Of a stretch of DNA of 43,475 bases, positions 1-43,475 are shown one piece after another (position 1 is the first letter of the stretch; the number at the start of each line of letters is the position of its first letter). Below the pieces are notes generated by a model. It searched no databases. It saw nothing but the letters and a program-made list of their open reading frames with translations, and was not told the DNA's origin. The DNA lies in contig JACQAL010000067.1 of NCBI GenBank assembly GCA_016195025.1, positions 1-43,475 of the forward strand, in the 5' to 3' direction. Origin of the DNA: Bacteroidota bacterium. Its GTDB lineage: Bacteria; Bacteroidota; Bacteroidia; Palsa-948. Both the position numbers and the translations under genes were made by a program.

Positions 1-126
1 CTGACGTGTGCAGAGTGAGTGCTGATTGCGCACGTCTGACTGCTGACGTGTGCAGAGTGAGTGCTGATTGCGCACGTCTGACTGCTGACGTGTGCAGAGT
101 GAGTGCTGATTGCGCACGTCAGCACT
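1..126. repeat. 42-bp tandem repeat, about three copies, cut by window edge
   Basis: Units start at 1, 43 and 85; the third stops after 36 bases and runs into a different end. The copies are identical as far as they go. Inside each unit GACGTGTGC and GCGCACGTC can pair with one G-T wobble over a 16-nt loop. At the array's right end AGTGCTGA (102-109) and TCAGCACT (119-126) form a perfect 8-bp stem with a 9-nt loop. The array probably continues to the left of the window. No reading frame of note crosses it and no spacers separate the units, so it is not CRISPR-like. Confidence 0.9.
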
Positions 127-198
127 CGGATTATTCAAAAGAGCGTGTTTTTCGCTGAATTTGGCTATGCCTTATACCCCTAGGACTTACGCAGTTTC

Positions 199-273
199 GC
201 CACTAAAACACTAAAGCACCAAATCCCACTAAACTTTGGTGTGTATTTTTTTGTGCTTTTGTGCTTTTGTGGC
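199..273. repeat. Imperfect inverted repeat built of short A-rich units
   Basis: The left arm (199-223) starts GCCACTAAAACACTAAAG. The right arm (249-273) reads, in reverse complement, GCCACAAAAGCACAAAAG, so about 25 bases pair with a few mismatches across a 25-base centre. The arms are themselves near-tandem arrays of CACTAAA- or CACAAAA-like heptamers. This looks like a dispersed genomic repeat rather than a gene. Confidence 0.75.
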
Positions 274-304
274 ATTAGTCCCGATAGCCATCGGTATCCG
301 AATT

Positions 305-385
305 CCATCGAAGTACGAAAAAAATACGAACCTACGAACTACGAAATGTTCGTACTTCGTAAGTTCGTAAAAGATTCGTACTTCG
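305..385. repeat. TACGAA-type palindromic element, copy 1, 3' of the PAP2 gene
   Basis: CGAAGTACGAA (309-319) has a perfect inverted partner, TTCGTACTTCG, ending at 385. The inner part is made of ACGAAC/TACGAA units facing GTTCGT/TTCGTA units, so the whole stretch can fold into one long hairpin. Positions 305-345 recur almost unchanged (one indel, few mismatches) in inverse orientation at 2059-2098. It starts 14 bases past the stop of the PAP2 gene and could act as its transcription end. Confidence 0.8.
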
Positions 386-398
386 GTGATGAAACCCG

Positions 399-998
399 TT
401 ATCTGTACCTCCCGTTCACCTTCCACATTAAAAAAGAAGAACCCACTCCAATCAGCGCACCCACCAGCACATCACTCGGATAATGCACTCCCAGTTCCAT
501 GCGCGAATAGCCCACTGCGCCCGCCCATAAAAAAGAGGGAGCAATCACATACCACTTGGGATACGCCAGCGAAAGCGAAGTGGCGGTGGCAAATGCCGCT
601 GAAGTATGCCCCGAAGGAAAAGAAGGAGAGCCCGCCTCGCTTTTCTGCGTAACCAAATTGGGATAGGTAACAAACGGGCGCTTGCGGTTGAACGAATATT
701 TTAATCCCACTGTGATAAGCGTGGAAGCCGCCAGCGAAGCGCCCATCACTAATGAATTTCTTTTTGCCGCGCTGTCATGCGCAAAAATACCGTAGAGGAA
801 AAAAGAAGAAGGCACTGCAATGCTTACGGGCGTCATGCTTTGGCTGAAAATTTTGTTGGTGTTATCCCACGAAGCGGAGTTGCCGCTGTTAATGGAGTGA
901 AGAAGATTGATATCGGCATTCTGGGCATTTACCGCAGGAAGAAAAAATAAAAAGCAAATGACGAATGACCAATGACCAATGACCAATGATATTTTCAT
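399..998 (-). CDS. PAP2-superfamily membrane-associated phosphatase
   Basis: This 199-residue protein has the three-part phosphatase signature of the PAP2/undecaprenyl-diphosphatase-like superfamily: KYSFNRKRP (KX6RP type), PSGHTSAA, and SRMELGVHYPSDV with the catalytic histidine. Such enzymes remove phosphate from lipid phosphates or diphosphates at the membrane. A signal peptide ends near VNAQ (residues 23-26), and further hydrophobic segments follow around residues 55-110 and 140-190. The substrate cannot be told from the sequence. The start at 998 is the only ATG giving a proper signal sequence. That signal sequence is encoded in part by ATGACCA heptamers at 958-992. The next gene (1113) is divergent, with 114 bases between them. 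Confidence 0.92.
   Translation of the reverse strand: MKISLVIGHWSFVICFLFFLPAVNAQNADINLLHSINSGNSASWDNTNKIFSQSMTPVSIAVPSSFFLYGIFAHDSAAKRNSLVMGASLAASTLITVGLKYSFNRKRPFVTYPNLVTQKSEAGSPSFPSGHTSAAFATATSLSLAYPKWYVIAPSFLWAGAVGYSRMELGVHYPSDVLVGALIGVGSSFLMWKVNGRYR
958..992. repeat. ATGACCA heptamer array within a signal-peptide code
   Basis: On the plus strand the sequence reads ATGACGA, then ATGACCA three times, then ATGATAT, without gaps. On the coding (minus) strand it encodes the SLVIGHWSFVI part of the PAP2 protein signal peptide. The TTGGTCA form (reverse complement) is the same motif as one class of short tandem heptamer repeats described in filamentous cyanobacteria; similarity of origin is not implied. 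Confidence 0.85.
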
Positions 999-1082
999 GC
1001 TTCGAATATCGGAATATTAACCGCAGCCCGTAACTGTTGAAAACTGCGTGTGGCGCAGAAGTGCTGTGTTTCAAAAAAGTTA

Positions 1083-1090
1083 TACTTTTG
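1083..1090 (+). promoter_or_regulatory. Candidate Bacteroidota -7 box TACTTTTG
   Basis: TACTTTTG matches TAnnTTTG, the -7 consensus of the Bacteroidota primary sigma factor. It ends 22 bases before the ATG at 1113. No good TTTG -33 box is seen at the usual distance. The identical octamer lies 22 bases upstream of the ATG at 34844, which supports both calls. Confidence 0.55.
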
Positions 1091-1112
1091 CGCGCATAAA
1101 AATTCATCGCCA

Positions 1113-2042
1113 ATGAAACATGCTGTAACATTCGCTTTCATCCTCTCGTTGTTTCTTCCGCTTTCTCCTTTCTCTTCCGCCACTATTTACGAAAGCGATT
1201 TTTCCGCTTTGCAAAAAATAAATCTCTACAAGGAAAATAAAGTGTGGCTCGTGCACGGCTGGAATTTTCCCTACAACAACAAAGTGATGGTTAACAAAGG
1301 AAGAGAAACATCTTTCGAGCGCTTCGACCGCAGCGGCAACCGAACCGAAGAAGTGGAGTACGATTCACTGGGGCGCACGGTTTTCTCCTGCCAGTATTTT
1401 TTTGATGAGAACGGCAATGAACTGCGCAGGGCAGGGCTGGACGGAAAAGATATAATGGATGAACGCTGGAACTACGCGCCCATGAGCGAAGAACAGTTTG
1501 AAAAACTGGAAAGCCAGTCGCAGTATAAAAATTCGGTGTATGGAAAAACATTTTACAGCGACTCATTGAAAGAAATGAGCAATGAAAAGAAGAATTCTAA
1601 TTTGCTTGCCGATGCAAAAGTGGTGGAAAAGACATCGCTTTACAAAAAATCACTGTGCGGCAACTGGATTTTCAAGAAAGACGTGCATAAAAATAAAGTG
1701 AAAGAACTTCACTTCGATGCCAACGGAAACTTTGCGTACAAACTGCAGTTCGCCTTTGATAAAAACCAGCGGCTGAACGAAAAAACAGAATACGATGCCT
1801 TCGGAAACCAGCAGGAGAAATGGGAATACAAGTACGATGAAAAAGGAAACAATGTGGAAACTTATTGCTACGTTTCAAACAACATGCTTTACCGCAAGTA
1901 CATCATGCTCTACGATAAAAAAGGAAACATGACTTCAAAATTCACGTTCGACAGCAATGAAAACGAACTCAACCTCACTGTTTATCTCTATGAGTTTTAC
2001 GGAGGGCTTCACGCACCGCGCGCCTTAGGCAATAAAGAATAA
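1113..2042 (+). CDS. Exported protein with YD-like FDxxGN repeats, function unknown
   Basis: From the ATG at 1113 the product is 309 residues with a clear signal peptide (MKHAVTFAFILSLFLPLSPFSSA). The open frame extends further upstream, but that part lacks signal character and includes the promoter. The mature part holds degenerate repeats such as FDRSGNRTEEVEYDSLGR, FDANGNFAYKLQFAFDKNQR, YDAFGNQQEKWEYKYDEKGNN and YDKKGNMTSKFTFDSNENE. These resemble short YD/Rhs-like beta repeats, common in exported Bacteroidota proteins. There is no Rhs core, toxin tip or T9SS sorting domain. Function is not known. The gene stands alone between repeat elements. Confidence 0.88.
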   Translation: MKHAVTFAFILSLFLPLSPFSSATIYESDFSALQKINLYKENKVWLVHGWNFPYNNKVMVNKGRETSFERFDRSGNRTEEVEYDSLGRTVFSCQYFFDENGNELRRAGLDGKDIMDERWNYAPMSEEQFEKLESQSQYKNSVYGKTFYSDSLKEMSNEKKNSNLLADAKVVEKTSLYKKSLCGNWIFKKDVHKNKVKELHFDANGNFAYKLQFAFDKNQRLNEKTEYDAFGNQQEKWEYKYDEKGNNVETYCYVSNNMLYRKYIMLYDKKGNMTSKFTFDSNENELNLTVYLYEFYGGLHAPRALGNKE

Positions 2043-2058
2043 TTACTCTTTTACAAAG

Positions 2059-2098
2059 TTCGTAGTTCGTATGTTCGTACCAATTCGTACTTCGATGG
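2059..2098. repeat. TACGAA-type element, copy 2 (inverted relative to copy 1)
   Basis: The reverse complement begins CCATCGAAGTACGAA and ends TACGAACTACGAA. It matches 305-345 over 40-41 bases with one indel and a handful of mismatches. It lies just past the stop at 2042, as copy 1 lies just past the PAP2 stop, so the two inverted copies bracket this divergent gene pair. Confidence 0.8.
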
Positions 2099-2168
2099 GA
2101 TTTTTATTTGGCGTTTTGAATTGAATTATTATTTTTGTTCCTTCTTTTTCAACCGTCAAAAAAAGAAA

Positions 2169-2314
2169 TAGACATTATTCAAAATAAGAAACTATGTGTA
2201 TGTTGTCATTTCGACCGAAGGGAGAAATCTCCTCATTCAGGGGGAGATTTCTCACCCTCAAAGCAGGGTTCGAAATGACAAACCTCTATAAATATCTAAT
2301 ATGAATAATGTCTA
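2169..2314. repeat. Perfect 13-bp inverted repeat enclosing a palindromic element
   Basis: TAGACATTATTCA (2169-2181) and TGAATAATGTCTA (2302-2314) are exact reverse complements, with the palindromic element at 2204-2280 between them. The right arm contains an ATG (2308) in frame with the gene that follows. The arms might be ends of a small non-autonomous mobile element or an operator-like pair; neither is shown. Confidence 0.7.
2204..2280. repeat. MITE/REP-like palindrome with TGTCATTTCGA ends
   Basis: The element starts TGTCATTTCGACC and ends GGTTCGAAATGACA, giving terminal inverted repeats with one base offset. Internal GGAGAAATCTCC and GGAGATTTCTC add a second stem. Sequences of this form (GTCATTTCGACCGAAGGGAGAAATCTC-like) are widely dispersed in Bacteroidota genomes. 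It has no coding capacity. Confidence 0.8.
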
Positions 2315-2316
2315 AT

Positions 2317-3225
2317 ATGAAAAAAATTTCTTTCGCTTACTTCCTCGCTTGCGCCCTTTCGCTTTACATCCTTCTGAGCAGTTATAGTTCAGGACCCGGC
2401 ACAAACGGCTTTGATTGCACGGGCGCTGAAACAGGGCTTGGCAATCCCAGCGGCTGCACCACCTGCCACGGCTCCGCTGCCACCAGCGGCATCAGCATTG
2501 CCATTGAACTGGATTCTGCCGGAGTTCCCACCACGCATTACTCGGGCGGAAAATCCTACACCGTTATACTCACCGGCACCAATAACACTTCCACCGTTCT
2601 TCCCAAATACGGTTTCCAGATGGGAAGCATTAAGGGTTCTTTTGCAGTGGTTACTCCCACCAACGCAGGAACGTGGGCTTCGCCTTATCCAACTTTAACA
2701 CATTATGCTGCCCCTTCACCGGGAAATTATGTGGTGGGCGTGGTGGAACACACGGCATCGCTCTCCCCCACTTCGGGCACGGGCGGAATGGGAACCATCT
2801 ATTCACAAACATTTAACTGGACGGCACCTGCTTCGGGCACCGGCACCATTTCAATATGGGCGGCACTGAATGCGGTGAACGCAAACGGACTCGCTGATAC
2901 GGGCGACCACTGGAACAAAGTGCATGTGATAATCAATGAATGGAGCATTACCGGCACAGCAAATCTTGCAGAGGAGAGCGCGGAAATAAAAGCGTATCCC
3001 AATCCGGTAACCGATGTGTTGAACCTGCAAATGCAAAATCTTCCTGCGGGCATGTACGCGCTTTCGGTGTTTGATGCAAGCGGAAGAAAAATTTTCTCGA
3101 AGAATGTTGAAGCAGGCGGAACTAATTTTACCGAAACAATTTCCGCCACCGGCTGGAAGCGCGGCATGTATAAAGCGCTTATTGAAAAAGATAATTTCTT
3201 CCGGCAGATTTCTATCGTGAAGTGA
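2317..3225 (+). CDS. Exported T9SS cargo protein with a CxxCH motif (choice-of-anchor V type)
   Basis: This protein of about 302 residues has an N-terminal signal (MKKISFAYFLACALSLYILL), a conserved first domain with GNPSGCTTCHGSAATSG, a beta-rich middle, and a C-terminal type IX secretion sorting domain. The sorting domain begins near IKAYPNPVTDVLNL and ends GMYKALIEKDNFFRQISIVK. The first domain resembles the 'choice-of-anchor V' family of Bacteroidota surface proteins. CTTCH fits the c-type heme attachment motif, and the protein is exported, so heme binding is possible but unproven. The ATG at 2317 gives the best signal peptide; an ATG at 2308, inside the right arm of the 13-bp inverted repeat, is an alternative. 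Confidence 0.9.
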   Translation: MKKISFAYFLACALSLYILLSSYSSGPGTNGFDCTGAETGLGNPSGCTTCHGSAATSGISIAIELDSAGVPTTHYSGGKSYTVILTGTNNTSTVLPKYGFQMGSIKGSFAVVTPTNAGTWASPYPTLTHYAAPSPGNYVVGVVEHTASLSPTSGTGGMGTIYSQTFNWTAPASGTGTISIWAALNAVNANGLADTGDHWNKVHVIINEWSITGTANLAEESAEIKAYPNPVTDVLNLQMQNLPAGMYALSVFDASGRKIFSKNVEAGGTNFTETISATGWKRGMYKALIEKDNFFRQISIVK

Positions 3226-3233
3226 TTCGTTAT

Positions 3234-3266
3234 AGACCTTCAAGGTTTTGAAAACCTGGAAGGTCT
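3234..3266. terminator. Hairpin between convergent genes, likely two-way terminator
   Basis: AGACCTTCAAGGTTTT and AAAACCTGGAAGGTCT are reverse complements with a single mismatch, separated by one base. The hairpin sits between the stop at 3225 and the convergent paaE stop at 3282. It has no long T tract. The same kind of AGACCTTCAAGGTTTT palindrome is a dispersed repeat in Bacteroidota, so it may be a repeat serving as a terminator. Confidence 0.6.
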
Positions 3267-3281
3267 TGCAACCCTGATGAT

Positions 3282-4349
3282 TTACATATCGTAATCCACC
3301 TTCACCACAGGCGTGAGCGGATGGCTCTGGCAGGTGAGAATATATCCTTCTTTAACTTCGGAATCGGTGAGCGCGAAGTTTTTATTCATGTGAACTTTTC
3401 CTTCGAGGAGTTTTGCCCTGCACGTTGCGCACACTGCGCCTTTGCAGGCGAAAGGGGCATCCACTCCATGCTCAATGGCTGCATCCAGAATTGCTTTTCC
3501 ATCGGAAGAAAGTTTAAAAGAAGTTTCGACTCCGTATTGTGAAACAGTTACCTGCGAAATTATTTTTTCAAGAAGTGGTGCAATGGTGGCGCCAACGGGT
3601 TCTGATGAAGAAGTGAAATACTCTATGTGAATTTTATTTTTTTCTGCCGCTAAATCTTCGAGAACTTTCCGCACGTTATCCATCATGGGTGTGGGACCAC
3701 AAATAAAGAATTCATTGTCCTTGCTCATGTCCACAAATTTTACGATGAGCAGTTGAACTTTTTCTCCAGTCATTATTCCCTTGAAAGTTTCGTCAATAGG
3801 ATGCTGCGGTTTGTCAAGAATGTAAAATAGTTTCAGCCGCTGAGAATTTTTATCCTTGAGTTCGTTCAGTTGCTTTCTGAAAATGGTTGCGTCTTCATTC
3901 AGGTTTCCGTAGAAAAGTAAAATGGTTGAGTTCGGCTCATCATGCAAAACAGTTTTGATGATGGAACACATCGGAGTGATTCCACTTCCGCCCGCGAACA
4001 GCACATAATTTTTTTTGTGATAGGGATTCATCGGGGAATGAAATCCTCCCATCGGAGTCATCACCTCCACTTCTTGTCGAACATTAAAATTATCATTGAT
4101 AAAGTTGGAACCTTTGCCCTCTTTCACGCGCTTGATTGCAACTCGTAATTCTCCTTCGTGAACTCCGCTGCAAATGGAATAACTCCTGCGGATTTCTTCT
4201 CCGCTTACAAAAAGTTTCAGCGTGAGGTATTGCCCCTGGATGAATTTATATTCTTCTTTCAGCGAAGCCGGAATTTCAAATGCAACCGACACGCAATCGG
4301 AAGTTTCCTTGCGCACATCAGATATTTTTAGTTTGTGGAACTTTGCCAT
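3282..4349 (-). CDS. paaE: PaaE-type NAD(P)H reductase of phenylacetyl-CoA epoxidase
   Basis: This 355-residue cytosolic flavo-iron-sulfur reductase passes electrons from NAD(P)H through FAD and a [2Fe-2S] cluster to the PaaABC di-iron oxygenase, which epoxidises phenylacetyl-CoA. Domains in order: FAD-binding barrel with RRSYSICSG (residues about 55-63), nucleotide-binding domain with FAGGSGITPM (about 118-127) and a late FICGPTPMM, and a plant-type ferredoxin with CKGAVCATC and a final Cys in ILTCQSHP. All four cluster cysteines are present. It starts 28 bases after the stop of the fused ferredoxin/small-subunit gene, and is therefore probably the last gene of the Hyf-like operon rather than part of paaABCD, which lies 7.4 kb away on the other strand. 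It could serve the membrane complex as well. Confidence 0.9.
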   Translation of the reverse strand: MAKFHKLKISDVRKETSDCVSVAFEIPASLKEEYKFIQGQYLTLKLFVSGEEIRRSYSICSGVHEGELRVAIKRVKEGKGSNFINDNFNVRQEVEVMTPMGGFHSPMNPYHKKNYVLFAGGSGITPMCSIIKTVLHDEPNSTILLFYGNLNEDATIFRKQLNELKDKNSQRLKLFYILDKPQHPIDETFKGIMTGEKVQLLIVKFVDMSKDNEFFICGPTPMMDNVRKVLEDLAAEKNKIHIEYFTSSSEPVGATIAPLLEKIISQVTVSQYGVETSFKLSSDGKAILDAAIEHGVDAPFACKGAVCATCRAKLLEGKVHMNKNFALTDSEVKEGYILTCQSHPLTPVVKVDYDM

Positions 4350-4377
4350 AGTGAAACGACAAAAATAAAATATTAAT

Positions 4378-5130
4378 TCATTTCCTTTTCCTAATCAACT
4401 CTAAAATTCCATTGATGAATGTAAGCGGATGAACAGGATTTCCCGGAACAAACAAATCAATTTTGTATTTGCTGAGAAAATTTCTGTTCAGCGCGGGACT
4501 GCCAGAAAAAATTCCTCCGCTGATGGCGTCCGTTCCTGCGAGGATGATAATTTTAGGTTCGGGAGTTGCATCGTAGCAAATCTGCAATGGTTCCGCCATG
4601 TTTTCTGAAATTGGTCCCGTGATTACAATTCCATCGGCATGGCGCGGAGAAGCCACAAACTCAATTCCGAAACGTCCCATATCAAAATTCACATTTCCGC
4701 AAGCGTTCAGTTCCAATTCACAACTGTTATCTCCTCCTGCAGAAACTTGTCTTAACTTTAATGAGCCGCTGAAGTATTCTGAGATTTCTTTGCGAATCAG
4801 GGAGGGATTTAATTCAATCGGCTTGTCCTCTCCTTCTTTAATGATTAATCGTTCTCTTTCGTTGGAAGAAATTTTATAGTCAGTCGTAAATTTTATTTTA
4901 TTCGGAAAAGCAAATGCGCACTCACCGCAAAAAGTGCATTTGCCCAAATCAATGCTCACAGGATTTTTTTCAATCGCATTGGTCGGACAAATTTCCATGA
5001 ATTCATCTTCGTTTATTTTTTCGGAATTGATAATTGGTCTGCCTCTGAAAATTCCCGGCATTTCCGCATTAGTTACATCGGGAATGTATTGTTTCCCCTG
5101 GTGAAATAATATTTTGAGGTTGTCTAACAT
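4378..5130 (-). CDS. Fused ferredoxin (HyfH-like) and small subunit (HyfI-like), iron-sulfur sites largely lost
   Basis: From the ATG at 5130 the product has 250 residues. Residues 1-80 look like a HyfH/HycF/NuoI ferredoxin. The cysteines of one site remain (Cys48, 65, 68 and 71 in EICPT and CTFCGEC), enough for one [4Fe-4S] cluster. The first three cysteines of the other site are absent and its last is Phe75. Residues 125-250 match HyfI/HycG/NuoB: RFGIEFVASPRHADGIVITG and AISGGIF are well kept. The proximal-cluster ligands CxxC, GAC and GCP read D-N-S-C (134-137), GTD (201) and GNP (231), so only Cys137 remains. It follows hyfG by 10 bases. An in-frame ATG at 5208 would overlap hyfG and is less likely. 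The product is part of the complex's peripheral arm. Confidence 0.88.
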   Translation of the reverse strand: MLDNLKILFHQGKQYIPDVTNAEMPGIFRGRPIINSEKINEDEFMEICPTNAIEKNPVSIDLGKCTFCGECAFAFPNKIKFTTDYKISSNERERLIIKEGEDKPIELNPSLIRKEISEYFSGSLKLRQVSAGGDNSCELELNACGNVNFDMGRFGIEFVASPRHADGIVITGPISENMAEPLQICYDATPEPKIIILAGTDAISGGIFSGSPALNRNFLSKYKIDLFVPGNPVHPLTFINGILELIRKRK

Positions 5131-5140
5131 AATTTCATTT

Positions 5141-6637
5141 TTACAAATCGTGTCCGCAATAAGATAAATTGAAACTTTTGTTGCACACGGGGAAATCAGA
5201 AATTTCATTCTGTCTCACTGCCAAAGCAAGCGCAAGCCAGTTGTGAAATGATGGGTCTTTCACTTTGTAATGTGCAAGTTCTCCTTTTTCATCGGTGATG
5301 GCGCAATGACAAATTTCTCCGCGCCAACCCTCCACGAGTGAAATACAAAAAGAATCCGGCTGAGAAAGCGATAAAGGATTCCGATTTTTATTTTGCTGCG
5401 GAATATTTTCTAAAAGTTTCCGAATGTATCCGATGGATTGTTTTATTTCTTCTTTTCTAATTTGCACGCGCGAATATACATCTCCGTGATTTTTTGTAAT
5501 GGGCTGATGATTGAATGAAGAATATAAATCGTGAGGATGTGATTTGCGCACATCTCTTTCTATTCCGCTCATCCTTGCCGACATTCCGACAGTGCCGATG
5601 GAAAAAGCATCCTTATTAGAAACTGTTCCTGTTTTTTCAAAGCGAGCAAGAACCGTTGAAAGCGAAAATGCTTCCTTGCAGATTTCATCAAAGTCATTTT
5701 CATAATCATGCAGAAGTTTTTCAAGAATATTTTTTAATTCATTGGTGAAAGGAAAATTATTTTTCCCTGCGCGGATTAATCCTTTTGCCAAACGGTTTCC
5801 GCACCAGATTTGAAAATAATTGATGAGTGGTGTCCGTAATCTTCCGAACACTGCACTTCCGAGTTGGTAAGCAATGTCGGTGCAGAGTGCGCTCAAATCT
5901 CCTGTGTGAATGGCGATGCGTTCCAGTTCAAGAGCGAGCGTGCGGGAAAATTTCAAATCATCTTCGGCTTTGTAATTACAGAGAGATTCCCAGAGATTTA
6001 CAAAAGCGGTTGTGTGTCCGGCAACGGTATCTCCGGCAATATTTTCTGCGAGAGTTGTTCGCTGTAAAAAAATTTTCTTTTCTAAAAAAAGTTTTTCAAT
6101 TCCACGATGCTGAAACCCCAATTGAATTTCGAGATGAAGGATTTGTTCCCCGTTGCAGATGAAACGAAAATGCCCGGGTTCAATCACGCCCGCATGAATG
6201 GGTCCCACACCGACTTCGTGCAGTTCTTCGCTGTCAATTTTATAGAACGGATAATTTCTACTGGAAGAATTTTTATCCGCCCTGTCAAATGGAAAACGAA
6301 CGGGCTTCAGCCATGGATGGTCAGAATATTTTATGCCAAAATTTTCGTGGAGTTCCCTTTCAAAAATGTGAAAGGCAAGGTTGTAATTTGTAAATGAAGG
6401 CAGCAGTTGATTTTGTTCAGCGTAAGAAGAGGAAACCAAAATAGTTCCTTCTTTATCATTTGCGATGCAGCAAAGCAATTTTATTTTTCCACCGGATGGA
6501 AATCCATAGTAGTTCACACAATGATTATTCGGTTCCTTCAGTAGAGAAACATTTTGTTCCAGAAATTTTTTATACTCCAAAGTTGGAATTGACGGCAAAG
6601 AAATCCGCTGGTTATTTTTTATTTCAATGTGGTTCAT
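5141..6637 (-). CDS. HyfG-like large subunit (NuoC-NuoD type) lacking the NiFe ligands
   Basis: This 498-residue protein has a NuoC-like N-terminal domain (FERELHENFGIKYSDHPWLKPVRFP, residues 92-116) joined to a NuoD/HycE-like domain (GPIHAGVIEPGHFRF, 145-159; LGFQHRGIEK, 173-182). In group 4 hydrogenases two CxxC motifs hold the NiFe centre. Here the first site reads NIAGDTVAGH (Ala201 and Thr204 in place of Cys), and the C-terminal site reads NLSYCGHDL (Ser492 and Gly495 in place of Cys). The protein ends right there, with no tail for maturation protease cleavage. It therefore cannot carry a normal NiFe site and resembles Ehr-type complexes. The start shares one base with the hyfF stop (TGATG), suggesting translational coupling. 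Confidence 0.9.
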   Translation of the reverse strand: MNHIEIKNNQRISLPSIPTLEYKKFLEQNVSLLKEPNNHCVNYYGFPSGGKIKLLCCIANDKEGTILVSSSYAEQNQLLPSFTNYNLAFHIFERELHENFGIKYSDHPWLKPVRFPFDRADKNSSSRNYPFYKIDSEELHEVGVGPIHAGVIEPGHFRFICNGEQILHLEIQLGFQHRGIEKLFLEKKIFLQRTTLAENIAGDTVAGHTTAFVNLWESLCNYKAEDDLKFSRTLALELERIAIHTGDLSALCTDIAYQLGSAVFGRLRTPLINYFQIWCGNRLAKGLIRAGKNNFPFTNELKNILEKLLHDYENDFDEICKEAFSLSTVLARFEKTGTVSNKDAFSIGTVGMSARMSGIERDVRKSHPHDLYSSFNHQPITKNHGDVYSRVQIRKEEIKQSIGYIRKLLENIPQQNKNRNPLSLSQPDSFCISLVEGWRGEICHCAITDEKGELAHYKVKDPSFHNWLALALAVRQNEISDFPVCNKSFNLSYCGHDL

Positions 6638-8064
6638 CAGCGGGGAAAATTTTTTATTGCTTCATTTATTAAATCCAGCATTTGCGGGGGCGGATTAAAT
6701 CCCAGATAAATTACCAAACCGAGTAAAATAAATTGAGAAGAGGATTCATGCCATTTTATATTTTCTACATTTTCATCCTTAAAATTTACAGCGGGAGTAA
6801 AAAGAAGTTTGAAAATATTTTTTCCAAATGCCCATATGATTACAGCGAGAAGAATTAAGATGATAACAAGAACAAAAATATAATGTGCTTCAAAGAGAGA
6901 ACGGAAAATTAAAAATTCGCTTATAAACATTCCTGAAGGGGGTATTGCAGCTGCACAAAGAAATCCGAACAGAAGTACGAGCGCACCTGCAAGGTTATAA
7001 TTGAAATAATTTCCTGTGTCAAAAATATTTTTGCTTTTATAAATCCGGTAAACCTGCCCAACCTGAAAAAACATTCCTGCTTTTGTGAAGGCGTGAAAAA
7101 TAATATGAAGGATGGCGGCATAATAACCGATTCCTCCTGCGGCAATTCCTAAAAAAATAATTCCCATGTGCTCCACGCTTGAATAAGCAAGCATTCGCTT
7201 GATGTTTTTCACCTTAAGCATATATACTGCCGCCACAAAAACCGAAAGCGCGCCCGCAATGATGAGCAGATTACTCGCCCACACGCGCAGCGAAGTTTGC
7301 GCAACCACTTCGTAAAAACGAAAAATGCCTATGAAGCCCACATTCATCAGTGCACTGGAAAAAAGCGCGCCCGCTGGCGAAGGCGCTTTATCCTTCGCGT
7401 CAATACCGGCAGTATACATCGGCACAAGTCCTGCTTTCACTGTCAAACCCGTGAACACGAAAATGAAAGCAAGCCGCATCCAGAATTCATTCAGCGAAGA
7501 AGCGTGTGCGAGAAGTGATGAAAAAGATAAATCGGTGCTGCCGCTCTGCTGGAGCGCAATGCTGAGAAAAAGAATTCCGATGAACACGAGCGTAATGCTG
7601 ATGGAGCAAACAAAAATATATTTCCAGGTTCCTTCGAGCGAACGGATATTTCTCCTGTGATAAACAAGTGCGGAAGCAGAAAGCGTGGTGAGTTCAATAA
7701 ATACCCAGGTGACTGCAATGTGAGAAGAAAGATACGCAGCGCTCATTGCCATAATTAAAACGACCATTGCAGAAAAATAAATGGCGCGCTGCCGCGGAAT
7801 TTCTTTATGCTTCAGAAAATAAATATAACTGTGATAAAATGCCGGAATGCTGATGATGCTGAGTGTTGCAAGAAGAATAATTGCCAGCGCGTCAATCCTG
7901 AAAAAACTAAGTTCTTCACTATGAAGATGCGTATAAGAATAAATCGTGAATGCCCACTGAAGAATCAGAAAAATAAAAACCAGAAAATAATTTATTGTAC
8001 GGTGTCGGTTGAAAAAAATTATTCCGCTGATAATTCCTGCCCCTGTTAAATAAATTGCAATCAT
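6637..8064 (-). CDS. HyfF-like antiporter-type membrane subunit
   Basis: This 475-residue multi-spanning protein belongs to the NuoN/MrpD/HyfF proton-channel family. The key charged residues are kept: the Glu of VFIELTTLS (Glu124) and the Lys of GLTVKAGLVPM (Lys210), both central to the proton path in homologues. Another polar patch is LKVKNIKRMLAYSSVEHMG. The gene begins directly after the hyfE stop with no spacer and overlaps hyfG by one base. In the complex it would sit in the membrane arm beside HyfB and move protons or sodium ions. Which ion, and whether it is driven by redox at all here, cannot be read from the sequence. Confidence 0.9.
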   Translation of the reverse strand: MIAIYLTGAGIISGIIFFNRHRTINYFLVFIFLILQWAFTIYSYTHLHSEELSFFRIDALAIILLATLSIISIPAFYHSYIYFLKHKEIPRQRAIYFSAMVVLIMAMSAAYLSSHIAVTWVFIELTTLSASALVYHRRNIRSLEGTWKYIFVCSISITLVFIGILFLSIALQQSGSTDLSFSSLLAHASSLNEFWMRLAFIFVFTGLTVKAGLVPMYTAGIDAKDKAPSPAGALFSSALMNVGFIGIFRFYEVVAQTSLRVWASNLLIIAGALSVFVAAVYMLKVKNIKRMLAYSSVEHMGIIFLGIAAGGIGYYAAILHIIFHAFTKAGMFFQVGQVYRIYKSKNIFDTGNYFNYNLAGALVLLFGFLCAAAIPPSGMFISEFLIFRSLFEAHYIFVLVIILILLAVIIWAFGKNIFKLLFTPAVNFKDENVENIKWHESSSQFILLGLVIYLGFNPPPQMLDLINEAIKNFPR

Positions 8065-8694
8065 TTAATCTCTCAGTGATTTTAATTGTTCCACATCACC
8101 GTCTTTAATTACATCGCCTATTTTATTCACAAAAATTCCAAGAAGAAGAACGCTTACAAAAATGTCAAGAAGAATTCCGGTATTCACGAGCATCGGCATT
8201 TCGCTTCCCACAGCAAGAGAAAGAATGAATACGCAATTTTCAAGAACGAGGTAGCCCATTACGTGCGTGATGAGTTTTCTTCGTGTGACAATGATGTACA
8301 ATCCGGTGAACAAAGTGGAGAGCGCAACTACAAAAAATATTTTGTTGATGCTTCCATCCACAATGGCGGAAGATAAAATATAGGAAAGCACTATGATAAC
8401 GGTGATGATGATGAGCGAAAAAAAATTATGGAGATAGGGCTCGGCTTCGCGGGTGATTTTATTTTTCCGGATTACATAATTCAAAAACCACGGCACGGCA
8501 ATGGTTTTGAAAATAATTGTCTCCAGCAGAATGAAAATAAGATTGAGCGGATTGATTTCAATCAGGTTGATAAATGCAATTCCGAAAAGAAGTATTCCCT
8601 GGAAAGCAAGAATTTTTATATAGGTGAGCAGTCGTTTAGCAATGCCGATATAAACGAGCGTAATAATAAAAGTTATGAGCAGAACGTTTGTCAT
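8065..8694 (-). CDS. HyfE-like membrane subunit (NuoK type)
   Basis: This 209-residue protein has about six hydrophobic segments and resembles HyfE, a NuoK/MrpC-related subunit found with HyfF and HyfB in group 4 hydrogenases. Seen features are NPLNLIFILLETIIFKTIAVPWFLN, with a conserved acidic residue in a membrane helix (LLETIIFKT), and LVLENCVFILSLAVG, with a second Glu in a helix (LEN). Both fit the buried glutamates of NuoK-type subunits. It is one base downstream of hyfC and abuts hyfF. It would link the quinone-site-like region around HyfC to the antiporter-like subunits. Confidence 0.87.
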   Translation of the reverse strand: MTNVLLITFIITLVYIGIAKRLLTYIKILAFQGILLFGIAFINLIEINPLNLIFILLETIIFKTIAVPWFLNYVIRKNKITREAEPYLHNFFSLIIITVIIVLSYILSSAIVDGSINKIFFVVALSTLFTGLYIIVTRRKLITHVMGYLVLENCVFILSLAVGSEMPMLVNTGILLDIFVSVLLLGIFVNKIGDVIKDGDVEQLKSLRD

Positions 8695-8695
8695 A

Positions 8696-9601
8696 TCAGA
8701 GCAAATTATTTTTCATCAGAAGAATTCCTATGAAAATTAAAAGTGCAACCGATGAAAGCGTAAAAATAAATTGCGGATTGTGATTCATTCGGAAACGCGC
8801 CATAAATGATTCAATCAATCCAATGATTATTGCAAATGCGATTTGCGTAGCAGCGAAAATTAAAATGTCAATATGAATCGGAAATCCTCCGAAGAAAAAA
8901 TTTGCTATAAGCGCGCCATACATTGCGAATTTCAAATTGCCTGTGAAAAGAATTAATCCCAAATCAAAACCGCTGTTGTCAAGAATCATCACTTCGTGAA
9001 TCATCGTGAGTTCAAGATGAGTTTTCGGGTCATCCACAGGCATGCGTGAATTTTCCACCATCGCGAGCATCACAAGCATGTATGTGCCCAATACACCAAT
9101 AGCATAAGAAATGTACGAACCAAAATGGAGCGATGAAAATAAATCCGCAAAAGAAATTTTTCCAGTCATCATCGCAAAACATCCTATGAGAATAAAAAGT
9201 GCCGGCTCGGCAAGCATGGAATAAAGCGCTTCGCGGCTAGCGCCCATTCCCTCAAAACTGCTTCCGGTATCAAGCGAAGAAACAATCATAAAGAATTTTC
9301 CGAGCGCGAGGATATAAATAAAAAATAAAAAGTCGCCCTCAAAAGAAATTATTCCTTTGTGATTTCCGAATGGAACGACAAGGATTGCCGCCAGCACTGA
9401 AGAAAAATAAATTGCCGGAGCTATTTGAAAAATGATGCTCGATGTTTTGCTGTATACTGCTCCTTTTTTCAATAGGCGGAAAATATCTTTAAGCGGCTGA
9501 AAAATTTCCGGACCTTTTCTTCCGGAAGCAATGCTTTTTGTACGGATAATAATTCCCGGGAAAAACAAAGAAGCGAAAATTATCAGAACGAAACTTGGCA
9601 T
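8696..9601 (-). CDS. HyfC-like membrane subunit (NuoH type)
   Basis: This 301-residue membrane protein is related to NuoH/HycD/HyfC, which anchors the peripheral arm to the membrane. Signatures: RKGPEIFQPLKDIFRLLKK after the first helix, and VENSRMPVDDPKTHLELTMIH in the loop that in complex I forms part of the quinone cavity. The charged residues of that loop are kept although the redox subunits have lost their cofactors. It lies one base after hyfB and one base before hyfE. Length and topology (about eight helices) are normal for the family. Confidence 0.9.
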   Translation of the reverse strand: MPSFVLIIFASLFFPGIIIRTKSIASGRKGPEIFQPLKDIFRLLKKGAVYSKTSSIIFQIAPAIYFSSVLAAILVVPFGNHKGIISFEGDFLFFIYILALGKFFMIVSSLDTGSSFEGMGASREALYSMLAEPALFILIGCFAMMTGKISFADLFSSLHFGSYISYAIGVLGTYMLVMLAMVENSRMPVDDPKTHLELTMIHEVMILDNSGFDLGLILFTGNLKFAMYGALIANFFFGGFPIHIDILIFAATQIAFAIIIGLIESFMARFRMNHNPQFIFTLSSVALLIFIGILLMKNNLL

Positions 9602-9602
9602 A

Positions 9603-11639
9603 TCACATATTCTTTAAAAATGAAAACAATGAATTGATTACATCGGCAATGAGCGGAAAAAATATTACGAGCAAAATAAAAATCACACCGTATAAAACAT
9701 AATGCTGAGCATTGCCGCTCTGAAGAAATGAAAACCTGTTGAGAAAGCTTTTCAGCAGGAAAATAATTGTGTCTATGAATTTTTCTTCCAGTTTGTCTTC
9801 AGCGTGCGTCTCATAAAAAACCGGCTTGGGAAAAATTTCATCTATGAGTTTTTCTTTTTTATGAATGGATAAAACCGGTTTTGCAAGTTTGCGGTAGGAG
9901 CGGATAAAGGAATTTGCGGTGTATTGCATTCTGCCTGCATCGCCCGCATAGCCGCAGCCCCAGGTTGAAGAAAAGGAAATTTCTTTTTCTCTTGTGATTT
10001 GTCTTCTCACTAAAAAAATAAAACTGCAAAGCAAAATAAATCCTGCCGAACAAATTCCGATGAGCGTCATTGTATTTATTGTGCTGTCAAAAACCCCTAT
10101 TCCCATAGGAGAATTTATCCTGGAAGTAAACATTGCGATTGGCGCGGAAAGCAACCGGACAAAAAATTCGGGAAAGATTCCAATAGAAATAATTAAAGCC
10201 AAAACGAGATACATCGGAAATAAATTTCCTGCAGAAACTTCCTGCGCTTCGATGGAAAGCGAATTCCGGGGAGTTCCGAGAAAAACAATTCCGAACGCTT
10301 TTGTGAAGCAGAGCAGCGCAAGCCCGCCTATGAGCGCAAGCCCGAGAACGGAAAACACAAAAGATAAAACGGAAATATTTTCCGCGCCCGCAATTCCTTT
10401 AAACAAACCCGAATAAATTAAAAACTCCGAAACAAATCCGTTAAAAGGCGGAAGCCCGCAAATTGCCAGTGCAGAAAGCAAAAATAAAATTCCCGTGTGA
10501 GGCATTCTCTTAATAAGCCCTCCAAGTTGTTCCACATTCAGCGTTTGAGCTTTCAGGTAAACATTTCCCGCGCAGTAAAACAAAAGCGATTTGAAGAGAG
10601 AGTGATTCAGCACGTGAAGCAATCCGCCTGCAAATCCGAGCGAAGCGAGAAGAAAATTATTTGTCCCGATACCGATGCATCCAAGTCCGATTCCGATTCC
10701 AATGATTCCGATATTTTCAATGCTGTGATATGCGAGAAGTTTTTTCAAGTTATGCTGAACAATGGCGAGCATCACTCCGTAAATTCCTGAAATCACCGAG
10801 ATGAAAAGAATAAAATATCCAACGAAAGTAAAATCCGTATGAATAAAAAAAAGCATTCTCAGGATTCCATAAATCCCCATCTTGATAATAATTCCCGACA
10901 TCACTCCGGAAATATGCGAAGGCGCAACAGGATGTGCATATGGAAGCCACGTGTGAAATGGAACAAATCCTGCTTTGAAAGCAAATCCGAAAAAGAAGCA
11001 GATAAAAAGAATTATCCCGGTTAATGCGGATTTTTCCGAAGTGAAATTCCGGATGGAAGAAAAATCGTACGAGCCGGTTTGCGAAGCAATCCATATAAAC
11101 GCGATGGTGAGAAAAAGAACTCCGATGTGCGACTGAATGAGAAAATTAATTCCTGCTTTGAGTGTAGCACGTTTTGTGTGTTCAAAAATTACCAGCACAA
11201 AAGAAGAAAGCGTCATCACTTCCCATATAATAAGGAAGAGCAAACTATTTTGCACGCAGCAGATAGCAAGCAATGAAGTGTGCATCAGTATATATGAAAT
11301 CCAATGCAATGAAAGATTTGATTTCTGCTCTTCGTATTTTTTCATATAATGAATTCCATAAAGAGCGCCAGTGACAGCCGTAAAATTGATAACAAGAATG
11401 AACCAGGCGGAAAGCGCGTCAATGCGAAGAGAAATATTTCCCAAAAAATTATTTCCCGGAAAAATCATGTCAAAAGAATTTCCTGAAAGCACATCAACTG
11501 CAAGAGCCGATGTTGCAACGGCATTCAAAAAGACGAAGAGAAAACAAATTCTGGATTTCAAACCGGCAGGAAGAAGCGGGATGAAAATTATTCCTGCAAG
11601 AGTTATAACTAATGTCAGAAGCAAAAAATTACTGTACAT
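9603..11639 (-). CDS. HyfB-like antiporter-type membrane subunit (NuoL type)
   Basis: This 678-residue protein is the first gene of the operon. It is a long NuoL/MrpA-like ion-channel subunit with about 16 hydrophobic segments. The channel residues are present: Glu140 in LIIWEVMTLSS and Lys222 in GFAFKAGFVPFHTWLPYAHP, plus AYHSIENIGIIG further on. The C-terminal part holds the STWGCGYAGDAGRMQYTANSF segment typical of HyfB/HycC and a final membrane helix (YVLYGVIFILLVIFF). No HyfD homologue is found, so the complex has two antiporter-like subunits (HyfB, HyfF) rather than three. The start at 11639 follows a candidate promoter at 11689-11722. Confidence 0.92.
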   Translation of the reverse strand: MYSNFLLLTLVITLAGIIFIPLLPAGLKSRICFLFVFLNAVATSALAVDVLSGNSFDMIFPGNNFLGNISLRIDALSAWFILVINFTAVTGALYGIHYMKKYEEQKSNLSLHWISYILMHTSLLAICCVQNSLLFLIIWEVMTLSSFVLVIFEHTKRATLKAGINFLIQSHIGVLFLTIAFIWIASQTGSYDFSSIRNFTSEKSALTGIILFICFFFGFAFKAGFVPFHTWLPYAHPVAPSHISGVMSGIIIKMGIYGILRMLFFIHTDFTFVGYFILFISVISGIYGVMLAIVQHNLKKLLAYHSIENIGIIGIGIGLGCIGIGTNNFLLASLGFAGGLLHVLNHSLFKSLLFYCAGNVYLKAQTLNVEQLGGLIKRMPHTGILFLLSALAICGLPPFNGFVSEFLIYSGLFKGIAGAENISVLSFVFSVLGLALIGGLALLCFTKAFGIVFLGTPRNSLSIEAQEVSAGNLFPMYLVLALIISIGIFPEFFVRLLSAPIAMFTSRINSPMGIGVFDSTINTMTLIGICSAGFILLCSFIFLVRRQITREKEISFSSTWGCGYAGDAGRMQYTANSFIRSYRKLAKPVLSIHKKEKLIDEIFPKPVFYETHAEDKLEEKFIDTIIFLLKSFLNRFSFLQSGNAQHYVLYGVIFILLVIFFPLIADVINSLFSFLKNM

Positions 11640-11688
11640 AAATCAAAAAATAAAGTGCAAATCACTGCGTCAAAAACATTTCGCGAGC

Positions 11689-11722
11689 CAAAGATAAGTT
11701 TTATTGATTTCATAGATGACAA
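11689..11722 (-). promoter_or_regulatory. Candidate promoter of the Hyf-like/paaE operon
   Basis: Read on the minus strand, TTG (11722-11720) is followed after 23 bases by TATCTTTG (11696-11689), a full match to TAnnTTTG. The spacer is slightly longer than the usual 19-21. The -7 box lies 49 bases before the hyfB ATG. The 138-base gap also has to hold the promoter of paaA on the other strand, for which only a weak TATATTTA candidate is visible, so the two units may share regulation. Confidence 0.5.
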
Positions 11723-11777
11723 AAATCATAGTTGAGATTTCATTCGTATATTTACCTTCGCTACAATAAATTTCAAA

Positions 11778-12713
11778 ATGGAAAATATTAATTTTGAAGA
11801 CAACTTCGAATCCAAACTTTCGCGCAATGAAAATATTGAGCCGAAGGATTGGATGCCCGAAGATTACCGCAAGGCAAACATCCGCCAGATTTCACAGCAC
11901 GCGCATTCCGAAATCATTGGTATGCTTCCCGAAGGAAACTGGATTACACGCGCGCCTTCGCTGAGAAGAAAAATGGTGCTGCTCGCTAAAGTGCAGGATG
12001 AAGCGGGGCACGGGCTTTATCTTTATTCCGCTTGTGAAACTCTGGGAATTTCCCGCGAAGAAATTCTTGACCAGCTTTATACCGGCAAAGCAAAATATTC
12101 TTCCATCTTTAATTATCCTACGCTCACGTGGGCAGACATGGGCGCAATCGGCTGGCTCGTGGATGGCGCGGCAATTATGAATCAGGTGATGCTGCAGCGA
12201 ACTTCTTATGGTCCCTATGCGCGCGCGATGGTTCGCATTTGCAAAGAAGAAAGTTTTCATCAGCGCCAGGGATATGAAATTATGTGCACGCTCGCAAAAG
12301 GTTCTCCCGCACAAAAAGAAATGGCGCAGGATGCTTTGAACCGCTGGTGGTGGCCAACGCTGATGATGTTCGGTCCGCCCGATAAAGAATCAATTCACAC
12401 AGCGCAGGCGGTGAAATGGAAAATTAAGCGCGAGACCAACGACCAGTTGCGCCAGCGATTCGTAAACCAAACGGTTCCGCAGGGAGAAATGATTGGCTTG
12501 ACTTTCCCCGATGAAAAATTAAAATGGAATGAATCGAAAAAGAATTATGATTTTGGTGAACCGAACTGGGAAGAATTTCAGAATGTGATTCACGGAAACG
12601 GGCCTTGCAATAAAGAAAGATTGAGCACACGCGTTACAGCACACAAAGAAGGAAAATGGGTTCGCGAAGCATTGGAAGCATACGCAAACAAAAAGAAAAA
12701 AGTCGCAGCATAA
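11778..12713 (+). CDS. paaA: Phenylacetyl-CoA epoxidase catalytic subunit PaaA
   Basis: This 311-residue di-iron oxygenase subunit forms, with PaaC, the epoxidase that converts phenylacetyl-CoA and O2 to ring-1,2-epoxyphenylacetyl-CoA. The iron ligands expected from E. coli PaaA are all in place: Glu45 (AHSEIIG), Glu75 and His78 (DEAGH), Asp129 (WLVDG), Glu158 and His161 ([10 protein letters not shown]). The length is normal. It is first in paaABCD, divergent from the Hyf-like operon. Genes for the ligase paaK, isomerase paaG and hydrolase paaZ are not in the window. Confidence 0.96.
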
Positions 12714-12725
12714 AAATATTTTACT

Positions 12726-13010
12726 ATGTCAGACCAGGGAATAGTTTGGGAAGTTTTCGTGCAGAAAAAACCGGGACAGCCGTTCGTTCACTGCGGAAAT
12801 GTTCACGCGCACGATGCCGAACTTGCATTGCAAAACGCCCGCGACCTTTACGCGCGAAGAAATGAAGGCACTGCGCTTTGGGTAGTTCCCGCAAAATATA
12901 TTGTGGCTTCCTCGCCCGAAGATGTCGGTCCTTTCTTTGATCCGGCAAACGAAAAAATTTATCGTCACCCGACTTTCTATACTGTACCGGAAGGAATCAG
13001 CCATATGTAA
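12726..13010 (+). CDS. paaB: Phenylacetyl-CoA epoxidase subunit PaaB
   Basis: This 94-residue small subunit is of normal PaaB length, with IVWEVFVQKKPGQPFVHCG near the start and LWVVPAKYIVASSPED near the end, as in known PaaB. It has no cofactor site; PaaB is thought to bridge the PaaAC core with the PaaE reductase. It starts 12 bases after paaA. PaaE itself is encoded 7.4 kb away on the other strand, so the usual paaABCDE order is broken. Confidence 0.95.
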   Translation: MSDQGIVWEVFVQKKPGQPFVHCGNVHAHDAELALQNARDLYARRNEGTALWVVPAKYIVASSPEDVGPFFDPANEKIYRHPTFYTVPEGISHM

Positions 13011-13060
13011 AATGTAAGATGGCAAAAGGCAGATGGATTTTTTTCTATGACTAAAAACTA

Positions 13061-13819
13061 ATGACTAATAAGGAAGCACTTTTCAATTATTGTCTCCGCC
13101 TTGGCGATAACAATTTAATTCTCGGCCATCGCTTGTCTGAATGGACTGGGCGCGGACCGATGCTTGAAGAAGAAATGGCATTGTGCAACATTGCGCTTGA
13201 TTTGCTCGGACAGGCAAATTCTTTTTTGCAATACGCGGCAAAAGTCGAAGCGAAAGGACGCAGCGAAGATGATTTGGCTTATTTGAGAAATGATCGGGAA
13301 TTTTTTAACACGCTTCTTGCCGAACATCCGAATGGTGATTATGCTTTCACGATCATGCGGCAATTTTTAATGAGTGCGTTTGATTTTTATTTTTATGACG
13401 AGCTGAAAAAATCTTCTGACGAAACTCTTGCGGGAATTGCTGCTAAGGCACATAAAGAAATTACTTACCATCTCCGGCATTCTTCCAATTGGGCAGAAAG
13501 ATTGGGCGATGGAACCGAAGAAAGTCATTCGAGAATTCAAAATGCTTTGGATGAACTCTGGAGATTCACAGCCGAACTTTTTGAAATGAATGAAGTGGAT
13601 GGACTTCTTTTGAAAGAAAAAATTTCTGTGGATTTAAAATCCATCAAACCAAAATGGGAAAAACTTGTGAATGAAGTTTTACAGCGCGCAACTCTGAAAA
13701 TTCCTGTGAATACTTTTATGCAACGCGGCTCCCGCGATGGAAAACATACCGAACATCTCGGCTATCTTCTTGCCGAAATGCAGCACCTGCACCGAACACA
13801 TCCCGGAGTGCAGTGGTAA
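13061..13819 (+). CDS. paaC: Phenylacetyl-CoA epoxidase structural subunit PaaC
   Basis: This 252-residue ferritin-like subunit is related to PaaA but without a full iron site. Recognisable segments are DNNLILGHRLSEWTGRGP, EEEMALCNIALDLLGQA, DREFFNTLLAEHPNGDYAFTIMRQF and a C-terminal HTEHLGYLLAEMQ. It supports PaaA and helps bind the CoA substrate. The gap after paaB is 50 bases. The start codon itself lies in a run of 7-bp units (ATGACTA, AAAACTA, ATGACTA at 13047-13067); the first ATG in that run meets a stop after four codons, so 13061 is the start. Confidence 0.95.
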   Translation: MTNKEALFNYCLRLGDNNLILGHRLSEWTGRGPMLEEEMALCNIALDLLGQANSFLQYAAKVEAKGRSEDDLAYLRNDREFFNTLLAEHPNGDYAFTIMRQFLMSAFDFYFYDELKKSSDETLAGIAAKAHKEITYHLRHSSNWAERLGDGTEESHSRIQNALDELWRFTAELFEMNEVDGLLLKEKISVDLKSIKPKWEKLVNEVLQRATLKIPVNTFMQRGSRDGKHTEHLGYLLAEMQHLHRTHPGVQW

Positions 13820-13872
13820 TATGACGAATGTCATTCTGAAAATCTCCTTTTTTATTCGTAACTTTAACTTGA

Positions 13873-14337
13873 ATGAATACGGACGTTAAATATTCACGAA
13901 AAGAAATTCTGAATCTTCTTTCTGAAATTCCAGATCCGGAAATTCCTGTTATTAATATTCATGAGCTTGGGGTTTTGCGTGATGTTATTGTGAACGAAAA
14001 GGAAGTGGAAATAATTATTACTCCTACTTACTCCGGTTGCCCTGCAATGAAGCAAATCGAAAATGATATTGTGTCGAAACTAAAAGAAAACGGAATTGAA
14101 AATGTGAAAGTGAAATCGATTTTTTCTCCAGCGTGGACGACCGATTGGATTACCGATGAAGCAAAAGAAAAACTCAGAAAGTTTGGAATTGCTCCGCCAA
14201 CTCAAAGAAAAGTGAAATGTCCGCACTGCAACTCCGAAAACACAGAAGTAATTTCTCAGTTTGGCTCAACGGCTTGCAAAGCGCTTTACCGGTGCAATGA
14301 TTGCAAAGAGCCGTTTGATTATTTTAAATGTCATTAA
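13873..14337 (+). CDS. paaD: PaaD, iron-sulfur carrier-type maturation protein
   Basis: This 154-residue protein has an N-terminal MIP18/DUF59-type domain (LLSEIPDPEIPVINIHELGVLRDV, then PTYSGCPAM) and a C-terminal zinc-ribbon-like part: CPHCNSENTEVISQFGSTACKALYRC, CNDCKEPFDYFKCH. PaaD is needed for active epoxidase and is thought to act in iron-sulfur or metal-centre assembly. It starts 53 bases after paaC; that gap contains a short ATGAC/GTCAT palindrome. Its stop codon overlaps the stop of the convergent universal stress gene, the two sharing TTAA at 14334-14337. Confidence 0.94.
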   Translation: MNTDVKYSRKEILNLLSEIPDPEIPVINIHELGVLRDVIVNEKEVEIIITPTYSGCPAMKQIENDIVSKLKENGIENVKVKSIFSPAWTTDWITDEAKEKLRKFGIAPPTQRKVKCPHCNSENTEVISQFGSTACKALYRCNDCKEPFDYFKCH

Positions 14338-15224
14338 CGAGCGCCATCAAAAGCCGTTTTGTACTTGCGCATCTGGGGAATAATGCTCATCACAGGAATA
14401 TCGGAATTGTTAACAACTTCCTGCGCAGTGGAACCAATGAACATGCGCGTAAAATTTGTTTCCTGCTGAGTCATAATAATCATAAGGTCACCGTCCACTT
14501 TATGCGCGTAATCAATAATGCACTGCGCAAGAGAATCTTCTCCTTTCACCGCTTTGATAATTTCAGCCGTGCATTCCACGCCTTGTTTCTGAATGAAAAC
14601 TTTTACTTGCTCCAACTGGCGCGTAAGTTTGTTTACAATAAATTCATCGGTGCTTTGCAAAACAGAAACAACGCGAATGGCCGCTTTATATGAACCGAGT
14701 TTTGCTACTTCAATTGCCTGGCGAACTTTATCTCTCGTTTCTTTCGTAAGGTCGAGCGGAAGAACAATGTTCTTACATCCTTCGCGATGCGCTTTTCCCT
14801 TAATCGTAATCACCGGGCAATTTGCTTCCCGCACCACGCGCAGCGCATTCGAGCCGATAAAAAGTTTGCCGATTTTTTTTCTGCTGCTGCACCCCATAAT
14901 AATCATCAGCGCACTGGTCAGATCGGCTACTTCAATTATTTTTTCATATGCTTTTCCGCGGGCAATCATTGTATCAACATGCATGTTGCTTTTCTTTTGC
15001 GTTTCTTCAGCAAGTTTGTCAAGTTTTTTTTGAATATCTTTTTTCATATCACTAATCATTTTTGCAGTAGCAATATTCAGAAATCCACTTTCTTCTATAA
15101 CATACAGAAGAAGAATTTCGGCATTATATTCTCTTGCCAGATTATAAGATTGTCCGAGTGCAATTAATGATTGCTCAGAGAAATCAATCGGGACAAGGAT
15201 TTCATTTTTAATTGACTTTGCCAT
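14334..15224 (-). CDS. Universal stress protein with two UspA domains
   Basis: From the ATG at 15224 the product is 296 residues. The first domain (about 1-145) starts IKNEILVPIDFSEQSLIALG and ends with the nucleotide-binding motif MGCSSRKKIGKLFIGSNALRVV. The second (about 150-296) repeats the fold with IVLPLDLTKETRDKVR and FTRMFIGSTAQEVVNNSDIPVMSI, but lacks the full glycine motif. Such tandem Usp proteins are cytosolic and often bind ATP; the role is stress survival in a broad sense. The open frame runs up to 15305, but the upstream part is not Usp-like and overlaps the divergent promoter. Proximity to the paa genes does not by itself imply a role there. Confidence 0.9.
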   Translation of the reverse strand: MAKSIKNEILVPIDFSEQSLIALGQSYNLAREYNAEILLLYVIEESGFLNIATAKMISDMKKDIQKKLDKLAEETQKKSNMHVDTMIARGKAYEKIIEVADLTSALMIIMGCSSRKKIGKLFIGSNALRVVREANCPVITIKGKAHREGCKNIVLPLDLTKETRDKVRQAIEVAKLGSYKAAIRVVSVLQSTDEFIVNKLTRQLEQVKVFIQKQGVECTAEIIKAVKGEDSLAQCIIDYAHKVDGDLMIIMTQQETNFTRMFIGSTAQEVVNNSDIPVMSIIPQMRKYKTAFDGAR

Positions 15225-15249
15225 AGGGATATAAATGTTGTTAGATTTG
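15217..15249 (+). promoter_or_regulatory. Well-formed Bacteroidota promoter of the nucleoside phosphorylase gene
   Basis: TTTG at 15217-15220, a 21-base spacer, then TAGATTTG at 15242-15249 matches TTTG-N19-21-TAnnTTTG in full. It overlaps the first codons of the universal stress gene on the other strand. Transcription should start near 15256, which supports the GTG at 15290 as the start codon over the TTG at 15254. Confidence 0.7.
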
Positions 15250-15289
15250 CATTTTGAATTGGGAGGCGAAAGTAGTAAAAATTTACAAA

Positions 15290-16159
15290 GTGAAAAAAAT
15301 TCCATCTACGGAGTTAATTTTGAATGCTGGCGGGAGCATTTATCATTTGGCGCTTCTTCCCGAACAGCTTTCGAATGACATTATTATTGTAGGCGATCAA
15401 GGAAGAGTTCCATTGGTTTCGGAACATTTTGATTCTATTGAACACAAAGTTCAGAATCGGGAATTTGCTACGCATACGGGTATATATAAAGGTAAGCGTG
15501 TGAGCGTGATTTCTACCGGAATCGGAACAGACAACATAGATATTTTCATGAATGAAATTGATGCGCTTGCAAATGTTGATTTGAAGTCGCGCACTGTTAA
15601 AAAAAATAAAACTTCGCTGAACATTGTGCGCATCGGCACTTCGGGCGCTTTGCAAAAAGATATTGAAGTAGATTCGTTTGTAGCATCAGAATTCGGGCTT
15701 GGCTTGGATGGCTTGCTTCATTTTTATGATTCAAAAAAAGTAGATGAAAGCAAAATTTCAGAAGCATTTGTAAAACATGTGAAGTGGAATAAAAATCTTC
15801 CTTTTCCCTACGTAATAAAATCTTCGGAAAAACTTTTGAGAAAAATCGGGGAAGGAATGCAAAAGGGAATTACTGCAACTGCTCCTGGATTTTTTGCTCC
15901 TCAGGGAAGAGAATTGCGTCTATCTGCTTCTGTTAAAAATCTTGAAAAGAATTTTTCTTCTTTCGTATATAAAAATAATCGCATCGTGAATTTTGAAATG
16001 GAAACTTCCGCACTCTATGGATTATCAAAACTTTTAGGGCATAATGCCTGCACTGTTTGCGTGATTGTAGGGAACAGAATTACAAAAAACTTTTCCAAAG
16101 ATTATCATCCTGCAATGACGTTTCTTATTAAAACGGTTCTGGAGCGATTAACTGCATAG
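15290..16159 (+). CDS. Nucleoside phosphorylase (uridine phosphorylase-like family)
   Basis: This product of about 289 residues belongs to the PNP/UDP phosphorylase superfamily, which splits nucleosides with phosphate to base and ribose-1-phosphate. Visible signatures: VGDQGRVPLVSEHFD (phosphate/ribose site, normally GDPxRV; here GDQGRV), VISTGIGTDNIDIFMNE, IVRIGTSGALQ, and FEMETSALYGLSKLLGH carrying the MET motif that binds the ribose. The start is placed at the GTG at 15290, giving VKKIPSTELILNAGGSIYHL; the open frame runs upstream to a TTG at 15254. The exact base preference is not known. Confidence 0.88.
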   Translation: MKKIPSTELILNAGGSIYHLALLPEQLSNDIIIVGDQGRVPLVSEHFDSIEHKVQNREFATHTGIYKGKRVSVISTGIGTDNIDIFMNEIDALANVDLKSRTVKKNKTSLNIVRIGTSGALQKDIEVDSFVASEFGLGLDGLLHFYDSKKVDESKISEAFVKHVKWNKNLPFPYVIKSSEKLLRKIGEGMQKGITATAPGFFAPQGRELRLSASVKNLEKNFSSFVYKNNRIVNFEMETSALYGLSKLLGHNACTVCVIVGNRITKNFSKDYHPAMTFLIKTVLERLTA

Positions 16160-16237
16160 TGTTAACATCTTTCACTTTTCCTTTTCGAAGATTTAATTTT
16201 TGAGCGGAACTTTGTAAAAAAGTTCGTATGGTTTTCT

Positions 16238-17119
16238 ATGGATAAAAAAGAACTGAACGCTCTGTTGAGTTTGCTCGATGACCCCGACAAAGACGTCTTC
16301 CTTCATGTAAGAGAAAAATTTTTATCTCTGGGAGAACAAGCCATTCCAATGCTGGAAGGCGCATGGGAACAGTCCTTCGATACTTCACTTCAGACACGGA
16401 TTGAAAACATCATTCACAATATTCAATTTAATACCACCGCGCAGGCACTGAAAGAATGGGCAGCAACTCCGGAACAAAATCTTTTGGCAGGCGCTCTTCT
16501 CATAGCAAAATATCAGTATCCTGATTTGAATGAACAAAAAATCAAAAAGCAAATTCAACAAATCCGGCAGGATGTTTGGCTTGAATTAAATGATAAGTTA
16601 ACCGCGCTGGAGCAAGTAAAAATCATTAACCATATTTTATTTGATGTGCATAACTTCAGCGGAAACACGCAGAACTATCATGCTCCGCAAAACTCTTATA
16701 TAAACAATGTGCTCGAAAGTAAAAAAGGAAATCCGCTTTCACTTTCTGTAGTTTATTTAATAGTGGCACAGGATTTAAAAATTCCCATCTATGGCGTGAA
16801 CCTTCCTGAACATTTCGTTCTCTGCTATAAAGATGTGCATCAGTTGATGCTCGTGAAAACAAAACGCGACCAGGAAATGATTGAGCAGGGAATTTTATTT
16901 TACATTAATCCGTTCAGTAAAGGCGCTGTATTCGGCAAAAAGCAGTTAGAGATTTACCTGAAGAAAATGAATCTTGAACCACAATCTGAACATTACCAGC
17001 CGTGCACCAATCTGGAAATGATAAAACGATTGCTGAGAAATCTTGTTTTCTCCTATAAGAAATTAGGATATGCGGAAAAGCAGGATGAACTTCAGAAACT
17101 TCTTGACGCCATCAGTTGA
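16238..17119 (+). CDS. SirB1/transglutaminase-like family protein
   Basis: This 293-residue protein has an N-terminal helical part (1-85; MDKKELNALLSLLDDPDKDVF recalls HEAT-like helices) and a SirB1/transglutaminase-like domain with LEQVKIINHILFDVHNFSGN, NSYINNVLESKKGNPLSLSVVYLIVAQDLKIPIYGVNLPEHFVL. The usual catalytic Cys position of transglutaminases is not evident in the GNPLSLS segment; the His in PEHFVL is kept. Function in the cell is not known. It ends 29 bases before the convergent end of the polysaccharide operon. Confidence 0.85.
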   Translation: MDKKELNALLSLLDDPDKDVFLHVREKFLSLGEQAIPMLEGAWEQSFDTSLQTRIENIIHNIQFNTTAQALKEWAATPEQNLLAGALLIAKYQYPDLNEQKIKKQIQQIRQDVWLELNDKLTALEQVKIINHILFDVHNFSGNTQNYHAPQNSYINNVLESKKGNPLSLSVVYLIVAQDLKIPIYGVNLPEHFVLCYKDVHQLMLVKTKRDQEMIEQGILFYINPFSKGAVFGKKQLEIYLKKMNLEPQSEHYQPCTNLEMIKRLLRNLVFSYKKLGYAEKQDELQKLLDAIS

Positions 17120-17148
17120 GAATTTTTCCTCCTGAAAAAATAATCACA

Positions 17149-18402
17149 TCAGTTGTTTTTTGTATTCGAAAGAAGAGAATTAAAAAAGGCGAAGAAAACA
17201 ACTCCCGCCTGGGTATTTAGCATGGATTCAAATAAAAAATTTATTATGATTAATAAAATAAAACTAATAGTAAAAATATTTTTTCCGTATGTACTGGAAT
17301 AAAAGGGAATAAAAATCATCATCAATAATGAAACTTCACCCAAAATACCGAGTGTTGCAAAAGTCTCAATGAATTGATTGTGCGGATTTAGATTCTCTTC
17401 TATCGCCAAAGTATTTTTTTTTTCCTGATACTTTTTTATAAGTTCTTGTTTTATATCTCCAGTGCCAATGCCAAATAAAAAATTTCCTCTTATCAGTTCC
17501 AGCGATTCTTTAATAATAAAATATCGTACCACAACATTTTCTCTTGAAGAAACATTGACGGAATCCAGGGGTGTTTTTAAAAACTCAATTACAGGAGCAA
17601 ACCTCGGAAATTTATTCAGGGTATAAATTGTTCCGCAAAAAATTACAGTTGCAAAAACAAAAAAAAGAATTACTCTTTTATACAAGATAAAATAATAAGA
17701 AATGATTGTTCCCGTAACAATGATAACCGCTGCAATTCCCGTTCGAGAACCGAGATTAAATACATAAGCAAGTAAAACAAGAATAAAAATTACCGAGAAC
17801 CATTTTTTTGAAAAACTCTTTTGCAAAAAATTTTTATATGATTCGGATTTTACTTTATAAAACCGAAAATAAATTATAATACAAATAGAAAAAATTGCAT
17901 ACATGGATGCATAAGAAGGATGAAGGAACAAAGTAAAATTTGAATAATAAAAATAATCCACATTATATCGCAAAGACCAATAGATATTAAAAATAAAACA
18001 TGACAGCGCAGCAACAATATTTCCAAGAACGAATGCAAAAAATATTATTCGATGGTTTTTCTGAAAATTTTCTTTGTCGGAAAGTATAAGAATAGGAAAC
18101 AGCAACAACGAAAATTTTACTTCCAAATCAAAAAGTCCTTCGGAAATATTTTCTGTATAAATCATTCCTATTACATGCAATAAGTAAAAAAATATCAGAA
18201 GAAAAAAAATACGGGAGCGGATAAGAGAAATTATTTTTTCTTTTACGTTACCATCAAAAAGCCACAACAAAACCCAAATTACAATAAGAGGTGGAATAAT
18301 TTTTTCGGAAAGAGGAAGAAAAAAAATTATGAGCAGAACTACATATAAAAGAATCTTATTTAGAGAAGAGCAATTAGCCAAATTAATATTCAGCAAACTC
18401 AT
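17149..18402 (-). CDS. O-antigen ligase/polymerase family membrane protein (WaaL/Wzy-like)
   Basis: This 417-residue protein has about ten to twelve hydrophobic segments and a large loop near residues 285-345 with RENVVVRYFIIKESLELIRGNFLFGIGTGDIKQ and EENLNPHNQFIETFATLG. The NPHNxFxxxxxxxG pattern is typical of the O-antigen ligase (Wzy_C/WaaL) family, which moves undecaprenyl-linked glycan to an acceptor. It is last in the polysaccharide operon and overlaps the aminotransferase gene by 4 bases. A second polymerase-like protein is encoded at 25309-26667, so this one may be the ligase and that one the repeat-unit polymerase. Confidence 0.85.
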   Translation of the reverse strand: MSLLNINLANCSSLNKILLYVVLLIIFFLPLSEKIIPPLIVIWVLLWLFDGNVKEKIISLIRSRIFFLLIFFYLLHVIGMIYTENISEGLFDLEVKFSLLLFPILILSDKENFQKNHRIIFFAFVLGNIVAALSCFIFNIYWSLRYNVDYFYYSNFTLFLHPSYASMYAIFSICIIIYFRFYKVKSESYKNFLQKSFSKKWFSVIFILVLLAYVFNLGSRTGIAAVIIVTGTIISYYFILYKRVILFFVFATVIFCGTIYTLNKFPRFAPVIEFLKTPLDSVNVSSRENVVVRYFIIKESLELIRGNFLFGIGTGDIKQELIKKYQEKKNTLAIEENLNPHNQFIETFATLGILGEVSLLMMIFIPFYSSTYGKNIFTISFILLIIINFLFESMLNTQAGVVFFAFFNSLLSNTKNN

Positions 18403-19568
18403 TGTAAATTTTTAGAAAATAAATCTTTCACGAGTTTCAGCGTTTCCATTTTTTTGCAGAAAGCAAAACGAACGTGGTTGGTGTGGCTGATCTTTTTTGA
18501 GTAGAATGAAAAGCCCGGAACGGTTGCTACACGTGTTTTCTGAATTAGTTTCCGGCAAAAATCAAAATCAGTCTTCGCTTTCATTTTCTTGTTCAGGTTG
18601 CTCACATCGGCAATCATATAATAGGCGCCTTTGGGAAGAATAGGTTTGAAGTCGTACTGGAGTAGTGTATCGTATAAAAACTTTCTTGCCTCGTTATAAT
18701 GCTGCCGAAGGTTGTGATAATAGGTTGCGGGAAAATTCATTGCTTCAACGGCAGCATGTTGTAATGGAGTAGGAGCACCTACGGTCATAAAATCATGCAC
18801 TTTCCGGATTCGCTTCGTTATTTTTTCATTCGCAATTGCCCAGCCCACGCGCCATCCGGTTACAGAATAAGTTTTCGAAATGGAGTTGATTGTAATTGTC
18901 CTGTCTTTCATTCCTGGCAAAGAAGCAAGCGAAATATGTTTTTCTCCATCGTATAAAATATGCTCGTAGATTTCATCGGTGATTGCGTAAGTGTTCCACT
19001 TGTTGCAGAGTTCAGCAATAAATTTCAATTCCTCTTCAGAAAAAACTTTTCCGGTAGGATTATTGGGTGTATTGATTACAATTGCTTTTGTCCGTTTGTT
19101 AAATGCTTTGGCAAGTTCTTTTTTATCAAAACTCCAGTCGGGCGAATGAAGCGTTACATAGCGCGGTGTGGCTCCGGATAAAATTCCATCCGGTCCATAA
19201 TTTTCGTAGAAAGGTTCAAAAATTATTATTTCATCTCCGGGATTAATAATGGCGCGCAATGAAGCAAGCATCGCTTCGGTTGCTCCGCAGGTTACTGTTA
19301 TATCCGTATCGGGATTGCATTTTATTTTGTTGTAACTCCAGGCTTTTTTGCTGATGGCTTCTCTTAATTCCGGCTCTCCGAATGTTACAGGATATTGATT
19401 GAAATTATTTTTAATGGCATGAATTGCCGCCTGTTTTATTTCTTCCGAAGCATCAAAATCAGGAAAGCCCTGCGAAAGATTAATTCCATTCATTGAATCG
19501 CTGATGCGCGTCATTTCGCGGATTACCGATTCGGTAAATGTTTCTGTTATGCGGGAAAGTTCTTTCAT
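18399..19568 (-). CDS. PLP-dependent class I/II aminotransferase
   Basis: This 389-residue aspartate-aminotransferase-fold enzyme resembles the methionine/kynurenine-type group. Motifs: GINLSQGFPDFDA near the start, VTCGATEAMLAS, NTPNNPTGKVFSEEE, and ITINSISKTYSVTGWRVGW with the PLP-binding Lys. It is cytosolic, with a substrate among 2-oxo acids and amino acids not defined by sequence. It lies inside the polysaccharide operon (22 bases after the DegT-type gene, 4-base overlap with the ligase), which is unusual for a general amino acid enzyme. It may simply ride on the operon's promoter or supply an amino acid for glycan decoration. Confidence 0.9.
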   Translation of the reverse strand: MKELSRITETFTESVIREMTRISDSMNGINLSQGFPDFDASEEIKQAAIHAIKNNFNQYPVTFGEPELREAISKKAWSYNKIKCNPDTDITVTCGATEAMLASLRAIINPGDEIIIFEPFYENYGPDGILSGATPRYVTLHSPDWSFDKKELAKAFNKRTKAIVINTPNNPTGKVFSEEELKFIAELCNKWNTYAITDEIYEHILYDGEKHISLASLPGMKDRTITINSISKTYSVTGWRVGWAIANEKITKRIRKVHDFMTVGAPTPLQHAAVEAMNFPATYYHNLRQHYNEARKFLYDTLLQYDFKPILPKGAYYMIADVSNLNKKMKAKTDFDFCRKLIQKTRVATVPGFSFYSKKISHTNHVRFAFCKKMETLKLVKDLFSKNLQ

Positions 19569-19590
19569 GCGAATATTGCGAATGAGAAAA

Positions 19591-20691
19591 TTATTTTTTA
19601 TAAAAACTTCTCACAACTTTTATTACATAATCCACTTCGTGATCATCTATTTCTACGCACATGGGCAACGAACAAACTTCGCGGCTCAATGCTTCTGTTT
19701 CGGGGAATCCGAGGTCTTTCAAGTTTAAACCTTCGTGCGTGTAATAGGGCTTGCGGAATTGAGTGAGCACTTCCACTCCGTTTTTTTTCATGTATTCAGA
19801 AAATTTATTTCCTTCTTTTGCTCTCAGCGTGTAATTCTGATAGGCATGGTCAAATTCTTTTTTATCATAATGCGGCAATAAAAGATTCGGCAAATCAGAA
19901 AATGCTTTTTTATATTTGTCAGCAATAGATTTTCTTCGCTTAATCCATTTTCTCATATAGCGTAACTTGACATCTAAAAATGCTGCTTGTAAATTATCAA
20001 GCAGGCAAGTAAATCCATGTCCGTGATATTCTCCGGTTTCTCTTTCTTCACCGTTAAACCGCATTCTTCGTGCATAGATAGCAACCTCTTCATCGTTGGT
20101 TGTAATAGCTCCACCATCTCCGTATCCGCCTAAAATTTTGAAAGGATAAAAACTAAAACATCCGGTAAGTCCCCATGCGCCTGCGCCTTTTCCATTAATG
20201 CTTGCGCCCAAACTCTGGCAGGCATCTTCAACAACTTTCAAATTATATTTTCCGGCAATCTTCATTACCGCGGGCATATCTGCCATCCATCCGCTGAGGT
20301 GAACGGGCATGATTGCTTTTGTTTTTTTTGTAATTGCTTTTTCGATTTTTGAAACATCAATGTTAAAATCTTTTGTTACATCCACAAGAACCGGAGCTGC
20401 ACCAACATTCACAATAGCCGAACAGGATGCCACGAATGTATGTGCAGGAACAATCACTTCGTCTCCCATTCCAACTCCGGCAGCTCGCAGAGAAAGATGA
20501 AGCGCATCGTATCCGCTGTTCACTCCAACGGCATATTTTGTTCCGACAAACTTTGCAAGATTTTTTTCAAAACTTTTTAAATGCTCTCTGTCTATCAAAT
20601 CACCTTTTGACATTACTTTGAAATAAACAGCATCAAGTTCGGGTTTCAATGCTTGATATAATTTTCCCGGATTTACAAATCGAACCTTCAT
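19591..20691 (-). CDS. DegT/DnrJ/EryC1/StrS-family sugar aminotransferase
   Basis: This 366-residue PLP enzyme of the sugar aminotransferase family typically turns a keto group on a nucleotide sugar into an amino group. Motifs: KYAVGVNSGYDALHLSLRAAG, GDEVIVPAHTFVA, VVEDACQSLGASINGKGAGAWG, and CFSFYPFKILGGYGDGGAITT, where Lys would hold PLP. Length is normal. It follows the E1 beta gene by 14 bases. The expected nucleotide-sugar 4,6-dehydratase or oxidase is not in this window, so the substrate would have to be made elsewhere. Confidence 0.92.
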   Translation of the reverse strand: MKVRFVNPGKLYQALKPELDAVYFKVMSKGDLIDREHLKSFEKNLAKFVGTKYAVGVNSGYDALHLSLRAAGVGMGDEVIVPAHTFVASCSAIVNVGAAPVLVDVTKDFNIDVSKIEKAITKKTKAIMPVHLSGWMADMPAVMKIAGKYNLKVVEDACQSLGASINGKGAGAWGLTGCFSFYPFKILGGYGDGGAITTNDEEVAIYARRMRFNGEERETGEYHGHGFTCLLDNLQAAFLDVKLRYMRKWIKRRKSIADKYKKAFSDLPNLLLPHYDKKEFDHAYQNYTLRAKEGNKFSEYMKKNGVEVLTQFRKPYYTHEGLNLKDLGFPETEALSREVCSLPMCVEIDDHEVDYVIKVVRSFYKK

Positions 20692-20705
20692 AATTTATTA
20701 TTGAT

Positions 20706-21710
20706 TTAATTTGCGATTACCTTATCAGAACAAAAATTTTTCACACGACTTACTATTTTTTCTGCATTGATATAATATGCCTGTTCCAGCGAATTACTTG
20801 CCGCTGCCGGTGCATCCGGAATATTTATTCTTGTTATTGATTTTCCTTCGAGCGATGTTTTTTCAGCAAGAAGTGCAACCACTTCTGCTGAGAACCCGCA
20901 AAACTTCCATGCGCTGTCAATGATTGCTATTCTTTGTGTTTTCTCAACCGAGTCGAAAATTATTTTTTCATCCAGCGGCTTCAGCGTTCTTATATCAATC
21001 ACTTCAGCATCTATTCCTTCGAGGGCGAGCGTTTCTGCGGCTTTCAAAGTTTCCTGCGCGAGATGCGAAAACGAAACAAGAGTAATGTCTTTTCCTTTTC
21101 TTCTGATGATCCCTTTTCCGAGAGGAATTTCATACATTTTTTCCGGAACGCTTTCTTCAAAACCATATAAACTTCTGTTGTCAATAAACACAACGGGATT
21201 CGGGTCATTGATTGCTGCAATCAACATGCCTTTTACATCATAAGGAGTGGAAGGAGCAATCACTTTCAATCCGGGAACATGCGCAAAAATTGTGTGCAGC
21301 GCTTGTGAGTGTTGCGCTGCCTGTTCGCCACCGCCATTCACAATCAGCCAGAAAACCACAGGCACATTTGACGCGCCACCGCTCATGTAATGCCAGTTGG
21401 CAGCTTCATTGATGATGGGGTCAAGAGCATAAACGGCAAAATCGGTTCGCGGATGAACTACAATTGTTTTCATTCCGGCAATTGCAGCGCCCACTGCGGC
21501 TCCGGTAGTTGCATTTTCTGAAACGGGTGTGTCAAGTACGCGCGCTTCGCCAAACTTCTCCAACAAATCCTTGCAGGTGTTCCCAACATACCACGGACTC
21601 ATCACCCCTTGCCCTATGAGCATTACGGAAGGATCGCTCTCCAGCATTTGCGTAAGTGCTTCGTTGATGGCGAGAGCGAAATTTAATTTTCTTTCTTTAT
21701 TTAAAGACAT
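20706..21710 (-). CDS. Thiamine-diphosphate-dependent E1 component, beta subunit
   Basis: This 334-residue protein resembles the beta subunits of pyruvate or acetoin dehydrogenase E1 (transketolase pyrimidine domain plus C-terminal domain). Seen: LNFALAINEALTQMLESDPSVMLIGQGV, SENATTGAAVGAAIAGMKTIV, DIRTLKPLDEKIIFDSVEKTQR. Such subunits pair with an alpha subunit to bind TPP and decarboxylate a 2-oxo acid. The gene overlaps the alpha gene by 14 bases. No E2 or E3 gene is next to it, and the setting is a polysaccharide operon, so a normal dehydrogenase complex is doubtful. Confidence 0.9.
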   Translation of the reverse strand: MSLNKERKLNFALAINEALTQMLESDPSVMLIGQGVMSPWYVGNTCKDLLEKFGEARVLDTPVSENATTGAAVGAAIAGMKTIVVHPRTDFAVYALDPIINEAANWHYMSGGASNVPVVFWLIVNGGGEQAAQHSQALHTIFAHVPGLKVIAPSTPYDVKGMLIAAINDPNPVVFIDNRSLYGFEESVPEKMYEIPLGKGIIRRKGKDITLVSFSHLAQETLKAAETLALEGIDAEVIDIRTLKPLDEKIIFDSVEKTQRIAIIDSAWKFCGFSAEVVALLAEKTSLEGKSITRINIPDAPAAASNSLEQAYYINAEKIVSRVKNFCSDKVIAN

Positions 21711-22674
21711 ATTCTAAAACTTCATTTGCCAGTGGCCTCGCGCTGTTTTGAGCGAAGGTGTGGGCTTGGTTAATTTCATTATTTACTTCCTGAATGATTT
21801 GATTAATTTTATTCTGCGATAAAACTTTTTTTGAAATCAGATATTTAGCAAACCGCAAAACCGGGTCACGCTTTTTCCATTTCTCCACTTCGCTCAGCGG
21901 ACGGATTTCTGTGTGAGAGCCCTGTATGTTATCATCAGGACCGACATGTCCTCTTAAGCGATAAGTAAAAAATTCAATAAACACCGGGCCTTTTCCACTT
22001 CTGCAATAGTCAACTGCTTTTTTTGAAACTTCATAAACTTTCAGCACATCATTGCCATCAGACGAAAATGATTTTATTCCGAAGGGAGAGGCAATCTTTG
22101 CAATCTTCTGAGGCGGCCTTATTTTTTTCACGGTCATGTGCGTGGAGTATAAATTGTTTTCGCAAACAAAAATGATGGGCAATTTATAAAGTGAAGCAAA
22201 GTTCAGTGATTCGTAAAGCACTCCTTCTCCTGTGGCGCCATCTCCAAAAAAACTGAGGGTGACTCGTTTGTCTTTTCTCACTTTGGAAGCCATTGCTGCG
22301 CCAACTGCAAGTGAAATAGTTCCTGCCACTATGGGAACAATTCCCATTACGCCATTCTCAGGAGAAATGAGATGCATGGAACCTCCCCGTCCTTTCGCAC
22401 AGCCGGTTTCGCGGCAATAAATTTCTGCAATCATTTTTTTCAGGTCACCGCCTTTCGCCAGGTAGTGTCCGTGCGAACGGTGATTTCCGAAAACATAATC
22501 TTCTCTGGTAAGATGCGTGCACATTCCTGTTGCGACTGCTTCCTGCCCGGTATAAAGATGCACGGGGCAGCGAACGGTTCCATTCATAATCGGTTCCACC
22601 AAACTTTCTTCGGTGTAACGGATTTTCACCATCATGTGGTATAACTGCTCAAGTAATGTGGAAGAATATTTCAT
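21697..22674 (-). CDS. Thiamine-diphosphate-dependent E1 component, alpha subunit
   Basis: This 325-residue partner of the beta subunit carries the TPP/magnesium motif FFGDGATGEGVLYESLNFA followed by FVCENNLYSTHM (GDG-X-NN pattern), plus ETGCAKGRGGSMHL. It is closest in look to acetoin/pyruvate dehydrogenase E1 alpha. In some natural-product pathways, such as the avilamycin eurekanate branch, stand-alone E1 alpha/beta pairs transfer a two-carbon unit from a 2-oxo acid to a keto sugar. That role would fit an operon with sugar enzymes, but it is inference. It starts 8 bases after the sugar-phosphate transferase gene. Confidence 0.9.
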   Translation of the reverse strand: MKYSSTLLEQLYHMMVKIRYTEESLVEPIMNGTVRCPVHLYTGQEAVATGMCTHLTREDYVFGNHRSHGHYLAKGGDLKKMIAEIYCRETGCAKGRGGSMHLISPENGVMGIVPIVAGTISLAVGAAMASKVRKDKRVTLSFFGDGATGEGVLYESLNFASLYKLPIIFVCENNLYSTHMTVKKIRPPQKIAKIASPFGIKSFSSDGNDVLKVYEVSKKAVDYCRSGKGPVFIEFFTYRLRGHVGPDDNIQGSHTEIRPLSEVEKWKKRDPVLRFAKYLISKKVLSQNKINQIIQEVNNEINQAHTFAQNSARPLANEVLEYVFK

Positions 22675-22682
22675 CTGGAATT

Positions 22683-23291
22683 TTATTTCGCACTTTCCGA
22701 TTTTGAGAAAATAGTTTTAATAGTAAGAAATATTATTTTCATGTCAGTAAAAAAATTCTGCTCGCGAATATACTTTAATTGCAGATTGATTTTATGGGGG
22801 CGAATTTTTTCCATATATGTTTTATCGGCATCATCGCTTCCTTCAAGTATGGCGGCTTCATCGGAATTCCATACAGATGCAAAATCAGTAATGCCGGGCT
22901 TCACAGATAAAATCGCTTTTTCTTTTTCGTTAAACATATCGGTAAAGTATTTTACTTCCGGGCGGGGACCCACAATGCTCATTTCTCCTATGAAAACATT
23001 GAGTAACTGTGGCAACTCATCCAGTTTATATTTTCTTAAAAACTTTCCGATTGGTGTTAAACGCGAATCGGTTTTAGTTGTTGAAGACGGCCCGAGTTTA
23101 TCTGCGTTTACAACCATTGAACGGAATTTATACATAGTGAATAATTTTCCATTCAATCCCACTCGTGGCGCCATGTAAAAAACAGACCCTCTATCATGAA
23201 GTTTAATCAGCAAAGCGGTAATTAAAAGAAACGGGGAAAAAATTATCAGAGCGAAAAGCGAAGAAAAAAAATCAAAGGTTCGTTTGAGCAT
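22683..23291 (-). CDS. Initiating sugar-phosphate transferase (PglC/WbaP-type)
   Basis: This 202-residue monotopic membrane enzyme begins glycan synthesis by moving a sugar phosphate from a nucleotide sugar to undecaprenyl phosphate. One N-terminal hydrophobic segment (FFSSLFALIIFSPFLLITALL) is followed by the core: MYKFRSMVVNADK, KFLRKYKLDELPQLLNVFIGEMSIVGPRPE, with the Asp-Glu pair of the active site in LDELPQL. It is short like PglC rather than WbaP, having no extra N-terminal membrane domain. The sugar is not known; neighbouring DegT-type and E1 genes hint at an unusual amino or branched sugar. Confidence 0.9.
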   Translation of the reverse strand: MLKRTFDFFSSLFALIIFSPFLLITALLIKLHDRGSVFYMAPRVGLNGKLFTMYKFRSMVVNADKLGPSSTTKTDSRLTPIGKFLRKYKLDELPQLLNVFIGEMSIVGPRPEVKYFTDMFNEKEKAILSVKPGITDFASVWNSDEAAILEGSDDADKTYMEKIRPHKINLQLKYIREQNFFTDMKIIFLTIKTIFSKSESAK

Positions 23292-23300
23292 AACTAAAAT

Positions 23301-24077
23301 TCATTTTTTCCCAACCGCATATAATATTTTGAAAGCAATAACCTTTTCAGAAGAATTTAATTTTTCCGGCATTCTGTATTCTCCAATTCCCTCGTGAATT
23401 CCATCCGGCAAAGAAAAGGTTTTTCCTATAAATATCCTCTTCAAATATGCCCGAAGTTTTAAACTGCCGGGAATTAAATCAAACTTTACTGCCATTCTTT
23501 TAAGCAAAGAAAATACACTTGCCTTAAAACCCTGCTCAACTTCAAAAGCGCCAAAGGTTTGAACAGAAGAAAATTTTTCGCTGATTAATTCATGCAATTC
23601 TTTTGATGAAAAATATTTATGCGTAAAAGGTGAAGGATGAAAATCTTTCCATTCTCGGTTAACTGTTCCGATAATTAAAGTGCCATCATTACGCAATATC
23701 CTCCAACTTTCATCTACAAACTTCCGGGGATTTTGCAAATAATAAATTGCTTCATAAAGTAAAACCACATCGCAACTATTATCGGGATAAGGCAATTGAT
23801 GCGCATCAATTTTCTGAATTTTTATTTTCGGATTAGTGCTGTATTGTTTCTGTGCAATAGAAATATTTTTTTCATCAATATCTCCGGCAGAAACTTCATT
23901 TGAAAATGAAGAAAGATATCCCAAACCAATTCCACTTCCGCAGGCCACTTCCACCACATCTTTGCCTTTGCAAAATTGTTTTGCAAAATGATAGCGATGA
24001 TAAATTCTCTCAAGCTGTTCCTGTGTTGCCTGCAATCCGGGTGCTTCGGTAATTTGGGAAAAGTCGGGATGATTCAT
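23301..24077 (-). CDS. SAM-dependent class I methyltransferase
   Basis: This 258-residue protein has a Rossmann methyltransferase fold: KDVVEVACGSGIGLGYLSSF (SAM motif I, residues about 40-58), VSAGDIDEKNISIAQ, and DNSCDVVLLYEAIYYLQNPRKFVDESWRILRNDGTLIIG. It is cytosolic and probably methylates a sugar or lipid-linked intermediate of the polysaccharide. The stop of the glycosyltransferase gene and this start overlap by 4 bases, a sign of coupled translation. Confidence 0.87.
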   Translation of the reverse strand: MNHPDFSQITEAPGLQATQEQLERIYHRYHFAKQFCKGKDVVEVACGSGIGLGYLSSFSNEVSAGDIDEKNISIAQKQYSTNPKIKIQKIDAHQLPYPDNSCDVVLLYEAIYYLQNPRKFVDESWRILRNDGTLIIGTVNREWKDFHPSPFTHKYFSSKELHELISEKFSSVQTFGAFEVEQGFKASVFSLLKRMAVKFDLIPGSLKLRAYLKRIFIGKTFSLPDGIHEGIGEYRMPEKLNSSEKVIAFKILYAVGKK

Positions 24078-25297
24078 TGTTTATATTTTTCAGCAATTAA
24101 TTCAACGTGCTTTGCATATTCATCGTAAATTTTTTCCGCATCAAATTTTTCTTCAAATATTTTTTTTGTATTGACTAACATTTTTCTGTAAAGGTCTTGA
24201 TCTTTGTATAACTTCAAGATGCAGTTTGTAAGTGCAGTTACATCATTTGGCAGGTAAAAATATCCAATTTGATGTTCTTCTATACTATTTTTCAAATCAC
24301 CATGAAATGAAGTGATGACGGGTAAGCCGGCAGAGAGATAAGAAAAAACTTTATTCGGAAAAGCATCTCTGATTTTTTTTGCAGGAGCAACTCCGATTTT
24401 AGAAATTTTCAGGAGTTCGTTGATTTCATTCTCATTTAGCCATCCGGGAAAAGTAACATTGTTTAAATCTTTTGTCTTTTTTTTTATTTCATGTAACAAT
24501 TCGCCATCTCCCGCAAGAAGAAAATGTATTTTTTCGTTTTGTAATTTTTTTGCACACACAATTAAAATTGCAGGGTCGTTGTTTTCTACAAATGTTCCTA
24601 TAAATGTTACAACAAATTTATCTTTCAATTTTTCTGAAAAACTCAAATTAATATTTTTGTTTTCATTAACTATTTTTTTTCCGCCAAGATAAAATACTTT
24701 ATCATTTTCTGTTTGTTTTCTTCCTGCATATTTTAATCCCCATTGCAGAAGCGAATCCATCATTGATACGAGTGAATCGGCATAGTGCATTGTTTTTTTC
24801 ACCATGGCAAAATCATTAAACAAAAAAAACCATGTGAACGGTCGCAGAACTGACGGTGCATAATTTACAAACAAATCGGGCCACTCATCTCTTACATCTA
24901 CAATAACCGGAATATTATTTTTTTTTGCGAACATTACTGCTTGGTAAGCCAAATCATGAGCAGGCATGGAAACAATCATAGCATCGGGTTTTGTTTTTTG
25001 TAGAGCGAATTTTTTAAAATTCCGGGCGATGATCCGGTGGTCAATAAAACGAGATAAAGAAATATTTTTTTTATATCCTATTCCTTTCAATGCAAAAATT
25101 TCATACCCATTTTTAATTTCAACCACCGAATCATTTTGGGCAACCCATTTTTTTTTCACATGGTCAAAAGCACTTGCCCACCACAAAACGGTATGCCCTC
25201 GTTCAATGAGTTTATCTGCGAGCAATGCAGTCCTCATTTTTTTTACTGAAGAATCTAACGGAAGCGGTTCACCGATTTGTACGAGCCAGATGTGCAT
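24074..25297 (-). CDS. Glycosyltransferase, GT4-like
   Basis: This 407-residue enzyme has a GT-B fold. The N-terminal half begins MHIWLVQIGEPLPLDSSVKKMRT, with the ERGHTVLWWASAFDHVKKKW segment seen in WbuB-like O-antigen transferases. The C-terminal half has KFVVTFIGTFVENNDPAILI, HFLLAGDGELLHEIKKK, VTFPGWLNENEINELLKISKIGVAP and a PNKVFSYLSAGLPVITS segment close to the family's nucleotide-sugar-binding EX7E region. It transfers a sugar to a lipid-linked glycan on the cytosolic side; donor and acceptor are not known. It follows the polymerase gene by 11 bases. Confidence 0.88.
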   Translation of the reverse strand: MHIWLVQIGEPLPLDSSVKKMRTALLADKLIERGHTVLWWASAFDHVKKKWVAQNDSVVEIKNGYEIFALKGIGYKKNISLSRFIDHRIIARNFKKFALQKTKPDAMIVSMPAHDLAYQAVMFAKKNNIPVIVDVRDEWPDLFVNYAPSVLRPFTWFFLFNDFAMVKKTMHYADSLVSMMDSLLQWGLKYAGRKQTENDKVFYLGGKKIVNENKNINLSFSEKLKDKFVVTFIGTFVENNDPAILIVCAKKLQNEKIHFLLAGDGELLHEIKKKTKDLNNVTFPGWLNENEINELLKISKIGVAPAKKIRDAFPNKVFSYLSAGLPVITSFHGDLKNSIEEHQIGYFYLPNDVTALTNCILKLYKDQDLYRKMLVNTKKIFEEKFDAEKIYDEYAKHVELIAEKYKQ

Positions 25298-25308
25298 GAA
25301 GAAATTAA

Positions 25309-26667
25309 TTAGGAACCTACTTTATTCATTTTTGAGACTATAAAAAGAAATACAAGCGGAATAAGTAAAGCATCAATTAATAGTGATTTGTATCCTTCAA
25401 TTCCAGCGCGGATAAGAGTTGGAATGGCAGCTGTTATGAGGAAGAAGGGGAATAATTTTAATATGGCAAACTTACTGTTTCCTAAAGGAGAAAAAATTTT
25501 TTTATACGTCCATCCCCAAAGAAATCCAAAAAAAATAGCACCAATAATTATCCCCGGCAACCCGAAATTTAGGTACCAGCCCGCAGCATGATGAATTGTA
25601 TAACCCTGACCTTCCATTGCACCAACAGAAGTCGCATAGTAATTATAAATATCGTCAGGCCTACCCGTCCAAAAAATTTTTGGCACTGTAGATGCAAATA
25701 AGCTGATTAATGAAAAGCCGCCAGCAATCGGCACATGATAATATAATATGCCATAAAGGGAAAGATGTGCTCCCATCATTTCGTTACTAAAAATAACATC
25801 AGAAAATGCCAATGAAATTAATTGAGGATTTATATTAGAAAAAATTTCCATAAGCGAATATTGTCTTAAAACATTAATGCTTCCAAGCATAAGTATTCCA
25901 AGAAATACTCCAAATACTATTAATGATTTTTTAACTTGCTTTTCACTTTCAAGATAAATCAAACCGGATGCTGCAATAGCGACAAAGAACTCGTGTTTAT
26001 TTCCAAGAATTGTCAGATAAAATATCCAGCAAACAAGAGTGAAAAAATATAATATCCAAATGCGCGGTGATATTTTTTTTGTATCAAAAAACTTATTGTC
26101 ACGCATAAATAGAGTAGTGAATCCTATTACGATGGGGATAATTGCCCGGTTTAAAAGTTGGTGCAACGTAAATAAATTTGTTTCGGTTGATGTTCTGGCG
26201 ATGTGATATGCGCTTTCTCCGCTTTGAAGCATCGTCCTAAGAGCTCCCGAAACAAGCGCAGCACTTGCTAACATGCAAATAAACGATCCTGCAATTAAAT
26301 AATAATGATTAATCTTAATTACAAAGTTTGCATAATGGGGTTTATTTTTATTGCAGGGAACTATTGAAAGAATTGTTAATTCTATAATCACAATAAATAA
26401 AGAATACATTAGAAGAGTATTAAAATAGTATTGATCTAACTCCACGTTAAACATTTTTAGCATTAAATAATAATAATGTAGTCCGAAACTTGCACCTTTT
26501 TCAAGATTCATTTTATCATACACTATAAACCATGCTCCATAAAGAGAAAAAAAATACAAAAGTAAAATGCCAATGGGAAATGCAAGAGATTTCGTTCTGA
26601 TAAAAATAAAAAAGCCCAATAAAAAAATAATAATTGTAGAAAGCGTTAACAGCAAATAAAAATCCAT
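25309..26667 (-). CDS. Polysaccharide repeat-unit polymerase (Wzy-like) membrane protein
   Basis: This 452-residue protein has about twelve hydrophobic segments and a glycine-rich periplasmic loop (FASTVPKIFWTGRPDDIYNYYATSVGAMEGQGYTIH) between late helices, the layout of oligosaccharide repeat-unit polymerases. Wzy proteins are poorly conserved, so the call rests on topology and place: directly between two glycosyltransferase genes, with Wzx and Wzz upstream. It would join repeat units on undecaprenyl diphosphate in the periplasm. It is 6 bases after the upstream glycosyltransferase stop. Confidence 0.8.
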   Translation of the reverse strand: MDFYLLLTLSTIIIFLLGFFIFIRTKSLAFPIGILLLYFFSLYGAWFIVYDKMNLEKGASFGLHYYYLMLKMFNVELDQYYFNTLLMYSLFIVIIELTILSIVPCNKNKPHYANFVIKINHYYLIAGSFICMLASAALVSGALRTMLQSGESAYHIARTSTETNLFTLHQLLNRAIIPIVIGFTTLFMRDNKFFDTKKISPRIWILYFFTLVCWIFYLTILGNKHEFFVAIAASGLIYLESEKQVKKSLIVFGVFLGILMLGSINVLRQYSLMEIFSNINPQLISLAFSDVIFSNEMMGAHLSLYGILYYHVPIAGGFSLISLFASTVPKIFWTGRPDDIYNYYATSVGAMEGQGYTIHHAAGWYLNFGLPGIIIGAIFFGFLWGWTYKKIFSPLGNSKFAILKLFPFFLITAAIPTLIRAGIEGYKSLLIDALLIPLVFLFIVSKMNKVGS

Positions 26668-26673
26668 TTTGAA

Positions 26674-27648
26674 TTATTGAATAATTTCAGAATATATTTT
26701 TTTTATCTTTTTTGCAATTTCTTTATCAGAATAGTTTTCCAGTTTTGTTCGTCCGTTTGAATTTTGATTCAAGTAAAGAATTTCACTTACTGCATTTGAG
26801 ATTTGATTAAGGTCTCGGCTTACAATTTTTGAAGGATATATTCCATCTAATTGTTCTTCCACATCTCCCGCATCAACACTCACCACGGGCAAATTACACA
26901 TTAAAGATTCTTTTACAATGGTTGGGCTTCCTTCCGAATCGCTTGTTAATAATAAACAATCGGCAGCATTCATATAAAATGGAATTTTATCGTATGCAAC
27001 ATTTCCATCTAAAATCTCCATTCTTGCTTCAGGAATATTTTTTTTCACTGCTTGAAAAACTTCTCTTGCAATATCAATTCTTTTTATCTCCGGATTTTTT
27101 CCTGCATTAAATAAAATAATTTTTTCAAAAGATGAAATATTTAATTTTTGTCTTGCCTCATTTTTGGGAACCGGATAAAAAAAATCTGTATTAACTCCCA
27201 CAGGAATTATGGCGGCAATTTTTTTAGACCACCAAAGTTTTTCTTTTATTTTTTTTGAAACGCAGATGATTCTTGTGGCTGATAAGGACGAAATTTGAGA
27301 CAGTGTCCGACCGATTAAATCTCTCCAGAACCCATCCACCTTTGCTGTATTATTTATGTCACTTCCGTGAAAAGTGATTACTAAAGGCAATCGTAAAAAA
27401 AATGCGCAAAGGGCGGAAAAAAAAGAACATACTGTTCCGTAATGCGCATGAATAATATGCGTATTAAATTTTTTAGACACAGAGAAGAATTTGAAAAAAT
27501 CTTTAAGCAACAAAAGTGGATTTAATCTTGAATTAAGAAAAAATATTTCGGCTGTTATTCCGGCTTCTATTAAACTTTGAATCTGCTGGCGAGCAAAAAT
27601 CATCCCGTTACCCGATTTTGTTCTGGGCACAATATACAAAATTCTCAT
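26674..27648 (-). CDS. Glycosyltransferase, GT4 family
   Basis: From the ATG at 27648 the product is 324 residues starting MRILYIVPRTKSGNGM, the usual look of a GT4 N-terminus. An ATG at 27666 is in frame and would overlap the flippase stop. Motifs: HIIHAHYGTVCSF, LVITFHGSDIN, RIICVSKKIKEKLW, IPVGVNTDFFYPV, and the C-terminal ADCLLLTSDSEGSPTIVKESLMCNLPVVSVDAGDVEEQL, which carries the EX7E motif of retaining GT4 enzymes. It adds a sugar during repeat-unit assembly on the cytosolic face. Donor and linkage cannot be inferred. Confidence 0.92.
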   Translation of the reverse strand: MRILYIVPRTKSGNGMIFARQQIQSLIEAGITAEIFFLNSRLNPLLLLKDFFKFFSVSKKFNTHIIHAHYGTVCSFFSALCAFFLRLPLVITFHGSDINNTAKVDGFWRDLIGRTLSQISSLSATRIICVSKKIKEKLWWSKKIAAIIPVGVNTDFFYPVPKNEARQKLNISSFEKIILFNAGKNPEIKRIDIAREVFQAVKKNIPEARMEILDGNVAYDKIPFYMNAADCLLLTSDSEGSPTIVKESLMCNLPVVSVDAGDVEEQLDGIYPSKIVSRDLNQISNAVSEILYLNQNSNGRTKLENYSDKEIAKKIKKIYSEIIQ

Positions 27649-27655
27649 ATCATTT

Positions 27656-28930
27656 TCACGATTCATTAACTATGGGATAAGTTCTTTTCGAATTCATTTT
27701 TCTGAAAATCTTTGTGATTTCCCATAGCGTAAAAATTCCAAGTATGGAAATTGAAATTACAAATGCAATTAATGTAAATATATATCCTGTTTTAAAAACA
27801 AATTGACCAGCAGCCGACAGGATACAAAAAGCAAGCAAAGCCAAAATCTGATTAACTGCATTAATACCCCGGTGGTAATAAGCATCAATAACGCCCCGCA
27901 TAGTAACAAAAATCACCATAAAGATTCCACCGGCAAGAATTATTCTTAAAGAAAAAGAAACGGAGTCAACATAATTACTTCCCAGATAATAATGAATGAT
28001 TGTGTCTATAAAAATTTCTAAAAAAATAATTATTGCCAGCGAAGACACAACAGCCCATTTTAAAATTTTCATAATGTACGATTTTAACAATTCAATATTT
28101 CCTGAAGCCAAAAGTTTTCCGGCATGCGGTAAAATGAGAATGGAAACAGGCGAATAAAAAGTTGACAGCATATTTATCATCGTAATTGAAAAAGCCACAT
28201 ATCCGCCTTCCTTTATTCCATAAAAATAAGTAGTAATGGAAGCGGGAATTAAAAATAAGACAGCCATTGAAATATCACCCGGAACTCTCTGGACACCATA
28301 AAAAAATAATTGCCTGGAACAAGATAATAATTGTAGAACATTTGGGCGAATATTCATCAGCACAAATAATAATACAATTCCGGAAACGGAACAAAGCAGT
28401 ATTCCATTAATCAGGATAACTTTATCAACGCTGTTGTTAAAAAATGAAACAAGAGGTACTATTCCCAAATTAATTATCTGGAGAGCATTTGCATGCATCA
28501 TTTTTAATTTACCTCGAAAAAAACTATAGCAATAACTATGAATTAAAATACCAAGCACATAAATCAAAAGAGGAATTATTAAATTTTGAAATGATTCATT
28601 GCCGAAAAAAAGAATAGATAAATCGGGTTTATATAACAGCGACAAGATTGCAAAAAATAAAAAAGATAACCCGAGAATTATCAAACCGGAAAATGCAAAA
28701 CTATCTTTCAACGTAGAATCTTTTTCTTCGGAAAGCGAAATAAATCTGGGCAACGCTACTGCTAATCCTATGAGTAAAACCGGCTGAACAAATGAAATAA
28801 CTCTTCTGAATAAAGCATAAACAGCAAAATTTTCTTCTGAAAAATTAAGGGCAGATAATTTATAAACTCCAACTCCTGCTGCTAAAGTAATTGCTTCGGA
28901 AACATAGGTAACAAGCAAATCCTTTTTCAT
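27656..28930 (-). CDS. Polysaccharide flippase (Wzx-like, MOP superfamily)
   Basis: This 424-residue protein has about twelve hydrophobic segments, with an N-terminal LVTYVSEAITLAAGVGVYKLSALNFSEENFAVYALFRR that fits the polysaccharide-synthesis branch of the MOP/MATE superfamily. It would move the undecaprenyl-linked repeat unit across the inner membrane for the Wzy polymerase. Together with Wzz (28 bases upstream) and Wzy it marks a Wzx/Wzy-dependent pathway rather than an ABC-transporter one. No exporter genes (Wza, Wzc kinase) are in the window. Confidence 0.88.
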   Translation of the reverse strand: MKKDLLVTYVSEAITLAAGVGVYKLSALNFSEENFAVYALFRRVISFVQPVLLIGLAVALPRFISLSEEKDSTLKDSFAFSGLIILGLSFLFFAILSLLYKPDLSILFFGNESFQNLIIPLLIYVLGILIHSYCYSFFRGKLKMMHANALQIINLGIVPLVSFFNNSVDKVILINGILLCSVSGIVLLFVLMNIRPNVLQLLSCSRQLFFYGVQRVPGDISMAVLFLIPASITTYFYGIKEGGYVAFSITMINMLSTFYSPVSILILPHAGKLLASGNIELLKSYIMKILKWAVVSSLAIIIFLEIFIDTIIHYYLGSNYVDSVSFSLRIILAGGIFMVIFVTMRGVIDAYYHRGINAVNQILALLAFCILSAAGQFVFKTGYIFTLIAFVISISILGIFTLWEITKIFRKMNSKRTYPIVNES

Positions 28931-28957
28931 AAGTTCCGAAGAAATTTTTATAAAGAA

Positions 28958-29677
28958 CTATGAAGTCGATTTAAAAAATTCGGATATATAAGCCAGAACT
29001 GCTCCCAGTAAAAATCCTGTTAGAGTAAATAAAAATATTATAATGTATTTCGGAGATTTATAAGTGTTTTCAGAAATAAATGGGCCGGCAATTATTTCAT
29101 ACCCTCTCAAAGATTCATTTTCATATTCCGATTGTATTTTTAATTTCTGAAGTTTGATGAGCGCTTCAATAGCATCGTATTTTAATTCTTTAATGTCAGT
29201 TTCCTTAATTTTCTGGATTAGAGGAGAAACGAAATCAATCATTTTTTTATTTTTCTTATTATTCTCTGATAAAAGTTTTAGTACCAATGGTTGGGTATTG
29301 ATGTATTTAATTAACGTGGTATTTAATGCATCAGTTATTGAAGTGTCGGTTGTTTGAATCAGCACTTCATATGCGAAATCTTCCCGTTTGGTAAAAGAAA
29401 GGGTTGCATTAATGTTTTTATTATAAAAAATGGAAGTTGAATCAACTCTGCTTCGTTCGGGAAATGCAGTAATAATTTCTTTCAATTCTGAAAAAGCATA
29501 TCCTTTTCCTTTTGGGAAATTACTTTTTATAAAGTAATTCATCTTGAATAATTTTCCGGTGCTGTGGTTAACAGTTTTTGTATAATACAGTGATATAAAA
29601 AACATAATCAAAGCAGTGGCACTTATTGTTACAACGTACCTTTTTGAAGTCAATTTTACTATCAGATTTTTAAGCAT
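28958..29677 (-). CDS. Wzz-like chain-length determinant protein
   Basis: This 239-residue protein has two membrane segments, one near the start (TISATALIMFFISLYYTKTV) and one near the end (YIIIFLFTLTGFLLGAVLAYI), with a periplasmic, partly helical middle. This is the Wzz/LPS co-polymerase layout. There is no cytosolic tyrosine kinase domain, so it is of the plain Wzz type rather than Wzc. It sets glycan chain length with the Wzy polymerase. It is the first gene of the 12-gene operon; a candidate promoter lies 51 bases upstream. Confidence 0.82.
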   Translation of the reverse strand: MLKNLIVKLTSKRYVVTISATALIMFFISLYYTKTVNHSTGKLFKMNYFIKSNFPKGKGYAFSELKEIITAFPERSRVDSTSIFYNKNINATLSFTKREDFAYEVLIQTTDTSITDALNTTLIKYINTQPLVLKLLSENNKKNKKMIDFVSPLIQKIKETDIKELKYDAIEALIKLQKLKIQSEYENESLRGYEIIAGPFISENTYKSPKYIIIFLFTLTGFLLGAVLAYISEFFKSTS

Positions 29678-29728
29678 AAAACTATTTTTTATTAGTCAGA
29701 TGAAAAATATTTCATTTATTTGGAAAGT

Positions 29729-29736
29729 CAAATGTA
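29729..29736 (-). promoter_or_regulatory. Candidate -7 box for the polysaccharide operon
   Basis: On the minus strand TACATTTG (29736-29729) matches TAnnTTTG. It lies in the 113-base gap between rny and wzz, 51 bases before the wzz ATG. A TTTG box at the proper distance is not seen, so this is tentative. Confidence 0.4.
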
Positions 29737-29790
29737 AAAATAATTTGTTTCAGTTTTTATAAGCATACTAATACCACCAAATAAAGTTTC

Positions 29791-31347
29791 TTACTTCGCC
29801 ACATTCACTGACCTTGTTTCTCTAATCACAGTCACTTTCACTTGCCCCGGATAAGTCATCTCAGTTTGAATTTTATTGGCAAGATTGAATGAAAGTTCTT
29901 CAGCCGCTTTATCAGAAATTTTTTCCGCTGAAACAAGTACACGCAATTCTCTTCCTGCCTGAATAGCATACGCTTTTTCAACTCCTGTTTGTGACATAGC
30001 CATGTTTTCCAAATCTTTCAGGCGCTGAATATATTGCTGATGTACTTCGCGCCTTGCACCGGGACGCGCTCCTGAAATTCCATCGCAGATTTGTACGATG
30101 GGCGAGTAGAGCGATGTCATTTCCACTTCATCGTGGTGCGCACCGATTGCATTGCAGATTTCCGGTTTCTCTTTTAATTTTTCTGCGAGTTTCATTCCTG
30201 CCACAGCGTGCGGAAGTTCGAGTTCTTCTTCAAAAACTTTTCCAATGTCGTGCAAAAGTCCTGCGCGCTTTGCGATTTTTGGATTGAGTCCGAATTCTGC
30301 CGCCATTACTGAACAAAGGTTCGCCACTTCACGCGAGTGCTGCAAAAGATTTTGTCCGTAAGAAGAACGGTACTTCATTCTTCCAACCAAGCGAATGAGT
30401 TCAGCAGGAAGTCCGTGAATTCCTAAATCAATTGCAGTACGTTTTCCGATTTCAATAATTTCTTCTTCAATTTGTTTTTTTGTTTTCTCCACAATTTCTT
30501 CAATGCGCGCGGGGTGGATTCTTCCATCGGCAACAAGGTGATGAAGCGAGAGGCGCGCAATTTCCCTGCGCACCGGGTCGAAGCAGGAAAGAAGAATTGC
30601 ATCAGGCGTATCGTCCACAATAATTTCAACTCCGGTCAGAGATTCAAGCGTGCGGATGTTTCTTCCTTCGCGCCCGATGATTCTTCCCTTCATATCATCT
30701 CCTTCGATGTGAAAAACAGTCACGGAATTTTCTACAGCCGCTTCCGTAGGAATGCGCTGAATAGTTTGTATGATGATTTTCTTTGCTTCCTTGCTCGCGG
30801 TAAGTTTTGCTTCATCCATTTCATGCTTGATGAATGCCATGGCTTCGGTTTTCGCTTCGGCTTTTAACGATTCAATTAATTGCGCTTTCGCTTCTTCGCC
30901 TGAAATTCCAGCTACTGCTTCCAACTGCTGAATTTGTTTCTGCAATCCTTTATCGAGTTCAGATTTTTTCTTCTCGATAATTTCAAGTTGATTGTTCAGA
31001 TTATTTTTTACCGTATCAAGTTCTCTTTCTTTCCGCTGAACCTGTTCGAGTTTCTGAGACATTTGTTGTTCTTTCTGTCTTGCCCGTTGCTCGAGCGCAT
31101 TAATATTTTTATTTTTTTCATTCACAGCATGCTCATGGTCTGATTTCATCTGCAGAAATTTTTCTTTTGCCTGCAAAAGTTTTTCATTTTTAATTTTTTC
31201 GGCCTCCACTTCTGCTTCTTTTATTTTCAGTTGTCCTTTTTTTTGCAAACTGCCTTTCAGTAGTGTGTTTGCAATCAGGATTCCGATGAGAAGTCCGGCT
31301 ATTGCTGCGCCTGCTATAAGTACTATCGTTATTGTGTCGAGATTCAT
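29791..31347 (-). CDS. rny: Ribonuclease Y
   Basis: This 518-residue membrane-anchored endoribonuclease starts RNA decay. Order of parts: N-terminal membrane helix ([20 protein letters not shown], about 6-26), a long coiled coil (about 35-165, rich in E, K and Q), a KH domain with [21 protein letters not shown], and an HD domain with HSREVANLC and [10 protein letters not shown] holding the metal-binding His-Asp pair, then [10 protein letters not shown]. Length matches the family. It lies downstream of zapA with 103 bases between the genes' facing ends and has no clear terminator before it, so it may be co-transcribed with zapA. Confidence 0.97.
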
Positions 31348-31435
31348 AAAAATAGATTTGAGTGATATGTAAATAAAAATTCCCGCATTAATTCTTTTTC
31401 AGAACCAATACAGGAGAAATATTTTGAAATGCAGT

Positions 31436-31732
31436 TTACGCTTTCTCTAACTCTGCCGAAATAAATTTGTCCAGTTTTTCCAATCGCTCAATAGTTCCCT
31501 TATCATCTTTCTGAAGCGCATCTTTCGATTCCAGGTATTGCGGAACAAAATAAAGCGCAGTCATTGCGAGTAAATCGGTCCGGTCTTTTATGTCAAAGTT
31601 TTTTTCGAATTCAGAAACTTTTTCATTGATGAGTTTAACCGCTTTGCGAACGTTTTCTTCTTCATCACGTTCAATTGCCAGCGGGTAAATTCTTCCTGCC
31701 ACCGAAACCTTTATGGACAATTTATCATTCAT
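31436..31732 (-). CDS. zapA: Cell division protein ZapA
   Basis: This 98-residue ZapA-family protein begins MNDKLSIKVSVAGRIYPLAIERDEEENVRKAVKLINEKV, the typical ZapA globular head, followed by a helix with DLLAMTALYFVPQYLESKDA and a short coiled-coil tail. ZapA binds and bundles FtsZ filaments at the division site. Its start codon shares one base with the stop of the upstream coiled-coil gene (TAATG), which suggests the two are made together. The 88-base gap to rny downstream holds no recognisable RNA gene. Confidence 0.92.
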   Translation of the reverse strand: MNDKLSIKVSVAGRIYPLAIERDEEENVRKAVKLINEKVSEFEKNFDIKDRTDLLAMTALYFVPQYLESKDALQKDDKGTIERLEKLDKFISAELEKA

Positions 31733-32022
31733 TATTTATTCAAAAGCGCAGTGCACTTGTCTACTTCCCGTATCAGTTCGTTGATTTTTAATTTTAGTTC
31801 GTGTGTGTTTTCGTTATTACCTGATATTGATTTTGAAAGTTTGAGGATTTTATTTTTGTCCTCCAACTCTTTTACTATTTGTTTTTGTTCTTCTATATTT
31901 TTTTTGAGTTCGTTATTGTTTTGTTTGAGTGCCGAAAGTTCTTTTGAAGTTTGGCGATGCAAATCTACTAACTTTTCTACTTTCTTTTCCAAGTTGGAAA
32001 CTAAGGATTTAATATCGCTCAT
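31732..32022 (-). CDS. Small coiled-coil protein upstream of zapA
   Basis: From the ATG at 32022 this is a 96-residue protein, almost wholly a predicted coiled coil: LVSNLEKKVEKLVDLHRQTSKELSALKQNNNELKKNIEEQKQIVKELEDKNKILKL, a short SISGNNENT break, then a second helix. An upstream in-frame start at 32073 adds a cysteine-rich stretch that does not fit and is less likely. Size, coiled coil and translational coupling with zapA suggest a division-ring partner comparable in shape to ZapB, but there is no sequence evidence of homology. It is divergent from the M23 peptidase gene. Confidence 0.85.
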   Translation of the reverse strand: MSDIKSLVSNLEKKVEKLVDLHRQTSKELSALKQNNNELKKNIEEQKQIVKELEDKNKILKLSKSISGNNENTHELKLKINELIREVDKCTALLNK

Positions 32023-32101
32023 CTTTTCAAAAAATCTTTGTTCACAAAAATAACATTCAATTTGATTTGACAAGAATATTTATTGTTGTTTTGAACAAGA
32101 A

Positions 32102-33925
32102 ATGAAAAAATCTTTCAGTTTTTATTATATTTATTTAACTGTATTTATGTTTCGGTTTTTTCTCCCTTTAGGGTCGGGGCTACTTTTTCTTTTTCTTTTT
32201 CTTCCTTTCAAATTAGGAAGCGCAATTATTTTTCAAGATTCTACTTTCCACAAACCTTCTCCGAAAAAATTTCCGCAGGGATATTTTGTTGAGCCCACCG
32301 ATTCATCGCTGAAGATTGCAGGCAACTTCGGAGAAATCCGCCCGAATCATTTTCATGCCGGGCTTGATGTGAAAACAGGTGGAAGAGAAGGAACTTTTGT
32401 GCTTGCCGCTGCCGATGGATATGTTTCACGGATAAAAATTTCTGCGTTTGGCTATGGAAAATGTTTGTACATCACTCATCCGAATGGTTTTGTAACGGTG
32501 TATGCGCACTTGCAACGGCTCTATGGAAAACTTGCACAGTATCTCGAACTCGAGCAATACCGTTTGGAATCTTTTGAAGTGGATTTGACGGTTGATTCAA
32601 CTTTGCTGAAAGTTAAGCAATGTGACACGATTGCGATTTCGGGAAACACAGGCGGTTCGCAGTCGCCACATTTGCATTTTGAAGTCAGAGATGCGGTAAC
32701 AGAACATGCTTACAATCCTTTTCTCTTCGGGTATAAAATAGAAGATACGGTTCCGCCAAAGATTTCTCTTTTGAAAATTTATCCGGCAGATGATTCTTCT
32801 TCTATCAACGGAAAAAATGAAGCGAAGAAAATTTCTGTTGGAGGATGGCGGGGAAAATATCATATTGCTCCGCAAAAAATCACTGTGAACGGCAACATCG
32901 GCTTTGGAATTGAAACAACAGATTACTCCAATATAAAGGAAGCCGGAAAACTTGGCGCGTATTCAATCGAGATGGATATTGACGGGAAAAGAATTTATTA
33001 TCACGAGTTGAATGAAATTGGCTTTGACGAATCGCGCTACATAAATTCTCATATTGATTATGCCGAAGAAGCGAAATCAAATAAAGAAATCCAGAAATGT
33101 TTTGTGGATGAAGCCAACAAACTTTCCATTTATCAATGCGCGGTGAATCATGGATTATTTTTGTTCAATGATTCTTCTTCTCACCAGGTAAAATTTATCG
33201 TGAAAGATTTTTTTCAGAATGCTTCAGGTTTGGAGTTCGGAGTCCGGAGTTCAGTGAAAAAAATCAAAACACTCCCAACTCCCAACTCCCAACTCCTGAC
33301 TAAAATGAAGTGCAATGAAGAAAATAAATTTGAAACCAATGATATGAAGATTGATATTCCTCCCTGTTCACTCTATGAGAATATTGATTTCGATTATTCA
33401 ATAAGCAAAGACACGTTGCCCGGAACTTTTTCTGCGGTGCATTCCATTCACTACAGCAATGTGCCGGTGCATTATGCTTACACGCTTTCCATTAAAACAA
33501 AACTTCTCCCCGAAAAACTTCAGAGCAAAGCAACTCTTGTTTTGCTCGATGGAAATAATAACAAGACAGACCAGAAAGGCGAATACAAAGACGGATGGGT
33601 GTCAACGCAGACAAAATATTTTGGAAGATATACTGTTACGCTCGATACAGTTCCTCCTTCTATAAAGCCATACAATATATATAATGGAAAGAATATGTCG
33701 AAGGCGAAAACGATTGCAGTGACTATTGGAGATAATCTGACTAATATAAAATCTTACCGCGCCACCATTGACGGAAAATGGATTCTCATGCAATACGAAT
33801 ATAAAAAAGGAATGCTGTTTTATGAATTTGATGAACGAATTTCAAAAGGGAAACATTTCATTGAAATTACTGTTGCCGATGGAAAAGACAATGCACGAAC
33901 TTACAAGGCGGAGTTCACGAGATAA
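32102..33925 (+). CDS. M23-family (LytM) peptidase, exported
   Basis: This 607-residue protein has an N-terminal hydrophobic segment (FRFFLPLGSGLLFLFLFLPFKL) and a LytM/M23 domain at about residues 60-210. Zinc ligands are visible: HFHAGLDVK (HxxxD) and SPHLHFEVRD (HxH), with the GNTGGSQSPHLHFE pattern normal for the family. The domain is interrupted by a stretch (LARLQRLYGKLA-like to VDLTVDSTL) often seen in Bacteroidota members. The long C-terminal part is beta-rich and unassigned. It probably cuts peptide cross-links in peptidoglycan or organises division or envelope proteins. A 66-base inverted heptamer element lies in frame at 33232-33297. It ends 9 bases before the convergent DUF4197 gene. 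Confidence 0.92.
   Translation: MKKSFSFYYIYLTVFMFRFFLPLGSGLLFLFLFLPFKLGSAIIFQDSTFHKPSPKKFPQGYFVEPTDSSLKIAGNFGEIRPNHFHAGLDVKTGGREGTFVLAAADGYVSRIKISAFGYGKCLYITHPNGFVTVYAHLQRLYGKLAQYLELEQYRLESFEVDLTVDSTLLKVKQCDTIAISGNTGGSQSPHLHFEVRDAVTEHAYNPFLFGYKIEDTVPPKISLLKIYPADDSSSINGKNEAKKISVGGWRGKYHIAPQKITVNGNIGFGIETTDYSNIKEAGKLGAYSIEMDIDGKRIYYHELNEIGFDESRYINSHIDYAEEAKSNKEIQKCFVDEANKLSIYQCAVNHGLFLFNDSSSHQVKFIVKDFFQNASGLEFGVRSSVKKIKTLPTPNSQLLTKMKCNEENKFETNDMKIDIPPCSLYENIDFDYSISKDTLPGTFSAVHSIHYSNVPVHYAYTLSIKTKLLPEKLQSKATLVLLDGNNNKTDQKGEYKDGWVSTQTKYFGRYTVTLDTVPPSIKPYNIYNGKNMSKAKTIAVTIGDNLTNIKSYRATIDGKWILMQYEYKKGMLFYEFDERISKGKHFIEITVADGKDNARTYKAEFTR
33232..33297. repeat. In-frame inverted heptamer element inside the M23 peptidase gene
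   Basis: The left part (33232-33252) is three 7-bp units, GGAGTTC, GGAGTCC, GGAGTTC. The right part (33271-33297) holds CCCAACT units repeated. The two parts are near reverse complements around an 18-base AT-rich centre. The stretch is translated as EFGVRSSVKKIKTLPTPNSQLL, a low-complexity segment between two beta-rich regions, and the frame is kept on both sides. Confidence 0.8.
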
Positions 33926-33934
33926 ATTTTCCCT

Positions 33935-34684
33935 TCACTTAGTATTTCCGAAAACTCTTTTCAGTATATCGCTGATTCTCGCCACAGGGTCAGTGCGGAT
34001 TTTCTTTTCTTCTCCCGCAATTAATTTGAAAAGCCCTTCGAGCGCTTTGGAAGTAATGTATTGTTCAAGATTGGGATTTTGCTTCTCCACTCCGGGCACT
34101 TTATTATAGGTAGTGATGATGGGATTCCAGTATTTTGTCACTTCCACTTTTTGAATGGCGTTTTTTATTATCGGAGTAAACTTCGCGGTGAGTTCTCCCG
34201 ATGTTTTATCATTCAGGTATTGCGTGGCGGCATTATCAGCGCCATGAAGAATAGAAAATCCATCGGCAATGCTCATGCCTTTGATTGCATCCAGAAAAAC
34301 AGGCGCTGCCTCCTTGCTTGCTTCTTCGGCAGCGCGGTTGATGCTCATTTCAAAATCCTGCACCTGCTTATGCATTCCCAAATCCTCCACCGTGTTTTTT
34401 ATTTTTTGCGCTTCGGAGGGAAACGGAATAAAGATGAGCGGATTTTTGTAGAAGCCATCTGCTTTCGATGCCGATGCCGTGGAATTATTTGTTCCCACAT
34501 TCAGCGCTTCGCGCAATCCCTGAATCACTTCGTCATTGGAGAGCGGCTTGCTGCCCGATTTTATCTGGTTGATTTCTTTGTTCGCATCATTGGCGGCTTT
34601 GTTCCAGTCAATCTGCCCCGTGGAAGCGCAGGAGAAAAAAAGAAATAAAAAAGAACTTGCGAGAATGTTTTTGAAAGTTTTCAT
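33935..34684 (-). CDS. DUF4197 family lipoprotein
   Basis: This 249-residue protein has a lipoprotein signal (ILASSFLFLFFSCAST, Cys at about 19) and the DUF4197 domain: LSNDEVIQGLREALNVGTNNSTASASK, NPLIFIPFPSEAQKIKNTVEDLG, FEMSINRAAEEASKEAAPVFLDAIKGMSIADGFSIL, then QYLNDKTSGELTAKFTPIIKNAI and EQYITSKALEGLFKLIAGEEKKIR. The family is widespread in Gram-negative envelopes; no function is established. It is convergent with the M23 gene and divergent from the phosphohexomutase gene. Confidence 0.93.
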   Translation of the reverse strand: MKTFKNILASSFLFLFFSCASTGQIDWNKAANDANKEINQIKSGSKPLSNDEVIQGLREALNVGTNNSTASASKADGFYKNPLIFIPFPSEAQKIKNTVEDLGMHKQVQDFEMSINRAAEEASKEAAPVFLDAIKGMSIADGFSILHGADNAATQYLNDKTSGELTAKFTPIIKNAIQKVEVTKYWNPIITTYNKVPGVEKQNPNLEQYITSKALEGLFKLIAGEEKKIRTDPVARISDILKRVFGNTK

Positions 34685-34813
34685 AGATAACTATTTTGGT
34701 TTGCAATCAAACATACAAATATTCTGCCAAAGGTACGGATAACGAATCGGCTTCTGCTCTGCGAATAAATATCCGCTCGCTTCATTCGTAGATTCGTGGT
34801 GATTGGGTATCTG

Positions 34814-34821
34814 TACTTTTG
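34814..34821 (+). promoter_or_regulatory. Candidate -7 box TACTTTTG of the phosphohexomutase gene
   Basis: TACTTTTG fits TAnnTTTG and lies 22 bases before the ATG at 34844, the same octamer at the same distance as at 1083-1090. A TTCG at 34793 is the nearest -33-like box, with a shorter spacer than usual. Confidence 0.5.
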
Positions 34822-34843
34822 TATTTTCGCAAAAAAAAGTCAA

Positions 34844-36295
34844 ATGACGCAAATCAAATTCGGAACAGACGGCTGGCGTGCCATCATTGCAAAGGACTTC
34901 ACCGTTGAAAATGTGGCGCGCGTGGCGGAAGGAACCGCCATCTGGCTTTCAAACTCGGTGGCTCATTCGCCCGATAAATCGCTGCGCGTGGTAGTGGGCT
35001 ACGATTGCCGCTTTGGCGGAAAATTATTTTCTGAAACCACTGCAAAAATTCTCGCGCATTACGGAATAGAAGTTTTGCTCGCAAATGCTTCACCCCGCAC
35101 CGAAGGTCGGGGAGGTTTTGTTTCCACTCCCATGGTTTCTTTCGGAACGGTGAAACATAAAGCAAACCTCGGAATCATTATCACTGCCAGCCACAACCCG
35201 CCATCGTACAACGGATATAAACTGAAAGGACCTTATGGCGGACCGCTTTTGCCCAAGCATGTTTCTGAAATTGAAAACCTCATTCCCGAAAAATGCTCGG
35301 TGAATGTTGATTCCATTTCTTTTCCTCACCCGATGATACATACCATTGACCTCGAAAATCTTTATTGCAAACAGGTGGAGAAGAACTTTGATTTGAAAGC
35401 AATCAAGAAATCAAAGATGGTACTCGCGTACGATGCCATGTTTGGCGCAGGGCAAAACGTAATGAAACGGATTCTGCCCGACACGATTATGCTTCACTGC
35501 GAAAACAATCCATCCTTCAACGGAACTGCGCCCGAGCCCATTGCAAAAAATCTTCTGGAGATTTCTTCCCTCATAAAAAAATCGAAGGGAAAAAATAAAA
35601 TCTCTTGCGCCCTTGCCACCGATGGCGATGCCGACCGCCTCGGCTTGTTCGGCAGCAAAGGAAATTTTGTGGACTCGCATCACATCATTCTGCTGCTCAT
35701 TCATTATCTCTGCAAATACAAAAAGATGCGCGGCAAGGTCTGCACCGCGTTTTCCACCACCGTGCGCATAAAAAAAATGTGCGCGCACTATAATCTTCCG
35801 CTCGATGTGGTGAAAATCGGATTCAAATATATCTGCGGAATCATGATTAAGGAAGACGTTCTGCTGGGCGGAGAAGAATCGGGCGGCATTGCCATTAAAG
35901 GGCATATTCCCGAGCGCGATGGAATCTGGATTGGGTTAACGCTCTGGGAATTCATGGCGAAGTCAAAAAAAACGCTCGAAGAATTAATTAAAGAGGTCTA
36001 CGCTATTACCGGAAGTTTCGCCTTCGAGCGCGATGACTGGCATCTTGCGGAAGAACTGAAAAATAAAATTGTGGAGAACTGCAAACAGGGAAACTATTCC
36101 TCCTTCGGAAAATATAAAGTGGAAAGAACAGAAGACCTTGACGGCTGGAAATATTTTTTCAACGAAGAAGAATGGCTGATGATTCGCGCATCGGGCACAG
36201 AGCCGGTTCTCAGATTATACGCAGAGTCATCCACGCAGAAAAAAGCACTTGACATTCTGAAAGCAGCGAAGAAAACACTTCTGAAAGTCGCCTGA
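34844..36295 (+). CDS. Phosphoglucomutase/phosphomannomutase family enzyme
   Basis: This 483-residue phosphohexomutase interconverts sugar-1- and sugar-6-phosphates. Features: N-terminal IKFGTDGWRAIIAKDF; the active-site serine in IITASHNPPSYNGYKLKGP; the magnesium-binding loop ATDGDADRLGLF; the sugar-binding loop GGEESGGIAIKGHIPERDG; and the phosphate-binding end RASGTEPVLRLYAE. All catalytic residues are present. The start at 34844 puts the conserved FGTDGWR at residues 5-11 and follows a promoter box; the frame extends upstream without homology. It could supply sugar phosphates to the surface polysaccharide, but it is not in that operon. Confidence 0.94.
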   Translation: MTQIKFGTDGWRAIIAKDFTVENVARVAEGTAIWLSNSVAHSPDKSLRVVVGYDCRFGGKLFSETTAKILAHYGIEVLLANASPRTEGRGGFVSTPMVSFGTVKHKANLGIIITASHNPPSYNGYKLKGPYGGPLLPKHVSEIENLIPEKCSVNVDSISFPHPMIHTIDLENLYCKQVEKNFDLKAIKKSKMVLAYDAMFGAGQNVMKRILPDTIMLHCENNPSFNGTAPEPIAKNLLEISSLIKKSKGKNKISCALATDGDADRLGLFGSKGNFVDSHHIILLLIHYLCKYKKMRGKVCTAFSTTVRIKKMCAHYNLPLDVVKIGFKYICGIMIKEDVLLGGEESGGIAIKGHIPERDGIWIGLTLWEFMAKSKKTLEELIKEVYAITGSFAFERDDWHLAEELKNKIVENCKQGNYSSFGKYKVERTEDLDGWKYFFNEEEWLMIRASGTEPVLRLYAESSTQKKALDILKAAKKTLLKVA

Positions 36296-36301
36296 TTAAA
36301 T

Positions 36302-39300
36302 ATGATTAAACACTTTTGCCTTTTCTTTTTTCTGCTTACTGCTTGCTTGCTGCCTTCCGCTGCATTCGCACAGGCGCCCAAATCTTTCTCTGCCGATTCG
36401 GTGAAGTTCCTCAGCGAAATGGACGACTGGTTTTCTTCCATCAAGGGAAAAGAAAAAGAAGGGCATGAGTTCATCAAGGAGCAGTTCAAGCCCTTCTGGT
36501 TCAGCGGCACGTTATCAGATGACAAGCGCATGTTTGTTTACAACACCAGCGCTGCCATGCTCAAAAAAAACATGCGCCCCTTTCCCGATTACTTCAATTT
36601 CTTCAGCGCCATCATGAACTTTTACAACGTGGCGAAGTTGCAGGAGAGCAGTTTTCAGTCGTGGCGCGAGAGTTTGGAAAAACTGCTGGCGAAAGGAAGC
36701 GGAACAAAACTTTCCGCCTTCCTCGATGCCTCCAACGGAATTTTCTCTTCCAACAAATTATACAAGTCATCCTCGGTGGAATGGTTCACCGGCAGCAACA
36801 ACTACGATTTTCAGTTCGACTCGCTGCCGAAAATTATTTTCTCTTCCACCAACTTATACTGCGCGGTGAAAGCCGACACCGCCACCATTTTCGGAACAAG
36901 CGGAGTGTATTATCCCACCGAAAAAAAATGGGTGGGCAAGGGAGGAAAAGTTACCTGGACGCGCGCGGGCATTGACGATGCGCTCGTGTATGCCGAACTG
37001 AACAACTATACCATTCTCACCACCAAGCAAAGTTACTCAGCCGATTCGGTGGTGTTCACCAACAAAATTTATTTTCAGTCGCCCCTCCCCGGCACGCTCG
37101 AAGAAAAAGCGGTGCCCGATGCCACGCCCGAAAATTCCACCTATCCGCGCTTTGAGTCCTACAGCACGCGCTTCGAAATAAAAAACATTGCCAACGGATT
37201 AGTTGATTTCTCAGGCGGGTTTTCGCTGCGCGGAAGCAAGTTCATTGGTTCGGGAAGCAAAACCGGTGACGCCTCGCTTTTCTTCAAGCGCAACAACAAG
37301 CCATTAGTGAAAGCAACGAGCAAAACATTTATTTTCCGGCAGGACAGGATTACCAGCGATGATGCCGCCATCACCATGTATCTCGATAAGGACTCGGTGT
37401 ACCATCCTTCCATCAAAGTGAAATTTGACATTGACAACAAATTCCTTGTTCTCATCCGCACACTCGAAGGAATTTCAAAAACGCCTTACTTCAACACGTT
37501 TCACAAAGTGGATATGTACGTGGAAGAAATTGACTGGAAACTTGATTCGGCAAAAATGGATTTCAAAACGCTCATTGGAAGTTCGCAGGGCATTGCCGAT
37601 TTTGTTTCGGCAAATTATTTCCGCAACGAATTGTTTTATGAACTGCAGGGGCAAGACCCCGTGAATCCGCTCTATGCGCTGAAAGAATGCGGAGAGAAAC
37701 TGAAGCGAAACACGTTCACCGGTGAAGAGTATGCAAGGTGCAGGCACGCAACTGCCGAAGCCATTCGCCCCTATCTTATTCCCATTGCCAACGGAGGATT
37801 CATCAGTTATAATCCGCAAACCGATGAAGTTGTTTTGCAGGAGCGGCTGTTCACTTTTCTGAAAGCCAAAGCAGGCACCACCGATTACGATGTAATCGGA
37901 ATTCACTCGGATGTAAAAGGCGGTGCGGTGAATGCCGTGCTGAATCTTCTCAATTATGATTTGCGCATTTATGGCGTGTCGCAGATTGCCCTCAGCGATT
38001 CGCAGAACGTTGCCATTTATCCTTCGCGCAAAATGATTGTGCTGAAGAAAAACCGCGACTTTACTTTTGGCGGAGTGATGACGGCAGGAAAATTCACCTA
38101 CTTCGGAAAAGATTATTATTTCAACTACGATAAATTCAAAGTGGACATTAACAGCGCGGATTCGCTCACGTTTACTGTGCGCAGGTTTACGCCCGATGGC
38201 TTTGGAAATTATTCCGAAGTGCGCGTGAAATCAGTCATTGAGCAGGTGCAGGGCGATTTGCTCATTGACCGCATTGACAACAAATCGGGAAGAAAAAGTT
38301 TGAAGAAATATCCCATCTTCAACTCCGCCAAAGAATCGTTTGTGTATTACGACAAGCGCGGCATTCAGCACGGAGTTTACAGGCGCGATAAGTTTTATTT
38401 CAAACTCGACCCCTACTCGCTCGATAGTTTGGGACGGTTCAGCACGCAGAGTTTGAAACTCACCGGACAACTGGCTTCCGCAGGAATTTTTCCCACCTTC
38501 CGCGATACGCTTTCCGTTCAGCAGGATTATTCGCTCGGCTTCATCCGCCCCACGCCTGCCGGAGGTTTTCCGGTTTACAACAATGCCGGAAAATTCAACA
38601 ACAAGATTCGCCTCAGCAACGATGGCTTGCGCGGAGACGGCACCATAGATTTTCTCACGTCCACTTCCGTTTCAAACGATTTTATTTTCTTTCCCGACTC
38701 CACCAACGGAACCGCGCAGAAGTTTGAAGTGCGCGAAGTGGCGAAGGGAAGCGGCAAAACGGAATATCCCCCCGTGAAAGGCGACACGGTGTATGTGCAC
38801 TGGAAACCCAAACAGGATGTGCTGCAGGTATTTTCTCAACTCAAGCCGCTCGATTTGTACAGCGGGCAGTCGCAAATGAAAGGGCGGCTCGATTACTCTC
38901 CCAAAGCGCTCACCGGAAACGGCAAACTGGATTTCTCCGGAGCCACCATGTCTGCCTCGCTCATGAAATTTCAGAACAAGAAAGTGTTGTCTGATTCCGC
39001 CAACTTCAGTTTGAAAGCGCTCGAGACCGCGCAGTTTGCTTTTGCCACCAAGAACGTGAATGCCGTAATTGATTTTGAAAAGCGCACGGGCGATTTTGCT
39101 GCCAACGGAAAAGGAACAGTGGTGGAATTTCCCGTGAACCAGTACATCTGCTACATGGATAATTTCAAATGGTACATGGATAAAGGCGACATTGAACTTT
39201 CTTCGCGCGATGCCAACAAGCCGAAAGATGCCCGCCAGTTGGAACTTTCGGGACCTGAATTTATTTCCACCAATCCCAAGCAGGATTCGCTGCGCTTCAA

Positions 39301-40789
39301 CGCGCCCAAGGCGAAATTTGATTTCCGCAAGTATATTATTTCGGCAGAAGATGTGGCGTGGATTAACGTGGCGGATGCAAAAATTTATCCCGACAGCGGA
39401 AGCGTTACCATTCTGAAAGATGCCGAAATGAAAACGCTCAGCAATTCAAAAATTGTGGCGAACAGCATCACCGCTTACCATACCATTTACAAGGCAAACA
39501 CCAATGTCTTCGGCAAGAAAAGTTACGCCTCTTCGGGCTGGTATGATTACACGGATGAAATGAAAAACAAGCAACCCATTTATTTCGCCAACATAAAAGT
39601 GGATACCACGTACCAGACCATTGCCGAAGCCGAAATAAAAGACACCACGCACTTCATGCTCAGCCCCAATTACGAGTTCAAAGGAAAAGTGAACCTGGCT
39701 TCCAACAACCAGTTCCTTGTCTTCACCGGCTTAACAAAAATTTCTCATGCCTGCGCTGCCCTTGGAAACGGAAAAACCTGGTTTCAGTTTTCTGCGCAAA
39801 TCAATCCTGAAAAAATTCTCATTCCCATTTCCGATAAATTACTCGATGAAAAAGACAAAGAACTCGGCTCGGGCGTAATCGTTGCGGCAGATACGAACGG
39901 AATTTATTCCGCGTTCCTCACCCATAAACTCCGCAAGACCGACCAGGATGTTCTCACCGCCACCGGATTTTTATTTTATGACAATGCCGCGAAAGAATAC
40001 CGCATTGCTTCAAAAGAAAAACTCAACGAACTCACCCTAAACGGAAATTACCTGCGCCTGAACACCGATGCCTGCACCATTTACGGGGAAGGGAAAATGG
40101 GCGGGCTTGGATTGGATTTGGGGCAGGTGAAGATTGATGCCGTGGGAAATGTTTCGCACGATTTGAAATCCGATTCTGCCGAGTTTGAACTGATGATGGC
40201 AATAGATTTCTTCTTTGATAACGGGGCTCTCGATAAAATGGCAGACCTCATTACCGCCACTGAAAATCTTACGGGCGTGCCCGTGAGCGGCAATTACGAA
40301 AAGGGCTTGCACGAACTCCTCGGAAAAGAACGGGCCGATAAACTGATTGCCGAAGTGAACCTCTACGGCAAGTTCAAAAAATTCCCTGATGAACTGGAGC
40401 ACACGCTCTTTATCACGCAACTGAATATGGAATGGAATAAAAAGAACAACGCCTATGTTTCAACAGGCGGTATCGGCATCGGCATCGTCCGCAAAAACCA
40501 AGTGAACAAAATGGTGGACGGAAAAATTGCCCTCTCGAAAAAACGCACCGGAGACATTCTCGATATTCTTCTGCAGGTGGATAAAAACAACTGGTATTAT
40601 TTCCGCTACACCAAAGGATTGCTCACAGCCGTTTCGAGCGATAACAACTTCAACAAAGCCATTCAGGATTTGAAATCTGATAAGCGTTCGCTCAAAACCG
40701 AGCGCGGGCAAACCCCCTACGAGTTTTCCATTGGAAGCGAACAGCAGAAAAATTTATTTGAACGCAAGTTTAAGCAGAGTGAGGAATAA
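36302..40789 (+). CDS. Very large exported protein, function unknown
   Basis: This 1495-residue protein has a signal peptide (HFCLFFFLLTACLLPSAAFAQ). The mature part is beta-rich, with repeated short patterns such as AELNNYTILTTKQSYSADSVVFTNK, TFGGVMTAGKFTYFGKDYYFNYDKF and SGATMSASLMKFQNKKVLSDSANFSLKA, in which a strand is followed by DS-x-F/Y. This recalls stacked OstA/LptA-like or beta-helix repeats, but the likeness is weak and is only a suggestion. The final 170 residues look helical and mixed. No T9SS sorting domain, lipobox or catalytic motif is seen. It starts 6 bases after the phosphohexomutase stop, so it may share its transcript. Related large unknown proteins appear to be common in Bacteroidota. 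Confidence 0.9.
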   Translation: MIKHFCLFFFLLTACLLPSAAFAQAPKSFSADSVKFLSEMDDWFSSIKGKEKEGHEFIKEQFKPFWFSGTLSDDKRMFVYNTSAAMLKKNMRPFPDYFNFFSAIMNFYNVAKLQESSFQSWRESLEKLLAKGSGTKLSAFLDASNGIFSSNKLYKSSSVEWFTGSNNYDFQFDSLPKIIFSSTNLYCAVKADTATIFGTSGVYYPTEKKWVGKGGKVTWTRAGIDDALVYAELNNYTILTTKQSYSADSVVFTNKIYFQSPLPGTLEEKAVPDATPENSTYPRFESYSTRFEIKNIANGLVDFSGGFSLRGSKFIGSGSKTGDASLFFKRNNKPLVKATSKTFIFRQDRITSDDAAITMYLDKDSVYHPSIKVKFDIDNKFLVLIRTLEGISKTPYFNTFHKVDMYVEEIDWKLDSAKMDFKTLIGSSQGIADFVSANYFRNELFYELQGQDPVNPLYALKECGEKLKRNTFTGEEYARCRHATAEAIRPYLIPIANGGFISYNPQTDEVVLQERLFTFLKAKAGTTDYDVIGIHSDVKGGAVNAVLNLLNYDLRIYGVSQIALSDSQNVAIYPSRKMIVLKKNRDFTFGGVMTAGKFTYFGKDYYFNYDKFKVDINSADSLTFTVRRFTPDGFGNYSEVRVKSVIEQVQGDLLIDRIDNKSGRKSLKKYPIFNSAKESFVYYDKRGIQHGVYRRDKFYFKLDPYSLDSLGRFSTQSLKLTGQLASAGIFPTFRDTLSVQQDYSLGFIRPTPAGGFPVYNNAGKFNNKIRLSNDGLRGDGTIDFLTSTSVSNDFIFFPDSTNGTAQKFEVREVAKGSGKTEYPPVKGDTVYVHWKPKQDVLQVFSQLKPLDLYSGQSQMKGRLDYSPKALTGNGKLDFSGATMSASLMKFQNKKVLSDSANFSLKALETAQFAFATKNVNAVIDFEKRTGDFAANGKGTVVEFPVNQYICYMDNFKWYMDKGDIELSSRDANKPKDARQLELSGPEFISTNPKQDSLRFNAPKAKFDFRKYIISAEDVAWINVADAKIYPDSGSVTILKDAEMKTLSNSKIVANSITAYHTIYKANTNVFGKKSYASSGWYDYTDEMKNKQPIYFANIKVDTTYQTIAEAEIKDTTHFMLSPNYEFKGKVNLASNNQFLVFTGLTKISHACAALGNGKTWFQFSAQINPEKILIPISDKLLDEKDKELGSGVIVAADTNGIYSAFLTHKLRKTDQDVLTATGFLFYDNAAKEYRIASKEKLNELTLNGNYLRLNTDACTIYGEGKMGGLGLDLGQVKIDAVGNVSHDLKSDSAEFELMMAIDFFFDNGALDKMADLITATENLTGVPVSGNYEKGLHELLGKERADKLIAEVNLYGKFKKFPDELEHTLFITQLNMEWNKKNNAYVSTGGIGIGIVRKNQVNKMVDGKIALSKKRTGDILDILLQVDKNNWYYFRYTKGLLTAVSSDNNFNKAIQDLKSDKRSLKTERGQTPYEFSIGSEQQKNLFERKFKQSEE

Positions 40790-40816
40790 ATACATTTGCT
40801 TTTAAAACCATTTACC

Positions 40817-41416
40817 ATGACAAACCAAATAGACCAACTCTTTAACTCCGTAAAAGAGGAGCAAAAAAAGACAGACGAAGCCCAGCGGCAGGTATGGCGC
40901 AAACAAAATGCGTTTGTTGCTGATTTCAAAAACGCGCTTGCTCAAATCATTCACCCCGCCATGATTGATATTCTCAGCAACCTCCGGGGCAGGCATTGCC
41001 AGGCGCTCGCGCTCAAAAGGCGCAGGGACAAAAGCAGCGACCTGCCGCACATTAAACCCTTTGCCCAGCCGCCCGCAATAGATGTGAAAAGCAACCTGCT
41101 CTATAAGGATTATGAAAACTATTACATTGCCGCCCCCGAACTGGCGCAGGGAATCGCACTCATTATTACCGTGCTCGGCAACTATGCCCTGCAGCAAATA
41201 TCCGTGATTGCCGAATATGTGAATGACCGCGAGGACAAGCCGCCCCGCTCACTGAAAAAAACGGAGCAGCAATTTTCCCTCGCGCAAATCACTCCCGAAC
41301 TTTTCAATTCCTTAGTGGCAGAAAAAATAAAAGAAATGATTTCCATAAAGCAGCAGCAGGCAAATCAAAACAATGACCTTGCGGAAAAAAATGAAAGTGA
41401 GAAAACGGAAAAGTGA
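40817..41416 (+). CDS. Cytosolic protein of unknown function
   Basis: From the ATG at 40817 the product is 199 residues, with no signal peptide or clear family. The first 45 residues form a charged helix (QIDQLFNSVKEEQKKTDEAQRQVWRKQNAF). A conserved-looking middle has NLRGRHCQALALKRRRDKSSDLPHIKPF and YYIAAPELAQGIALIITVLGNYALQQISVIAEYV, and the tail is Q-, E- and K-rich. The last codons (EKNESEKTEK) fall within a 7-bp-like repeat at 41396-41490, so the C-terminus seems to have been shaped by that element. It follows the 1495-residue protein gene by 27 bases and may be co-transcribed with it. Confidence 0.75.
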   Translation: MTNQIDQLFNSVKEEQKKTDEAQRQVWRKQNAFVADFKNALAQIIHPAMIDILSNLRGRHCQALALKRRRDKSSDLPHIKPFAQPPAIDVKSNLLYKDYENYYIAAPELAQGIALIITVLGNYALQQISVIAEYVNDREDKPPRSLKKTEQQFSLAQITPELFNSLVAEKIKEMISIKQQQANQNNDLAEKNESEKTEK

Positions 41417-41490
41417 GAAAACGGGAAAACGGGTAGGTGAGCGAATCTCACTTTCTCACTCTCTCACTTTCCCGCTCTCTTTCTTTAAGT
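41396..41490. repeat. GTGAGAAA/CGGGAAAA repeats facing CTCACTTT/TCCCG repeats
   Basis: The left half contains GTGAGAAAACGG twice, followed by GGAAAACGGG. The right half reads CTCACTTTCTCACTC and CTCACTTTCCCGCTC. The halves are approximate reverse complements and could fold into one long stem. The element spans the stop codon at 41414-41416 and could serve as the terminator of that gene. Confidence 0.75.
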
Positions 41491-41938
41491 TCAGAACTGC
41501 TGTCTGTTTATGTGCGGAAAGGAAAGCAGGAAACAAGAGCAGGAAAGCATTATTCACAACAACGAACACACAAGACAAGACAAGTATATGTTCATTCACG
41601 GCAACCTGACCAAAGCGGATGACTAACAAAGCGAAACCGCCAACTAACTAATGAAAGTTGACAACCAACTAAGCGAAGCCATGCAATATGGAAGCGTCTT
41701 TGTAAATAAAGCAAGAAAAGCCATACACAAAGAAGGCGAAGCGGTACACAAACTAACCGAAGCGGTACACAAAGTATGCCTATTTGAAGAAAAAATGAAG
41801 AAAAGACACAAGTATCAAGTATCAAGTTTCAAGTTTCAAAAGAAAACCAAAATAAATAAAATGGTTAATGGAAAATGTTTAATGGCTAATGTAAATAAAA
41901 TGGTTAATGGAAAATGTTTAATGGCTAATGTAAATAAA
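41491..41938. other. Stretch without a firmly supported gene, upstream of the TPR gene
   Basis: An open frame from 41651 runs in frame into the TPR gene. It encodes a charged helix (KARKAIHKEGEAVHKLTEAVHKV, with GAAGCGGTACACAAA given twice in the DNA), then a segment from AAGTATC/AAGTTTC heptamers (41810-41837), then two copies of the 39-bp repeat. It carries no signal peptide, and the first good signal sequence starts at 41939, so this part is probably a leader region rather than protein. A true start at 41651, 41861 or 41900 cannot be ruled out. Confidence 0.5.
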
Positions 41939-42017
41939 ATGGTTAATGGAAAATGTTTAATGGCTAATGTGGTTTTTGTATTCACATTATCCATCATCCA
42001 TTCTACATTATCCATTT
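41861..42017. repeat. Three 39-bp direct repeats plus an inverted heptamer run, at the TPR gene start
   Basis: Copies begin at 41861, 41900 and 41939; each opens with an ATG and encodes MVNGKCLMANV. Each copy is itself a run of 7-bp units of AATGNNN form (AATGGTT, AATGGAA, AATGTTT, AATGGCT, AATGTAA). At 41983-42017 the opposite orientation appears as ACATTAT/CCATCAT/CCATTCT units. The inverted run and the third copy together encode the signal peptide of the TPR protein. Confidence 0.85.
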
Positions 42018-43456
42018 CGCAAAATGCGAAGACCGATTCCCTCCTCTCCCTCCTAAAGAAAGACAAAGAGGATACGAATAAGGTGAACCACCTCAACGCC
42101 CTCGCTTTCGCTCTTTACTACACCAACCCCGATTCCACTATTCTCCTCGCCAAGCAGGCAATTCAAATATTAAGTTCCAAGTTCCAAGTATCAAGTTCCA
42201 AATTCCAAGGAAAAGAAATGGGACTTGGGACTTGGGACTTGAAACTTGGGACTTTGCTCGCCAACGCTTACGGCACTGCGGGTGTCGGCTATTGGGTGAA
42301 AGGCGATTATCCCAAGGCATTAGAAAATCATTTTGCTGCATTAAAAATTGATGAAGGTCTTGTAAACACGCTGCCTCATTCCTCTCCCCTTTGGGGAGAG
42401 GCAAGGAGAGGGGTCGCAACCCGTCTCGGCAACATCGGACTTGTCTATGCTGACCAAGCCGATTACCCCAAAGCCCTCGACTATTATTTCAGGGCATTGA
42501 AGATGGATGAAGAACTCGGGAATAAAAATGGAATTGCAAGACATCTCGGCAACATCGGAATTGTCTATAAGGAGCAAGCCGATTATCCCAAAGCCCTCGA
42601 CTATTATTTCAGGAGAATGAAGTTGGATGAAGAATCAGGAAACAAAAGTAATATGGCAATCAATCTCGGCAACATCGGAATTGTCTATAAGGAGCAAGCT
42701 GAGTGTCAGCGAAGTCCCGATAGCGCAGCGTATCGGGACCGACTCTTCACTAAAGCCCTCGACTATTATTTCAGGGCATTGAAGATGCGGGAAGAACTCG
42801 GAGCAAAAAAATTAATTGCAAGCACTCTCGGCAACATCGGTGCGCTTTATTCCAAAACAGGAAAGTTCAGAGAAGCGGAGGAGTATCTGAAACATTCGGT
42901 CGCGCTCAGCGATACGCTTGGCGATTTGGAAGGAGTGAAAGAAGTTAATCAAAACCTCTCCCAACTTTACGATACGCTTGCGCAGTTGTCAGTTGGAAAC
43001 TACAAACTACAAACCACAAACTACAAACTCTCTTTTCAGCATTACAAAAAATACATAGCCGCCCGCGATACCATCAACAGCGAGGAGAACCAGAAAAAAC
43101 AAACCCGCACCGAAATGAATTACGAGTTTGAAAAGAAAGAAGCCGCCACAAAAGCAGAACAGGAAAAAAAGGATGCCGTTGCAGCAGCCGAAGCGCGCAA
43201 ACAAAAAATAATACTGCTGTTTGTTGTTGGTGGTTTGTTGTTGGTCGTTGCATTCGCTGCGTTTATTCTCCGCGCCTACACGCAAATCAAAAAGAAAAAC
43301 ATTCTCATCAGCGAGCAGAAAAAGAAAATAGAAGAAAAGCAGGAAGAAATTCTTGCAAGCATCCGCTATGCCGCGCGCATTCAAAAGTGCATGATGCCAA
43401 CGGAGAAGTGGATTGCAAAAGAAATTGCGCGGCTGAAAGCGAAAATGCCAAAGTAA
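41939..43456 (+). CDS. Exported or membrane TPR protein with C-terminal coiled coil, no catalytic domain
   Basis: From the ATG at 41939 the product is 505 residues: a signal peptide (VFVFTLSIIHSTLSISQ), five to six TPR units with ADYPKALDYYFRALKMDEELGNKNGIARHLGNIGIVYKEQ as the clear form, a charged helix, a membrane helix (IILLFVVGGLLLVVAFAAFIL), and a coiled coil ending SIRYAARIQKCMMPTEKWIAKEIARLKAKMPK. In many Bacteroidota homologues the SIRYAxRIQ..LLP segment is followed by a SpoIIE-type PP2C phosphatase. Here the protein stops just after it, so it is either a sensor-only form or truncated. Four or more repeat elements are inserted in frame (42171-42254, 42381-42401, 42714-42739, 42998-43032). 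Which of several in-frame ATGs is used is uncertain. Confidence 0.88.
   Translation: MVNGKCLMANVVFVFTLSIIHSTLSISQNAKTDSLLSLLKKDKEDTNKVNHLNALAFALYYTNPDSTILLAKQAIQILSSKFQVSSSKFQGKEMGLGTWDLKLGTLLANAYGTAGVGYWVKGDYPKALENHFAALKIDEGLVNTLPHSSPLWGEARRGVATRLGNIGLVYADQADYPKALDYYFRALKMDEELGNKNGIARHLGNIGIVYKEQADYPKALDYYFRRMKLDEESGNKSNMAINLGNIGIVYKEQAECQRSPDSAAYRDRLFTKALDYYFRALKMREELGAKKLIASTLGNIGALYSKTGKFREAEEYLKHSVALSDTLGDLEGVKEVNQNLSQLYDTLAQLSVGNYKLQTTNYKLSFQHYKKYIAARDTINSEENQKKQTRTEMNYEFEKKEAATKAEQEKKDAVAAAEARKQKIILLFVVGGLLLVVAFAAFILRAYTQIKKKNILISEQKKKIEEKQEEILASIRYAARIQKCMMPTEKWIAKEIARLKAKMPK
42171..42254. repeat. In-frame inverted AAGTTCC/GGGACTT heptamer element
   Basis: AAGTTCC-like 7-bp units (42171-42210) face GGGACTT-like units (42219-42254) around an A-rich centre. 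Translated as LSSKFQVSSSKFQGKEMGLG and TWDLKLGT, they replace the short turn expected between two TPR helices (AKQAIQI and LLANAYGTAGVGYW). The frame is kept. Confidence 0.85.
42381..42401. repeat. In-frame palindrome CCTCTCCCC-TTT-GGGGAGAGG
   Basis: This is a perfect 9-bp stem with a TTT loop, followed by GGAGAGGGG. It encodes PHSSPLWGEARRG. Compared with the next TPR unit (DEELGNKNGIARHLGN), this unit (DEGLVN to VATRLGN) is about 12 residues longer, so about 36 bases were gained without loss of frame. Confidence 0.85.
42714..42739. repeat. In-frame palindrome GTCCCGATA-N8-TATCGGGAC
   Basis: This is a perfect 9-bp stem with an 8-base loop. It encodes part of ECQRSPDSAAYRDRLFT, which stands where other TPR units have only DYP before KALDYYF, a gain of about 14 residues (42 bases). 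A related CCCGATAGCCATCGG form is at about 282-297 in the non-coding left end. Confidence 0.85.
42998..43032. repeat. In-frame AACTACA heptamer array
   Basis: AACTACA twice, AACCACA, AACTACA and AACTCTC follow without gaps and encode NYKLQTTNYKLS. A roughly complementary run of TTGTTGG/TGGTTTG units at 43219-43250 encodes the membrane helix of the same protein (LFVVGGLLLVV). Confidence 0.7.
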
Positions 43457-43475
43457 CAAATGAAAACCAAAATGC

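Follow-up and report, generated by a model that had tools for sequence, protein, structure and literature searches.

A conserved Ehr-like membrane complex in Bacteroidota with an intact ion-translocating arm and replaced NiFe and proximal-cluster ligands

In the window analysed here, a stretch of 43,475 nucleotides from a Bacteroidota genome, the minus strand carries a compact operon (3282-11639) that encodes the membrane subunits HyfB, HyfC, HyfE and HyfF, the large subunit HyL and the small subunit HyS, followed by PaaE (Table 1). All subunits of the complex are syntenic among relatives, HyfE in those relatives with enough flanking sequence. The HyS reading frame as listed runs to base 5208 and our residue numbers count from that listed start; since the majority of relatives start at M27 (base 5130) in the alignment, this is probably the real start. 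E. coli FHL/Hyf and P. furiosus MBH gave the best matches, in sequence and in fold, to HyL, HyS, HyfB and HyfC.

Table 1. Genes of the operon, its divergent neighbour and the head residues discussed in the text (window positions)
Feature	Position	Strand	Basis or remark
HyfB-like antiporter subunit (NuoL/M type)	9603..11639	-	Pfam PF00361; NCBIfam hydrogenase 4 subunit B, 508 bits
HyfC-like coupling subunit (NuoH type)	8696..9601	-	PF00146; top PDB match FHL subunit 4
HyfE-like membrane subunit	8065..8694	-	NCBIfam hydrogenase 4 membrane subunit, under cut-off
HyfF-like antiporter subunit	6637..8064	-	PF00361
HyL, NuoC+NuoD-like large subunit	5141..6637	-	PF00329+PF00346
HyS, ferredoxin domain fused to NuoB-like domain	4378..5130	-	PF00037+PF01058
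PaaE, phenylacetyl-CoA epoxidase reductase	3282..4349	-	TIGR02160, 391 bits, slightly below cut-off
paaABCD, divergent	11778..14337	+	borders slot with complex here, with SulP gene in congeners
HyL A201-G-D-T204 replacing first NiFe CxxC	6026..6037	-	sequence, HMM alignment
HyL S492-Y-C-G495 replacing second NiFe CxxC	5153..5164	-	sequence, HMM alignment
HyL C161	6155..6157	-	invariant in N2-lost clade; also present in nearer N2-intact sisters
HyL C252	5882..5884	-	gained along with N2 loss
HyL C443-H444-C445	5303..5311	-	both Cys gained along with N2 loss
HyS C74/C91/C94/C97, one intact ferredoxin-type [4Fe-4S] site (N6b-like ligand set)	4918..4989	-	76/76 sequences
HyS D160-N-S-C163 replacing N2 CxxC	4720..4731	-	alignment, clade conservation
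HyS D227 replacing third N2 Cys	4528..4530	-	alignment, clade conservation
HyS N257 replacing fourth N2 Cys	4438..4440	-	alignment, clade conservation

The initial annotation had proposed that HyfB and HyfF keep the Glu/Lys pairs of the proton path (140/222 and 124/210) and HyfC its charged loop, and all of these were found. HyfB E140, K222, K253, K299 and E405, HyfF E124, K210 and K289, and HyfC E183, D190, E197, H202 and E203 are invariant in all relatives examined, and the HyfC loop as a whole (E183-R186-D190-D191-H195-E197-H202-E203) is present and conserved. The residues of the proton path are equally invariant in complexes that have lost the ligands of the proximal cluster (N2-lost) and in those that retain them (N2-intact). 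The complex carries both the antiporter Glu/Lys residues and the NuoH-like charged loop by which an ion-translocating arm of the complex I superfamily is recognised.

The head of the complex presents a different picture. In HyL, an HMM alignment with FHL subunit 5 of E. coli and MbhL of P. furiosus shows that the four NiFe-ligand positions are occupied by A201, T204, S492 and G495, just as had been read from the sequence. G202 occupies the position of the complex I quinone Tyr (alignment to a 49 kDa subunit), and the C-terminal maturation extension is missing. The fold is kept, as the HyL model (m88a375650aec), in which residues 111-175 are of low confidence, matches FHL subunit 5 (7z0s_E). 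The maturation protein HypD was not found in the host genome. A paralogue with intact hydrogenase ligands, which would have weakened the case, was also not seen among the host-genome matches; the other NuoD/NuoB-like genes of this genome resemble the complex I type.

In HyS, alignment to MbhJ and FHL subunit 7 identified D160, C163, D227 and N257 as the four proximal-cluster positions, so that one of four cysteines is kept, as first annotated. D160 and N257 are fixed in 100% and D227 in 99% of the N2-lost sequences (n=78), whereas these positions hold Cys in 32/32 N2-intact relatives. The motif is all-or-none: D[CAY][DE]N was found in 78 sequences, CCCC in 35 and intermediates in none. Together with dN/dS values of 0.04-0.13 across the six core genes, indicating strong purifying selection, this replacement pattern is, on the alignments, far beyond chance. 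The ferredoxin domain of HyS has exactly four invariant cysteines (76/76 sequences), and the HyS model (m70fd3b418d8f) matches MbhJ (6cfw_J) with an rmsd of 1.9, so the fold is kept here as well. It could be argued that the N2 cluster still assembles on Asp/Cys/Asp/Asn, as an extreme form of the three-Cys proximal cluster with which P. furiosus MBS performs catalysis (PMC7684303), and the retained fold of the HyS model would be compatible with such a cluster. However, a single Cys is left, and a few members have Ala or Tyr even there. We know of no [4Fe-4S] cluster with one thiolate of four, and we consider this reading improbable.

The N2-lost complex occurs in about 80 genomes of Bacteroidota, Ignavibacteria and one Spirochaetia, with 64-78% identity across families and phyla. 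Among its carriers are the cultivable Flavihumibacter profundi and Arcticibacter eurypsychrophilus. On the HyL tree the loss of N2 is a single event (clade support 97/95). The loss of the NiFe site is older and is common to all Ehr-like sisters found, which retain N2. Whether the replacements were fixed in a clade or marked a decaying locus had been raised at the outset, and they are indeed fixed. Lost cofactor ligands, as well as one HyfB copy less than most relatives have, might be expected of a decaying, non-functional remnant, but the fixed substitutions, the intact reading frames, the low dN/dS and the cross-phylum identity rule this out, and we give the idea practically no credence.

The loss of N2 was accompanied by new cysteines in HyL. 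C252, C443 and C445 are found in N2-lost lineages including the deepest (L121 and L150) and not in N2-intact sisters, save C443 in 2/30. C161 and C443 are invariant among N2-lost sequences (n=84). Such residues, perhaps with the HyS aspartates, may bind a new cluster or metal fed by the [4Fe-4S] site, whose four cysteines are all invariant; the electron path would then have moved and pumping would still be driven. We regard this as rather unlikely. About 20 clade-specific positions set the HyL of the N2-lost group apart, and the gained cysteines may have hitchhiked among them; with one N2-loss event only, co-occurring changes are beyond statistical testing. C445 and C252 show rare exceptions, and the spatial closeness of the cysteines is predicted from strand topology in a model with a low-confidence stretch. 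The redox arm had been described as dismantled. This description goes too far, given the invariant ferredoxin site and the gain of cysteines in HyL.

How does the complex compare with known systems? Ehr complexes have a group 4-like subunit set, Mrp-type membrane subunits and no NiFe ligands (PMC6349859, PMC10284858), and the window complex likewise has group 4-like subunits, antiporter-like membrane subunits and no NiFe cysteines. The Ehr-like sisters recovered here keep the N2 cysteines and often have two ferredoxin clusters, whereas loss of N2 and a single ferredoxin cluster characterise the window clade; proximal-cluster ligands, typical of the sister sequences and missing here, lie outside the published Ehr definition. 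Judged by its sequence, the window complex is a member of Ehr by descent, divergent in its proximal-cluster ligands. The likeness to Ehr with a deeper loss of cofactors than that of NiFe alone, as initially annotated, is upheld. The sulfane sulfur reductase MBS of P. furiosus also combines a hydrogenase-derived head lacking the NiFe site with a pumping membrane arm, but it retains three proximal and two NiFe cysteines (PMC7684303), compared to one and none here. FHL/Hyf and MBH are active NiFe hydrogenases with an intact proximal cluster; the window complex has neither, and with both NiFe CxxC motifs and HypD absent it does not classify as a group 4 NiFe hydrogenase. Complex I (NDH-1) belongs to the same superfamily and has lost NiFe as well, yet the genomic NuoB sequences compared keep all four N2 cysteines and NuoD has the quinone Tyr. 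The proximal cluster is kept in all the characterised complexes considered (complex I, FHL, MBH and MBS), and no superfamily member lacking N2 ligands was found in the literature searched.

Whether PaaE is a partner of the complex, as the initial annotation had entertained, can be judged from gene order. The gap between HyS and the co-directional downstream paaE is 28 bases, and paaE is also directly downstream in two other genomes (G004 and G005), as might be expected of a dedicated donor feeding the complex with electrons from NAD(P)H. However, paaE is a single-copy gene in the host genome, it also flanks this slot in congeners that do not have the complex (G001-G003), and in nearly all other lineages examined the complex occurs without it. 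This synteny argues against a dedicated role, which we consider highly unlikely; PaaE is probably a neighbour and not a subunit. No conserved dedicated redox enzyme adjoining the operon was found at the loci examined. Recurring neighbours were a divergent Crp/Fnr regulator at 12 N2-lost loci and an HTH+PTS-EIIA regulator in several N2-intact operons.

In congeners lacking the complex, a SulP anion transporter gene sits in the same slot. Of 38 genomes searched, 10 have SulP beside or inside the Ehr operon, and in one of these it separates HyL from HyS. Two N2-lost genomes have their only SulP gene at the Ehr operon. The linkage is strong in N2-intact sisters only; it is weak in the N2-lost clade (2/33 SulP matches) and older than the gain of HyL cysteines. 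The tie to SulP could point to a non-redox catalytic head, for example one performing gradient-driven CO2 hydration in the manner of DAB2 or cyanobacterial NDH-1MS. The gained Cys and Asp would then form a Zn site, and bicarbonate would be supplied as by SulP. By analogy, there are precedents in the NuoL-like DabB and the Cys2His Zn site, with its Asp-Arg dyad, to which it is coupled (PMC13144422), and in SulP proteins that transport bicarbonate (PMC10880623). DAB2/MpsAB systems, with SulP in their physiological toolkit, resemble the window complex in that a NuoL-like subunit is coupled to a head that may be non-redox. In contrast to these systems, DabA (PF10070, Zn Cys2His site) was absent among the operon proteins in a Pfam scan, and carbonic anhydrase activity here is hypothetical. 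The linkage predates the cysteines that would form the site, and ordinary beta-carbonic anhydrases occur in all congeners examined, with or without the complex. We consider such a catalytic head unlikely.

Our preferred, if tentative, reading is that this member of the complex I/group 4 hydrogenase superfamily is functional and under selection, descends from an Ehr-like complex and has had the classical route of electrons to the catalytic cavity cut. No electron relay of a known type would then reach the cavity, and thus protons, quinone or polysulfide would not be reduced by known routes. The membrane arm may move H+ or Na+, either in a secondary, Mrp-like exchange or driven by a gradient, and the conformation of the HyL/HyS head may gate this movement. 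The head could carry a polar or metal site made up of D160, D227 and N257 with the HyL cysteines, and the single remaining [4Fe-4S] cluster would be redox-sensing or structural. The invariant four-Cys ferredoxin site, however, suggests that electrons are still handled, and the gained HyL cysteines could bind a replacement cofactor. Given the genomic tie of the family to SulP, the complex probably serves the homeostasis of ions and anions, although the tie is weak in the N2-lost clade, so function may have shifted. It is possible, though we think it doubtful, that electron transfer to the pump was abandoned altogether and that the head is a non-redox unit (e.g. Zn/Asp/Cys, handling CO2 or anions) or a conformational regulator, still coupled to the ion-translocating arm and co-opted with SulP.

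It has long been asked how the head of complex I is coupled to the movement of ions in the membrane arm. In the present clade of about 80 genomes the ligands were lost in a single step while the residues of the proton path stayed fixed, and the N2-intact sisters provide natural controls, so that one can ask directly whether the membrane arm can be driven or gated when no electrons are transferred to the cavity. With the membrane half intact and the electron-carrying metal ligands permanently replaced, this clade probably uses its pump unlike any characterised member of the family. The function of Ehr complexes is described in the literature consulted as unknown or only suspected, and the unexpected linkage to SulP offers a concrete physiological lead.

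The locus comprises seven close-packed minus-strand genes (3282-11639), in the order HyfB-HyfC-HyfE-HyfF-HyL-HyS-PaaE. Residue assignments agreed with the initial annotation: the NiFe ligand positions of the large subunit, HyL, hold A201, T204, S492 and G495, only C163 remains at the proximal-cluster (N2) ligand positions of the small subunit, HyS, beside D160, D227 and N257, and the Glu/Lys and loop charges of the membrane arm are intact. HyL stops directly behind its second NiFe motif and thus lacks the C-terminal extension that is cut off in NiFe maturation, and no HypD was found in the organism's own genome. HyfB C444 and C562 are both 99% conserved in the clade that has lost N2, C562 being present also in all N2-intact sisters examined. 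Two more NuoD-like genes of this genome (G000:C40 and G000:C60) apparently represent two complex I type systems.

Features of the window
Feature	Coordinates	Strand	Remarks
HyfB	9603-11639	minus	
HyfC	8696-9601	minus	
HyfE	8065-8694	minus	
HyfF	6637-8064	minus	
HyL	5141-6637	minus	NuoC+NuoD type
HyS	4378-5130	minus	ferredoxin domain + NuoB domain
PaaE	3282-4349	minus	
paaABCD	from 11778	divergent to operon	
Polysaccharide/O-antigen-type cluster	17149-28930		Wzy_C ligase, DegT aminotransferase, methyltransferase, unmatched proteins
1495-aa ORF	36302-40789		no Pfam match

The NiFe cysteines are missing, with nearly identical replacements (A/S-T/S-S-G), in all more distant complexes recovered within the phylum (HyL and HyS mostly 40-63% identical), and NiFe loss therefore belongs to the entire Ehr-like family. 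The proximal-cluster motif is bimodal: 78 sequences read D[CAY][DE]N and 35 rows, including three complex I NuoB, read CCCC, with no intermediates among them. On a tree of HyL, a different subunit from the one carrying the motif, the step from N2 to no N2 is one change. In a careful tree with long branches left out, the clade lacking N2 is supported at 97% by bootstrap and at 95% by SH-aLRT. In position-specific comparison, N2 loss is accompanied by C160D, G162S, C227D and C257N in HyS and by new cysteines C40, C252, C443 and C445 in HyL, all already carried by the deepest N2-lost rows (L121 and L150).

HyL proteins of 64-73% identity are encoded at no fewer than 80 loci detected by genome-wide scanning, which belong to Bacteroidota, Ignavibacteria and a single Spirochaetia bin; HyL of the nearest congener is 78% identical. 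Subunit order is kept among relatives, most of which have two HyfB genes (49 loci), while nine loci with enough flank, the nearest congener's included, have one, like the window. Against that congener, dN/dS is 0.04-0.08 for HyS, HyL, HyfE, HyfF and HyfC and 0.13 for HyfB, values that are approximate because dS is saturated. The many conserved loci, kept gene order and low dN/dS rule out decay of the complex. The earlier question of whether the replacements are fixed in a clade was likewise answered against decay, by the motif shared among the 78 sequences.

The redox arm, initially described as dismantled, is indeed reduced by the loss of N2 and NiFe ligands, but it is not empty: four ferredoxin-domain cysteines, the ligand set of one [4Fe-4S] cluster, are invariant in 76 of 76 N2-lost sequences. 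These are the fourth cysteine of motif 1 and three of motif 2, which, by the established NuoI ligand assignment, we take to be the medial N6b set, that of N6a being gone; two-cluster sisters have both sets complete. Among N2-intact sisters, L125, L129, L134 and L155-L162 have lost the N6a-like outer ferredoxin cluster and kept N2. Predicted models retain the small-subunit fold (MbhJ, 6cfw_J, rmsd 1.9) and the large-subunit fold (FHL subunit 5, 7z0s_E, TM 0.81). Judging from complex I geometry, the distance between the remaining cluster and the cavity would, without N2, be too great for ordinary tunnelling, so that a further, bridging cofactor would be needed. The cysteines gained in HyL are the evident candidates for such a bridge. 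C443 and C445 lie in a modelled strand, probably close to C161 and C252 of HyL. Relocation of a cofactor into HyL is the main rival to a pump arm without the classical electron route, and we regard it as rather unlikely.

By descent, the complex groups with Ehr complexes, a class defined by its lack of Ni/Fe ligands, with a function that has been called unknown or suspected (PMC6349859, PMC10284858). MBS, the sulfane sulfur reductase of P. furiosus, shows that the proximal cluster can take over catalysis once the NiFe site is partly lost (PMC7684303); in the present complex, even the ligands of that cluster are missing. A literature search, with the main subscription papers on Ehr outside its scope, returned no description of a superfamily member without N2 ligands; such a member may be new.

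PaaE is probably not a subunit of the complex. The genome has one PaaE, and in two congeners without the complex (G002 and G003) a SulP anion transporter occupies exactly the window's slot, flanked by paaE and paaABCD; in a third (G001) the same SulP adjoins paaE. The loci of the three congeners with SulP in or beside this slot, compared with window 3282-11778, are L203, L204 and L205. No SulP at all was found in the complex-bearing genomes G000 (the window's own) and G005, and congener G004 has SulP of a different type only, elsewhere in the genome. Of 38 family-carrying genomes (22 SulP genes in all), 10 have SulP directly beside the operon of the complex; they represent at least three family-level lineages, and their SulP types are dissimilar. 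The N2-lost clade shows a weaker link: in 2 of 50 genomes searched, the sole SulP runs divergently from HyfB1. Both figures are unlikely by chance on a rough binomial estimate over lineages that are not all independent. An ancestral complex-SulP cluster followed by differential loss in the window's genus would be a simple history.

SulP lies beside or inside Ehr-like operons at L220, L168, L169, L174, L179, L180 and L221-L224, often with an HTH+PTS_EIIA regulator, which occurs also in many N2-intact operons. In G070 (L220:6939-9140), the operon itself contains a SulP gene with a PTS-EIIA-like extension, placed between those for HyL and HyS. Upstream of HyfB1, 12 N2-lost loci have a divergent Crp/Fnr-family regulator (e.g. 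L051:1192-1899), absent at the window locus, and three loci have a small glycine cleavage H-like protein (e.g. L049:1222-1629), in which the usual lipoyl-lysine motif is apparently missing.

Gradient-driven CO2 hydration would be a possible role by analogy with DAB2 (PMC13144422) and with SulP bicarbonate transporters (PMC10880623), and we consider it improbable. We tentatively favour a complex in which the classical electron route is gone and the pump arm may still work, moving ions by gated or secondary translocation that would be tied to ion/anion homeostasis.
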